DNA of 40,905 nt from Clostridiaceae bacterium (GTDB lineage: Bacteria; Bacillota; Clostridia; DSM-8532), in assembly GCA_012728015.1 (NCBI GenBank), contig JAAYFY010000059.1:1-40905 (forward strand), read 5' to 3'. Position 1 is the stretch's first letter. Each line of letters begins with the position of its first letter. Positions 1 through 40,905 of this stretch are shown piece by piece. The notes beneath the pieces are model-generated. The model was not told the origin of the DNA. It worked only from the letters and a program-made list of their open reading frames with translations, and made no database searches. The position numbers and the translations under genes are program-made.

Positions 1-837
1 AACGGTCATGATGCCGACGTACAGATCGCCCCCGTAAAACTGGAGGGTCGAATTGCACAGGAACTGGATCAGCGAGTTGGTAGCCTGCATGACGAAGCCT
101 GAGATTCCAAGGCCGATTATTCTCCGGATTCTTGCGCCATCCAGTATGAAGCTGCTTCTTTTCAATGTATAAATGGCCTTTTTGCCAGTCAGGAACCTGA
201 GGACCCATGCGGCTGACACACCCTGTGAGATGATGGTGGCGAGGGCTGCTCCCTGAATACCCATCCCAAACACAAAGATAAAAACGGGATCGAGGATGAT
301 GTTGAGGACAGCCCCGATAATAACGGTCAGCATCCCCGTGCGCCCGAAACCCTGAGAGTTGATGAAGTTGTTCATCCCAAGGCTTATCATGACAAAAACA
401 TTGCCAAGCAAATATATGGTCAGGTAGCTATCCGCATATGGATAGGTTATATCGCTTGCGCCGAACAGGTACAGCATGGGCTTTCTGATAAGGATCCCCA
501 GCACGGTAAGCACGATTCCGGTGGCCGCAAGCATGACGAAGGAGTTACCCATAATCCGTTCGGCTTCCGCATGGTTGGACCTGCCCCGTTCTATGGAGCA
601 CAGGGGCGCGCCTCCCATGCCGAAAAGGTTTGCAAAGGCCGCCACAATGGAAATAGCCGGGAGACATATCCCCAGGCCTGTCAGGGCTGTAAAACCGATA
701 TCGGGAATCATTGATATGTAAATACGGTCAACTATGTTATAGAGAACGTTGACAAGCTGCGCCAGGGTCATGGGAATGGCCATGCTTATTATGTTTTTTA
801 CAATGCTGCCCTTTGAAAAGTCGTTCCTTGTATCCAT
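1..837 (-). CDS. MATE-family efflux transporter (C-terminal part outside window)
   Basis: This is the N-terminal 279 residues of a multidrug and toxic compound extrusion (MATE) transporter, a cation-coupled antiporter of the cytoplasmic membrane. The reading frame starts at ATG 837 (MDTRNDFSKGSI...) and is still open at base 1. Family hallmarks are the opening SIVKNIISMAIPMTLAQLVN helix, an NVLYNIVDRIYI stretch and the mid-protein GAVLNIILDPVFIF motif, which also occurs in the second MATE gene of this window (6695-8080). A GGAG lies about 8 bases upstream of the start. It is transcribed in the same direction as cstA but lies beyond the cstA terminator, so it is probably a separate unit. The substrate cannot be told from sequence. 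Confidence 0.9.
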   Translation of the reverse strand, partial: MDTRNDFSKGSIVKNIISMAIPMTLAQLVNVLYNIVDRIYISMIPDIGFTALTGLGICLPAISIVAAFANLFGMGGAPLCSIERGRSNHAEAERIMGNSFVMLAATGIVLTVLGILIRKPMLYLFGASDITYPYADSYLTIYLLGNVFVMISLGMNNFINSQGFGRTGMLTVIIGAVLNIILDPVFIFVFGMGIQGAALATIISQGVSAAWVLRFLTGKKAIYTLKRSSFILDGARIRRIIGLGISGFVMQATNSLIQFLCNSTLQFYGGDLYVGIMTV

Positions 838-911
838 GCCGCGCTCCGGTTAATGATTAATTGCCGGTCCTTTTACCGGCTTAGATTCCCATCCATTATA
901 GCATAAAACAG

Positions 912-944
912 AAAGCCGGTGACGAAAGTGACATCACCGGCTTT
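912..944 (-). terminator. Rho-independent terminator of cstA
   Basis: An 11-bp perfect stem (912-922 with 934-944, around GCCGGTGA/TCACCGGC) begins 37 bases past the cstA stop. On the minus strand it is followed by a T-rich tract. The plus strand also has a short T run, so it may work in both directions. Confidence 0.8.
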
Positions 945-980
945 TTGCATTTACCAGATATTCATTTGCAGGAATGGTTA

Positions 981-2636
981 TCAGCCTGCAGCCTCGGCAG
1001 AGTCATCCTCAGCAGGGGATGCTTCTCCCTTGCGCTGCTTTGAAACGGCCAGGATGGCTTCAATTATGAGACCAACAGCGAGCAGTGCTATAAGCAGCGA
1101 AAGCACACCTATTACCATGTTTCCGGCCTTGAGATTCTGCACCATTAGGATGACCAGGGCTGACAGGGCAACGCAGATCATGAATACGGCAGGAATTGCC
1201 GTATAGATGCTCTTCTTCTTGCGCTTGAGCAGCCATACGCTGATAGCTGTGAGGGCAAGGGCACCGAGCAGCTGGTTGACTGATCCGAATATCGGCCATA
1301 TCTTTGTGTAACCATATTGCAGGAGTCCCCAGGCGGCAAGTATGCTGATGACGGTGGCGACATACTTGTTGCCGATTATCTTCTTAAGGGCTGGTACTGA
1401 ATCTCCCAGTTCCTGCAGCATGTACCTGGCGATACGTGTAGCCGTGTCGAGAGATGTGAGTGCAAACGATGCAAATGCAAGAACCACAAAGACCATGCCG
1501 AAATCTTTCGGAATTCCGAAGCCTGCTATCATGGACGAAACGCCATTAGCGAAGGTTTGGACGGGAGTGGCATTTTCAAACGGCTTTCCGTAGCATGCGA
1601 TTGCCAGCAGGGCCAGGACTGCTACCATCCCTTCAATGAGCATGGCTCCATATCCCACGGGTTTGATATCTTTTTCGTTATCAATCTGCTTAGCAGTGGT
1701 TCCCGAGGAAACCAGCGAATGGAAGCCTGAAATAGCTCCGCACGCGACAGTCACGAACAGCAGCGGGAACAGGGGGTTACCGCTGGAGGGCATGAAGCTT
1801 GTGAAGGCCGGCATGCTGATAGTCGGGTTGGAAACAAACAGACCTACCACTCCGCCAATCAGCATCGCATAAAGCAGGAATGAGCACAGGTAGTCGCGGG
1901 GCTGCAACAGGAACCATACGGGCAGGACTGATGCAAGGAATATATATACAAGCATGATATAAGTCCAGGTGGTCTGACTGAACTTCAAAACCGGGAATAT
2001 GTAGCCGATGGCTATGAAAATCGCCAGTCCGATGATTCCCATGGGTACCGATGCCTTGGCCGAAATGTTGAATTTCCTGGTTGTGGCACCGAATATGATT
2101 GCGAGCAGGATGAACAGTATTGAAATTGTTCCTGAGCGGGCTCCGTTCAATACATCAGGTGTTTCGGGATTATGCGCGAATGTCGAAGCGCAGATATCGG
2201 TGAAAGCAGCCACTACAAGGATGAGTGTAAGCCAGGCAAAAACATTGAACAGGATCCTGGCACGCTTTCCTATATTGACCGATATGATCTCACCGATGGA
2301 CTTGGCCTTGTGCCGTACAGATGCAAACAGAGCACCGTAGTCGTGAACGCCGCCTACAAAGATGCTGCCCAGTACAATCCACAGATAAACCGGAAGCCAG
2401 CCAAACACTGCTGCAAGAATAGGTCCGGTTATCGGGCCTGCGCCGGCGATTGAAGAGAAGTGATGTCCCAGAAGCACGCGTGTGCTGGTGGGATCATAGT
2501 CAACACCATCTTTCATGGTGTGGGCAGGAGTGGGTTTGCTTGGATCAATGCCCCATTTTTTAGCCAGCATTGAGCCATAGGTAGCATATGCGGCTATAAA
2601 CAGGACAAGACCAATGAATAAGAGTAGGATAGCCAT
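981..2636 (-). CDS. cstA: CstA family carbon-starvation protein / pyruvate-peptide transporter
   Basis: A 551-residue integral membrane protein of the CstA family. Characterised members import peptides or pyruvate, often during carbon limitation. Visible family signatures are the N-terminal helix followed by a YDPTSTRVLLGHHFSSIAGA segment (residues about 47-66), the adjacent GPITGPILAA and GGVHDYGALF motifs, and a GFHSLVSSGTTAKQI block near the middle. About 15 hydrophobic segments fill the rest. The C-terminal tail (SKQRKGEASPAEDD...) is short and charged. The start is fixed by GAGGAGG about 7 bases upstream of ATG 2636. It lies 16 bases downstream of an unrecognised 193-residue gene and is likely co-transcribed with it from the promoter at 3319-3347. 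Confidence 0.93.
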   Translation of the reverse strand: MAILLLFIGLVLFIAAYATYGSMLAKKWGIDPSKPTPAHTMKDGVDYDPTSTRVLLGHHFSSIAGAGPITGPILAAVFGWLPVYLWIVLGSIFVGGVHDYGALFASVRHKAKSIGEIISVNIGKRARILFNVFAWLTLILVVAAFTDICASTFAHNPETPDVLNGARSGTISILFILLAIIFGATTRKFNISAKASVPMGIIGLAIFIAIGYIFPVLKFSQTTWTYIMLVYIFLASVLPVWFLLQPRDYLCSFLLYAMLIGGVVGLFVSNPTISMPAFTSFMPSSGNPLFPLLFVTVACGAISGFHSLVSSGTTAKQIDNEKDIKPVGYGAMLIEGMVAVLALLAIACYGKPFENATPVQTFANGVSSMIAGFGIPKDFGMVFVVLAFASFALTSLDTATRIARYMLQELGDSVPALKKIIGNKYVATVISILAAWGLLQYGYTKIWPIFGSVNQLLGALALTAISVWLLKRKKKSIYTAIPAVFMICVALSALVILMVQNLKAGNMVIGVLSLLIALLAVGLIIEAILAVSKQRKGEASPAEDDSAEAAG

Positions 2637-2652
2637 TGTACCGCCTCCTCAA

Positions 2653-3234
2653 TTAATTGGGGTGTATTCCACAACCGATGGAATCGGTTTGTGTCAGGTT
2701 TGGATCCGGACCCGAAAGATCCGGGCTTAGAGAATCTTCAAACAGCTTTTTCATCTCAAGGACTCTTTTGCCGCAAAAAATCTCTCCATCCTGCAGGGAA
2801 ACGCCGGTAATCCCGGCTTTGGCCCAGCCATGGAGAGACAGAAGGAAACTCCTGGTCAGTGAAAATTTTTCTATATATTTTTTCACATCATCGGCAACTG
2901 GGTTTTGAAATACAATAACCAGGTTGATAAGGGTAAGATAACTTTCGCTGTTGGGTTTCGCTATTTCCCGGATATTTTCCTTAAGCCATCGGGATAATTC
3001 CAGTACCTGGTCCAGGTTTTCGGCGGTATGGACAAGAATTATACTCTGGACCTCAAACTTGTCAATGACATCCTTGCTGGTGATCAGCGTACGGCCGATA
3101 GTATCGGAATAACAGGCCGAAAGAAGGAAGGAACGGTTGGCTACAACAGGATGCTTTATGACCCTGAAATACTTCGACAGTATATTTTCGAGACTGTCTA
3201 TGTACGGTTCAAGTTCAATCACGATGATTACCAT
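2653..3234 (-). CDS. Uncharacterised protein upstream of cstA
   Basis: I do not recognise this 193-residue protein. It has no signal peptide or membrane segment. The N-terminal half alternates short hydrophobic strands (VQSIILVHT, LTLINLVIVF) with helices (VLELSRWLKENIREI), which suggests a small alpha/beta cytoplasmic protein. The last 25 residues are rich in Pro, Asp and Ser and look disordered. It lies 16 bases ahead of cstA behind a good sigma-A promoter and an inverted repeat, so it could sense or modulate the transporter. The start is uncertain: ATG 3234 has no clear ribosome binding site, and a GTG four codons later is an alternative. Confidence 0.6.
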   Translation of the reverse strand: MVIIVIELEPYIDSLENILSKYFRVIKHPVVANRSFLLSACYSDTIGRTLITSKDVIDKFEVQSIILVHTAENLDQVLELSRWLKENIREIAKPNSESYLTLINLVIVFQNPVADDVKKYIEKFSLTRSFLLSLHGWAKAGITGVSLQDGEIFCGKRVLEMKKLFEDSLSPDLSGPDPNLTQTDSIGCGIHPN

Positions 3235-3254
3235 CCATAAGTAATAGTCGGTGT

Positions 3255-3281
3255 TTCAAGTAACTGTTTGTATTACTTGAA
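3255..3281. promoter_or_regulatory. Perfect 9-bp inverted repeat in the leader of the cstA operon
   Basis: TTCAAGTAA (3255-3263) and TTACTTGAA (3273-3281) are exact reverse complements separated by 9 bases. They lie about 30-57 bases downstream of the predicted transcription start and 21 bases before the 193-residue gene. The site could be a repressor operator or an mRNA hairpin. There is no T tract, so it is not an intrinsic terminator. Confidence 0.6.
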
Positions 3282-3318
3282 CTATTCCAGCAAAGTCTTA
3301 ATAATAATGTTTATTAAA

Positions 3319-3347
3319 AATATATAATAGGCAACATCATTTGTCAA
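3319..3347 (-). promoter_or_regulatory. Sigma-A promoter of the cstA operon
   Basis: On the minus strand TTGACA (3347-3342), a 17-base spacer and TATATT (3324-3319) form a near-consensus promoter about 85 bases upstream of the first gene. Confidence 0.75.
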
Positions 3348-3604
3348 TGTTTGTACATTCTATGTATGGAGTCGTGTTGCCGCCGGCTTTTTGGCAGGCT
3401 GACAGAAAAATATTTCCATAGCCTTCCCGGGCCTTTTTCGATGATTAATGCTATCCTTATTTCAACGTTCATGCGGGCTGCCCATTTTCCTGCTGATTTT
3501 TGACGATGGCACAGATGTTTTTTACAGCGCAAGCTTAAGCGGCAGCGATGCTGCTGATTTGGCATACTCAACGGGATAGGCCTGAGTCTTTTTTAATTAC
3601 GTCA
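3348..3604. other. Intergenic region without a supported gene
   Basis: This is the divergent space between the cstA operon promoter and the ECF sigma factor promoter. The only open frame of note (3344-3571, minus) is basic, low in family-like features and has no ribosome binding site. I see only a very small hairpin (GCAGC/GCTGC near 3541-3553). Confidence 0.5.
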
Positions 3605-3632
3605 GGTAACTTTTTGCCCCGTCATTCGTCAA
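3605..3632 (+). promoter_or_regulatory. Candidate ECF-sigma-dependent promoter (autoregulation)
   Basis: GGTAAC (3605-3610), 16 bases and CGTCAA (3627-3632) resemble the AAC / CGT type of ECF promoters such as the sigma-W class. The site is just ahead of the sigma factor gene. A comparable arrangement precedes the second ECF sigma gene at 12441-12466. Confidence 0.4.
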
Positions 3633-3679
3633 TATAAGTGTTTACAGACTATACGACCGGACTAATGAGGAGAAGGAGC

Positions 3680-4210
3680 ATGCTTAAGAGAAAAACCGGC
3701 AATAAAGAACATGAGGATACTGCCAGGTCCATTGAGGAGATATGCGTTTCCACCTGGGAATCGGTATACCGCTATATATACTTCAAGGTCCAGAACCGTG
3801 AGGAGGCCGAGGATATTACGCAGGAAACCTATGCCAGAGCGCTCTCGTTCCTTAGGGACAACCGGCTCAGGGAGGGACCCCATCTTGGGTTCTTAAGGTC
3901 GGTGGCGCTGAATGTCCTGCGGGACAGGTGGCGCAGGAAAAAAAGGATAGGACCAATCGTCAGTATTTACGGAACCGAATCCAACATGGCTGTGGATGAT
4001 ATTGCCGAGCAGAGCGCTATCCGCTCCATGGTGAGGGAGGCGTTGGACTGCCTGACTCAGGAACACCGTACGGTTATAGAGCTCAGGATCCTGAAAGGCT
4101 TTTCAACCGCGGAAACTGCTGAAATCATGAATAAGAAAGAGGGCACCGTACGCGTTATCCTGTATCGTGCCCTGAAAAAACTTGCAGAAAAGCTGGACGC
4201 GAATTATTGA
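3680..4210 (+). CDS. ECF-type RNA polymerase sigma factor
   Basis: A 176-residue sigma-70 family factor of the extracytoplasmic-function type. Region 2 is seen in the segment VYRYIYFKVQNREEAEDITQ and the following ETYARALSFL, which provide core binding and -10 recognition. Region 4 is the C-terminal helix-turn-helix (LTQEHRTVIELRILKGFST, then AEIMNKKEGTVRVILYRALKKL). There is no region 1 or 3, as is normal for the class. The frame opens at 3638, but AGGAG 7 bases before ATG 3680 supports the shorter start. It is followed after 12 bases by a membrane protein that is its likely anti-sigma factor. The promoter at 3605-3632 suggests it activates its own operon. Confidence 0.9.
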   Translation: MLKRKTGNKEHEDTARSIEEICVSTWESVYRYIYFKVQNREEAEDITQETYARALSFLRDNRLREGPHLGFLRSVALNVLRDRWRRKKRIGPIVSIYGTESNMAVDDIAEQSAIRSMVREALDCLTQEHRTVIELRILKGFSTAETAEIMNKKEGTVRVILYRALKKLAEKLDANY

Positions 4211-4222
4211 AGGAGGGCTGAT

Positions 4223-5905
4223 ATGGTGGGCAGCATCGAGAAAAAAATATCGGATTATATTGACGATCTGAACGCCGGGAAAAAGCCGGATTCTCATGAA
4301 TCGGCAGATGAATCCCCGGAATTCGAGGAACTTGCCGGGATTGTCAGGATAGTGCGCTGTCTGAAGGAACCTGAAATGCCCGGTGCGGATTATCCGAAGA
4401 AACTGGTTGCGGCTGTAACCCCCGGACAGACACATACAACAGTGAGTAAAAAGAAAAAAAAAGCATGGTTTGCCTGGACGGCCGCCGCGGCGGCAGTGCT
4501 TGTTTTGGCATTGCTGCTTAATTTCGTGCTTCCCTTTACCGGGAGCACCAACATAGTATACGCCATGGAACAGGCGTTTTCCGGGGTCAAGGCGTACCGC
4601 GGTGTTTTGGAGATCGTGAGTATAAATGAGGAAGGCGAGGAAATCCTGCAGTCCAGGCGCGAGGTATGGGCAGACCGGGATGGCCGGTATTATGTTAGGG
4701 AACTTGAGGGAATCCGAAGGAATCTGGTTACAGTGAACAACGGGCAGAAGAAATGGCAGGTCCTGTCCGAAGAAAAGACTGTAACCATTTTCCCGGCGTT
4801 TCCGGACCCGTACCGGTTCACCTTCGAACTGGGAGATGAAATCCGACAGGTGGGAAATGCCCTGAAAACGAAGGTGGTTGGCGAGGAGAGGATAGCCGGA
4901 AGAACAGCAATCGTTATTGAGGTTACACCCGGCGGAGGATTACCCTACAGGTTATGGGTGGACAGGGATACCAGTCTGCCGCTCAAAAAGCAATGCGCCA
5001 TGTACAACGCGCTTCAATACAGGGCTTCCTATACCGAAATAGAATTCTTCGACGCCATACCTGATGAATTGCTGGCGTACAGCCTTCCCGAGGGATACAC
5101 CGAAACGGACAGGTATCCCGGGCAGATGGTGAATAATATCCAGGAGGTCGTGGATATGGCAGGGTTTGAACCCAGGCTTCCGGCAGGGGTTCCCGACGGG
5201 TACAGGCTGGACGGAATGTCGGTGATGGATGGAGATAAAACCGTAAAGTTCAGTTATGTGTCACTTGATGGGAAAAACACTGTTATCATACTGCAGGCTG
5301 TTGCCAGGGATGGGTTCAGGCCGGCTTCCATGGCAACCCTGGGCAGGATCGGGGAAAAAACCGCGGAGGTCCAGTCGCCTGTATCTGATGCGGCAGGTGT
5401 CCTTGCCGATGCCGGGCCATATGAAGGAGCGGCCGGTATAAGCTCCATACGCTGGCAGGCATCGGGCATGGAGTATGCCGTTATTGGAAATGCTTCCCTG
5501 GGTGACCTTATCCTCTTTGCCGACAGCGTTTCAGACGGCCTGGTGCAGATCCCCGCGGAAATCCCGGAACATGAAACCATCAAACCTCAGGTGGACGTGG
5601 AGGTGGATATGGCGGTTGAAGAAAACGAACAGAAGAGCGTGGACAACGGCCATACCCCCTGGAAGCTGGATCCTGTTTTTACGGCCCATGTATTTGTCAA
5701 TCTGCATATATCACCAGGTGGGATACATGGTGAGTACGCTGTTGATTACACGGAACTCGCGGTAATTTCGAACAATGGGGTTGAGGCAATTGTGGAAGTC
5801 GGCGGGGATGTTACGCAAATCAGGAAGGTCTACCTGAAGAAACTTGTCAGGCAGGACGGCACCGGAATATGGACCGTTGTCGGCTACGATCCCGTGTCAC
5901 CTTAA
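4223..5905 (+). CDS. Membrane anti-sigma / sensor protein with LolA/RseB-like extracellular domain
   Basis: A 560-residue single-pass protein. Residues 1-75 are charged and cytoplasmic, the probable sigma-binding part. A lysine run (residues 76-80) leads into one membrane helix (about 82-104, WFAWTAAAAAVLVLALLLNF). The extracytoplasmic part begins with a beta-rich region (about 110-300; YAMEQAFSGVKAYRGVLEI, REVWADRDGRYYVRE) that resembles the LolA/MucB-RseB fold. A second module (about 315-430; RLPAGVPDGYRLDGMSVM) resembles DUF4367-type domains. The 9-A run at 4454-4462 encodes the lysines. No zinc anti-sigma motif (HxxxCxxC) is visible. Its position right after the ECF sigma gene with AAGGAGGG before the ATG supports co-expression. 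The sensed signal is unknown. Confidence 0.75.
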   Translation: MVGSIEKKISDYIDDLNAGKKPDSHESADESPEFEELAGIVRIVRCLKEPEMPGADYPKKLVAAVTPGQTHTTVSKKKKKAWFAWTAAAAAVLVLALLLNFVLPFTGSTNIVYAMEQAFSGVKAYRGVLEIVSINEEGEEILQSRREVWADRDGRYYVRELEGIRRNLVTVNNGQKKWQVLSEEKTVTIFPAFPDPYRFTFELGDEIRQVGNALKTKVVGEERIAGRTAIVIEVTPGGGLPYRLWVDRDTSLPLKKQCAMYNALQYRASYTEIEFFDAIPDELLAYSLPEGYTETDRYPGQMVNNIQEVVDMAGFEPRLPAGVPDGYRLDGMSVMDGDKTVKFSYVSLDGKNTVIILQAVARDGFRPASMATLGRIGEKTAEVQSPVSDAAGVLADAGPYEGAAGISSIRWQASGMEYAVIGNASLGDLILFADSVSDGLVQIPAEIPEHETIKPQVDVEVDMAVEENEQKSVDNGHTPWKLDPVFTAHVFVNLHISPGGIHGEYAVDYTELAVISNNGVEAIVEVGGDVTQIRKVYLKKLVRQDGTGIWTVVGYDPVSP

Positions 5906-6008
5906 GGCTATTACACCTGCCTGATATACAAGGTTTCACAGACGGACTGCGGCTCCATAAAGAAAAACAGGGCAGGAAGCTGTCATGCCCCGGATATGGA
6001 CATTTGGC

Positions 6009-6036
6009 AAGGCAAGACTTAACAGGTCTTGCCTTT
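6009..6036 (+). terminator. Terminator-like hairpin after the first ECF operon
   Basis: A 10-bp perfect stem AAGGCAAGAC / GTCTTGCCTT with a 7-base loop lies 104 bases past the anti-sigma stop. It is followed by TTCATTTGATT, a weak U tract. Confidence 0.6.
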
Positions 6037-6095
6037 CATTTGATTGAAATTACTGACTGATATGAGGTAAGCTAATGTAAAAGGGGGTATGAAGT

Positions 6096-6686
6096 GTGGA
6101 TAACTATATCGTCACCATAGCCCGTGAATACGGCAGCGGAGGCCGGTTGATAGGAAAGGAGCTTGCAAAGGAACTGGATATCGCCTTCTATGACAGGGAA
6201 CTCATTGTCCTTGCTGCAAAGGAAAGCGGATTGGCCGAAGAGTTTGTGCAGAAGATGGAGTACAAAAGGACTATCAGCTTTATTAACAACCTGTATATGA
6301 CCGGTTATGAGCTTCCGGTATCCGAGAAGATTTTCCTTGCACAGTGCAAGGTGATACGGCAGGTCGCGGAGGAAGGTTCATGCGTGATTGTGGGCAGGTG
6401 CGCCGACTATGTCCTGAGGGATGTGCCCAACTGCATCAGGGTCTTCGTACACGCCCCGATGGAAGAAAGGATCAAGAGGATCAGGGAGGTTTACGGGGAA
6501 GAACAGCCCAACCTGGAGGATTTCATCCGGAAGCAGGACAAAAACCGCGCTTCGTATTATAATTATTATACCCATGGCAAATGGGGAAAGGCACAGAACT
6601 ACCATCTCTGCATAGACAGCAGCATTGGTATTCCGGCCTCGGTACGCGTTATCAAGGAACTCGTGGCAGAATATACGAAAAGGTGA
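6096..6686 (+). CDS. Cytidylate-kinase-like P-loop family protein
   Basis: A 196-residue protein of the cytidylate-kinase-like family common in Firmicutes. These have a P-loop NTPase fold, but a physiological substrate is generally not established. The N terminus shows a modified P loop (IAREYGSGGRLIGKELA, residues 8-23), in which GSGGRLIGK replaces the usual GxxGxGKS/T. The middle has VIVGRCADYVL, and the segment IKRIREVYG is typical of the lid/NMP-binding region. It is about 30 residues shorter than true Cmk. GTG 6096 is the start, with AAGGGGG 8 bases upstream. The MATE gene follows after 8 bases, so the two form an operon; a direct functional link is unproven. Confidence 0.8.
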   Translation: MDNYIVTIAREYGSGGRLIGKELAKELDIAFYDRELIVLAAKESGLAEEFVQKMEYKRTISFINNLYMTGYELPVSEKIFLAQCKVIRQVAEEGSCVIVGRCADYVLRDVPNCIRVFVHAPMEERIKRIREVYGEEQPNLEDFIRKQDKNRASYYNYYTHGKWGKAQNYHLCIDSSIGIPASVRVIKELVAEYTKR

Positions 6687-6694
6687 TACATGAA

Positions 6695-8080
6695 ATGGAC
6701 GATACGACTCAGGTACGACAGGAAAACAAAATGGGCGTGATGCCCGTTGGCAAGCTGCTAATCACCATGTCAATCCCCATGATGGCTTCAATGATTGTAC
6801 AGGCACTTTACAACATAGTGGACAGCATCTTTGTTTCCTATGTCAATGAAAACGCCCTTACGGCCGTATCCCTGGCCTTCCCGATACAGAACCTGATGAT
6901 CGCCTTCGGATCGGGTACGGGCACAGGTGTTAACGCACTGTTATCGAAAAGTCTCGGGGAGAAGAATTTTGATCGGGCCAACAAAGCCGCCGTCAATGGT
7001 ATTTTTCTTTTTTTCCTGACCTATGTCGCGTTTGCGGCCTTTGGACTGCTGGGATCAAGGGCGTTCTTTCTGTCCCAGACCGACACTTCTGAAATAGTGA
7101 ATTACGGGGCCGATTACCTGTCGGTTTGCACCATATTCTCTATTTCCCTTTTCGGGCAGATCATATTTGAAAGGCTTCTACAGGCCACCGGAAAGACCTT
7201 TTATGTCATGATCACACATATCGTCGGGGCCGTCGTCAATATCATACTGGACCCTATCATGATTTTCGGGCTTCTTGGCTTTCCGGCACTGGGCGTAAAG
7301 GGCGCCGCCATCGCTACTGTAATCGGGCAGACCTGCGGTTTTATGGCTGCCGTATGGTTCAATATGCGGAAGAACCATGATGTCAAAATCTCATTCAAAA
7401 AGTTCAGGCCGGATCCCGGAACCATCGGGAGGATCTATGCGGTGGGCATACCATCAACACTGATGATCTCCATCGGCTCAGTCATGAACTATTTCCTGAA
7501 CAGGATACTCCTTTCCTTCACTGAGACGGCCAGCGCTGTTTTCGGAGTCTATTTCCGCATCCAGAGCTTCGTCGGCATGCCCATCATCGGTATGAACCAG
7601 GCCTTGATTCCCATAGTTGCATACAATTTCGGGGCAAGGAAGAAGGACCGCCTGCTTAAGGCAGTACGGCTGTGCATAACATACGCGGTTTGCTTTACGC
7701 TGTTAGGGCTCCTGCTGTTCCAGCTGTTCCCGGATGAAATACTGATGCTTTTCAATGCCACTGAAAACATGCTTGCCATTGGCATCCCGGCGTTGAGAAT
7801 CATAAGCCTCAGCTTTATCTTCATGGGGTTCTGCATAATTGCGGGAGGAGTGTTCCAGGCCCTGGCCAGGGGCGTGCTGAGCCTTTCGGTGTCGGTCATC
7901 AGGCAACTGGTGGTGCTGCTTCCGGCGGCATACCTGCTGTCCCTTACAGGTTCGGTAAATGCGGTCTGGTGGGCTTTTCCGATTGCCGAAACAGCATCGC
8001 TCATTTTCAGCGCCGTATTTTTAAGGCATGTTTACAGGAAGCAGATCATGAAACTGGACCAGGAGATCGTAGTGCCATAA
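6695..8080 (+). CDS. MATE-family efflux transporter
   Basis: A 461-residue, 12-helix transporter of the MATE (NorM/DinF-like) family, predicted to export cationic drugs or metabolites using a Na+ or H+ gradient. Motifs include GKLLITMSIPMMASMIVQAL at the N terminus, YNIVDSIFVS, the central GAVVNIILDPIMIFGLLG, and a second-half repeat GMNQALIPIVAYNFGAR. The open frame extends back to 6581 inside the kinase gene. ATG 6695, preceded by AAGGTGAT, is the sensible start and gives normal family length. It is translated with the cytidylate-kinase-like gene. A long hairpin repeat (8090-8129) follows its stop codon by 9 bases. Confidence 0.92.
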   Translation: MDDTTQVRQENKMGVMPVGKLLITMSIPMMASMIVQALYNIVDSIFVSYVNENALTAVSLAFPIQNLMIAFGSGTGTGVNALLSKSLGEKNFDRANKAAVNGIFLFFLTYVAFAAFGLLGSRAFFLSQTDTSEIVNYGADYLSVCTIFSISLFGQIIFERLLQATGKTFYVMITHIVGAVVNIILDPIMIFGLLGFPALGVKGAAIATVIGQTCGFMAAVWFNMRKNHDVKISFKKFRPDPGTIGRIYAVGIPSTLMISIGSVMNYFLNRILLSFTETASAVFGVYFRIQSFVGMPIIGMNQALIPIVAYNFGARKKDRLLKAVRLCITYAVCFTLLGLLLFQLFPDEILMLFNATENMLAIGIPALRIISLSFIFMGFCIIAGGVFQALARGVLSLSVSVIRQLVVLLPAAYLLSLTGSVNAVWWAFPIAETASLIFSAVFLRHVYRKQIMKLDQEIVVP

Positions 8081-8089
8081 TCAAACCAG

Positions 8090-8129
8090 GGGGACGGTTC
8101 CTCTGGTTCGAGCCAGAGGAACCGTCCCC
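8090..8129. repeat. 17-bp perfect hairpin, REP-like palindrome
   Basis: GGGGACGGTTCCTCTGG (8090-8106) and its exact reverse complement (8113-8129) surround a 6-base loop. There is no T tract on either side, so it is not a standard terminator. The GGGGACGGTTCCTCTGG core resembles, from memory, the dispersed palindromes of many Clostridia that accompany REP-associated tyrosine transposases. No second copy is in this window. Confidence 0.65.
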
Positions 8130-8138
8130 AAGGAACTG

Positions 8139-8167
8139 TTGAATAATTTGCCGTGTCCGATTATAAT
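8139..8167 (+). promoter_or_regulatory. Sigma-A promoter of the acyl-CoA synthetase gene
   Basis: TTGAAT (8139-8144), a 17-base spacer and TATAAT (8162-8167). The predicted leader is about 110 bases and contains a small hairpin ATATGG/CCATAT near 8228-8241. Confidence 0.75.
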
Positions 8168-8284
8168 ATGTTTTGTAATATTCCGGCGGTTTGCTTGTAA
8201 AACCCCGGTTATTATATGAAGTACGGTTATATGGAACCATATATCCACTTCTTATCAGGATGGTAGAACGGGAGGAAGGAAAGA

Positions 8285-9919
8285 ATGCCCATCACTGAAA
8301 TACTTGCCCGCAACGCGAAACTATACGGCAACGAACTTGCACTGACAGAAATCAATCTTGATCTCCAGGATCGCCACAACGTAATATGGCGCGAATACGA
8401 ACTTATTGAGAACAACCCGGCAGGCGAATACCGTGTAAGTATGACCTGGAGAGTCTTTGACGAAAAGGCAAATCGTATGGCAAACCTCCTGCTGAAGAGA
8501 GGGATAAAGAAAGGCCAAAAGGTTGTCATTCTGCTTATGAATTGCCTCGAATGGCTGCCAATCTATTTTGGGATATTGAAAGCAGGCGCGGTGGCCGTGC
8601 CGCTGAATTTCCGCTATACGGCCGAGGAGATCAAATACTGCCTGAACCTGTCGGATACCGTGGCACTGATCTTCGGTCCCGAATTCATCGGACGCCTTGA
8701 GACCATATACGACCAGATACCCCAGGTAAAACTGCTGCTGTACGCGGGAGAAGGCAGGCCTTCCTTTGCCGAAAGCTATGACAGGATGACAGCCAACTGC
8801 TGCTCCGAAGCGCCGGATATCAAACTTTCAGATGATGACGATGCCGCCATATATTTCTCCTCAGGGACCACGGGATTTCCCAAGGCCATCCTGCATACCC
8901 ACAGGAGCCTCATGTGTGCCTGCGAAACCGAGCAGGCACACCACGGCCAGACCCGTGAGGACAACTTCCTGTGCATACCGCCCCTGTACCATACGGGAGC
9001 CAAGATGCACTGGTTCGGAAGCCTGCTTGCGGGCAGCAAGGCCGTGCTGCTGCGGGGTATAAAGCCCGACTGGATCCTAAGGACCATTTCGGAAGAAAGA
9101 ATCACCATCGTATGGCTCCTGGTGCCCTGGGCCCAGGATATCCTGGATGCCATAGAGCGTGGCGACGTTAACCTTGATGGCTATGAGCTGTCCCAGTGGA
9201 GGCTCATGCATATCGGCGCCCAGCCGGTGCCCCCGAGCCTGATAAAGCGCTGGAAGAAGTACTTCCCGCACCATCTCTACGACACCAATTACGGGCTCAG
9301 CGAGTCCATCGGCCCGGGCTGCGTGCACCTTGGCGTTGAGAACATACATAAGGTGGGCGCCATAGGCAAGCCCGGACACAACTGGGAAGCAAAGATAGTT
9401 GATGATAATCTGAACCCCGTTCCCCAGGGAGAAGTGGGGGAGTTGGCTGTTAAAGGTCCTGGCGTGATGAAATGCTACTATAAGGATCCGAAGGCAACCG
9501 AGGCAGTCCTTAAGGGCGGCTGGCTGCTTACTGGTGATATGGCCAGGATGGATGAAGACGGCTTCATCTACCTGGTGGACAGGAAGAAGGATGTCATCAT
9601 CAGCGGCGGCGAGAATATCTACCCTGTCCAGATTGAAGACTTCCTCAGGGCGCATGATGCCATCAAGGATGCTGCGGTTATAGGGCTTCCCGATGAGCGC
9701 GTGGGCGAGATCGCAGCCGCAATTATCGAGCTTAAGCCCGGAGCAAAATGCACCGAAGAAGATATCTTTGAGTTCTGCAGGGAACTGCCCAGGTATAAGA
9801 GGCCGCGCAGGATCATCTTTGATAAGGTGCCCCGCAATCCCACCGGGAAGATTGAAAAACCCAAATTGAGGGAGAAATATGGTGTCCAAAGACTGGTTGA
9901 AGCCCAGACCATAAGATAG
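8285..9919 (+). CDS. AMP-dependent acyl-CoA synthetase/ligase
   Basis: A 544-residue adenylate-forming enzyme of the ANL superfamily that activates a carboxylic acid with ATP and CoA. The phosphate-binding P loop SSGTTGFPK starts at residue 192. The A5-type motif is YGLSES, the hinge is in YLVDRKKDVIISGGENIYP, and the catalytic lysine of PTGKIEK is at about residue 522, so the enzyme looks complete. An unusual 45-residue N-terminal segment (LDLQDRHNVIWREYELIENN) precedes the core. GGGAGGAAGG lies just upstream of ATG 8285. It is a single-gene unit with its own promoter and terminator. The fold does not reveal chain length; medium/long-chain or aromatic acids are all possible. Confidence 0.9.
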   Translation: MPITEILARNAKLYGNELALTEINLDLQDRHNVIWREYELIENNPAGEYRVSMTWRVFDEKANRMANLLLKRGIKKGQKVVILLMNCLEWLPIYFGILKAGAVAVPLNFRYTAEEIKYCLNLSDTVALIFGPEFIGRLETIYDQIPQVKLLLYAGEGRPSFAESYDRMTANCCSEAPDIKLSDDDDAAIYFSSGTTGFPKAILHTHRSLMCACETEQAHHGQTREDNFLCIPPLYHTGAKMHWFGSLLAGSKAVLLRGIKPDWILRTISEERITIVWLLVPWAQDILDAIERGDVNLDGYELSQWRLMHIGAQPVPPSLIKRWKKYFPHHLYDTNYGLSESIGPGCVHLGVENIHKVGAIGKPGHNWEAKIVDDNLNPVPQGEVGELAVKGPGVMKCYYKDPKATEAVLKGGWLLTGDMARMDEDGFIYLVDRKKDVIISGGENIYPVQIEDFLRAHDAIKDAAVIGLPDERVGEIAAAIIELKPGAKCTEEDIFEFCRELPRYKRPRRIIFDKVPRNPTGKIEKPKLREKYGVQRLVEAQTIR

Positions 9920-9927
9920 TGACCAGG

Positions 9928-9956
9928 CGGCAGGAAACTCCTGCCGTTTGTTTTTT
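9928..9956 (+). terminator. Rho-independent terminator of the acyl-CoA synthetase gene
   Basis: CGGCAGGA (9928-9935), a 3-base loop, TCCTGCCG (9939-9946), then TTTGTTTTTT. It is 8 bases past the stop. Confidence 0.9.
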
Positions 9957-10060
9957 GCCCGGGTCCGCATTTTGTCCGCACCGGCTTTTTCCCGCCCCTG
10001 CAGCGGATTCCCCTTGCCTGGTATCGGGGCTTCTGCGGGTTTTGTATTATTGCCGGTATA

Positions 10061-10089
10061 TGGACTGGCTGTGCTGTTTTGGATATAAT
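10061..10089 (+). promoter_or_regulatory. Promoter of the hydrolase-GH43 operon
   Basis: TATAAT (10084-10089) is preceded, with a 17-base spacer, by TGGACT (10061-10066), which matches 4 of 6 bases of the -35 consensus. Confidence 0.5.
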
Positions 10090-10158
10090 GCAGGATGAAT
10101 GGAAAACATCTTATGATGCCATAACATGCCGACCATGTGTTGAAAGGAGAAGAATGCC

Positions 10159-10941
10159 ATGCAGAAGGCCGTTGAGATTCAAAGCAGGAACCTAACCTTA
10201 AGGGGGATGCTGCACATCCCGGACAATACATCGGGCAAAATCCCCGTGGTATGCATCTTCCACGGCTTTACCGGGACCAAGGTCGAACCCCACTTCATTT
10301 TCGTAAAGCTGTCCAGACGCCTTGAAAAGATAGGAATAGCGAGCGTGCGCTTTGATTTCGGCGGAAGCGGTGAAAGCGACGGGGAATTTAAGGACATGAC
10401 CCTGTTCACCGAGCTTGAGGATGCCAAGGCCATACTGGAATACGCGAAATCCCTGCCCTTTGCCGATCCCGAAAGGATTGGAGTTGTGGGCCTCAGCCTT
10501 GGCGGCACCATAGCCAGCGTGCTGGCAGGCGATCGCAGGGAGGATGTAGCGGCTCTGTGCCTGTGGGCTCCTGCCGGGGATATGAAAAGAAGGATCTTGG
10601 AAGACTGGACCGAAGCAGAGATTCAGGCCTTACGTTCAAGAGGATGGTGGGATATGGGAGGAAACGTCATAGGCGTCGGTTTATTGGATTCTGCGCTAAG
10701 TCTGGATGTTTACCGAAGAGCGGCCCAATATGGCAAAAAGGTCCTGCTGCTTCACGGCGACAGGGACCAGATGGTTCCACACCAGGTTTCTGAGCAGTAT
10801 CTTGAGGTCTATGGCAGCAATGCCGACCTGCATACCGTAAAAGACGGGGACCACACCTTCAACAGGAAGGACTGGGAAGACGAAGTGATTGATTATACAG
10901 TAGGCTTTTTTACAGGCGAACTCCTCGGGGCAAAAGATTAG
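10159..10941 (+). CDS. Alpha/beta hydrolase (feruloyl-esterase-like)
   Basis: A 260-residue serine hydrolase with a complete triad. The nucleophile is in the elbow GLSLGG (Ser about 113), the acid in HGDRDQMVP (Asp about 203), and the base in DGDHTFN (His about 232). HGFTGTKVEPH near residue 35 forms the oxyanion hole region. The order and length match the cinnamoyl-ester/feruloyl hydrolases that remove acyl groups from plant polysaccharides. Other acyl substrates cannot be excluded. There is no signal peptide, so it acts in the cytoplasm, presumably on imported oligosaccharides. AGGAG lies 10 bases before ATG 10159. A GH43 enzyme starts 36 bases after its stop, consistent with joint processing of esterified hemicellulose fragments. 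Confidence 0.85.
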   Translation: MQKAVEIQSRNLTLRGMLHIPDNTSGKIPVVCIFHGFTGTKVEPHFIFVKLSRRLEKIGIASVRFDFGGSGESDGEFKDMTLFTELEDAKAILEYAKSLPFADPERIGVVGLSLGGTIASVLAGDRREDVAALCLWAPAGDMKRRILEDWTEAEIQALRSRGWWDMGGNVIGVGLLDSALSLDVYRRAAQYGKKVLLLHGDRDQMVPHQVSEQYLEVYGSNADLHTVKDGDHTFNRKDWEDEVIDYTVGFFTGELLGAKD

Positions 10942-10977
10942 GGACAGGCGTAATAAAGCGGTGGGAAGGAAAAGCTG

Positions 10978-11889
10978 ATGAAGTTGTTGAAAACTGGCGA
11001 TATCCAGATCAGGGATCCATTTGTGCTTAAAGAAAACCGAAACTATTATCTCTTCGGGTCCACCGACAGGGATATATGGAAGGGTCCGGGAACAGGTTTT
11101 GATGCCTATGTGGGGCATGACCTGGAGTACTGGGAGGGACCCTACCCGGCTTTCCGCCCCGATGCTGGTTTCTGGGGGAAGGATAATTTCTGGGCGCCCG
11201 AAGTGTACGAATACCGGGGCGCCTGGTATATGTTCGCCACCTTCCGGGGTGAAAACATGATGCGTGGCACTGCAATCCTTAAAGCCCGCCATCCTTTGGG
11301 TCCTTATGAGCCCTGGAGCGAAGGCGCGGTTACACCAAAGGACCGGATGAGCCTGGACGGTACCCTGTTCGTTGACGATGATGGGCAGCCCTGGATGGTC
11401 TTCTGCCATGAATGGGTGCAGATAAAAGATGGGGCAATCTGCGCCATGAAACTCTCAAAAGACCTTAAAAAGCCTGCCGGAGAGCCCGTGGAACTGTTCA
11501 GGTCCACCTTGGCGCCGTGGTCGGTGATGGTGGAGTCAAAGAGCAATAATGTCAAGGGTTGGGTGACCGACGGGCCTTTTCTTCACCGCATGAACAACCG
11601 TAAGCTTCTCATGCTGTGGTCCTGCATGGGGCCTTCAGGCTATTGCATCGGCTATGCTGTATCCAGAAGCGGTAATATACTCGGCCCGTGGAAACAGGCT
11701 AACGCGCCTCTGTTCGACAGGGACGGCGGGCATGGCATGATATTTGAAACCTACGACGGAAGGCTTCTTCTGGCTATACATACGCCCAACAAGACGCCCC
11801 ATGAGCGGGCGGCGTTTTTCCCGTTGAGGGAAACCGATGAAGGGCTGGAGCTGGGCACGGCATGTGCCGTATGTTCATTATCCCCCTGA
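10978..11889 (+). CDS. Glycoside hydrolase family 43-type five-bladed beta-propeller
   Basis: A 303-residue cytoplasmic enzyme of the GH43 fold, the family of beta-xylosidases and alpha-L-arabinofuranosidases. The catalytic base is the Asp of RDPFV (residue 13). The modulating Asp is in SLDGTLF (about 127). Where most members have the general-acid Glu in an EGP motif, this protein has VTDGPFL (Asp about 198). That places it in a less-studied subgroup or alters activity. Repeated blade motifs are WAPEVYEYRGAWYMF, VDDDGQPWMVFCHEW and LLMLWSCMG. There is no signal peptide. GGGAAGG lies upstream of ATG 10978. It is likely co-transcribed with the preceding esterase-like gene. Confidence 0.85.
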   Translation: MKLLKTGDIQIRDPFVLKENRNYYLFGSTDRDIWKGPGTGFDAYVGHDLEYWEGPYPAFRPDAGFWGKDNFWAPEVYEYRGAWYMFATFRGENMMRGTAILKARHPLGPYEPWSEGAVTPKDRMSLDGTLFVDDDGQPWMVFCHEWVQIKDGAICAMKLSKDLKKPAGEPVELFRSTLAPWSVMVESKSNNVKGWVTDGPFLHRMNNRKLLMLWSCMGPSGYCIGYAVSRSGNILGPWKQANAPLFDRDGGHGMIFETYDGRLLLAIHTPNKTPHERAAFFPLRETDEGLELGTACAVCSLSP

Positions 11890-11890
11890 C

Positions 11891-11919
11891 TTACACAATC
11901 ATTCCGGGAATCATATATT
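11891..11919 (+). promoter_or_regulatory. Promoter with a palindrome in its spacer
   Basis: TTACAC (11891-11896), 17 bases, TATATT (11914-11919). The spacer contains the palindrome ATTCC-G-GGAAT (11901-11911), a possible operator for the downstream ParB-like gene. Confidence 0.55.
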
Positions 11920-11956
11920 ATGATATCGATGGATAAATCGGGGGGATTTTCGGAAA

Positions 11957-12406
11957 ATGTATCCGTTTACTTTGCAGGGTGCCATGGATTATGCCAGGAG
12001 AGGGCTTATAGAGGCATGGGTCCATGGTTTTTTGAACGGTCCCGGGCATAACAAGGCCTTTTCGGACGGACTGAAACTCAAGCGCCGGTACTTTGCGGGT
12101 CCCATGCTTGTTGAACTGGACAGGTTAAAGAGATGCTGCGGTCCTGAACCGGGCATGATCTACCGGGTGGACAAAGAAGGCTTTGAAAGCATTGTAAATG
12201 GTATGATCCAGGCCCTGCGGCACGGGTGGGATATGCCGCCCCTTATCGTCAATTATGCCAATGGTTATTTTGAGGTCAATGACGGCAACCACCGCCATGA
12301 AGCCCTCAAACGTATTGGAGTTAAAGTATGCTACGCCATATTCTGGACAACTGATCCAAGGGATTATCAGGCACTGCTATTGATGGGCAGCCGGACAATC
12401 GCGTAA
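11957..12406 (+). CDS. ParB/sulfiredoxin-fold-like protein
   Basis: A 149-residue protein with a C-terminal segment that resembles the ParB N-terminal / sulfiredoxin-like fold. The segment is MPPLIVNYANGYFEVNDGNHRHEALKRIGV, where DGNHRHEAL matches the DGxHRxxAxxxxG pattern of that superfamily. The first 80 residues are helical and basic with no known domain. No helix-turn-helix DNA-binding domain follows, so it is not a partition ParB. Related folds hydrolyse ATP/CTP or act as small nucleases, and none of these activities is shown here. GGGGGAT is upstream of ATG 11957. It has its own promoter and no partner gene. Confidence 0.6.
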   Translation: MYPFTLQGAMDYARRGLIEAWVHGFLNGPGHNKAFSDGLKLKRRYFAGPMLVELDRLKRCCGPEPGMIYRVDKEGFESIVNGMIQALRHGWDMPPLIVNYANGYFEVNDGNHRHEALKRIGVKVCYAIFWTTDPRDYQALLLMGSRTIA

Positions 12407-12440
12407 GCAAGTTTTTAATTGGAATCCTTAGAGCCCTCGC

Positions 12441-12466
12441 AACGTTTTCCCGTCTTCAATCGTATT
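12441..12466 (+). promoter_or_regulatory. Candidate ECF-type promoter of the second sigma operon
   Basis: AAC (12441-12443), a 17-base spacer and CGTATT (12461-12466). Like the site at 3605-3632, AAC is followed by a T run and then CCC(C)GTC. Initiation would fall near 12473, just before the translation start chosen below. Confidence 0.4.
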
Positions 12467-12488
12467 AGAAGTGAAAGGGGGAAGTTTG

Positions 12489-12980
12489 GTGGGACGTTCT
12501 TTATTGCGTACGGATGAAGAACTGTCACGGATCTATCATCGCCATGTAAAAACGGTATACCGTGTGTGTTTCATGTACATGAAAAACAGCCATGACACCG
12601 AGGATATGGTGCAGAATACCTTCCTTCGTCTATTGAAAGATGGGACGCGGTTTGAAAGCGAGGAACACGAAAAGGCATGGTTGATCAGGACAGCCACGAA
12701 TCTGTGCAAGGACCATTTTCGACACTGGTGGAGCAGGAGGGTGGGCATGGACGCGGTGGCTGATGCTGCGTCCGAGGATGCCGTAACCATTGATGAGACT
12801 CTTGAAAAGGTCCTCAGGCTTCCTTCCAGGTATAAAACAGCTATTTACATGTATTATTACGAAGGGTATTCCACCGAGGAGATTGCACGGATCCTCGGAA
12901 AGAAGGCGTCTACCGTAAGAAGCCACCTTCATCAAGGGAGAAAACTTCTTAGAATAGAAATGGAGGGAGATGCGGGATGA
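12489..12980 (+). CDS. ECF-type RNA polymerase sigma factor
   Basis: A 163-residue ECF sigma factor. Region 2 is HRHVKTVYRVCFMYMKNSH followed by DTEDMVQNTFLRLL, and region 4 is LPSRYKTAIYMYYYEGYST followed by IARILGKKASTVRSHLHQGRKLL. The frame is open from GTG 12471. However, the purine-rich AAAGGGGGAAG (12474-12484) is the ribosome binding site for the TTG/GTG pair at 12486/12489, so GTG 12489 is preferred. The stop overlaps the next gene by 4 bases (ATGA), which indicates translational coupling to its putative anti-sigma partner. Confidence 0.9.
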   Translation: MGRSLLRTDEELSRIYHRHVKTVYRVCFMYMKNSHDTEDMVQNTFLRLLKDGTRFESEEHEKAWLIRTATNLCKDHFRHWWSRRVGMDAVADAASEDAVTIDETLEKVLRLPSRYKTAIYMYYYEGYSTEEIARILGKKASTVRSHLHQGRKLLRIEMEGDAG

Positions 12981-14209
12981 AACGTGAAGAGTTAAGGCGC
13001 GCGTTCGACAGTATCGGCCCCAGCCGGGAAGCCGAGAAGAGAATGCTGAACAATATATTGTATAAATCCGGAAAAGCAAGGGAAGAAAAGACCAGGCCAT
13101 CATTCAGCTTCAGGAAGGCTGTACCCGTGCTGGCAATAGCCCTGGTGGTGGTGGCCGGCATCGCGTTATGGGGTATAGCAACGGGTAACCTGACCGGCAG
13201 AAACGCTGATGATGGCAGGCTGATCGCCAATGACAGCATAGGGTCGGGGCCCGGCAGGGAGGATGCTGTATATGTGCTCAAGGACCAGTTCCAGCTTGGA
13301 GAAAGGCATTATATACTTCTCAGGGACGAGCAGCGGAAAGAGTACGGACTTCCCGGAACCATCAGCGACGGGGATATCGGCGACAAGATTGCTGTCATAT
13401 CCACGAGCGTCGATGAAAGCCTGGTAGGCCTTGAGGTGTACAGGTACATCCCTGCCGGCGGCGAAGGCGTGGTTGCCGTAAAGAGGGAGGATAGCTGGCA
13501 GTTGTTCAGATTCCTTTCCTTCGAAAGCTATATAAACAATAAGGACGAGGACGCCAGGGCTTACCTGGAACTTTACGGTATATACAGCGCCGATGATATA
13601 GAAAAGATATTGTTCATCGGGCACAGCGAGCGGGCAAAACTTGAAAACCGCATGGAAATCCTGGCTGAGCTGACCGACATGGACAGAATAAAAACGTTCT
13701 ACGATTACTACTCGGCCATACCCGATTCCAGCGAAAGATATTTTGACAAGCTGTTCGGCAATACGGGCAGCGACCATGGCGGCGAATATGTGGATGCTGT
13801 TCCCGACCCGGCAATGCCCGAAAAAAGCGACAGGGTGGTACCACCTGTGCCGCCTGATTACAGGGATGGAGTAATATACGACATGCCGGTTGCGCCTGAC
13901 TATACCGGCCAGGATGCCGTACCGGATCCCTCAGGAAACTATGGAACTGAACCTGCGAATGCCGCCGATGACCTGGCAGGGCGTACATCAGCGAAGTCCG
14001 GGGTACAGCCAGGTTACCAGGGCGAAACCTCGGCGAGCTACAGCGGCAGCGTTGGCAGCGATGCCCTTGGCAACCCCATTACCATAAGGATTTACAACAG
14101 GAGCGGGGTATACCTGGAAACCGTATATTATCCGAACATGGGGTTCATTTCAAGGCATGAGGTAAACGATGAGTTTGCGGCGTTCTTAAGGGGCTGCATG
14201 GCAAAGTAG
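12977..14209 (+). CDS. Single-pass membrane protein, probable anti-sigma factor
   Basis: A 410-residue protein whose start overlaps the sigma gene stop by 4 bases. Residues 1-45 are charged and cytoplasmic, with a helical KREELRRAFDSIGPSREAEKRM segment that is a plausible sigma-binding part. One membrane helix follows (about 46-70, KAVPVLAIALVVVAGIALWGI). The external part has an alpha/beta region (about 95-265). A low-complexity Pro/Asp/Gly/Tyr-rich stretch follows (about 270-360: PVPPDYRDGVIYDMP, PSGNYGTEPAN), then a short C-terminal domain that ends AAFLRGCMAK. I recognise no named extracellular domain. The role is inferred from position and topology. A terminator follows at 14250-14290. 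Confidence 0.65.
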   Translation: MKREELRRAFDSIGPSREAEKRMLNNILYKSGKAREEKTRPSFSFRKAVPVLAIALVVVAGIALWGIATGNLTGRNADDGRLIANDSIGSGPGREDAVYVLKDQFQLGERHYILLRDEQRKEYGLPGTISDGDIGDKIAVISTSVDESLVGLEVYRYIPAGGEGVVAVKREDSWQLFRFLSFESYINNKDEDARAYLELYGIYSADDIEKILFIGHSERAKLENRMEILAELTDMDRIKTFYDYYSAIPDSSERYFDKLFGNTGSDHGGEYVDAVPDPAMPEKSDRVVPPVPPDYRDGVIYDMPVAPDYTGQDAVPDPSGNYGTEPANAADDLAGRTSAKSGVQPGYQGETSASYSGSVGSDALGNPITIRIYNRSGVYLETVYYPNMGFISRHEVNDEFAAFLRGCMAK

Positions 14210-14249
14210 AAAGACAGGCCGCAAGAACCGATATGAAAGGCAAAACATA

Positions 14250-14290
14250 ATACCGGGGCGGGGATGTATTTTCTGCCCTGGTATTTTTTT
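14250..14290 (+). terminator. Rho-independent terminator of the second ECF operon
   Basis: ATACCGGGGCGG (14250-14261) pairs with CTGCCCTGGTAT (14273-14284, two G-U pairs), followed by six T. It may also serve the convergent gene ending at 14311. Confidence 0.85.
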
Positions 14291-14310
14291 CCAGAATGGA
14301 AAACAGCAGT

Positions 14311-17300
14311 CTAAGACCCCTGCTTTTCTTTCAGCTTGAGCTTGTGTGCCGGCTCGGTGACACTGTCAATTTTTATGGCGAATGATGTTTTGTTGCGGAT
14401 ATCCTCATCGGTGATGAAATGGACATCCAGCAGTCCATCGGACTGGTAGCCTGTCCTCAGGTAATTGACCTTGGCCAGGCATCGGCTCCAGCCGTCGAGC
14501 CAGTTTATAAACAGTTCTTTCTGTTCTCCGGTCCCGTCGAAATGTACCAGGAGATCTATATCGCTTCCCGGCCTGGCGGTCCCGTTGCTGGTGCTGCCGA
14601 TAAGATACATGGCCTTGACCCCGTACAGATCCGGGTCAAGCTCGGCGGCAAGCTGTTCCGCCATGTAAAAGCGCCAGCGCCAGGAGTTACCATCACTGTG
14701 GTAGTCATCAAGGGTTGCGCGGCTAATCTTTTTCGGCTTCTCAGCGGCATGCCTGGCAAGATACCCCAAGGCTTCACCCAGGTCCGCGTTCATGGCCACA
14801 TTGAGCATAAGACCATCCGATTCCTCCGGCACGTTAATGACCCTTACAACATCCTCAAGATGCCTGTATTCGGGAAAAAGCTCCGCCAGCATGTTCCGGG
14901 ATTTCAGCAAAAACCTGTAGTTGAACACCGTGTTTGTATCTTCAGGATAGAGGGGGAGGACCCTTATACCGGCTTCCACAAGGTCCTGGAAGAAGTGGGT
15001 TCCGAAAGAGAGCTCGGGCACGTACCCAGCCTTTGCCACAGCCATCTCCATCAGGGCCGCTGTGTTGTTGATTTCGGAATAGGTTACGGGAACGCCCAGC
15101 TTGATGTCGCCGCGGCTGCCCCAGCGTCCCGGGCCTATCAGGATGAACTGGCGCTTGGGGAGAACGGCATTCAGCATGCCCACCAGCCGGGCTGTATTCT
15201 TCATGTCCTCCGGGTTTTCGAGACTGCCGTAGTGCTCGGGATCAACATACACGATATGGGATATGTTTTTTATCAGGCCGTTTGAAATATACCTGTTCGC
15301 CGAGAATATGACATTCTCTTTGGGTATATCCTGGGGAATGGAGGCAGGGGCGCTGTCCCCGCTGTAACTTTGCGGCCTGCACTGCAGCAGGTACAAGTCT
15401 TCTCCGTCCGAAGCGAATTCGATGTCCACGGGATGACCGATCTTCTCCTTGAGGATATTGAGCATGGCAGCCATCTGCTTGACGAATTTCGTCCTGGAAA
15501 TGATGCCATTGAAGGTAACGATAAGGTCGTCGCGCTTGAAGTCGATCTCAAACCTGTTGGCATCCCTGATATGGTCGTATTCGGCAATTGATACGACCTT
15601 TTCGATATTCCCGATCCTGTCGCCGTATTCCCTGAGAATATCCGCCACATCGACGGTCTTGAAGACGCCTTCCTCAAGATCGATGACATCCATCTTCTTC
15701 GGTGAATAGCGCCTGATTTCTTCCGGCACGATATTGACCCTGATCCCGGGCTGTCCGGGGGAGAGAAGCACTGAAAAATCATCGCTTAACCTATCCACTG
15801 CACGGGTGCCAAGCCCGGGGACAATCCGCAGAAGCCCGTCCTCCCGCCGTATCCTGGGCGACCAGCGGTATTCGTTGTTGCTGAAAGCTACGCCTGAGAA
15901 GAGAGGGAAGAAATATCTGCCTACCCTTTTGCCCACCACCTGCTGGATCATGATGCCCATTTCCTCATGGACATCCAGGAGGCCTCTCTCTGCACGGTAC
16001 TGGATGGGATCCGGGCTGTAAACCGACGCGTAAACCTCCAGTATGGCGTCTATCAGCGCTTCCAGGCGCTCCTTCTTGGTGCCCGTGTTAGCCAGGAAAA
16101 GGCTTTTGTACTTTCCGGAAAAAGCGGAACCTATCTGATCCTCCAGCGTGCTTGAGCTTCGTACGATGATCGGTACATCCCCCAGGTCGTCCAGCGCGAC
16201 AGACAGGCTTCTGACGATCTCGGGGGGCAGTTGGGAGTTCTTGACCAGTTGCACGATATTCGGATATTCGATGCGCACCTCCTGCAAGTCCTTGTATTTC
16301 TGTTCATTGAGTTCCTCAAGATTGTTGTACTGGAGAAATTCGGTGATGGCATCGGTGGTAATATACCAGGTATGGGGTGTCTTTACCGTGCCAAGGAGGG
16401 GTGAAAACTCGCTTTCGGTTTCAAGTATCTTTTTGGCCAGGATCATGCCGTTGCTCTTGCCCCCCAGCCTGCCCTGGCTGTCTACAGGGTGGATGATCTG
16501 GTTAATGATATCGAAGAAATCGTTCAGATCGATATACTGCTTGGCCACATTGACAAACTCTGGCCTGTCGGACAGCAGGCGGCTGATCAGGCCAACATTG
16601 AGCCAGCGTTCCTTCGGCGAATACCGCAGGTCCGAATCGGTCATCACATGCTTCAGCTTCCGTATCTCCTCAATGATATTCCTGAGGGAGGGAGAAGTGC
16701 TTTGGATTGCCTTGATCAGTGAATGAGCCTTTTCCTCCCGGATCCATTTTTTGACCAGTGAGCCCAGTTCACTGCCGCTGATGCTCTTTTCCGCGATTTG
16801 GAACAGTTTGTCACAGACAATTGTAATATCACCCAGTGGCTCCTTTATGGCAGGGGCGTTGGCATAGGCCGTGTCGTCATCTTTTTCGGCAGCGGCTCCG
16901 CTGAAGATTTCCGAAACTTCCTTAATGCCGTTTATCATAAGGTAATGGGTAAGCTTTCTGCATATATGCTTCATCAAGGCAGGATCGGCATCGCGGATGA
17001 AATCCATGATAAGATCCCAGTCACTGCCGACGGGCTGCTGTGCCTTTGGATCCAGACCCGAGCCCATCCTTGACTTCATCTGGCGGTAACTGATCATCTG
17101 ACCGATGCGGTATGCGACAGCCTTGATGAGGGTTTTCTCCTTTTCGAGAAAATACCCCTCTTCTGTTTCGGGCACATGCTCGGTGTAAACTACCTCAATA
17201 CTGCCGACGGCCTTATCGTCCACAAATATGCCGCATGTGTCCGATATGGGTGACACGATGAAGCCGGGAGTCTGGTAACTGCAGTTGTTGTATAAGATCT

Positions 17301-17490
17301 TGGCCTGACACAGCTCGGGGAATCTCCAGCCAGAGGGCAGGACCCTTACAATCCTCTCAAACACTTCCGGAAGGGTCAGCTGATGGTTGGCAAGGATATT
17401 GTCCACCTGGTAAAGGCAGTTCAGTTCCTTTTCGCGTTCTTTTAAAATATCCAGCAGATTCTCAGCCGCATTTGCCATTTTATCATCCAT
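14311..17490 (-). CDS. GAF + PEP-synthase-type ATP-grasp + nucleotidyltransferase fusion
   Basis: A 1059-residue multidomain protein. Residues about 5-155 look like a GAF sensor domain (LYQVDNILANHQLTLPEVF...). Residues about 320-706 are a pyruvate-phosphate-dikinase/PEP-synthase ATP-binding domain: GGKSNG at 343, VRSSST near 443, and the closing QCRPQ around 703-707. The usual phosphohistidine and PEP-binding domains are absent. Instead there is a conserved-looking region with ILIGPGRWGSRGDIKLG and SFGTHFFQDLVE. A C-terminal polymerase-beta-type nucleotidyltransferase follows, with GSTSNGTARPGSDID at 965-979. ATG 17490 is preferred over the frame's first ATG (17547) because GGGAGGA lies 9 bases upstream. 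The GC-rich palindrome CCCCGG-T-CCGGGG (17522-17534) is in the leader. The activity is not predictable; phosphotransfer or nucleotidyl transfer to a protein or small molecule is inference. Confidence 0.8.
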   Translation of the reverse strand: MDDKMANAAENLLDILKEREKELNCLYQVDNILANHQLTLPEVFERIVRVLPSGWRFPELCQAKILYNNCSYQTPGFIVSPISDTCGIFVDDKAVGSIEVVYTEHVPETEEGYFLEKEKTLIKAVAYRIGQMISYRQMKSRMGSGLDPKAQQPVGSDWDLIMDFIRDADPALMKHICRKLTHYLMINGIKEVSEIFSGAAAEKDDDTAYANAPAIKEPLGDITIVCDKLFQIAEKSISGSELGSLVKKWIREEKAHSLIKAIQSTSPSLRNIIEEIRKLKHVMTDSDLRYSPKERWLNVGLISRLLSDRPEFVNVAKQYIDLNDFFDIINQIIHPVDSQGRLGGKSNGMILAKKILETESEFSPLLGTVKTPHTWYITTDAITEFLQYNNLEELNEQKYKDLQEVRIEYPNIVQLVKNSQLPPEIVRSLSVALDDLGDVPIIVRSSSTLEDQIGSAFSGKYKSLFLANTGTKKERLEALIDAILEVYASVYSPDPIQYRAERGLLDVHEEMGIMIQQVVGKRVGRYFFPLFSGVAFSNNEYRWSPRIRREDGLLRIVPGLGTRAVDRLSDDFSVLLSPGQPGIRVNIVPEEIRRYSPKKMDVIDLEEGVFKTVDVADILREYGDRIGNIEKVVSIAEYDHIRDANRFEIDFKRDDLIVTFNGIISRTKFVKQMAAMLNILKEKIGHPVDIEFASDGEDLYLLQCRPQSYSGDSAPASIPQDIPKENVIFSANRYISNGLIKNISHIVYVDPEHYGSLENPEDMKNTARLVGMLNAVLPKRQFILIGPGRWGSRGDIKLGVPVTYSEINNTAALMEMAVAKAGYVPELSFGTHFFQDLVEAGIRVLPLYPEDTNTVFNYRFLLKSRNMLAELFPEYRHLEDVVRVINVPEESDGLMLNVAMNADLGEALGYLARHAAEKPKKISRATLDDYHSDGNSWRWRFYMAEQLAAELDPDLYGVKAMYLIGSTSNGTARPGSDIDLLVHFDGTGEQKELFINWLDGWSRCLAKVNYLRTGYQSDGLLDVHFITDEDIRNKTSFAIKIDSVTEPAHKLKLKEKQGS

Positions 17491-17567
17491 AGGCAGAAAT
17501 CCTCCCATCCAGGCGGAGGGGCCCCGGTCCGGGGAAATCCTGGCCATGTGTTCATTTATTATAATAC

Positions 17568-17595
17568 AAAAAAGAGGGCTGCATAACCAGCCCCC
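17568..17595 (-). terminator. Rho-independent terminator of glutamate dehydrogenase
   Basis: On the minus strand GGGGGCTG (17595-17588) pairs with CAGCCCTC (17581-17574, one G-U) around a 6-base loop, followed by six T. A TATAAT directly after it may be the -10 of the downstream fusion gene. Confidence 0.85.
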
Positions 17596-17608
17596 TTTTA
17601 GTTACAGA

Positions 17609-18895
17609 TCATACCCAACCGCGGCTTTTTACCGCCTGGGCCACACGGTTGATGGCAATGACGTACGCGGCGTCGCGCATGGTCAGGTTCTTGTCCTGCG
17701 CCAGTTCGTACACTGCCCTGTACGCCGAGGTCATCTTGGTATCCAGCTTTGCGAGGACCTCGTCCTTTTCCCAGTAATAGTTCATATTGCACTGTACCTG
17801 CTCGAAGTAGCTGCAGGTAACGCCTCCGGCATTGGCAAGGAAATCGGGGATAACGAATATGCCCTTATCAATGAGCACCTTGTCGGCATCATTGGTGGTA
17901 GGACCATTGGCCGCTTCGAGGACCACCTTGACCTGGCTGCTGATCTTGTTTACATTGTCAATCGTTATCTGGTTTTCCAGGGCGGCGGGCACCAGGATGT
18001 CGACATCCTGCTCGATCCAGGCTTCTCCGGGAAGTACCTCGTAACCCAGGTCCGCAGCCTTTTCCTTATCGATGGTGCCGAACTTGTCGGTGATGCCAAG
18101 AAGCTCATCGATGCTCATGCCGCTCTTCCTGCGGAAGGTATAGGCCTTCTTGTCATTGTTGTCCCAGCAGGAGATGGCGATGACCTTGCCGCCCAGCTGG
18201 ATGTAGAGCTTGACAGCATGCTGGGCCACATTACCGAAGCCCTGGAAGCTTGCGGTTGTCTTTGTGATGTCTATTCCCAGGTTCTTCAGTGCTTCGCGCA
18301 GGACATATATAACCCCGAAACCGGTAGCCTCTGTCCTACCAAGGGAACCTCCCATGCCGACGGGCTTGCCTGTGATGAATCCCGGGTACTTTGCACCGTG
18401 TATGGTTTCATATTCATCCAGCATCCAGAGCATATGCCTGGCATTGGTCATAACGTCGGGAGCCGGCACGTCGGATAACGGCCCGACGTTTTTGGCAAGC
18501 TGGCGTATGTAACCGCGGCAGATCTGCTCCTGCTCCCTCTCGGACAGGCTGTGGGGATCGCAGATTACGCCGCCCTTGCCGCCACCGAGCGGGATATCAA
18601 CAACGGAGCACTTCCATGTCATCCACATGGACAGGGCGCGGATGGTATCAATGGTCTCCATGGGATGGAACCTGATGCCGCCTTTAGCCGGCCCTCTGGC
18701 GTCGTTGTGCTGAACACGGAAGCCCTTGAATACTTTATAGCTTCCGTCATCCATGCGGACGGGAATCAAAAAGTGGTACTCTCGCATAGGCTGCCGGAGC
18801 AGTTCCCTGGTAGCATCGTCCAGGCCAAGCTGGGCGGCTACCTTGTCAAATTGTGCCTGTGCGGTTTCAAAGGGGTTATAGGGTGAGTTACTCAT
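17609..18895 (-). CDS. gdhA: Glutamate dehydrogenase (Glu/Leu/Phe/Val dehydrogenase family)
   Basis: A 428-residue amino-acid dehydrogenase that interconverts glutamate with 2-oxoglutarate and ammonia. The substrate-domain lysines sit in GPAKGGIRFHP (Lys about 71) and in TWKCSVVDIPLGGGKGG (Lys about 95). The Rossmann dinucleotide motif GFGNVA is at 219-224. Length and motif order fit hexameric bacterial GDH; the cofactor (NAD or NADP) is not assigned. The frame opens at 18913, but GGAGG 7 bases before ATG 18895 fixes the start. It is a single-gene unit with a perfect consensus promoter, a structured leader of about 170 bases and a strong terminator, which suggests high and possibly regulated expression. 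Confidence 0.93.
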   Translation of the reverse strand: MSNSPYNPFETAQAQFDKVAAQLGLDDATRELLRQPMREYHFLIPVRMDDGSYKVFKGFRVQHNDARGPAKGGIRFHPMETIDTIRALSMWMTWKCSVVDIPLGGGKGGVICDPHSLSEREQEQICRGYIRQLAKNVGPLSDVPAPDVMTNARHMLWMLDEYETIHGAKYPGFITGKPVGMGGSLGRTEATGFGVIYVLREALKNLGIDITKTTASFQGFGNVAQHAVKLYIQLGGKVIAISCWDNNDKKAYTFRRKSGMSIDELLGITDKFGTIDKEKAADLGYEVLPGEAWIEQDVDILVPAALENQITIDNVNKISSQVKVVLEAANGPTTNDADKVLIDKGIFVIPDFLANAGGVTCSYFEQVQCNMNYYWEKDEVLAKLDTKMTSAYRAVYELAQDKNLTMRDAAYVIAINRVAQAVKSRGWV

Positions 18896-18929
18896 GGTCT
18901 GACCTCCAAACATATATTTCTATTTTATT

Positions 18930-18950
18930 GGCAATAATACATTTATTGCC
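18930..18950. promoter_or_regulatory. Inverted repeat GGCAATAA/TTATTGCC in the gdh leader
   Basis: An 8-bp perfect inverted repeat with a 5-base spacer lies about 25 bases upstream of the gdh ribosome binding site. The same GGCAATAA, within ATTGGCAATAA, recurs at 19130-19140 upstream of the -35 element. A regulator-binding half-site or an mRNA hairpin are both possible. Confidence 0.5.
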
Positions 18951-19000
18951 TAATGCCATACAAAATATGAGATATCTGGAAAGATCGTTTAAATGACAAT

Positions 19001-19030
19001 GGGCACTCAACCGAAAAAGTTGAGATGCCC
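19001..19030 (-). promoter_or_regulatory. Leader hairpin between the gdh promoter and gene
   Basis: GGGCACTCAAC (19001-19011) pairs with GTTGAGATGCCC (19019-19030) with one bulged base. In the transcribed direction it is followed by ATTGTCATTT, a poor U tract, so attenuation would be weak. Confidence 0.5.
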
Positions 19031-19072
19031 GGGAACTCAGTCAAATCAAGGTCTTGCATGTTGCTGGAATTC

Positions 19073-19101
19073 ATTATAACCGTGCTTCCATTGGCTGTCA
19101 A
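19073..19101 (-). promoter_or_regulatory. Perfect consensus sigma-A promoter of gdh
   Basis: On the minus strand TTGACA (19101-19096), exactly 17 bases, TATAAT (19078-19073). All twelve consensus bases match. Confidence 0.9.
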
Positions 19102-19288
19102 TCATTGAAGCGGTTGGAATTAATAGAAAATTGGCAATAAAAAGGGATTAAAGGATATAATAGGATCATGATCACTTTTATTCCTTCCTGCGTTTTGGAT
19201 GCCTGATACTTAAAGCAGCGACGACCGGGGAAGGGCAGCCAGGCGGCCGATGTATGGGCCTTATGCCGGTCTTCCGTTTATTCATGCC

Positions 19289-19663
19289 TTATACGCATTG
19301 GAAGGATTCTATCTGGTCAAGGTCAATACCGAAGAACACCCATCTGAAACCGGTCCACCGGAAACCCGCTATCGATCTGCGTCCCAGGGTTACCGGGAAA
19401 AGCCAAAACGGCTGCCCCCTTCTTGGCCATATGAAGGTGAACCTGAACAGGCAGAAACGTATGGAACCCGGATCAACAGCAAGCGGAACAATGGCTGGCC
19501 TGGCTGGTATTGTTTGGGGCGGCGGGCCGCTGGGCACCTGGAACCCGGGCCGGGGCGGGAATCCCGGAAATCCTGGAAACTGCTGGAGTTTTAGATCAAA
19601 TACAAGTCTGAAGGGCTGTTTAACGTATGTTTTCGGTATATCGGGAATAATGCTTATATCCAT
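19289..19663 (-). CDS. Small proline-rich protein of unknown function
   Basis: A 124-residue protein. Residues 1-30 (MDISIIPDIPKTYVKQPFRL) lead into a Pro/Gly/Phe-rich stretch (about 30-55, FPGFPGFPPRPGF). The C-terminal 70 residues hold evenly spaced aromatic and Arg residues (GSIRFCLFRFTFIW, GFRWTGFRWVFFGIDL). From memory this layout resembles an uncharacterised Firmicutes family with an IRxCLxRFTYIW and FGIDLxxIxSF pattern; no role is known to me. There is no signal peptide. The start is well supported by GGAAGGAGG 7 bases before ATG 19663. Overlapping plus-strand frames in this stretch lack ribosome binding sites. It follows the GH43 gene across a terminator, so it may have a separate promoter, which I could not place. 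Confidence 0.65.
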   Translation of the reverse strand: MDISIIPDIPKTYVKQPFRLVFDLKLQQFPGFPGFPPRPGFQVPSGPPPQTIPARPAIVPLAVDPGSIRFCLFRFTFIWPRRGQPFWLFPVTLGRRSIAGFRWTGFRWVFFGIDLDQIESFQCV

Positions 19664-19760
19664 GGCAAAACCTCCTTCCAAAGCTATCTCTGTTACCAGT
19701 ATATGTACAAGCTTGCGGAAGGGGACATGCCAGGCGCTTTTACGAGGAGACCGCAATGGC

Positions 19761-19804
19761 AAAAAGGACGGCTGCCTGGGTTTTGCCCCGCATTGCCGTC
19801 CTTT
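19761..19804 (-). terminator. Terminator of the second GH43 gene
   Basis: AAAGGACGGC (19763-19772) and GCCGTCCTTT (19795-19804) form a 10-bp stem around a partly paired 22-base loop. On the minus strand TTTTTGCC follows. It begins 20 bases past the GH43 stop. Confidence 0.75.
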
Positions 19805-19823
19805 GAAAGCTTTCCCGTATGTA

Positions 19824-20810
19824 TCAATCGTAGGGCTTTATGGTCTGTATTGTACCGTCGGGATTGTATTTCAGTTCCGTGTATTTGACGCAGCGCTTGT
19901 TGTCGATTCCTCCCGACAGGGAACTGTCGTGGTAGAACAGGTACCATTTGCCCTTGAACTCGACTATTGAATGGTGGGTGGTCCAGCCGATAACCGGTTC
20001 AAGTATGCGGCCCTTGTAAACAAAGGGGCCTTTCGGGTTCTTGCTGATTGCGTAGACAAGGTAGTGGGTGGTGCCTGTGGAATAGGAGAGATAGTAATAA
20101 CCGTTATATTTATGCATCCACGGGCCTTCGAAATACCTCCTGTCCTCGTCTCCCGCGGTTATAGGCTTTCCGTTTTCGTCAAGGATCAGGACCTCCTGGG
20201 ACGGTTCCTTGAAACTGAGCATGTCATCGCTGAGTTCAGCGACCCTGGGTCCGAGGGCAGGTTCATCTCCCGAGGGACCCGGGGCATCGGGGTCGAAGGT
20301 GCCTGTCTGCCATTTCTCCAACTGTCCTCCCCACAGGCCTCCGAAATACATGTAAGCCCTGCCGTCGTCATCAATGAATACGGCCGGATCCATGCTGAAG
20401 CTTCCCTCTATGTAGTTTGGCTCCGGTTTGAACGGGCCTGCAGGGTTCGGGCTTGTGGCGACACCGATTCTGAATCTGCCTTCCTTGTCCCTGGCAGGGA
20501 AGTAGAAATAATACATATTGTTTTTATATGCGCAATCCGGCGCCCACATCTGTTTTGAAACCCATGGGACGTCCTTCATGTGCAGTACCTGGCCATGATC
20601 TATGACTGGTGAATCAAAGTCATCCAGGGAAAGAACATGATAGTCTTCCATGGCATACTGATCTCCGTTGTCGTTAGATGGAATGTCCAGGTCAAGGTCA
20701 TGGGATGGATAGATGTACAGTTTCCCTTCAAAAACATGGGCTGACGGGTCAGCGGTGTAAATGTGCTCCACTAAAGGATGTTTCGGTTTTGGAATCGAGC
20801 ATTTTTTCAT
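19824..20810 (-). CDS. Glycoside hydrolase family 43 (beta-xylosidase / alpha-L-arabinofuranosidase type)
   Basis: A 328-residue GH43 enzyme with all three catalytic carboxylates: base Asp 21 in TADPSAHVF, pKa-modulating Asp about 141 in SMDPAVFIDDDG, and general acid Glu about 228 in RRYFEGPWMH. Blade motifs include WAPDCAYKNNMYYFYFPA and KGKWYLFYHDSS. It has no signal peptide, so it probably trims imported arabino- or xylo-oligosaccharides in the cytoplasm. GGAGGAGG is directly upstream of ATG 20810. It is transcribed alone from the promoter at 20873-20900. Compared with the GH43 at 10978, which has Asp in the general-acid position, this one looks fully canonical. Confidence 0.92.
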   Translation of the reverse strand: MKKCSIPKPKHPLVEHIYTADPSAHVFEGKLYIYPSHDLDLDIPSNDNGDQYAMEDYHVLSLDDFDSPVIDHGQVLHMKDVPWVSKQMWAPDCAYKNNMYYFYFPARDKEGRFRIGVATSPNPAGPFKPEPNYIEGSFSMDPAVFIDDDGRAYMYFGGLWGGQLEKWQTGTFDPDAPGPSGDEPALGPRVAELSDDMLSFKEPSQEVLILDENGKPITAGDEDRRYFEGPWMHKYNGYYYLSYSTGTTHYLVYAISKNPKGPFVYKGRILEPVIGWTTHHSIVEFKGKWYLFYHDSSLSGGIDNKRCVKYTELKYNPDGTIQTIKPYD

Positions 20811-20872
20811 GTCGGTCCTCCTCCTGGCAAAAAATAATGTAAAACAAAATGTTAAATTAAGTAAAGATTATT

Positions 20873-20900
20873 ACTATATCAGGTATACCCAACTATTCAA
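20873..20900 (-). promoter_or_regulatory. Promoter of the second GH43 gene
   Basis: On the minus strand TTGAAT (20900-20895), 16 bases, TATAGT (20878-20873). It is followed by a very AT-rich leader of about 60 bases. Confidence 0.55.
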
Positions 20901-20904
20901 TCCT

Positions 20905-22431
20905 TTAAACTTCTTTTTTTAAGCGGCTGAACAGGCGTTCAAAAAAGGACTTCCCCACTGGGCTTTTTGGACTGCCTCTGCCTGCCCCTGTATTCTCCAC
21001 GGTACTTATTATTGAAGGCTTGGCAGCGACGAAGATGGGCTTGCCATTATTCTTCGAATATACTATGTTGATCCTTCCGCCGGATTTCCTGTCCGAAGGC
21101 TGCCTGCCCGCAGCCTTGTTCCCGGTCATGAAGCCCGCGGAAGCGGCGGTATGTTCTCCTTTGCCTGTTTTCCCCCGGCCTTTTGCTTTCCCGGCTTTTT
21201 CACGCGAGGTCTTTGAACGGGAAGATTTCCTTCCGGCTTTGCGGGAGTGCCGCCGTTTCTCTGCCGGCTTTCCTGCGTCTTCAGCAGCCTTGTCGGAAAG
21301 GGCGTGGGATTTAATCCATTGCTCCACCTCTCCGGCGTGGATGACAAGTTCGGATTCATCCGGCCATTCCGCTTCCTCGATCAGGACGCCTATATGTTCC
21401 TCTATCTCGTAAAGAGTCATAATATCGTCCCTTGTTACCAGGGAAACGGCCTGTCCCATCTGCCCTGCGCGACCGGTCCGGCCTATCCTGTGGATATAAC
21501 TGTCCCTGTCGTTGGGGACATCGTAATTTACCACCAGTGATAAGCCTTCAACGTGGATTCCCCTGGCTGCCACGTCGGTGGCCACCAGGAGCTGAAAGCC
21601 ACCTTCCTTGAACTGCTGCATGGTGGCGAGGCGTCTGCCCTGTGGTATATCTCCGTGAAGAGCCTGGGCGGCGTATCCTTTCCTCTTCAGGTACCTTGCA
21701 ACGCGGTCTGCGGCTAATCTGGTGTTACAGAAAACCATGCAGCTTTCGGGGCGCATATACAGGAGCAGCCGGTTCAGGCATTCAAGCTTTTTCTTTTCCT
21801 CAGCACGGTAGTAGCACTGGCTGACCGTGTCCACGGTCTTGGTGGGAGACTCTATCTCAATGGTCAGGGGATCTTTCATGTACTTAACGCATATATTCCC
21901 GATTTCAGGAGGTATGGTGGCAGAAAAAAGAAGGGTTACACGGTCCCTGGGGAGGGTCCAGATAATCTTTTCAACCTGGTCGATAAAGCCCATATCCAGC
22001 ATCCGGTCAGCCTCGTCCAGGACCAGGAAGCGTATATTCCGGGTGTCCAGGCTGCCATTAAGAATATGGTCATAAACCCGTCCCGGAGTACCCGTAATGA
22101 TGGACAGGCCCTGGTTTATGGCCTGGATTTCGAGAGCCATGCTGTGCTTGCCATACACAGCCGTAGTCCTGTGCCTGAGGTGCTTTGACAGGAGCTTGAG
22201 ATCGTTGTCCACCTGGACCGCCAGTTCCCTTGTGGAGGTGAGGATCAGGCTCTGGGGGCCGGGCGCTTCAGGATCGGTCAACTGTAATATTGAAACGCCG
22301 AAAACCGCTGTCTTGCCGCTTCCGGTCTTGGACCTGACGATGATGTCCTGCTGCTTCAATATGTGTGGTATGGCCTTGCTCTGTATTTCGGTTGGCGTGG
22401 TGTAGCCCATGTGATTCTTGACAAGTTGCAT
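20905..22431 (-). CDS. DEAD-box ATP-dependent RNA helicase (short N terminus)
   Basis: A 508-residue RNA helicase. Motifs are Q motif GYTTPTEIQ (Gln 17), motif I SKTGSGKT (34-41), Ia TSTRELA, Ib TPGR, II DEAD (in VLDEADRMLD), III SAT, IV-like MVFCNT, V VATDVAARG and VI HRIGRTGRAG. The C-terminal 110 residues are basic and low-complexity (KAEKRRHSRKAGRKSSRSK, RGKTGKG) and probably bind RNA. The roughly 17-20 residues that normally precede the Q motif, including a conserved aromatic, are missing. TAA sits directly before ATG 22431 in frame, and no ribosome binding site is visible. It is either a genuine short form or a 5'-eroded gene. Its start abuts a divergent promoter at 22435. Confidence 0.88.
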   Translation of the reverse strand: MQLVKNHMGYTTPTEIQSKAIPHILKQQDIIVRSKTGSGKTAVFGVSILQLTDPEAPGPQSLILTSTRELAVQVDNDLKLLSKHLRHRTTAVYGKHSMALEIQAINQGLSIITGTPGRVYDHILNGSLDTRNIRFLVLDEADRMLDMGFIDQVEKIIWTLPRDRVTLLFSATIPPEIGNICVKYMKDPLTIEIESPTKTVDTVSQCYYRAEEKKKLECLNRLLLYMRPESCMVFCNTRLAADRVARYLKRKGYAAQALHGDIPQGRRLATMQQFKEGGFQLLVATDVAARGIHVEGLSLVVNYDVPNDRDSYIHRIGRTGRAGQMGQAVSLVTRDDIMTLYEIEEHIGVLIEEAEWPDESELVIHAGEVEQWIKSHALSDKAAEDAGKPAEKRRHSRKAGRKSSRSKTSREKAGKAKGRGKTGKGEHTAASAGFMTGNKAAGRQPSDRKSGGRINIVYSKNNGKPIFVAAKPSIISTVENTGAGRGSPKSPVGKSFFERLFSRLKKEV

Positions 22432-22434
22432 TTA

Positions 22435-22464
22435 TTGACACCATTGGGCAGCGTATGCTATGAT
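22435..22464 (+). promoter_or_regulatory. Promoter of the ECF-transporter/kinase operon
   Basis: TTGACA (22435-22440), 18 bases, TATGAT (22459-22464). The predicted transcript has a leader of about 185 bases. Confidence 0.7.
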
Positions 22465-22524
22465 GTAGAAAAGCTGACAGGAAGTCGGCATTCCGGCAAT
22501 AGCCATATAGCCAATGTATGAAGG

Positions 22525-22628
22525 ATACCATGAAGGTATTTGCCTTGTTAACGGAGGGCGGTATTTTTATGGTATTTTTTGTTGCCCAAAAAGAGAAACG
22601 TGACCTGTAGTGAATAAAGTACGGTCAC
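22525..22628 (+). promoter_or_regulatory. Structured leader with alternative hairpins (possible attenuator or riboswitch)
   Basis: ATACC (22525-22529) can pair locally with GGTAT (22535-22539). As ATACCAT (22525-22531) it can instead pair with ATGGTAT (22569-22575), which runs directly into a six-T tract. GCCTT/AGGGC (22542-22559) can form an inner stem. A further hairpin GTGACC/GGTCAC spans 22600-22628. Mutually exclusive pairing with a terminator-like end is the logic of an attenuator. It fits no riboswitch class I recognise. Confidence 0.4.
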
Positions 22629-22656
22629 ACATGATCCCAATAGGGAGGTTTGAGTA

Positions 22657-23190
22657 ATGAAAAAACAATCCGTAAAACTGCTTACCCTTTCAGGCCTGTT
22701 CCTGGCCCTTGGACTTCTGCTGCCCTTCCTGACGGGCCAGATCCCGAATATCGGAAAGATGATGCTTCCCATGCACATCCCGGTCCTGCTGGCCGGGTTC
22801 GTATGCGGATGGCCTTACGGGCTGGTGGTAGGCCTTATCTGCCCCCTGCTAAGGAGCGTGACTTTTGGCGCGCCGTCCATGACAAATGCCGTGCCCATGG
22901 CTTTTGAACTGGCGGCATACGGCTTTGCGACCGGGCTTTTGTACAAGCTGTTCCCGAAAAAGAATATATTCATATATACGGCACTGATTATCTCCATGTT
23001 ATTCGGCAGGATTGTCTGGGCTGCCGCCAGTTATGGCTTTAACCAAATCATAGGATCGTCTTTTACCTGGGAAATGTTTGTCGCGGGCGCGTTCGTTAAC
23101 GCTATTCCCGGGATCATCCTCCAGATCGTGCTGATTCCTGTCCTGGTCATGGCATTGAAAAAAGCCGGGTATATAGGGGACGCAAGATAA
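22657..23190 (+). CDS. ECF transporter S component (substrate-specific subunit)
   Basis: A 177-residue, six-helix membrane protein of the ECF vitamin/micronutrient transporter S-component type. It binds the substrate and docks on a shared energising module (EcfA, EcfA', EcfT), which is not encoded in this window. Features are the short basic N terminus, the hydrophobic helix LLTLSGLFLALGLLLPFL, an amphipathic MLPMHIPVLLAGFVCGWPYG loop as in many S subunits, and FELAAYGFATGLLYKL. GGGAGG lies 9 bases before ATG 22657. The stop overlaps by one base with the next gene, a P-loop kinase-like protein, which suggests the imported compound is phosphorylated for trapping. Substrate unknown. Confidence 0.8.
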   Translation: MKKQSVKLLTLSGLFLALGLLLPFLTGQIPNIGKMMLPMHIPVLLAGFVCGWPYGLVVGLICPLLRSVTFGAPSMTNAVPMAFELAAYGFATGLLYKLFPKKNIFIYTALIISMLFGRIVWAAASYGFNQIIGSSFTWEMFVAGAFVNAIPGIILQIVLIPVLVMALKKAGYIGDAR

Positions 23191-24260
23191 TGGACTTAAG
23201 AAGCATACTTATTATGCATGCCGCCCTGTATCCGAAAATGCAGGTACAGGACATGTACAAGCTGGTCTACCAAAACGAATTTGGAGGAGGACACCTGGTA
23301 AGCGACGAACAGGAAAGCCTCCGGCGCCTGCTGGCCGAGCATGAGTATATAAGACAGGCCGGAAGAAAGATTCCGGAAGGATACCAATTTATCGACATAG
23401 GCAACGGCCTGTGCAGGCTGGATTTATCTGTCCTTGAGCATACCGCCATCAGCCCGTCCACGGTAAACCGGTTTTTCGTCAATACCTCCAAGGAAGTGAA
23501 AGGATTCATTCCGGGCTTCGAGAAAAAACTGGATGTCCTCCGGCATTGCTGCTCGACCGGCGAGGTTGGGTTTCCGCCCGCGGACCTGGAAGCGTTCCTG
23601 GACACTTATAGGATCAAGGGCTATCCCATGGTCAGCCACAGCGAGATCTACAGGGCTGAATACTTCCCTGCCTATCGCGTCGTTAAGGCCGAATACCGCA
23701 AATACCTCAAGGTGTTCGTTGAAACGGACAACCTTATGCGGACCAGGGAGCGGGTACTGGTTGCCATAGACGGGAACAGCGGTGCGGGAAAAAGCTTTCT
23801 GGCGGATCTGATTGCCGGTGTATACGACTGCAACCTGTTTCATATGGATGATTTCTTCCTGCGGCCCGGGCAAAGGACTGAAGAACGGCTGAACAAAGCA
23901 GGTGAGTTTGTGGATCATGAAAGGTTCAGCCAGGAGGTAATCCAGGGATTGAAAAGCGGGCGGCCGTTCAGTTACAGGAAATTTGACTGCGGCACGATGG
24001 ACCTTGGAGAAACGGTATATGTCCAGCACAAAAAGCTTAATGTTATTGAAGGCTCCTACAGCATGCATCCGTCCCTGGCAGAAAACTACGACCTTAAAAT
24101 CTTTCTCCACATAGACCCCAGGGGGCAGGAGCGGAGGATACGGGAAAGAAACGGTGAAGGGATGCTGCAAAGGTTCCTCGGCGAGTGGATACCAAGGGAG
24201 AACAGGTACTTTGAGGAAATGGACATCCGGGAAAAGTGCCACCTTGTATTTGGTGTATGA
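23190..24260 (+). CDS. Uridine-kinase-like protein with unknown N-terminal domain
   Basis: A 356-residue two-part protein. Residues 1-185 form a domain I do not recognise (MYKLVYQNEFGGGHLVSDEQ near the start; GFPPADLEAFLDTYRIKGYP later). Residues about 188-356 are a P-loop kinase of the uridine kinase / phosphoribulokinase / nicotinamide-riboside-kinase group: VLVAIDGNSGAGKS with Walker A at 195-202, FHMDDFFLRP as the substrate-side Asp motif, a GSYSMHP segment and DPRGQERRIRERNG as the lid. Translation is coupled to the S component by a one-base overlap (TAATG). Together they suggest uptake and phosphorylation of a nucleoside-like compound or vitamin. The function of the fused N-terminal domain is open. 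Confidence 0.75.
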   Translation: MDLRSILIMHAALYPKMQVQDMYKLVYQNEFGGGHLVSDEQESLRRLLAEHEYIRQAGRKIPEGYQFIDIGNGLCRLDLSVLEHTAISPSTVNRFFVNTSKEVKGFIPGFEKKLDVLRHCCSTGEVGFPPADLEAFLDTYRIKGYPMVSHSEIYRAEYFPAYRVVKAEYRKYLKVFVETDNLMRTRERVLVAIDGNSGAGKSFLADLIAGVYDCNLFHMDDFFLRPGQRTEERLNKAGEFVDHERFSQEVIQGLKSGRPFSYRKFDCGTMDLGETVYVQHKKLNVIEGSYSMHPSLAENYDLKIFLHIDPRGQERRIRERNGEGMLQRFLGEWIPRENRYFEEMDIREKCHLVFGV

Positions 24261-24331
24261 TGAAATTTTAGAAATGGATGCATATAAAGCTCAAATCGGG
24301 ACATGATAGGTGATGTAAAGGGTTTGACGAG

Positions 24332-24356
24332 TCAGCCAGGTCTGGCGCCTGGCTGA
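24332..24356. repeat. Hairpin downstream of the kinase gene
   Basis: TCAGCCAGG and CCTGGCTGA form a 9-bp perfect stem with a 7-base loop. There is no U tract. It lies 40 bases upstream of the terminator-like repeat at 24396. The rest of the 24261-24657 gap holds the terminator and the promoter/operator region listed below; no gene is seen. Confidence 0.5.
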
Positions 24357-24395
24357 TAGAAGTGCTCTTTACGGATTGTCAACTTAATAGTATGG

Positions 24396-24437
24396 AAAAA
24401 GCCATGGCAGGTCTTTATGATCTGCCATGGCTTTTTT
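24396..24437 (+). terminator. Strong terminator hairpin, copy 1 of a repeated element
   Basis: AAAAAGCCATGGCAG (24396-24410) and its exact complement (24422-24436) form a 15-bp stem with an 11-base loop; the T tract is part of the second arm. Because the arms are A-rich on the left, it can terminate in both directions. A closely related hairpin lies at 35396-35435. Confidence 0.8.
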
Positions 24438-24512
24438 CAGCGCTTCTCAAACCTTTGCAGAAATCATACAGGGGTAGGATTCATGTATTTTGTGGACAAT
24501 GTATAATTATTA

Positions 24513-24540
24513 TTCGAACTTACAAATTCACATTTCGAAC
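24513..24540. promoter_or_regulatory. Tandem TTCGAAC sites upstream of the ABC-island promoter
   Basis: TTCGAAC occurs at 24513-24519 and 24534-24540, exactly 21 bases apart, that is two helical turns on one DNA face. The second ends 18 bases before the -35 element. Each contains the palindrome TTCGAA. They are candidate regulator-binding sites. Confidence 0.45.
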
Positions 24541-24558
24541 AAAATATAAATTTTGCAG

Positions 24559-24588
24559 TTGACAAAATGAACTATAAAGTTCTAAAAT
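24559..24588 (+). promoter_or_regulatory. Promoter of the sugar/ABC island with operator-like spacer
   Basis: TTGACA (24559-24564), 18 bases, TAAAAT (24583-24588). The spacer contains the perfect inverted repeat GAACT-ATAA-AGTTC (24569-24582), placed so that a bound repressor would block RNA polymerase. Confidence 0.65.
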
Positions 24589-24657
24589 AGAATATAAAGA
24601 TTCAGCAAAATTACTCAACAGACAACTCGTCAAATACTCAAAATAAGGGGGATTCAA

Positions 24658-25596
24658 ATGAGGTTAGGGTTTTATGCGAACTATACGGAAAGGACGGCAG
24701 AATTTGCACACAGGGTAGGCTTCGGAAGCATGGAACTGTCTGCATGGCCGGCATCTACACTCAATGCGGATACCATAACGGACAAACAGATTACGGCCAT
24801 ACTCAAGGACCTGGAATCAAAAGACATTGAGATTTCAGCCTTGGGTTATTATCCGAATTACCTGTCACCGGACAGGAAGGCTGCTGAAGAAGCGAGGCGC
24901 TACTTTATCAAGGTGCTCGATCTTGCAAAACGTATGGGCGTTTCGACGGTTGCAACATTTGCAGGCCGCGATCCGGATAAAACAGTGGAAGACAATCTGC
25001 CTGAATTCAGGGAAGTCTTTACAAGATTCTGCGATGAAGCCGCAAAGCGCAATGTCAGAATCGCCATCGAGAACTGCCCGATGATGGATCACAGGACTCT
25101 TAAGGGCGAGAATATCGCTTATTCGCCTGAAATATGGAAAGCCATGTTTGAAGCAGTTCCGGCTGATAACTTAGGTCTGGAGCTTGATCCGGCCCATATG
25201 GTATGGCAGGGTATCGACTATATTAAGGCAATATACGATTTTGGACATAAGATATTCCATACCCATGCAAAGGATATGGAAATCAGGAGGGACGTCCTCG
25301 CAAGATGCGGTATTTACGGTATCTTGTTTGACAAGGTTGATGACTTCGGTCATGGCTGGTGGCGCGGACGTGCTCCAGGCTGGGGTGAGGTAAACTGGCA
25401 TCGCTTCATTACTGCCCTTCTTGATGTCGGGTATACCGGCAACATCGATATTGAACACGAAGATCCCGTTTTCGCCAAAGCAGCCAATCTCGGTGTTGAG
25501 ATTAATGAAGAAAGCGATATTATCAACAATTACAGCACAGAGGAAAGCGGCCTGATCCTGGGTTACAACACATTATCCGTTCTTATTCCCAAATAA
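24658..25596 (+). CDS. Sugar phosphate isomerase/epimerase (xylose-isomerase-like TIM barrel)
   Basis: A 312-residue AP-endonuclease-2/xylose-isomerase-like barrel. Metal ligands are arranged as in the family: Glu 138 (AIENCP), Glu 175 / Asp 177 / His 180 (LELDPAHM), His 201 and 203 (FHTHAKD), and Glu 266 (IDIEHEDP). Such enzymes isomerise or epimerise keto-sugars, inosose or related compounds, usually not phosphorylated despite the family name. A WWRGRAPGWGEVNW segment near residue 240 is typical of the inosose/keto-sugar subset. GGGGGA lies before ATG 24658. It is the first gene of the island. A stem-loop separates it from the binding-protein gene. Confidence 0.87.
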   Translation: MRLGFYANYTERTAEFAHRVGFGSMELSAWPASTLNADTITDKQITAILKDLESKDIEISALGYYPNYLSPDRKAAEEARRYFIKVLDLAKRMGVSTVATFAGRDPDKTVEDNLPEFREVFTRFCDEAAKRNVRIAIENCPMMDHRTLKGENIAYSPEIWKAMFEAVPADNLGLELDPAHMVWQGIDYIKAIYDFGHKIFHTHAKDMEIRRDVLARCGIYGILFDKVDDFGHGWWRGRAPGWGEVNWHRFITALLDVGYTGNIDIEHEDPVFAKAANLGVEINEESDIINNYSTEESGLILGYNTLSVLIPK

Positions 25597-25625
25597 ATGT
25601 TCTTTAAGCCTTTACCTACCATTTG

Positions 25626-25676
25626 CCCTCTCCTGCTGCCGGATCACAACACCGCATCCGGAATAGCAGGAGAGGG
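25626..25676. promoter_or_regulatory. Long stem-loop before the binding-protein gene
   Basis: CCCTCTCCTGCT (25626-25637) pairs with AGCAGGAGAGGG (25665-25676). An inner stem CCGGAT/ATCCGG (25639-25644 with 25656-25661) extends it. There is no U tract. It is likely an mRNA processing or stability element rather than a terminator. Confidence 0.65.
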
Positions 25677-25765
25677 ACACCTCACAACCAGTAAGCCGGT
25701 GTATTTATAACAGGTCTTTGCAGGATGGTATCATTATTCATTTAAACAGAATAGGAGGTCAAACA

Positions 25766-27577
25766 ATGAAAAAGAGGATCTATTGCGTAATCTCAATGAT
25801 TCTGCTGGCCGCAATGCTGTTCGGCGCCTGCGGCGGCAGCAGCCAGCCGGGTTCTACTGCGTCTGCTTCACCGGGGACATCTGGATCTTCGCAAACAGGC
25901 AGCACAGGCGGGGACCAGATTAAGGATGTACCCAGAGAAAAAACAGTAGTTTTTGAAAACATCGAGGGTCGTGTCCCACTGCCGGACAACCAGAACCAGT
26001 ACACCGACAACCAGTACCTGGACTGGGGTATGTGGCAGGCAAACCAGGAGTCTCTCTTCTATTACAACTACGAAACCGGCGAGATCATGCCCTGGCAGGC
26101 AAAGGGCTATGAATTCAACGATGATTTTACAAAGGTTAAGATCTTCATTCGTGAAGGCGTCAAATGGCAGGATGGCGAACCATTTACGGCCGACGACGTG
26201 GTATTTACCATCAATATGATAAAGAGCCATCCTGAACTGCGTTATTCAACCGACATGAATACTTATGTCCAGGATGTTGTGGCAAATAACGATCATGAGG
26301 TTGAGTTCACATTGACACAGAGCTACCCCTCATTCGTAATGGACTACTTCTCGGTAAAGGTATGGGATACATTGCTGATTGCGCCTGAGCACATATGGAA
26401 AGATGTGGATCCGGTAACTTTCAGCAACTATGACCTTGCAAAGGGGTATCCTGTCGGGACCGGTCCTTACAAGCTGGTTCGTTCCACAGAAACCGAACAG
26501 GTTTACGACCGGTGTGATACATGGTGGGGCGCCGAAACAGGCTTTATGGATATGCCGAAACCGGAGCGTGCCATTTGGCTGACGGTTGGTTCCGAAGAAC
26601 TGCGTGCAGCCAAGTTGGTCAGCAATGAAATTGACGCGGCCTGGACACTCGGACGCAGCAACTATGAAACTGCAAAGGCAAAGAACAATAACATCGTTTC
26701 ATGGTATGAAGATCTGCCTTATGCTTACCTTGATCCAGGCGCCAGGGGCCTGTACTTTAACTGTGATGTGTTCCCATTCAATGATCCTGACGTAAGACAT
26801 GCAATAAACCATGCAATTAACCGGGATGAAATCGTTGCCATTGCTTACGAAGGAATGACAGAACCGTCCTATACCATGTATCCGACATATCCGCCTTTGA
26901 AAGCATTCCTGGACAGGAATGAGGACCTGTTTGAAAAGTATGACATCAAGTCATATGATGTCCAGAAGTGCAAGGATATCATGACGTCAAAGGGATTTAC
27001 CCTGGATTCCGAGGGACTCTGGAGAGATTCCGGCGGCAACCGGATTACCTTTACCATCATAGCCAGATCAGGAGAATCAGACAAGGTAAAGGTCGGCCCG
27101 ATCCTGGTGCAACAATTGCGTCAGGCAGGCTTTGACGTAGACTTCCAGGCTCTTGAGAGTGCAATGTACTACAATGAAACCCAGTCCGGTTCGGCAGTAG
27201 TATGGCTGTCTGACCAACTGTCCAGTGTGTCTGATCCATACAGTATGCTTGATGCTTTCCACAGTAAATGGTATAAACCCGTCGGTGAGTTATCATCAAA
27301 GCCGAGCCGTTACAGAAACAGCGAATTTGATGCGTTAGTGGAACAAATGTCCGTCCTGGCACCGTCCGATCCCAGGTTCATGGAGCTTGCCGACCAGGCA
27401 TTTGAGATCTGGCTGCGCGATCTGCCGTGTATCGGACTTGTTCAGGCATATCTGCTTACGCCATTCAATTCCACTTACTGGACCAATTGGCCCGATGCAA
27501 ATAACAACTACATACATCCGGGGCACTGGTGGGTAACCGGTAATATCCTGCTCCATAATATTGAACCAGCCAAATAA
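25766..27577 (+). CDS. ABC transporter substrate-binding lipoprotein, family 5 (Dpp/Opp type)
   Basis: A 603-residue extracellular solute-binding protein of the SBP_bac_5 family. The signal peptide MKKRIYCVISMILLAAMLFG ends in a lipobox, with the lipidated Cys at residue 22, followed by a Gly/Ser/Thr-rich linker. Family motifs are KIFIREGVKWQDGEPFTADDVVFT, GTGPYKLV and VRHAINHAINRDEIV. The mature protein binds a peptide or, in many anaerobes, an oligosaccharide or other glycoside. Its neighbours (isomerases, Gfo/Idh/MocA oxidoreductase, ROK regulator) favour a sugar-type ligand. AGGAGG lies upstream of ATG 25766; the frame's earlier ATG at 25718 lacks one and would precede the signal peptide. 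Stem-loops without U tracts lie on both sides. Confidence 0.9.
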   Translation: MKKRIYCVISMILLAAMLFGACGGSSQPGSTASASPGTSGSSQTGSTGGDQIKDVPREKTVVFENIEGRVPLPDNQNQYTDNQYLDWGMWQANQESLFYYNYETGEIMPWQAKGYEFNDDFTKVKIFIREGVKWQDGEPFTADDVVFTINMIKSHPELRYSTDMNTYVQDVVANNDHEVEFTLTQSYPSFVMDYFSVKVWDTLLIAPEHIWKDVDPVTFSNYDLAKGYPVGTGPYKLVRSTETEQVYDRCDTWWGAETGFMDMPKPERAIWLTVGSEELRAAKLVSNEIDAAWTLGRSNYETAKAKNNNIVSWYEDLPYAYLDPGARGLYFNCDVFPFNDPDVRHAINHAINRDEIVAIAYEGMTEPSYTMYPTYPPLKAFLDRNEDLFEKYDIKSYDVQKCKDIMTSKGFTLDSEGLWRDSGGNRITFTIIARSGESDKVKVGPILVQQLRQAGFDVDFQALESAMYYNETQSGSAVVWLSDQLSSVSDPYSMLDAFHSKWYKPVGELSSKPSRYRNSEFDALVEQMSVLAPSDPRFMELADQAFEIWLRDLPCIGLVQAYLLTPFNSTYWTNWPDANNNYIHPGHWWVTGNILLHNIEPAK

Positions 27578-27591
27578 ACCGTTAGCCCGCC

Positions 27592-27633
27592 TTCTGCGCG
27601 GAAGCCATGTATGAAAACGGCTTCCGCGCAGAA
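27592..27633. promoter_or_regulatory. 15-bp perfect stem-loop after the binding-protein gene
   Basis: TTCTGCGCGGAAGCC (27592-27606) and its exact complement (27619-27633) enclose a 12-base loop; AATCCATATT follows. It has no U tract. Such structures commonly protect the 3' end of binding-protein mRNA, raising its level over the permease genes. Confidence 0.7.
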
Positions 27634-27674
27634 AATCCATATTCGCAGCAATTGAGGAAGGAACGGAATCTCAA

Positions 27675-28673
27675 ATGAGTATTAAGTACTTATCAAAACG
27701 GATTCTCGTATTTATAGTGACCATAATCCTGGCTGTTACAATAAATTTTTTCATTCCACGACTAACCCCACAGAATCCTGTGGCTGCTTTGGTCGGCAAA
27801 ATGGTGAGCAAAGGCATTACAGTTGTAGACAGCGATGCAATCGTCCAGAAGTACACAGAGCAGTTCGGCATGAATGATCCGTTGCCCGTGCAATACTTCA
27901 AGTACCTGAAAAATGTTATTTTACACGGGGATCTGGGCTATTCCATTTCCTACTTTCCGGGAAAAGTAACTGACGTTATTATTAGAGCAATCCCGTATAC
28001 GGTAATCATTATGATCATTGCAAACGTGATTGCCTTCGTAGTGGGAAACCTGCTGGGAGCGCTGTGTGTGTGGAAGAAAAGCCCTAAGCTTGTTAAGGGT
28101 GTAGTATATTTCATGATGCCATTCTCCACAATTCCATATTACATATTGGCCTTGATTCTCCTTTACCTGTTTGCAATACTTCTGCCGATTTTCCCGATCG
28201 GGGGCGTTTCAACAGCCGGCAGCGCCGGAGGTTTTTCGTTCAAGGCAATCTGGGATACCGTATCACACGCGGTGCTTCCCATACTTTCCGTAGTATTGTC
28301 TCTTATAGGTTTTTGGGCATTGAGCATGCGTGGAATCATGGCAACCGTCTTGGGTGAGGATTATCTTATGTACGCGCAGGCCCGCGGCCTTAAGCCAGGC
28401 AGGATCTTCTTCAGTTATGCTGTTCGGAATTCCCTGCTCCCCCAGATTACCGCTTTTGGAATTGATATTGGAAAGATCATATCCGGTTCGATATTGGTTG
28501 AGATTGTATTCAATTACCCTGGAGTCGGAATGGTTCTTTATAACGCGTTGCGTACGGCAGATTATTTTGTTATCCAGGGTGTTGTTATGTTTATAGTTGT
28601 TTCGGTCGCCCTTACAATGCTGATTGTGGATCTTATACTTCCCAAACTGGATCCCACCATTAAGTATGAGTAG
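27675..28673 (+). CDS. ABC transporter permease, DppB/OppB type
   Basis: A 332-residue inner-membrane permease of the dipeptide/oligopeptide class. The N-terminal helix (KRILVFIVTIILAVTINFFI) is followed by the external region with FGMNDPLPVQYFKYL and GDLGYSISYFPGKV. The EAA-type loop that contacts the ATPase is YLMYAQARGLKPGRIFF. The C-terminal helices include EIVFNYPGVGMVLYNAL. About six membrane helices are expected. A GAGGAAGGA stretch lies upstream of ATG 27675, at a rather long spacing. It forms the translocation pore with the next gene product. Confidence 0.92.
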   Translation: MSIKYLSKRILVFIVTIILAVTINFFIPRLTPQNPVAALVGKMVSKGITVVDSDAIVQKYTEQFGMNDPLPVQYFKYLKNVILHGDLGYSISYFPGKVTDVIIRAIPYTVIIMIIANVIAFVVGNLLGALCVWKKSPKLVKGVVYFMMPFSTIPYYILALILLYLFAILLPIFPIGGVSTAGSAGGFSFKAIWDTVSHAVLPILSVVLSLIGFWALSMRGIMATVLGEDYLMYAQARGLKPGRIFFSYAVRNSLLPQITAFGIDIGKIISGSILVEIVFNYPGVGMVLYNALRTADYFVIQGVVMFIVVSVALTMLIVDLILPKLDPTIKYE

Positions 28674-28688
28674 AGGAGGAGTTGCATT

Positions 28689-29540
28689 TTGAGCGCATTA
28701 TCTCAGATACGTAAGATAAATAAACGCATGCCTACTCTCCTGCCTGGAATTATTCTGCTGCTGATTCTGGTCATTCCGCCGACATTGGGCAGACCGTTTT
28801 TAGACCTTGAACTGACCCAGATTTCGTCCTCCAGGATAAATATCCCTCCTGGCGCTGAATATCCTCTCGGGACCCAGAGCGAAGGACGTGATATGCTGAC
28901 CATACTGATCCTGGGTACGGGCGCAACGCTCAAGATCGGCCTTATTGCCGGCGCCATCGGACTTGCTGTGGGGGCCATTCTGGGCATGATTTCCGGTTAT
29001 TTCGGAGGATTCATTGATAAGACCATCAGTGCAATTGTTGACTCATTTATTACCATACCGCCCCTTGCAATCCTGATATTGATTGCCGCAGCTACAAAAA
29101 CAATGTCTATAGAAGGTATGGGAATCATAGTGGCATTGACCGCATGGATGCAGCCGACGCGTATTATCCGTTCACAAATGCTTTCGATGAAAGAGCGCAA
29201 TTATATTCGTCTGGCAAAATTATCCGATATGGGCAGTATCAAGATAATTTTCACGGAGATACTGCCGAATCTGATACCGTTTTTGGCAGCTGCGTTTGTC
29301 AATGGTGTGTCTACCGCAATCCTCTCATCCATAGGCTTGGAGGTATTGGGTTTGGGATCTCAGCAGACGCTCTCCCTGGGGATGACCATCTATTATGCCA
29401 ATTATTACTCCGCTATGTGGCGCGGCATCTGGTGGTGGTGGCTTCCCCCGGTAATAGTGATAGTGCTGATATTTATTGCACTGTTTTTGATCAGCCTTTC
29501 ACTTGATGAAATCGGAAATCCGAAATTCAACCGTCTATAA
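28689..29540 (+). CDS. ABC transporter permease, DppC/OppC type
   Basis: A 283-residue second permease of the importer. After a short cytoplasmic N terminus and one helix (LLPGIILLLILVIPPTLG) comes the class-typical PLGTQSEGRDMLTILILGTG. The helical core follows, then the ATPase-contact loop MKERNYIRLAKLSDMGSIKIIF. The C terminus is LFLISLSLDEIGNPKFNRL, close to the usual DGLRDxxDPR ending. The start is TTG 28689, supported by AGGAGGAG 7 bases upstream; the first in-frame ATG is 12 codons later and has no such site. It begins 15 bases after the DppB-type gene. Confidence 0.9.
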   Translation: MSALSQIRKINKRMPTLLPGIILLLILVIPPTLGRPFLDLELTQISSSRINIPPGAEYPLGTQSEGRDMLTILILGTGATLKIGLIAGAIGLAVGAILGMISGYFGGFIDKTISAIVDSFITIPPLAILILIAAATKTMSIEGMGIIVALTAWMQPTRIIRSQMLSMKERNYIRLAKLSDMGSIKIIFTEILPNLIPFLAAAFVNGVSTAILSSIGLEVLGLGSQQTLSLGMTIYYANYYSAMWRGIWWWWLPPVIVIVLIFIALFLISLSLDEIGNPKFNRL

Positions 29541-29562
29541 ATGAAACATATGGAGGCTTAAG

Positions 29563-30468
29563 ATGGATTCGATTTTAAGCGTTAGAAATATATCAGTAAA
29601 ATATCAGACCTCAAGAGGCTGGTTCCCTGCCGTGTCAGGTGTGAACTTCTCTGTGAAAAAGGACGAGGTTTTCGGTATTGTCGGAGAATCAGGCTCGGGC
29701 AAGTCCACGTTATGCATGGGTCTGCTTAAGCTTCTTCCAACATCTGCGCAGGTGGAGGTTGACAGTATCCTGTTTGATGACAGGGAGCTAAGCGGAATAA
29801 AGGAAGAGGAGCTCAGGCGAGTTCGCTGGGAGGGAATATCCTATATCCCGCAAAGCGCGATGAATACTTTGAACCCGGTAAAACGCATCAGGGCGCATTT
29901 TTATGAGACCATTACCGACCATGAAGGGAAGAAGAGCAAAGCAGAGCTGGAAAGACGTACATATGAAGCGTTGAAGCGCGTTCATCTGGAAACGAGCGTG
30001 GCAGACCAGTATGCCCATGAGCTTTCTGGTGGAATGAAACAGCGTGTATGCATCGCAATGAGTACCTTGCTTAACCCGAAGCTTATTATTGCCGATGAGC
30101 CGACAAGTGCTCTTGATGTTATATCACAGCGAACAGTCCTTGAAATCCTGTCAAAGGTACGAAAGAGTACCAGCGCTTCAATGATACTTATTGGCCATGA
30201 TATGGCTTTGCAGGCGCAGATAGCAGATCGCATGGGTGTCATGTTTGCCGGGTATTTTGTGGAGATCGGTGAAGTTAAAGATATCTTCAGAAACCCCATA
30301 CATCCCTATACCCAGCGATTAATACGCTCCATACCATCGATCAGGCAAAAAGAGAACATACATGATTTGGCCAGTGACGAGTTAAGTCCCGAGGAGCTTG
30401 AACGCTTTAAAACGCCCAGGCCTCTCATAGAGGCCGAGAAAGGTCATTTCGTCGCTGAGTTCAAATAA
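29563..30468 (+). CDS. ABC transporter ATPase, DppD/OppD type
   Basis: A 301-residue ATPase that powers the importer. Walker A GESGSGKS is at 41-48, the signature LSGGMKQR at 154-161, and Walker B LIIADEPTSALD around 174-185, with the switch His in LIGHDM. NPIHPYTQRLIRSIPS marks the oligopeptide ATPase C-terminal extension. That extension is shorter than usual and lacks the cysteine cluster present in the partner ATPase; it ends with KGHFVAEFK. A GGAGG sequence precedes ATG 29563. It is expected to pair with the product of 30486-31454. Confidence 0.92.
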   Translation: MDSILSVRNISVKYQTSRGWFPAVSGVNFSVKKDEVFGIVGESGSGKSTLCMGLLKLLPTSAQVEVDSILFDDRELSGIKEEELRRVRWEGISYIPQSAMNTLNPVKRIRAHFYETITDHEGKKSKAELERRTYEALKRVHLETSVADQYAHELSGGMKQRVCIAMSTLLNPKLIIADEPTSALDVISQRTVLEILSKVRKSTSASMILIGHDMALQAQIADRMGVMFAGYFVEIGEVKDIFRNPIHPYTQRLIRSIPSIRQKENIHDLASDELSPEELERFKTPRPLIEAEKGHFVAEFK

Positions 30469-30485
30469 TTGTGGGAGGAACGGAC

Positions 30486-31454
30486 ATGTCGGAGTACTTG
30501 CTGGAGGTTAAGAATCTTACCAGGATCTTTACTAGTAAAAGAAAAAAGACGGTAGCACTGAAGGATGTCTCATTAGCAATGGAGAGAGATAATCCCAAAA
30601 CATTGGCCGTAGTTGGTGAAAGCGGCAGTGGAAAGAGTACGCTTGCAAATCATATCTTGGGGTTCCTGAAACCTACTTCCGGACAGGTCCTTTTTGAGGG
30701 AAAGGACATTAATCGTCAGAACAGGCAGCAGCACAAGCAATATCGTCAAAAGGTGCAGGCTATCTTCCAGAATCCGTTTGATACTTTTAACCCCTTTTAC
30801 AAAGTGGATCATGTTTTTCACATGCTAGTCAGCCATTTTCATGTGGCGCCATCCAGGAAAAAAGCACTTCCGCTTATCGAACAGGCATTGGAAATGGTCA
30901 GGCTGAACCCTGGCGATGTTTTGGGAAAGTACTCCCACCAGCTTTCAGGAGGGCAGCAGCAGCGCATCATGATTGCCAGATGCCTTCTTCTGAAACCAAA
31001 GCTGCTGATTGCGGATGAACCTGTTTCAATGATTGATGCATCATTGAGGGTGACTGTCCTGGACGTTATGGAAAAGATTAAAACCCAAAACAGGATATCG
31101 CAGCTTTACATAACCCATGACCTTTCTACCGCATTGCAGATCAGCGATGACATCATTGTCATGTACAAGGGACATATTGTGGAGAAAGGGCCGGCGATAG
31201 AAGTTATACAGTCTCCGGCACATCCATATACGCAATTGCTAATTCAGTGTATTCCACTGCCATCACCGGAAGAACGTTGGGAATCCCCAATTGACATACA
31301 GGACACGAGACGGATAGAAAGCGAGGAAGCATGCTGCTTTTGTGATCGATGTCCCAAAGCGGCAGACATCTGCTTCCGCCGCCAGCCTGGTTATACACAG
31401 GTAAGCGATGAACACAGCGTTGCATGTTATCTTTATGGCGATAAAACAGAATAA
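30486..31454 (+). CDS. ABC transporter ATPase, DppF/OppF type
   Basis: A 322-residue ATPase, partner of the DppD-type subunit. Walker A GESGSGKS is at 44-51, the signature LSGGQQQR and Walker B LLIADEPVSMID follow, and the switch His is in ITHDLS. The C-terminal extension carries CCFCDRCPKAADIC and a further Cys, the cysteine pattern of Opp/Dpp ATPases in which an iron-sulfur cluster has been reported. The frame opens at GTG 30471, but GGGAGGA 6 bases before ATG 30486 fixes the start. The position Ala-to-Val in EPVS is common in this subgroup. It ends 20 bases before the second isomerase gene. Confidence 0.92.
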   Translation: MSEYLLEVKNLTRIFTSKRKKTVALKDVSLAMERDNPKTLAVVGESGSGKSTLANHILGFLKPTSGQVLFEGKDINRQNRQQHKQYRQKVQAIFQNPFDTFNPFYKVDHVFHMLVSHFHVAPSRKKALPLIEQALEMVRLNPGDVLGKYSHQLSGGQQQRIMIARCLLLKPKLLIADEPVSMIDASLRVTVLDVMEKIKTQNRISQLYITHDLSTALQISDDIIVMYKGHIVEKGPAIEVIQSPAHPYTQLLIQCIPLPSPEERWESPIDIQDTRRIESEEACCFCDRCPKAADICFRRQPGYTQVSDEHSVACYLYGDKTE

Positions 31455-31474
31455 GGAAAAAGGGAGTTGAGTGT

Positions 31475-32311
31475 ATGAAAGTTTCAATCAGCCAAATAAC
31501 AACGTATCCAAAGGATATGGAAACAGATGCCATGACTTTCAGCCGTGCTGGACTGAAGAATGTGGAACTGACCTTTGATAAGGTCTATGCCTATTTGAAG
31601 CAGCATACCCTGGATGAAATGCGGGAACTCTTTGACAAATCAGGGCTTAGGGCTGTTTCTGCAATAGGGCTTGCGCCCGAAACCGCAGGGCTGCTTCTGG
31701 CTTCCGGGGAAACGTGGAGTAAATATCAAAACAAGCTTGAAGAGCAAATACAGATAAGCTCAAAAATGGGCTGCGGCCTGATAGGTGTCGGTGCGGATCC
31801 AAAGGGTTATGTTTATGACAACTGGGAACGCCAGGCCGTGGATAATCTCAGGAGGGCAGGGGATATAGCCGCAAAATACAACATGAAATTAGGCCTTGAG
31901 TTTATGTATCTGCCTGAGCCTGTAGGGCCCTTTGTCCTGGATCATCTCAGGGAAACCGTGGAGCTTGTATTAAGGGCTGACCATCCGAATATAGGTTATT
32001 TTCTGGACCTGTTCCATATGCATAATGGCGGCGACGGGCTTGAAATCCTGGAAGATATTGACATGAGAAAACTCCTGAACGTCCATTTCTGTGATGCTGC
32101 AAACAAACCCGCTGGTACATTGTTTGACGGTGACAGATTGCTTCCGGGCAAGGGCTGTTTGCCGCTGGATGACATTGTGGTACTGTTGAAAAGGCGGGGA
32201 TACAACGGATACCTGTGTCTTGAATTATTGAATGAAGAACTGTGGAATATGGAAGCGCAACCGGCTGCCGACTTGTGCCGTGCGGCCATGGTCAGGTATG
32301 AAAACATATAA
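31475..32311 (+). CDS. Sugar phosphate isomerase/epimerase, second copy (TIM barrel)
   Basis: A 278-residue xylose-isomerase-like barrel, clearly divergent from the one at 24658. Metal ligands are Glu 142 (GLEFMYLPE), Asp 178 / His 181 (LDLFHMH), His 204 (VHFCD) and Glu 250 (LELLNEELW). The RLLPGKGCLPLDDIV segment before the last strand is typical of inosose-isomerase-like and hydroxypyruvate-isomerase-like enzymes. AGGGAG precedes ATG 31475. It sits between the transporter ATPase and the Gfo/Idh/MocA dehydrogenase. Pairing of such an isomerase with that dehydrogenase recurs in inositol and 3-keto-sugar pathways. The precise reaction is not predictable. Confidence 0.85.
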   Translation: MKVSISQITTYPKDMETDAMTFSRAGLKNVELTFDKVYAYLKQHTLDEMRELFDKSGLRAVSAIGLAPETAGLLLASGETWSKYQNKLEEQIQISSKMGCGLIGVGADPKGYVYDNWERQAVDNLRRAGDIAAKYNMKLGLEFMYLPEPVGPFVLDHLRETVELVLRADHPNIGYFLDLFHMHNGGDGLEILEDIDMRKLLNVHFCDAANKPAGTLFDGDRLLPGKGCLPLDDIVVLLKRRGYNGYLCLELLNEELWNMEAQPAADLCRAAMVRYENI

Positions 32312-32342
32312 CACAAAAATACATGGTGAAAAGGTGATCGGC

Positions 32343-33500
32343 ATGAAAAAGCAAAGAGTTAAAACAGGCATTATTGGAACCGGTTTTATTGGCGCGGCTC
32401 ATATTGAGGCTCTGCGCAGAATTGGAATCTGCGACGTAATAGCTGTGGCAGACATCAACCTGGACCTGGCGAAAAAGATCGCCCGGCGATGGGACATACC
32501 CCTGACCTATGAAAGATATGAGGATTTGATCAAGAATCCGGATATTGATGTTGTACACATCGCTACGCCTAATAACCTGCATTATCCTGTTGCCGAACTG
32601 GCAATCCGCAGTGGAAAGCATGTTGTGTGTGAAAAACCCCTGGTTCTCAATACCAAGGAAGCCAAGGCTCTCCTTGAAATAGCCGGGAACAGCAATTGTG
32701 TGACAGCAGTATCATTCAACTTAAGGTATTATCCGCTGGTGCAGCAAGCCAGGAAGATGGTGCAAGGCAACAGTCTTGGGAGGATATTCTCGTATCACGG
32801 GAGATATCTGCAGGATTGGCTGCTATTTGATACAGATTATTCCTGGCGCGTTGACAGCAGTATCAGCGGACCAACCAGGGCTATATCGGATATTGGCTCC
32901 CATTGGCTGGATATGGCTGAGTATATCCTGGGACAGAGGGTTGCGGCAGTTTGCGCGGATATCAGGACATTCCATCCTGTTCGTAAAAAGCCAAAGGCAA
33001 GCGGCAAGACATTCCAAAAAGCAAGTGAAGATCAGGAATATGAAAATGTGGAAATAGATACTGAAGATTATGCAGCGCTGCTTATCCGGTTTGAAAACGA
33101 TGTACCCGGAACCCTGACTATCAGCCAGGCATCTGCCGGACGCAAGAATTACCTGGAATTCGAAGTCGATGGTGAAAAGAAGGCATTGAGCTGGAACTCT
33201 GAAAATCCCAATGAAATGTGGATAGGAAAACGGGACAGCTTCAACCAGCTGCTGATAAAAGATCCTTCCCTGGTTGATGAAGGGGCAGCGCAATTCATAT
33301 CATTCCCCGGAGGTCATACCGAGGGCTTTCCTGATACGCAAAAACAACTTTTTAAGCAAGTATACGAATACATACAGGAGGAAAACCACATTAAGGGCAT
33401 AGCAGCGCCTTTCCCGACTTTTAAAGACGGCTGCCATATTGTTGCGCTCAGTGAAGCGATTCTGCAAAGCGCCCGCAGCCATGCCTGGGTAGAACTGTAA
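32343..33500 (+). CDS. Gfo/Idh/MocA family NAD(P)-dependent oxidoreductase
   Basis: A 385-residue dehydrogenase. The N-terminal Rossmann fold starts with GIIGTGFIG (residues 9-17), and the conserved CEKPLVLN has Glu 97 / Lys 98 / Pro 99. The catalytic-domain motif SDIGSHWLDMAEYILG carries the DxxxH pair expected for acid/base catalysis. The family oxidises ring hydroxyls of sugars or inositols, typically at C3 or C1, with NAD(P). The frame is open from 32232 inside the previous gene. ATG 32343 with AAAGGTGAT upstream gives the normal N terminus. With the two TIM-barrel enzymes it forms an oxidation/isomerisation set for the imported substrate. Confidence 0.92.
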   Translation: MKKQRVKTGIIGTGFIGAAHIEALRRIGICDVIAVADINLDLAKKIARRWDIPLTYERYEDLIKNPDIDVVHIATPNNLHYPVAELAIRSGKHVVCEKPLVLNTKEAKALLEIAGNSNCVTAVSFNLRYYPLVQQARKMVQGNSLGRIFSYHGRYLQDWLLFDTDYSWRVDSSISGPTRAISDIGSHWLDMAEYILGQRVAAVCADIRTFHPVRKKPKASGKTFQKASEDQEYENVEIDTEDYAALLIRFENDVPGTLTISQASAGRKNYLEFEVDGEKKALSWNSENPNEMWIGKRDSFNQLLIKDPSLVDEGAAQFISFPGGHTEGFPDTQKQLFKQVYEYIQEENHIKGIAAPFPTFKDGCHIVALSEAILQSARSHAWVEL

Positions 33501-33528
33501 CGGGATGCTGGCCCGGTGTATTTAACAT

Positions 33529-33954
33529 ATGATGTACTTAATGATAGGCTTGGTGATAGTATGCAGTTGTGCGTACAGTGCCATCCAGAAATCTGTTCCC
33601 CAAAGGATTGATCCGTTTGTAGCTTTGTCTGTAACATATTTTACAGCGGCATTGTTATGCACAATACTTGCGGCAGTATTTACGGGGAAAGAAGAAATAT
33701 CGCATTCCATCAGGGAGATAAGCTGGTATAATGTTGCTCTTGGCATTGTGCTTGTTGGTATAGAAGTTGGAAATATGCTTGCCTACCGGAATGGAGGACA
33801 GGTTTCCAGCTTATTCCTGGTAAACACAGTAGGCATTATGCTTCTTCTTGTTCCTATATCTATTGTTTTATTTAAAGAAACAATCACCGGGAGGGGGATT
33901 ATCGGCCGTTTGATCTGCCTGGTCGGGTTATTGCTGGTAATGTGGGACAGATGA
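33529..33954 (+). CDS. Half-size EamA/DMT-type membrane protein
   Basis: A 141-residue protein with about five hydrophobic segments, one EamA (drug/metabolite transporter) repeat instead of the usual two. Features are LVIVCSCAYSAIQKSVPQRIDPF, ALGIVLVGIEVGNMLAYRNGG and SIVLFKETITGRGIIG, the last two resembling the pre-helix and glycine-rich parts of EamA repeats. Half-size members are thought to work as dimers, in the manner of SMR proteins. It lies 28 bases after the dehydrogenase gene, with tandem ATG codons (33529, 33532) and no clear ribosome binding site, so expression level and start are uncertain. Export of a pathway by-product or substrate is possible but not shown. Confidence 0.6.
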   Translation: MMYLMIGLVIVCSCAYSAIQKSVPQRIDPFVALSVTYFTAALLCTILAAVFTGKEEISHSIREISWYNVALGIVLVGIEVGNMLAYRNGGQVSSLFLVNTVGIMLLLVPISIVLFKETITGRGIIGRLICLVGLLLVMWDR

Positions 33955-34006
33955 CGAGAATGGCACGTATGTTAAGCTGAGGCATTAAACTTGCAAAATA
34001 ACAATA

Positions 34007-34035
34007 TTTACTGGATGAATTATATTATATATGCT
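34007..34035 (+). promoter_or_regulatory. Promoter of the ROK regulator gene
   Basis: TTTACT (34007-34012), 17 bases, TATGCT (34030-34035). The -10 lies within the inverted repeat described next. Confidence 0.5.
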
Positions 34036-34052
34036 AAATTATATTTTAGCAT
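34031..34052. promoter_or_regulatory. Operator-like inverted repeat upstream of the ROK gene
   Basis: ATGCTAAA (34031-34038) and TTTAGCAT (34045-34052) are exact reverse complements with a 6-base spacer. They overlap the -10 element, which suggests autorepression by the ROK protein or another dimeric repressor. Confidence 0.55.
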
Positions 34053-34090
34053 TCAACGGTTAACTAAATATCAATGAAGGTGTTTATAAT

Positions 34091-35365
34091 ATGGAAAGGT
34101 TGGAGGCATATTCAAACATAGCCGCAGTATCAACAGTTGCCAAGATCTGCAATATTATTGTCCGGTCGGACGAAGGCATTACCAGGGCCGAGCTGGCAAG
34201 ATTCACCGGGTTCAGCAAATCAACCATCACCCAGCATGTGGATACATTGCTGTCTTCGGGGTTTATTACCCAGATATCGCTTCCGGATAAATCCAATGGC
34301 GGCCGAACCTCCCAGTACCTGAAACTCAACAAGGATTGCGGTGTGGTAGTGGCTATAGATTTGGGGATTACCAGCCTTCATGTTGGCATATGCAACATAA
34401 TGGGCGAGCCTTTGGCTGTGAAATGCATTGAAAACATCAATGTAAATGAAGGCCCGGAAGCGATACTTCAAAAAGCTGTGAGTATGGCAAATGATCTGCT
34501 TGAAGAGCTTAATGTTCCGAAGCGCAGGCTTTTGGGAGTAGGAATGGGAGTTCCTGCGCCGCTGGAATTTTCAACCGGACGCCCTGTTTCTCCCCCGGTC
34601 ATGCTTTCCTGGGACGGCTATTCGGTTAAGGAATACCTGGAAAAAGCCTTTGGCGTACGCGCCTATGTGGATAATGATGTTAACATCATGGCCATTGCGG
34701 AGCTTTGGAGGGGAGATGCCCGCGATGACCTGAACTTCCTGTTCATTAAGCTTGGTACTGGTATCGGTTGTGGGATTATCAGCAATGGAAACATATACAG
34801 GGGTTCAAACGGATGTGCCGGCGATATCGGGCACATGAAAGTTGATGGTTTCACACATACCTGTTACTGCGGGAATATAGGCTGCCTGGAGAAACTGGCA
34901 GGGGCTGCCGCAATACAGGAACGGGCATACGAGCTGGCAAGAAATAAGGAATCTCCTTATCTTGAGAAACTTTTAAGCCAGGGCGAGGAAATAACCTGCA
35001 AATCTGTGAATGCCGCTGTTACGAGCGGTGATATATCCTGCATAGAACTCATTCGCACTGTAGGCGGGTACATAGGTGATGTTGTATCAAATCTCGTAAC
35101 ATTCTTTAATCCTTCGAAAATAGTATTTGGCGGCGGTATTTCAAACTTCGGAGATGTAATCATTAATCCGATAAGGAAGAAAATATACGGCAGCTGCGGC
35201 TCACTCGCGACAAAGGATTTACAGATTCAGCGCTCACGATTGGGGGAGAATTGCGGTGTAATTGGCGCAGCTATTCTTGTCAGGGAAGAATTGTTCCATC
35301 CAAAGGAGTTTACCAAAGTCCTCAGTTCGGTTCTTGAGGGGGATACGGCAGCCAACGGCAAGTGA
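34091..35365 (+). CDS. ROK family transcriptional repressor
   Basis: A 424-residue regulator of the NagC/XylR/Mlc type. Residues about 10-75 are a winged helix-turn-helix (GITRAELARFTGFSKSTITQ). Residues about 85-400 are the ROK sugar-kinase-like domain: DLGITSLHVGI, VDNDVNIMAIAELWRG, GTGIGCGIISNG, and the zinc site formed by His 248 (GDIGHM) and the CxCGxxGCxE motif with Cys 258, 260 and 265. Such proteins release DNA on binding a sugar or sugar derivative. Its place at the end of the transport/isomerase island and the operator candidates at 24513-24582 and 34031-34052 make it the probable local regulator. Whether it also has kinase activity is unknown; the HTH argues for a regulator. Confidence 0.92.
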   Translation: MERLEAYSNIAAVSTVAKICNIIVRSDEGITRAELARFTGFSKSTITQHVDTLLSSGFITQISLPDKSNGGRTSQYLKLNKDCGVVVAIDLGITSLHVGICNIMGEPLAVKCIENINVNEGPEAILQKAVSMANDLLEELNVPKRRLLGVGMGVPAPLEFSTGRPVSPPVMLSWDGYSVKEYLEKAFGVRAYVDNDVNIMAIAELWRGDARDDLNFLFIKLGTGIGCGIISNGNIYRGSNGCAGDIGHMKVDGFTHTCYCGNIGCLEKLAGAAAIQERAYELARNKESPYLEKLLSQGEEITCKSVNAAVTSGDISCIELIRTVGGYIGDVVSNLVTFFNPSKIVFGGGISNFGDVIINPIRKKIYGSCGSLATKDLQIQRSRLGENCGVIGAAILVREELFHPKEFTKVLSSVLEGDTAANGK

Positions 35366-35395
35366 GATTTATACAGACCTGGAAAACAACTTCTG

Positions 35396-35435
35396 AAAAA
35401 GCCATGGCAATCATTATGATCTGCCATGGTATTTT
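35396..35435 (+). terminator. Terminator of the ROK gene, copy 2 of the repeated hairpin
   Basis: GCCATGGCA (35401-35409) pairs with TGCCATGG plus a G-U pair (35422-35430), followed by ATTTTGTT. The left arm and loop share AAAAAGCCATGGCA and TTATGATCTGCCATGG with the hairpin at 24396-24437. The ISL3 element starts 4 bases later. Confidence 0.75.
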
Positions 35436-35496
35436 GTTGGCTCTACGTCAAATGTTGGGGTTGAACCAAGTAAAGTGAAGTAGCATATGCATAGTT

Positions 35497-35529
35497 GGCA
35501 GATGATCATCTTTGGTCGTCTGCCTTTTT
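35497..35529 (+). terminator. Plus-strand terminator-like hairpin inside the insertion sequence
   Basis: GGCAGATGATCA (35497-35508) pairs with TGGTCGTCTGCC (35513-35524, two G-U pairs), followed by five T. It would stop transcription that enters from the ROK side. Confidence 0.6.
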
Positions 35530-35668
35530 ATGTATGGATTAAGGTCCTACCATATAGTATCCTTCTCTAAATCTCTCAAATGCACATGGCTCAAGTAGCC
35601 TAAACCTAGCTTACGGTTTTTTCTGTACAACTATTGGCACGGTTAAGTTCAAGTAATAATGTGCGGGT

Positions 35669-36843
35669 TTATGCCATAACATGCAGTATCCTGTTTCTGA
35701 ACCTTTCAAAGTTTCTTATCCCATAAGCATTCCGTTTGATCACTTTAATCTTGTTGTTGACTCCCTCTGTATAACCGTTGGTGTAAGGAACATCGAAGGA
35801 GTTTAGTATCTCTCTTTGCCAGTTTGTAAAGGCCCTGAAACAGTCATGGAATTCAGGGAGATTGTAACCGTAGAATAACATGTACCATCTGGCCAGTTGC
35901 TTTTTAGCCTCAAACTGTTTTTAGAGTCCATCACTTTGTAGAATTCGTTCTTTAATACATAAGCCTGCCTTAAGCGTTCAGAAATCTTTAGCATGGCTTC
36001 CACTTCTTCAGCTTCTATGGCAGTCAGCTTATCAGGGCGTTTTAGCAATAGTTTCCGGCTCCTTTTGAAATATTTCCTGCGTTGCTCATAAAACTTCTTC
36101 TGTTCTGCTTTTCTAACGTTTTCAAATGCCCAGGCTACCTGCCTGACAACATGATATTTATCAGCAATAATCTGTGCCCTTGGGAATACTGTTTTGATCA
36201 GGCTGCGATAAGGACCGCTCATATCAATAACTACATACTTTACACTATGCCGGTCTTTAAACTTTGAAAAGTATCTGTACAAGTCTTCGCCCTTCCTGTT
36301 TGGAAGAATATCCAGAACCTTTTTGTTCTCCGGATCTGTAAGTATACATTGAAATTTCTCTTCCCCCGCGTTGCCTCTGAATTCGTCCATCGATATTACA
36401 TGGGGCAAGGACTTGTTGGAATATTTTATGTGATCAAATATCCTTATCGCTGTAGTTGGCGAAACATTTGCCATATTCGATAGATTCTTAATAGAAGTAA
36501 TCTCCCTGAAGGAGTTAATAATAAAGGCAATCAGACGGCTTGTAATACGCTGGTATCTGGGGAGAAAAAGTGTTTCCTCGTAAAACCTTTTATTGCATAA
36601 AGGACATACATAGCGTCTTTCCCTCAGATGTATTATAGTGTAGTTACCGAATGAAGATATATCCTTAATTCGTTGAATCCTGTAATCATGTATCTTGTCT
36701 GTATCATTGCCACAGCGGGGGCACTTATGGACTTTTCGCTTCATTATCATATGGATGTGCAGAGAATTATCCTTCCTCTCTACAAAAGTTACTGTTGCAT
36801 CTTTAAATCCTATCAGTTCCTGCGTATAATCTTTATAGAGCAT
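35669..36843 (-). pseudogene. ISL3-family transposase, interrupted by a frameshift
   Basis: The gene starts at ATG 36843 (AAAGGAG 8 bases upstream; MLYKDYTQELIGF...). An N-terminal zinc-ribbon-like region has CPRCGND and CPLCNKRF, then a helix-turn-helix-like segment (IKNLSNMANVSPTTAI). The DDE-type core has SMDEFRGNAG and VVIDMSGPYR, with the C-terminal Glu motif YTEGVNNKIKVIKR. The first frame is read to about 35912, where one base appears lost from a T run (seen as 35912-35914 on the plus strand). The other frame then continues AKKQLARWYMLFYG to the stop at 35669. With the base restored the protein would be 391 residues, normal for the family. A sequencing error is the alternative. Confidence 0.9.
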
Positions 36844-36921
36844 GGTTGAATCTCCTTTCGAATGGTTGGTTTGGCAACTCCATTTTACTTGAGATTTCAA
36901 CTCCATGCTCTCTTTATTTGC

Positions 36922-36968
36922 AAAAAATGTTGGAGCACCGAAGTTGTTTTCTTCAGCACCCCAACATT
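36922..36968 (-). terminator. Minus-strand terminator-like hairpin at the right end of the insertion sequence
   Basis: 36951-36968 and 36926-36943 are imperfect complements (14 of 18 pairs) around a 7-base loop, with a T run on the minus strand. It lies between the right inverted repeat and the transposase and would stop incoming transcription. Confidence 0.5.
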
Positions 36969-37007
36969 TATTATAGAACCTTTTTGTTGTAATAAGGCTT
37001 CCGGTCA

Positions 37008-37036
37008 TTTACTGCCGCAATAATTGAATGTATAAT
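37008..37036 (+). promoter_or_regulatory. Promoter of the KDPG aldolase / KDG kinase operon
   Basis: TTTACT (37008-37013), 17 bases, TATAAT (37031-37036). It lies 27 bases from the insertion sequence end, so the promoter survived the insertion but any upstream control site may not have. Confidence 0.7.
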
Positions 37037-37041
37037 AATGG

Positions 37042-37059
37042 TGATATATTAATATATCA
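37042..37059. promoter_or_regulatory. 18-bp perfect palindrome at the transcription start
   Basis: TGATATATTAATATATCA is its own reverse complement. It begins 5 bases after the -10 element and ends just before the ribosome binding site. That is the expected position of a repressor operator, for example for a GntR- or LacI-type sugar-acid regulator, which is not encoded here. Confidence 0.65.
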
Positions 37060-37073
37060 ACGAGGTGAAGGTC

Positions 37074-37721
37074 ATGAAAAAGGAACAGATCATTACCCGC
37101 ATCAAGGATATCGGACTGGTGGTTGTAGTGCGAGCGGAGAGCGAAGAAAAGGCCCTGAAAATAACAGAGGCATGCATGAAGGGCGGGGTTGCGGCCATAG
37201 AGATTACATTTACCGTACCGGGAGCCCACAGGGTGATCGAGGCATTGGCTAAAAGATTCAGTGAGGATGATATCATTCTTGGCGCGGGAACCGTGCTTGA
37301 TCCGGAAACGGCCCGCATAGCCATCCTGTCGGGTGCGCAGTATGTGGTAAGCCCGAGCCTTAACCCGGAAACCGTCAGGCTGTGCAACCGATACCGCGTT
37401 GCCTGCATGCCGGGAGCCATGACCTTACGGGAAGTTATTGAATGCATGGAGGCCGGTGCCGATATCGTAAAGGTCTTCCCCGGAGAACTTTTTGGCCCGC
37501 GCATCATTAAAGCCATCAGGGGACCCCTGCCCCAGGCAGAACTCATGCCCACCGGCGGTGTGACGGTGGAGAATGCCGCCGAGTGGATCAAGGCGGGCGC
37601 GGTGGCTTTGGGTGTCGGAAGCAGCCTTACCGCAGGCGCCAGGACCGGGGATTATGACAAGGTAACCGAAACCGCCAGGCTCTTCATCGAGAGAATAAGG
37701 GAGGCCAGGGGACAGGCTTGA
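37074..37721 (+). CDS. eda: 2-dehydro-3-deoxy-6-phosphogluconate (KDPG) aldolase
   Basis: A 215-residue class I aldolase of the KDPG/KHG family that cleaves KDPG to pyruvate and glyceraldehyde 3-phosphate. The Schiff-base lysine is Lys 133 (DIVKVFPGELFGP), and the catalytic Glu is Glu 43 (AIEITFTVPGA). The GAGTVLDPETA and PTGGVTVENAAEWIKAGAVALGVGS segments form the phosphate site. The frame begins at GTG 37065; ATG 37074 with GAGGTGA upstream is preferred. It forms an operon with the PfkB kinase at 37857, together the lower part of uronate/2-keto-3-deoxygluconate catabolism. Confidence 0.93.
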   Translation: MKKEQIITRIKDIGLVVVVRAESEEKALKITEACMKGGVAAIEITFTVPGAHRVIEALAKRFSEDDIILGAGTVLDPETARIAILSGAQYVVSPSLNPETVRLCNRYRVACMPGAMTLREVIECMEAGADIVKVFPGELFGPRIIKAIRGPLPQAELMPTGGVTVENAAEWIKAGAVALGVGSSLTAGARTGDYDKVTETARLFIERIREARGQA

Positions 37722-37856
37722 AAGCGGCCTGCTTTTGCCTTTTTACATATATTATCCAGCTGCGCCGGAAGGCAGCCGGTATGGCTTCGGCCTTACAGGG
37801 CAGGCAGCAGAACAACCTGTGAGGCTGAGAAGGTATCAGGAAAAGGAGAATCCGCC

Positions 37857-38957
37857 ATGAGTGTTTTAAATGTAAAGAAGAAGGAAGAGTGCTTTTATGA
37901 CTGTATATCCCTCGGTGAAATCATGCTAAGGTTTGATCCCGGCGAAGGAAGGATCAAGAACGCCCGGAGCTTCAGGGTCTGGGAAGGCGGCGGGGAATAC
38001 AATGTTACCCGAGGTCTGAAAAAATGCTTCGGAATGGATGTAGCAGTCGTTACCGCCTTTGCGGATAACGAGGTCGGAAGGCTGATCGAAGACTTCATCA
38101 TGCAGGGTGGTGTGGACACGCGTTTTATCAAGTGGGTGCCCTACGATGGCATCGGGCGCAGTGCGAGAAACGGACTGAACTTCACTGAAAGAGGGTATGG
38201 AATCCGCGGCGCCCTGGGAGTTTCAGACCGGGCCAATACTGCCGCATCACAGCTTAAGAAAGGCGATATAGACTGGGAAACCATTTTCGGTAAGTATGGC
38301 TCACGCTGGTTCCATACCGGCGGTATCTTTGCCGCGCTTTCTGAAACCACTCCCGAAGTGGTACTGGAAGCCGTTCAAACGGCTAAGAAATATGGAACCA
38401 TTGTATCCTATGACCTGAACTACAGGCCGTCCCTATGGAATGGTATTGGCGGTATTGAAAAAGCCCGTGAGGTAAACAGGGAGATAGCAAAGTACATAGA
38501 TGTGATGATCGGAAATGAAGAAGACTTCACCACCTGTCTCGGGTTTGAGGTGGAAGGCAATCCGGAGGATCTAAAAGAGCTGAACCTGGACGGGTACAGG
38601 AAGATGATTGGCGAAGCTGTGAAAACCTATCCTAATTTCAAAGTTGTGGCCACCACTCTAAGAACTGTTATAACTGCTACAGTGAACGACTGGAGCGCCA
38701 TGTGTTGCGTGGGCGGAGAGATCTTCAAGGCCAGGGACTACAAAGACCTTGAAATCCTGGACCGGGTAGGAGGAGGTGACAGCTTCGCCTCCGGGCTGAT
38801 ATATGGCCTCATGACCACGGGAGATCCCCAGAAGGCTGTTGAGTACGGAGCAGCCCATGGCGCGCTGGCCATGACAACGCCGGGGGATACATCCATGGCA
38901 AGCCTAAAGGAAGTGGAGAAGATCATGGCCGGAGGCGGTGCCCGGGTGGTCCGCTAA
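37857..38957 (+). CDS. kdgK: PfkB-family sugar kinase, probable 2-keto-3-deoxygluconate kinase
   Basis: A 366-residue ribokinase/PfkB-family kinase. The N-terminal substrate motif is SFRVWEGGGEYNVTRGL, the conserved middle YDLNYRPSLW, and the catalytic block DRVGGGDSFASG with Asp 308 as base. The pairing with KDPG aldolase in one operon indicates phosphorylation of 2-keto-3-deoxygluconate. It is longer than typical KdgK by about 30 residues, through a 15-residue N-terminal extension and an insertion near 230-260. AAGGAG lies 8 bases before ATG 37857. The 135-base gap after the aldolase has no terminator, so co-transcription is likely. Confidence 0.87.
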   Translation: MSVLNVKKKEECFYDCISLGEIMLRFDPGEGRIKNARSFRVWEGGGEYNVTRGLKKCFGMDVAVVTAFADNEVGRLIEDFIMQGGVDTRFIKWVPYDGIGRSARNGLNFTERGYGIRGALGVSDRANTAASQLKKGDIDWETIFGKYGSRWFHTGGIFAALSETTPEVVLEAVQTAKKYGTIVSYDLNYRPSLWNGIGGIEKAREVNREIAKYIDVMIGNEEDFTTCLGFEVEGNPEDLKELNLDGYRKMIGEAVKTYPNFKVVATTLRTVITATVNDWSAMCCVGGEIFKARDYKDLEILDRVGGGDSFASGLIYGLMTTGDPQKAVEYGAAHGALAMTTPGDTSMASLKEVEKIMAGGGARVVR

Positions 38958-39029
38958 AGATAACGATAACGGGAAAACTATATACCCCTGGGATCCCAAT
39001 AATCAGCAAATAAAACAGGGTTCCAAGCT

Positions 39030-39392
39030 ATGAGAAGACATGACAGGGATTTGGTTGAAAAGGGGTACGAGTTTGCCAGGAAAGCCTATGCGGCCTATGG
39101 TGTTGACACCGACGCTGTCATTAAGAGACTCCAGAAGCTTCAAATCTCCCTCCATTGCTGGCAGGGTGTCCTAAAAGCCATATTGATTGCCCTTCTTGAA
39201 CCTACAGAACTCTTGCTGTTAGAGGAGAAACGGGGCAACTATGGGAACAGGCTGGCTCTTATGGAGGAGTTTAAAACCCTTCCTTTCGGCGCGGTATGGG
39301 ACAAATACTGTCTGGAGATGCAGGTCCCTGCAGGCTCCGATTGGATGCTGGATGTCAGGAAATACGAAGAGAAGGTGCTTTCAAAAAGATGA
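39030..39392 (+). pseudogene. rhaA: L-rhamnose isomerase relic with a large in-frame internal deletion
   Basis: The 120 residues are the two ends of L-rhamnose isomerase joined directly. Residues 1-46 match the N terminus (YEFARKAYAAYGVDTDAVI, ...ISLHCWQG; compare the conserved MHCWQGDDV of RhaA). Residues 47-120 match the C terminus (LKAILIALLEPTE, LALMEEFKTLPFGAVWD, PAGSDWMLDVRKYEEKVLS; compare the LLxALLEPT, LPWxAVW and PAGSxWL blocks). About 300 central residues with the TIM-barrel active site and all metal ligands are missing, against a normal length near 415-420. The join is at about 39165-39172 and keeps the frame. The product cannot be an isomerase. It lies 72 bases after the kinase gene. 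Confidence 0.85.
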
Positions 39393-39403
39393 AAGGTCTT
39401 GTT

Positions 39404-39438
39404 AAGGTCTTACGCTCAAGCAATGTAAGACCTTTTTT
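39404..39438 (+). terminator. Terminator of the KDPG aldolase operon
   Basis: AAGGTCTTAC (39404-39413) and GTAAGACCTT (39425-39434) form a perfect 10-bp stem with an 11-base loop, followed by more T. Confidence 0.85.
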
Positions 39439-39600
39439 CATGGTAACTACATGGTATTACCATTCCAGGCGGCGGTATGGCGGCGTCATGATTGCTAAAG
39501 CGCCCAGAAAATGTTACAGTATTGATACAACTTTGGTACAGATAAGAAACAAAAACCTGATAATATTATTGGAATTGATGCATCTGTAAGAGGGACATCT

Positions 39601-40326
39601 ATGAAAAAGGGTTTTCTTTTTTTGCTGTGGCTTATGATATCTGTTGTTCTGGCATCGTGCAGCCTGACTGCAATAGACGGCGGTAAAGATACACCAGTTC
39701 CAACAGCCGAAAACACCTCTGAACCCAAAGGTTATGCTGCCGATCCCGGCAATGAATCCGAACAGGACAGCAATGATCCGGAAATTGACTGGGACAGGAT
39801 TCGGGCAGGGGACGAAGAATACATAAAAGGCATAATAGAGGAAAGGGCTATTGAGGTATTGACCGCCATCAGCAATAACGATTTTGGGAAGCTGTCAGGG
39901 GCAGTCCATCCTGAAAAAGGCGTCCGGTTTACTCCCTATGGCTATGTGGATGCAGAAAGAGATCTTGTGTTCTCTGCGGATGAGATCAAAAGTATGGCTT
40001 CAGATTCCCGGATATATATGTGGGGAAACTATGACGGCATTGGAGATCCCATAGAGCTAAGCTTCCGGGATTACTTCTCCAGGTTTGTCTATGACGCCGA
40101 CTTTTTGGAGGCTGAACAAACAGGATATAACAAGATCCTGGGACAGGGGAACTCCATCAACAACAGTTTCGAGTTTTACGAAGACTCAATAATAGTGGAG
40201 TACCATTTCCCGGGAATTGATCCCAAGTACGAGGGGATGGACTGGAGGAGCCTGAGGCTGGTATTCGAAGAAGCCGGCGATACCTGGTACCTCGTAGGAA
40301 TCATACATGACGAATGGACTATATAA
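39601..40326 (+). CDS. Secreted lipoprotein of unknown function
   Basis: A 241-residue lipoprotein. The signal peptide MKKGFLFLLWLMISVVLAS ends at Cys 20 (lipobox VLASC), followed by a disordered linker rich in Pro, Glu, Ser and Asp (about 27-65). The folded part (about 75-241) starts with a helix (EYIKGIIEERAIEVLTAIS) and then FGKLSGAVHPEKGVRFTPYG. It ends with LRLVFEEAGDTWYLVGIIHDEWTI, a pattern recalling NTF2-like or DUF-type domains of Firmicutes lipoproteins. No catalytic motif is seen. AGAGGGA lies upstream of ATG 39601. It is anchored on the outer face of the membrane. Role unknown. Confidence 0.75.
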   Translation: MKKGFLFLLWLMISVVLASCSLTAIDGGKDTPVPTAENTSEPKGYAADPGNESEQDSNDPEIDWDRIRAGDEEYIKGIIEERAIEVLTAISNNDFGKLSGAVHPEKGVRFTPYGYVDAERDLVFSADEIKSMASDSRIYMWGNYDGIGDPIELSFRDYFSRFVYDADFLEAEQTGYNKILGQGNSINNSFEFYEDSIIVEYHFPGIDPKYEGMDWRSLRLVFEEAGDTWYLVGIIHDEWTI

Positions 40327-40421
40327 ATCTAACAGGCGCATCATGGGTTGCAGTGCGTATGATGAAAGACGCTTGCAGGACCTGTAATAGCACAGTAGGA
40401 TAACATGGGAAAAAGAGGCGA

Positions 40422-40450
40422 TTGACAGGGCATGGCCTCCGTGCTAAACT
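40422..40450 (+). promoter_or_regulatory. Strong sigma-A promoter in the gene-free right end
   Basis: TTGACA (40422-40427), 17 bases, TAAACT (40445-40450). No convincing protein gene follows before the second promoter at 40690. Confidence 0.6.
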
Positions 40451-40455
40451 AAGAA

Positions 40456-40655
40456 TCCGTGACTGGCGTGACCGCCAGCGAGCGGTTTTACCGGAAGCGC
40501 AAGGAAGGTTTGGCTGCCTCCATCTATTCTCGTGGTGAATTGATGAATGGACCGAGCATGGGAAATGGGGAGATTGGCAAAATGCTATCCTCGTGCCAAA
40601 CAAGTGTCCGCCTCACGAAAGGCCGATGAATACATGATTTTGGTGAATGCGGCCC
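40456..40655 (+). ncRNA. Candidate structured RNA downstream of the 40422 promoter
   Basis: The transcript would begin near 40456 and contains successive complementary blocks. These are CTGGCG/CGCCAG (40463-40468 with 40473-40478), CGGT/ACCG (40482-40492), the long-range GTTTGGC/GCCAAAC (40508-40514 with 40595-40601), and a small hairpin with loop TCCGCCT (40604-40616). CGTGACTGGCG followed by a small hairpin and GGAAGC, and a later CCGCCT, recall the ZTP (pfl) riboswitch. However the P1 stem is poor and the GGGC after CCGCCT is missing. Class unassigned. Confidence 0.35.
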
Positions 40656-40676
40656 GGTGAATTGGAGGCTCAAAAC

Positions 40677-40718
40677 ATGTCGATTTTTGTTGACAGAGCC
40701 CCGGTGGGCATGGTATAA
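40677..40718 (+). CDS. 13-codon open frame with a good ribosome binding site
   Basis: ATG 40677 is preceded by GGAGG at an 8-base spacing and encodes MSIFVDRAPVGMV before TAA. The frame overlaps the promoter at 40690-40719, so it may be coincidence, a leader peptide or the remains of a gene. No homology is recognised. Confidence 0.2.
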   Translation: MSIFVDRAPVGMV

Positions 40719-40719
40719 T
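40690..40719 (+). promoter_or_regulatory. Strong promoter, probably of a ribosomal RNA operon
   Basis: TTGACA (40690-40695), 18 bases, TATAAT (40714-40719), all twelve consensus bases. It is followed by a long non-coding leader to the window end. Confidence 0.75.
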
Positions 40720-40905
40720 ATGAGTCCGCGGCTTAAAAACATAAACGTCTTGAGGCGCGGAAATATGCCGGAGAGTTTCGGCATGGACATTGAAAATTGA
40801 ACAGTGTATGATGTAAGGAACTCGTTAATACAAGTTCATGGATGACGGTGCATTCATGGACGCCTTGAGTAATTCAGCTGCTTGGCCAAACAAGCAGACG
40901 CAACG
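40720..40905 (+). other. Probable rRNA operon leader (rRNA gene outside the window)
   Basis: The stretch is free of genes and contains GACATTGAAAATTGAACAGT (40787-40806), a type of sequence seen just before 16S or 23S rRNA in Clostridia. A hairpin GCCGGAGAGTTTCGGC-like element lies near 40769-40784. No mature rRNA sequence is reached before base 40905. Confidence 0.5.

Follow-up and report, generated by a model that had tools for sequence, protein, structure and literature searches.

Closest described systems

The Bacteroides 3-keto-disaccharide pathway (BT2156–2160 type) comprises Gfo dehydrogenases and TIM-barrel proteins, and the E. coli ycj cluster is, by annotation, devoted to 3-keto-glucoside chemistry with TIM-barrel and Gfo enzymes, among them YcjR, a 3-dehydro-D-guloside 4-epimerase. 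A route of oxidation, elimination, hydration and reduction is already on record in two reports (PMC7676230, PMC10628242). These describe levoglucosan breakdown by LgdA-LgdB1-LgdB2-LgdC in Bacillus smithii S-2701M, where glucose is a further substrate of LgdC and LgdB2 shows partial bifunctionality (PMC7676230), and O-glycoside cleavage by GlycDH-AtOGE-AtHYD-Gfo in Agrobacterium, alongside a C-glycoside eliminase made of two subunits (PMC10628242). A third report gives lengths of about 275 and 325 aa for the LgdB1 and LgdB2 clusters, suggests a dual role for LgdA and mentions ROK regulators near lgdA (PMC10066097).

Here, we analysed a 40,905-nt stretch of a Clostridiaceae bacterium genome (hereafter, the window), in which positions 24658–35365 encode an ABC importer, two TIM-barrel proteins (TIM1 and TIM2) and a Gfo/Idh/MocA oxidoreductase (GFO). 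This run shares with the levoglucosan system an LgdC-side oxidoreductase, a TIM barrel of the LgdB2/AtHYD/TIM1 clade, ABC import and a pair of TIM barrels (278 and 312 aa), but it lacks LgdA and LgdB1, carrying an IolI-like TIM2 instead, and its importer is of family 5 with an oligosaccharide-type binding protein. Common to the run and the Agrobacterium system are TIM1, whose clade is sister to AtHYD, a Gfo-type reductase and, as the proposed use, O-glycoside cleavage; in contrast, the run has a single dehydrogenase, and AtOGE (8BVK) occurs in no match list shown for TIM1 or TIM2, kinship still being possible. The likeness to the Bacteroides pathway lies in the presence of Gfo and TIM-barrel proteins and in a Rhizobium relative of TIM1 (59%) that adjoins a PF06439 3-keto-disaccharide hydrolase, whereas a domain search of the window run found no PF06439 gene and GFO fell short of the cut-offs for the BT_2158 (52.8 bits vs. 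750) and BT_2159 (43.6 bits vs. 650) families. With the ycj cluster, the run has in common a TIM barrel and a Gfo enzyme; it differs from that cluster in the distance of GFO from YcjS and in having no phosphorylase, and from DgpA/DgpB/DgpC in having no gene for a small eliminase partner. With inositol operons (iolI/iolE/iolG/iolD) it shares the IolI-like branch of TIM2, but tests for IolG, IolE and IolD fail in the window or genome.

An intact gene run on a mobile island

ORF and domain checks revealed all named genes to be intact and arranged on the + strand in one operon-like run, whose conservation (99.86% identity in another species of the same genus, and a largely shared gene order in an Oscillospiraceae contig) argues for more than chance. 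TIM1 (24658–25596; 312 aa, PF01261) is followed by a family-5 binding protein (SBP_bac_5; 25766–27577 from its ATG) with a C-terminal WTNW motif, and by two BPD_transp_1 permeases and two ABC ATPases with oligo_HPY tails, typed by domain and family profiles as OppB/DppB (27675–28673), OppC/DppC (28689–29540; TTG start preceded by GGAGGAG), OppD/DppD (29563–30468) and OppF/DppF (30486–31454). TIM2 (31475–32311; 278 aa, PF01261), GFO (32343–33500 from the best ATG) and a ROK protein carrying a helix-turn-helix at its N terminus (34091–35365; domain search), presumed to be a sugar-responsive repressor, complete the set, and no glycosidase or peptidase gene is present in the run. The gene set is thus as the preliminary description had listed it, including those two absences. 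Its list lacked a half-size EamA-like membrane protein of 141 aa (33529–33954; PF00892 at 27.2 bits, cut-off 28.2).

The top promoter-like site of the region, TTGACA-18-TAAAAT (24559–24588, + strand), lies 70 bases 5′ of TIM1; as 37 such sites were observed vs. 25.5 (sd 5.8) in shuffles, it points only weakly to a true promoter.

On the left, the island is bounded by an inverted-repeat terminator (GCCATGGCA...TGCCATGGC; 24395–24436), 24436 being the last base in common with the empty site of relatives. A second copy of the terminator (35396–35437) forms the right boundary of the island proper, and inserted at it is an ISL3-family element (35439–36980, − strand) with terminal inverted repeats at 35439–35461 and 36958–36980 and a likely 8-base target duplication (ATTTTGTT / TTTTTGTT). 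Over 24332–37059 the second species differs at 18 positions (99.86% identity), whereas core DNA of the two species is 83–94% identical. Because relatives without the island show the empty site and the island is ~99.9% conserved against this divergent core, sequence comparison indicates that it is mobile and was recently transferred.

The binding protein groups with sugar rather than peptide binders

By domain content, the importer belongs to family 5 (Opp/Dpp-like), with SBP_bac_5, two BPD_transp_1 and two oligo_HPY ATPase domains. Its binding protein falls into the oligosaccharide-binder branch with the sugar binders 4pfu, 4pft and 7ebm (support 100/99) and apart from OppA, DppA, GsiB and NikA, in a 10-row tree whose references were 3 sugar binders and 4 peptide/nickel binders. 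Peptide import was accordingly rejected, and the tree supports a sugar as the probable cargo, as the preliminary description had argued; the grouping with peptide binders that it had set as a test against itself did not occur. In the same tree, the family-5 binding protein of a Streptomyces locus (L107) sits on the peptide side.

TIM1 is a candidate hydratase and TIM2 is IolI-like

A 57-row tree of TIM barrels united LgdB2, the AtHYD types and the TIM1 type in one clade (99/99), with LgdB1 and IolE elsewhere. Within it, the TIM1 type is sister to the 2-hydroxy-3-keto-glucal hydratases LgdB2 and AtHYD and lies inside neither. The predicted TIM1 structure (pLDDT 89.1) best matched 2zds, which has no assigned function (Z 32.2, rmsd 2.0, 276 residues), followed by AtHYD 8ro4 (Z 30.6, rmsd 2.2, 275 residues; next Z 28.0); the latter, also matched by profile (E 8.9e-10), is the nearest solved structure of known function. 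From tree and model, we infer TIM1 to be a candidate 2-hydroxy-3-keto-glucal hydratase. The TIM barrel adjoining the GFO of the Klebsiella lgd operon is an AtHYD ortholog (575 bits). As an IolE, TIM1 was rejected at 43.7 bits vs. a cut-off of 290, and the IolE rows cluster with LgdB1.

TIM2 grouped with IolI-like rows (100/100) and six LgdB1 rows stood apart (98/99), so that TIM2 was rejected as an LgdB1. As it is IolI-like rather than LgdB1-like, the run contains no recognised eliminase, and we propose that TIM2 may be a 3-keto-sugar isomerase/epimerase or an eliminase. Its nearest solved relative is IolI 1i60, also the best structural match (Z 26.6; YcjR 6wn6: Z 23.0, rmsd 3.4, 245 residues), these ranks being weak because the model (pLDDT 73.2) was built on two sequences. 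TIM2 is rare, occurring in 2/33 genomes of the order and, own genome counted, 6/391 of the class, which makes a neighbourhood survey on this gene alone uninformative; in plasmids, only distant IolI matches were found (2/72,556 records). The nearest relatives at class level (29–31%) include IolI-like genes of inositol operons, for instance at L153, where the neighbouring IolD, IolE and IolG exceed their cut-offs.

An LgdC-side dehydrogenase paired with TIM barrels

In a tree of 114 GFO rows, from which B. smithii LgdC was absent, the levoglucosan dehydrogenases formed a separate clade (support 99, five LGDH rows), with the window GFO outside it and on the opposite side, among the other, second oxidoreductases of these lgd operons, which themselves scatter over several subclades. 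The tree kept 80/80 contig rows and left out the GFOs of L010, L016 and L001–L009, which either duplicated the window or longer stretches or were too distant. By sequence, GFO thus falls with LgdC-side oxidoreductases of the glucose-3-dehydrogenase type. Its EKP-motif Glu and DIGSH-motif His lie 90 residues apart (E97/H187 from ATG 32343; E99/H189 in the reading used for comparison), a spacing also seen in LgdA and LgdC (LG01 LgdC: E95/H185; PMC10066097). One relative (45% identity) resides in a full lgd operon adjoining LgdB2 (L148), another (44.6%) in Metabacillus. The run contains no LgdA-type first dehydrogenase, and the only other GFO match in the own genome is distant (33% over 147 aa).

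Among the best 80 of 581 confirmed loci, which describe near relatives of GFO, 43 had a TIM barrel at most 3 kb from GFO and 30 had one at most 300 bases away; no TIM barrel lay beyond 5 kb in the 548 kb covered. In the remaining 37, a contig end came within 3 kb of GFO in 10 and not in 27. One locus set placed a TIM-barrel partner beside the dehydrogenase in 8/9 cases, and the pairing with a TIM1-type gene recurs in Chloroflexota, Verrucomicrobiota, Planctomycetota, Actinomycetota, Atribacterota and Bacillota. The lack of joint conservation that the preliminary description had named as a test did not, therefore, occur. Since the fetched stretches of 26 TIM1-type loci held no second oxidoreductase near levoglucosan dehydrogenase level, the route is probably used on further glycosides besides levoglucosan. 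The most syntenic relative, an Oscillospiraceae contig (L017), shares with the window the order SBP-permeases-ATPases-TIM2-GFO-ROK; relatives at L018 and L107 likewise adjoin a ROK gene. As the L017 genome (2.5 Mb) yielded no TIM1-type gene (0 matches at E 1e-10; 0 at 1e-5 by profile), a TIM1-type hydratase is not obligatory or this genome is incomplete.

Proposed pathway and alternatives

We tentatively favour, at somewhat short of even confidence, an operon that breaks down an oligosaccharide containing glucose, or an O-glycoside, via a 3-keto intermediate; every reaction, the substrate and the use of one dehydrogenase for both redox steps are what we infer. The importer would take up the intact oligosaccharide or glycoside, and GFO, as an NAD-dependent enzyme of the LgdC (glucose 3-dehydrogenase) type, would oxidise the sugar at C3. 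Beta-elimination of the C1 substituent from the 3-keto sugar would give 2-hydroxy-3-keto-glucal, to which TIM1 would add water, and GFO would reduce the resulting 3-keto-glucose to glucose, recycling NAD for a net outcome of hydrolysis. At the ketone stage, TIM2 might be the eliminase; alternatively, it might shift a proton beside the ketone as an isomerase/epimerase, admitting a non-gluco sugar, in which case TIM1 would both eliminate and hydrate, as LgdB2 partly does. The ROK protein would act as sugar sensor. A rather unlikely, more specific version is a minimal three-enzyme redox 'hydrolysis', in which one reversible LgdC-type dehydrogenase serves oxidation and reduction, TIM1 eliminates and hydrates, and TIM2 epimerises the 3-keto sugar (e.g. 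manno to gluco), admitting oligosaccharides from a mannoside-type importer.

TIM2 also lies within a wider IolI/YcjR branch (96/91) and finds YcjR among its structural matches, as would suit epimerisation without cleavage in the manner of E. coli ycj: GFO would oxidise C3 of the glycoside, TIM2 epimerise beside the ketone and GFO reduce it back, with TIM1 as a further isomerase and the genome's ordinary glycosidases acting thereafter. We consider this unlikely, as the fork joining YcjR is weak (90/49) and its row long, GFO is distant from YcjS (62.6 bits vs. 389 for the Metabacillus lgd-operon oxidoreductase), and TIM1 clusters with hydratases, superfluous to epimerisation.

Quite improbable is the uptake of a sugar or glycoside already oxidised to the 3-keto form by other microbes, which the cell would eliminate, hydrate and reduce. 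With GFO as reductase only, this would account for the missing LgdA-type dehydrogenase, but reduction alone requires NADH from another source.

Catabolism of inositol or another cyclitol derivative, raised by the preliminary description, would make GFO the inositol dehydrogenase, TIM1 an IolE-like dehydratase and TIM2 an IolI. Here, the class-level and solved relatives of TIM2 fit, but GFO was rejected as an IolG (112.2 bits vs. 355), TIM1 misses IolE by score and by tree, no IolD exceeds its cut-off genome-wide (best 243.4 bits vs. 715; genome 99.87% complete) and the binding protein is of the oligosaccharide type, leaving this reading very doubtful. The C-glycoside cleavage of the DgpA/DgpC type that it had also suggested fell away: GFO matched DgpA (7xr9) at 76.6 bits vs. 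182 for levoglucosan dehydrogenase 6a3f, and the run lacks the small second eliminase subunit. An ordinary levoglucosan operon made up of unusual components is the least credible option, since, despite 6a3f being the closest solved relative of GFO and the ROK regulators near lgdA, GFO was rejected as LgdA (NF052479; 216.3 bits vs. 650) and stands outside the LGDH clade, TIM2 is no LgdB1, and fetched lgd operons bear sugar-type ATPases and substrate-binding proteins, not family-5 ones.

For the favoured glycoside-opening route, the preliminary description was supported in the kind of chemistry, oxidation and elimination, given the LgdC-side GFO and a TIM1 of the LgdB2/AtHYD clade. Its 'undescribed pathway' stands in part: the route itself is published, and the novelty lies in its reliance on one dehydrogenase, an IolI-type partner and a family-5 importer, a combination of which searches in one open-licence literature collection found no description.

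Judged by family names alone, the locus would pass for a transporter of peptides accompanied by a pair of sugar isomerases. Instead, the evidence points to a glycosidase-free breakdown of glycosides that would be invisible to surveys counting glycoside hydrolases. The island offers a small, testable gene set with a clear empty-site control in relatives and, if the three-enzyme version were true, would represent a self-balanced glycoside-opening module spreading as an island between related species.

Organization of the gene run

The candidate island of the preliminary description (24658–35365) is confirmed, as ten co-directional genes with short intergenic gaps. The start codons of the family-5 binding protein (SBP; now 25766) and the Gfo/Idh/MocA oxidoreductase (GFO; now 32343) were corrected, and an EamA gene was added. 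The run encodes a first PF01261 TIM barrel (TIM1), SBP, two permeases, two ATPases, a second TIM barrel (TIM2), GFO, a half-size EamA-like protein and a ROK regulator. The top promoter-like site, itself weak evidence, lies 70 bases upstream of TIM1, and an inverted-repeat terminator flanks the run before and after.

GFO resembles the second oxidoreductase of levoglucosan operons

The closest solved structure to GFO is levoglucosan dehydrogenase (LGDH; 6a3f, 182 bits). Assignment as LGDH itself was rejected at an NCBIfam model score of 216 bits vs. a cut-off of 650. When five levoglucosan (lgd) operons from annotated plasmids of Metabacillus, Deinococcus, Arthrobacter, Klebsiella and Agrobacterium were compared in a 114-row tree, their LGDHs formed one group (support 99), and GFO lay across a branch (support 97) from these, together with the second oxidoreductases of the operons; among lgd-operon proteins, that of Metabacillus was nearest (44.6%). 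Within the window's phylum, a full lgd operon in genome G668 includes a GFO relative (394 bits) adjoining LgdB2 (748 bits to Metabacillus LgdB2), followed by LgdB1 and LGDH. By tree position and these operon relatives, GFO is thus LgdC-like in sequence. GFO also has a Glu/His pair at spacing 90, equal to that in LgdA and LgdC, from which the pair is known (PMC10066097). LgdC is a glucose 3-dehydrogenase that was observed working both ways (PMC7676230).

The two TIM barrels belong to different branches

The predicted TIM1 structure (pLDDT 89.1) best matched 2zds, a protein without known function (Z 32.2, rmsd 2.0, 276 residues), followed by the Agrobacterium 2-hydroxy-3-keto-glucal hydratase AtHYD (8ro4; Z 30.6, rmsd 2.2, 275 residues), with the next row at Z 28.0; a profile search also matched 8ro4 (E 8.9e-10). 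E138, D177, H201 and E266, invariant across the 23-row TIM1 alignment, are presumably metal ligands, as in IolI. In a 57-row tree, LgdB2, AtHYD-type and TIM1-type rows formed a single clade (99/99), with LgdB1 and IolE outside. In the Klebsiella lgd operon, the TIM barrel adjoining the second oxidoreductase scores as an ortholog of AtHYD (575 bits), so three sister TIM-barrel groups take the same slot beside an LgdC-side oxidoreductase.

TIM2 is IolI-like: it clustered with IolI-like rows (100/100, same tree) and scored 89 bits against IolI 1i60. The wider branch includes enzymes (IolI, YcjR) that shift a proton beside a ketone on a six-membered ring. The sole close relative found (47%) lies in an Oscillospiraceae cluster (L017); the locus of another relative (L153) holds IolD, IolE and IolG, each above cut-off.

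Sugars are the most likely cargo of the importer

The best solved relatives of SBP were the mannoside-binding protein 4pfu (167 bits) and 4pft (150 bits), then a group including the chitin-oligosaccharide-binding protein 1zty (107 bits) and 2o7i (104 bits), vs. 49.7 bits for DppA 1dpp. In a 10-row tree, SBP clustered with 4pfu, 4pft and 7ebm (100/99) and was separated from E. coli OppA, DppA, GsiB and NikA; 4pft, 7ebm and 2o7i are sugar binders. A C-terminal WTNW motif is common to SBP, 4pfu, 4pft and the L017 relative, and absent from all four E. coli proteins compared. SBP therefore does not group with peptide binders in this comparison, a grouping that would have refuted the initial proposal, and its sequence makes sugars the most likely cargo.

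The run lies on a mobile island

In three genomes (G028–G030), the counterparts of window positions 24436 and 37006 are only 8 to 22 bases apart, representing an island-free site. G031, a second species of the window's genus, carries both states, empty on contig C76 and filled on C12, whose flanks are 99.5% and 97% identical to C76. Loci L122, L114, L119, L120 and L010 cover these empty and filled sites. The C12 island differs from the window (24332–37059) at 18 positions; the core stretches that were compared between the two genomes share 94%, 91% and 83% identity. The simplest reading is recent transfer of the island between species, with polymorphism in the G031 species; G031 is possibly a mixed bin, because it is a draft genome with 3% contamination.

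Two copies of an identical 42-base inverted-repeat terminator bound the island, and the empty site has one. At the right copy sits an ISL3-family insertion sequence (35439–36980; 23-base terminal inverted repeats), which may be broken, since its transposase ORF covers only 166 of 240 DDE-domain positions. Adjoining the insertion site, a KDPG/KHG aldolase and PfkB kinase (37065–38957) lie outside the island and belong to the original locus, as seen in relatives. A 356-aa protein (23190–24260) without a Pfam match is likewise conserved beside the site in relatives. Elsewhere, a palindromic, REP-like repeat (8079–8129) has many dispersed copies in G031, making up most of the 59 matches there.

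GFO–TIM pairs recur in other genomes

Among the best 80 of 581 confirmed GFO relatives, tested TIM-barrel types occurred within 3 kb in 43 loci (within 300 bases in 30), and no TIM of these types turned up farther than 5 kb away in 548 kb of those contigs. The nearest TIM best matched TIM1 in 26 loci, the Bacteroidota AtHYD type in 16 and TIM2 in one. The remaining 37 of the 80 had no tested TIM within 3 kb; in 27 of them the contig extends 3 kb or more to each side. A phylum search added nine loci, eight with a TIM (L144–L151) and one with none (L152). In the window's own family, a near-identical copy exists only in G031; matches at E 1e-30 came from seven of 32 genomes.

A cluster of like composition on a plasmid of Streptomyces sp. 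NBC_00564 (L107, 3382–12837) unites ROK, GFO (38.5%), TIM1 (36%) and a family-5 importer with a further GFO/TIM pair. In bean-nodule rhizobia, plasmids (L105 and L106, both 10001–11623) carry a PF06439 3-keto-disaccharide hydrolase next to a TIM1 relative (59%). This TIM, the nearest TIM1 relative outside the genus, belongs to a different phylum, and an amino-acid-type ABC importer also adjoins it. A Bacteroidota cluster (16 loci, including L028, L041 and L055), often with an MFS transporter, two Gfo oxidoreductases and an AtHYD-type TIM, is apparently another 3-keto-sugar operon. The lgd region on the Metabacillus plasmid (L097, 8371–20386) is bigger than the published operon: it contains five TIM barrels as well as two additional dehydrogenases.

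A probable variant of a known route

Some results count against the scheme set out below: no TIM1-type gene was found in the L017 genome, host of the cluster most like the window's, and the run itself has no recognized eliminase and no LgdA. 3-Keto-sugar chemistry of some kind is probably used by the run. More tentatively, GFO might oxidize at C3, the C1 substituent be eliminated, TIM1 hydrate the product and GFO reduce it, with TIM2 acting at the ketone stage. We regard the run as a variant form of the known oxidation–elimination–hydration–reduction route rather than a categorically new system.
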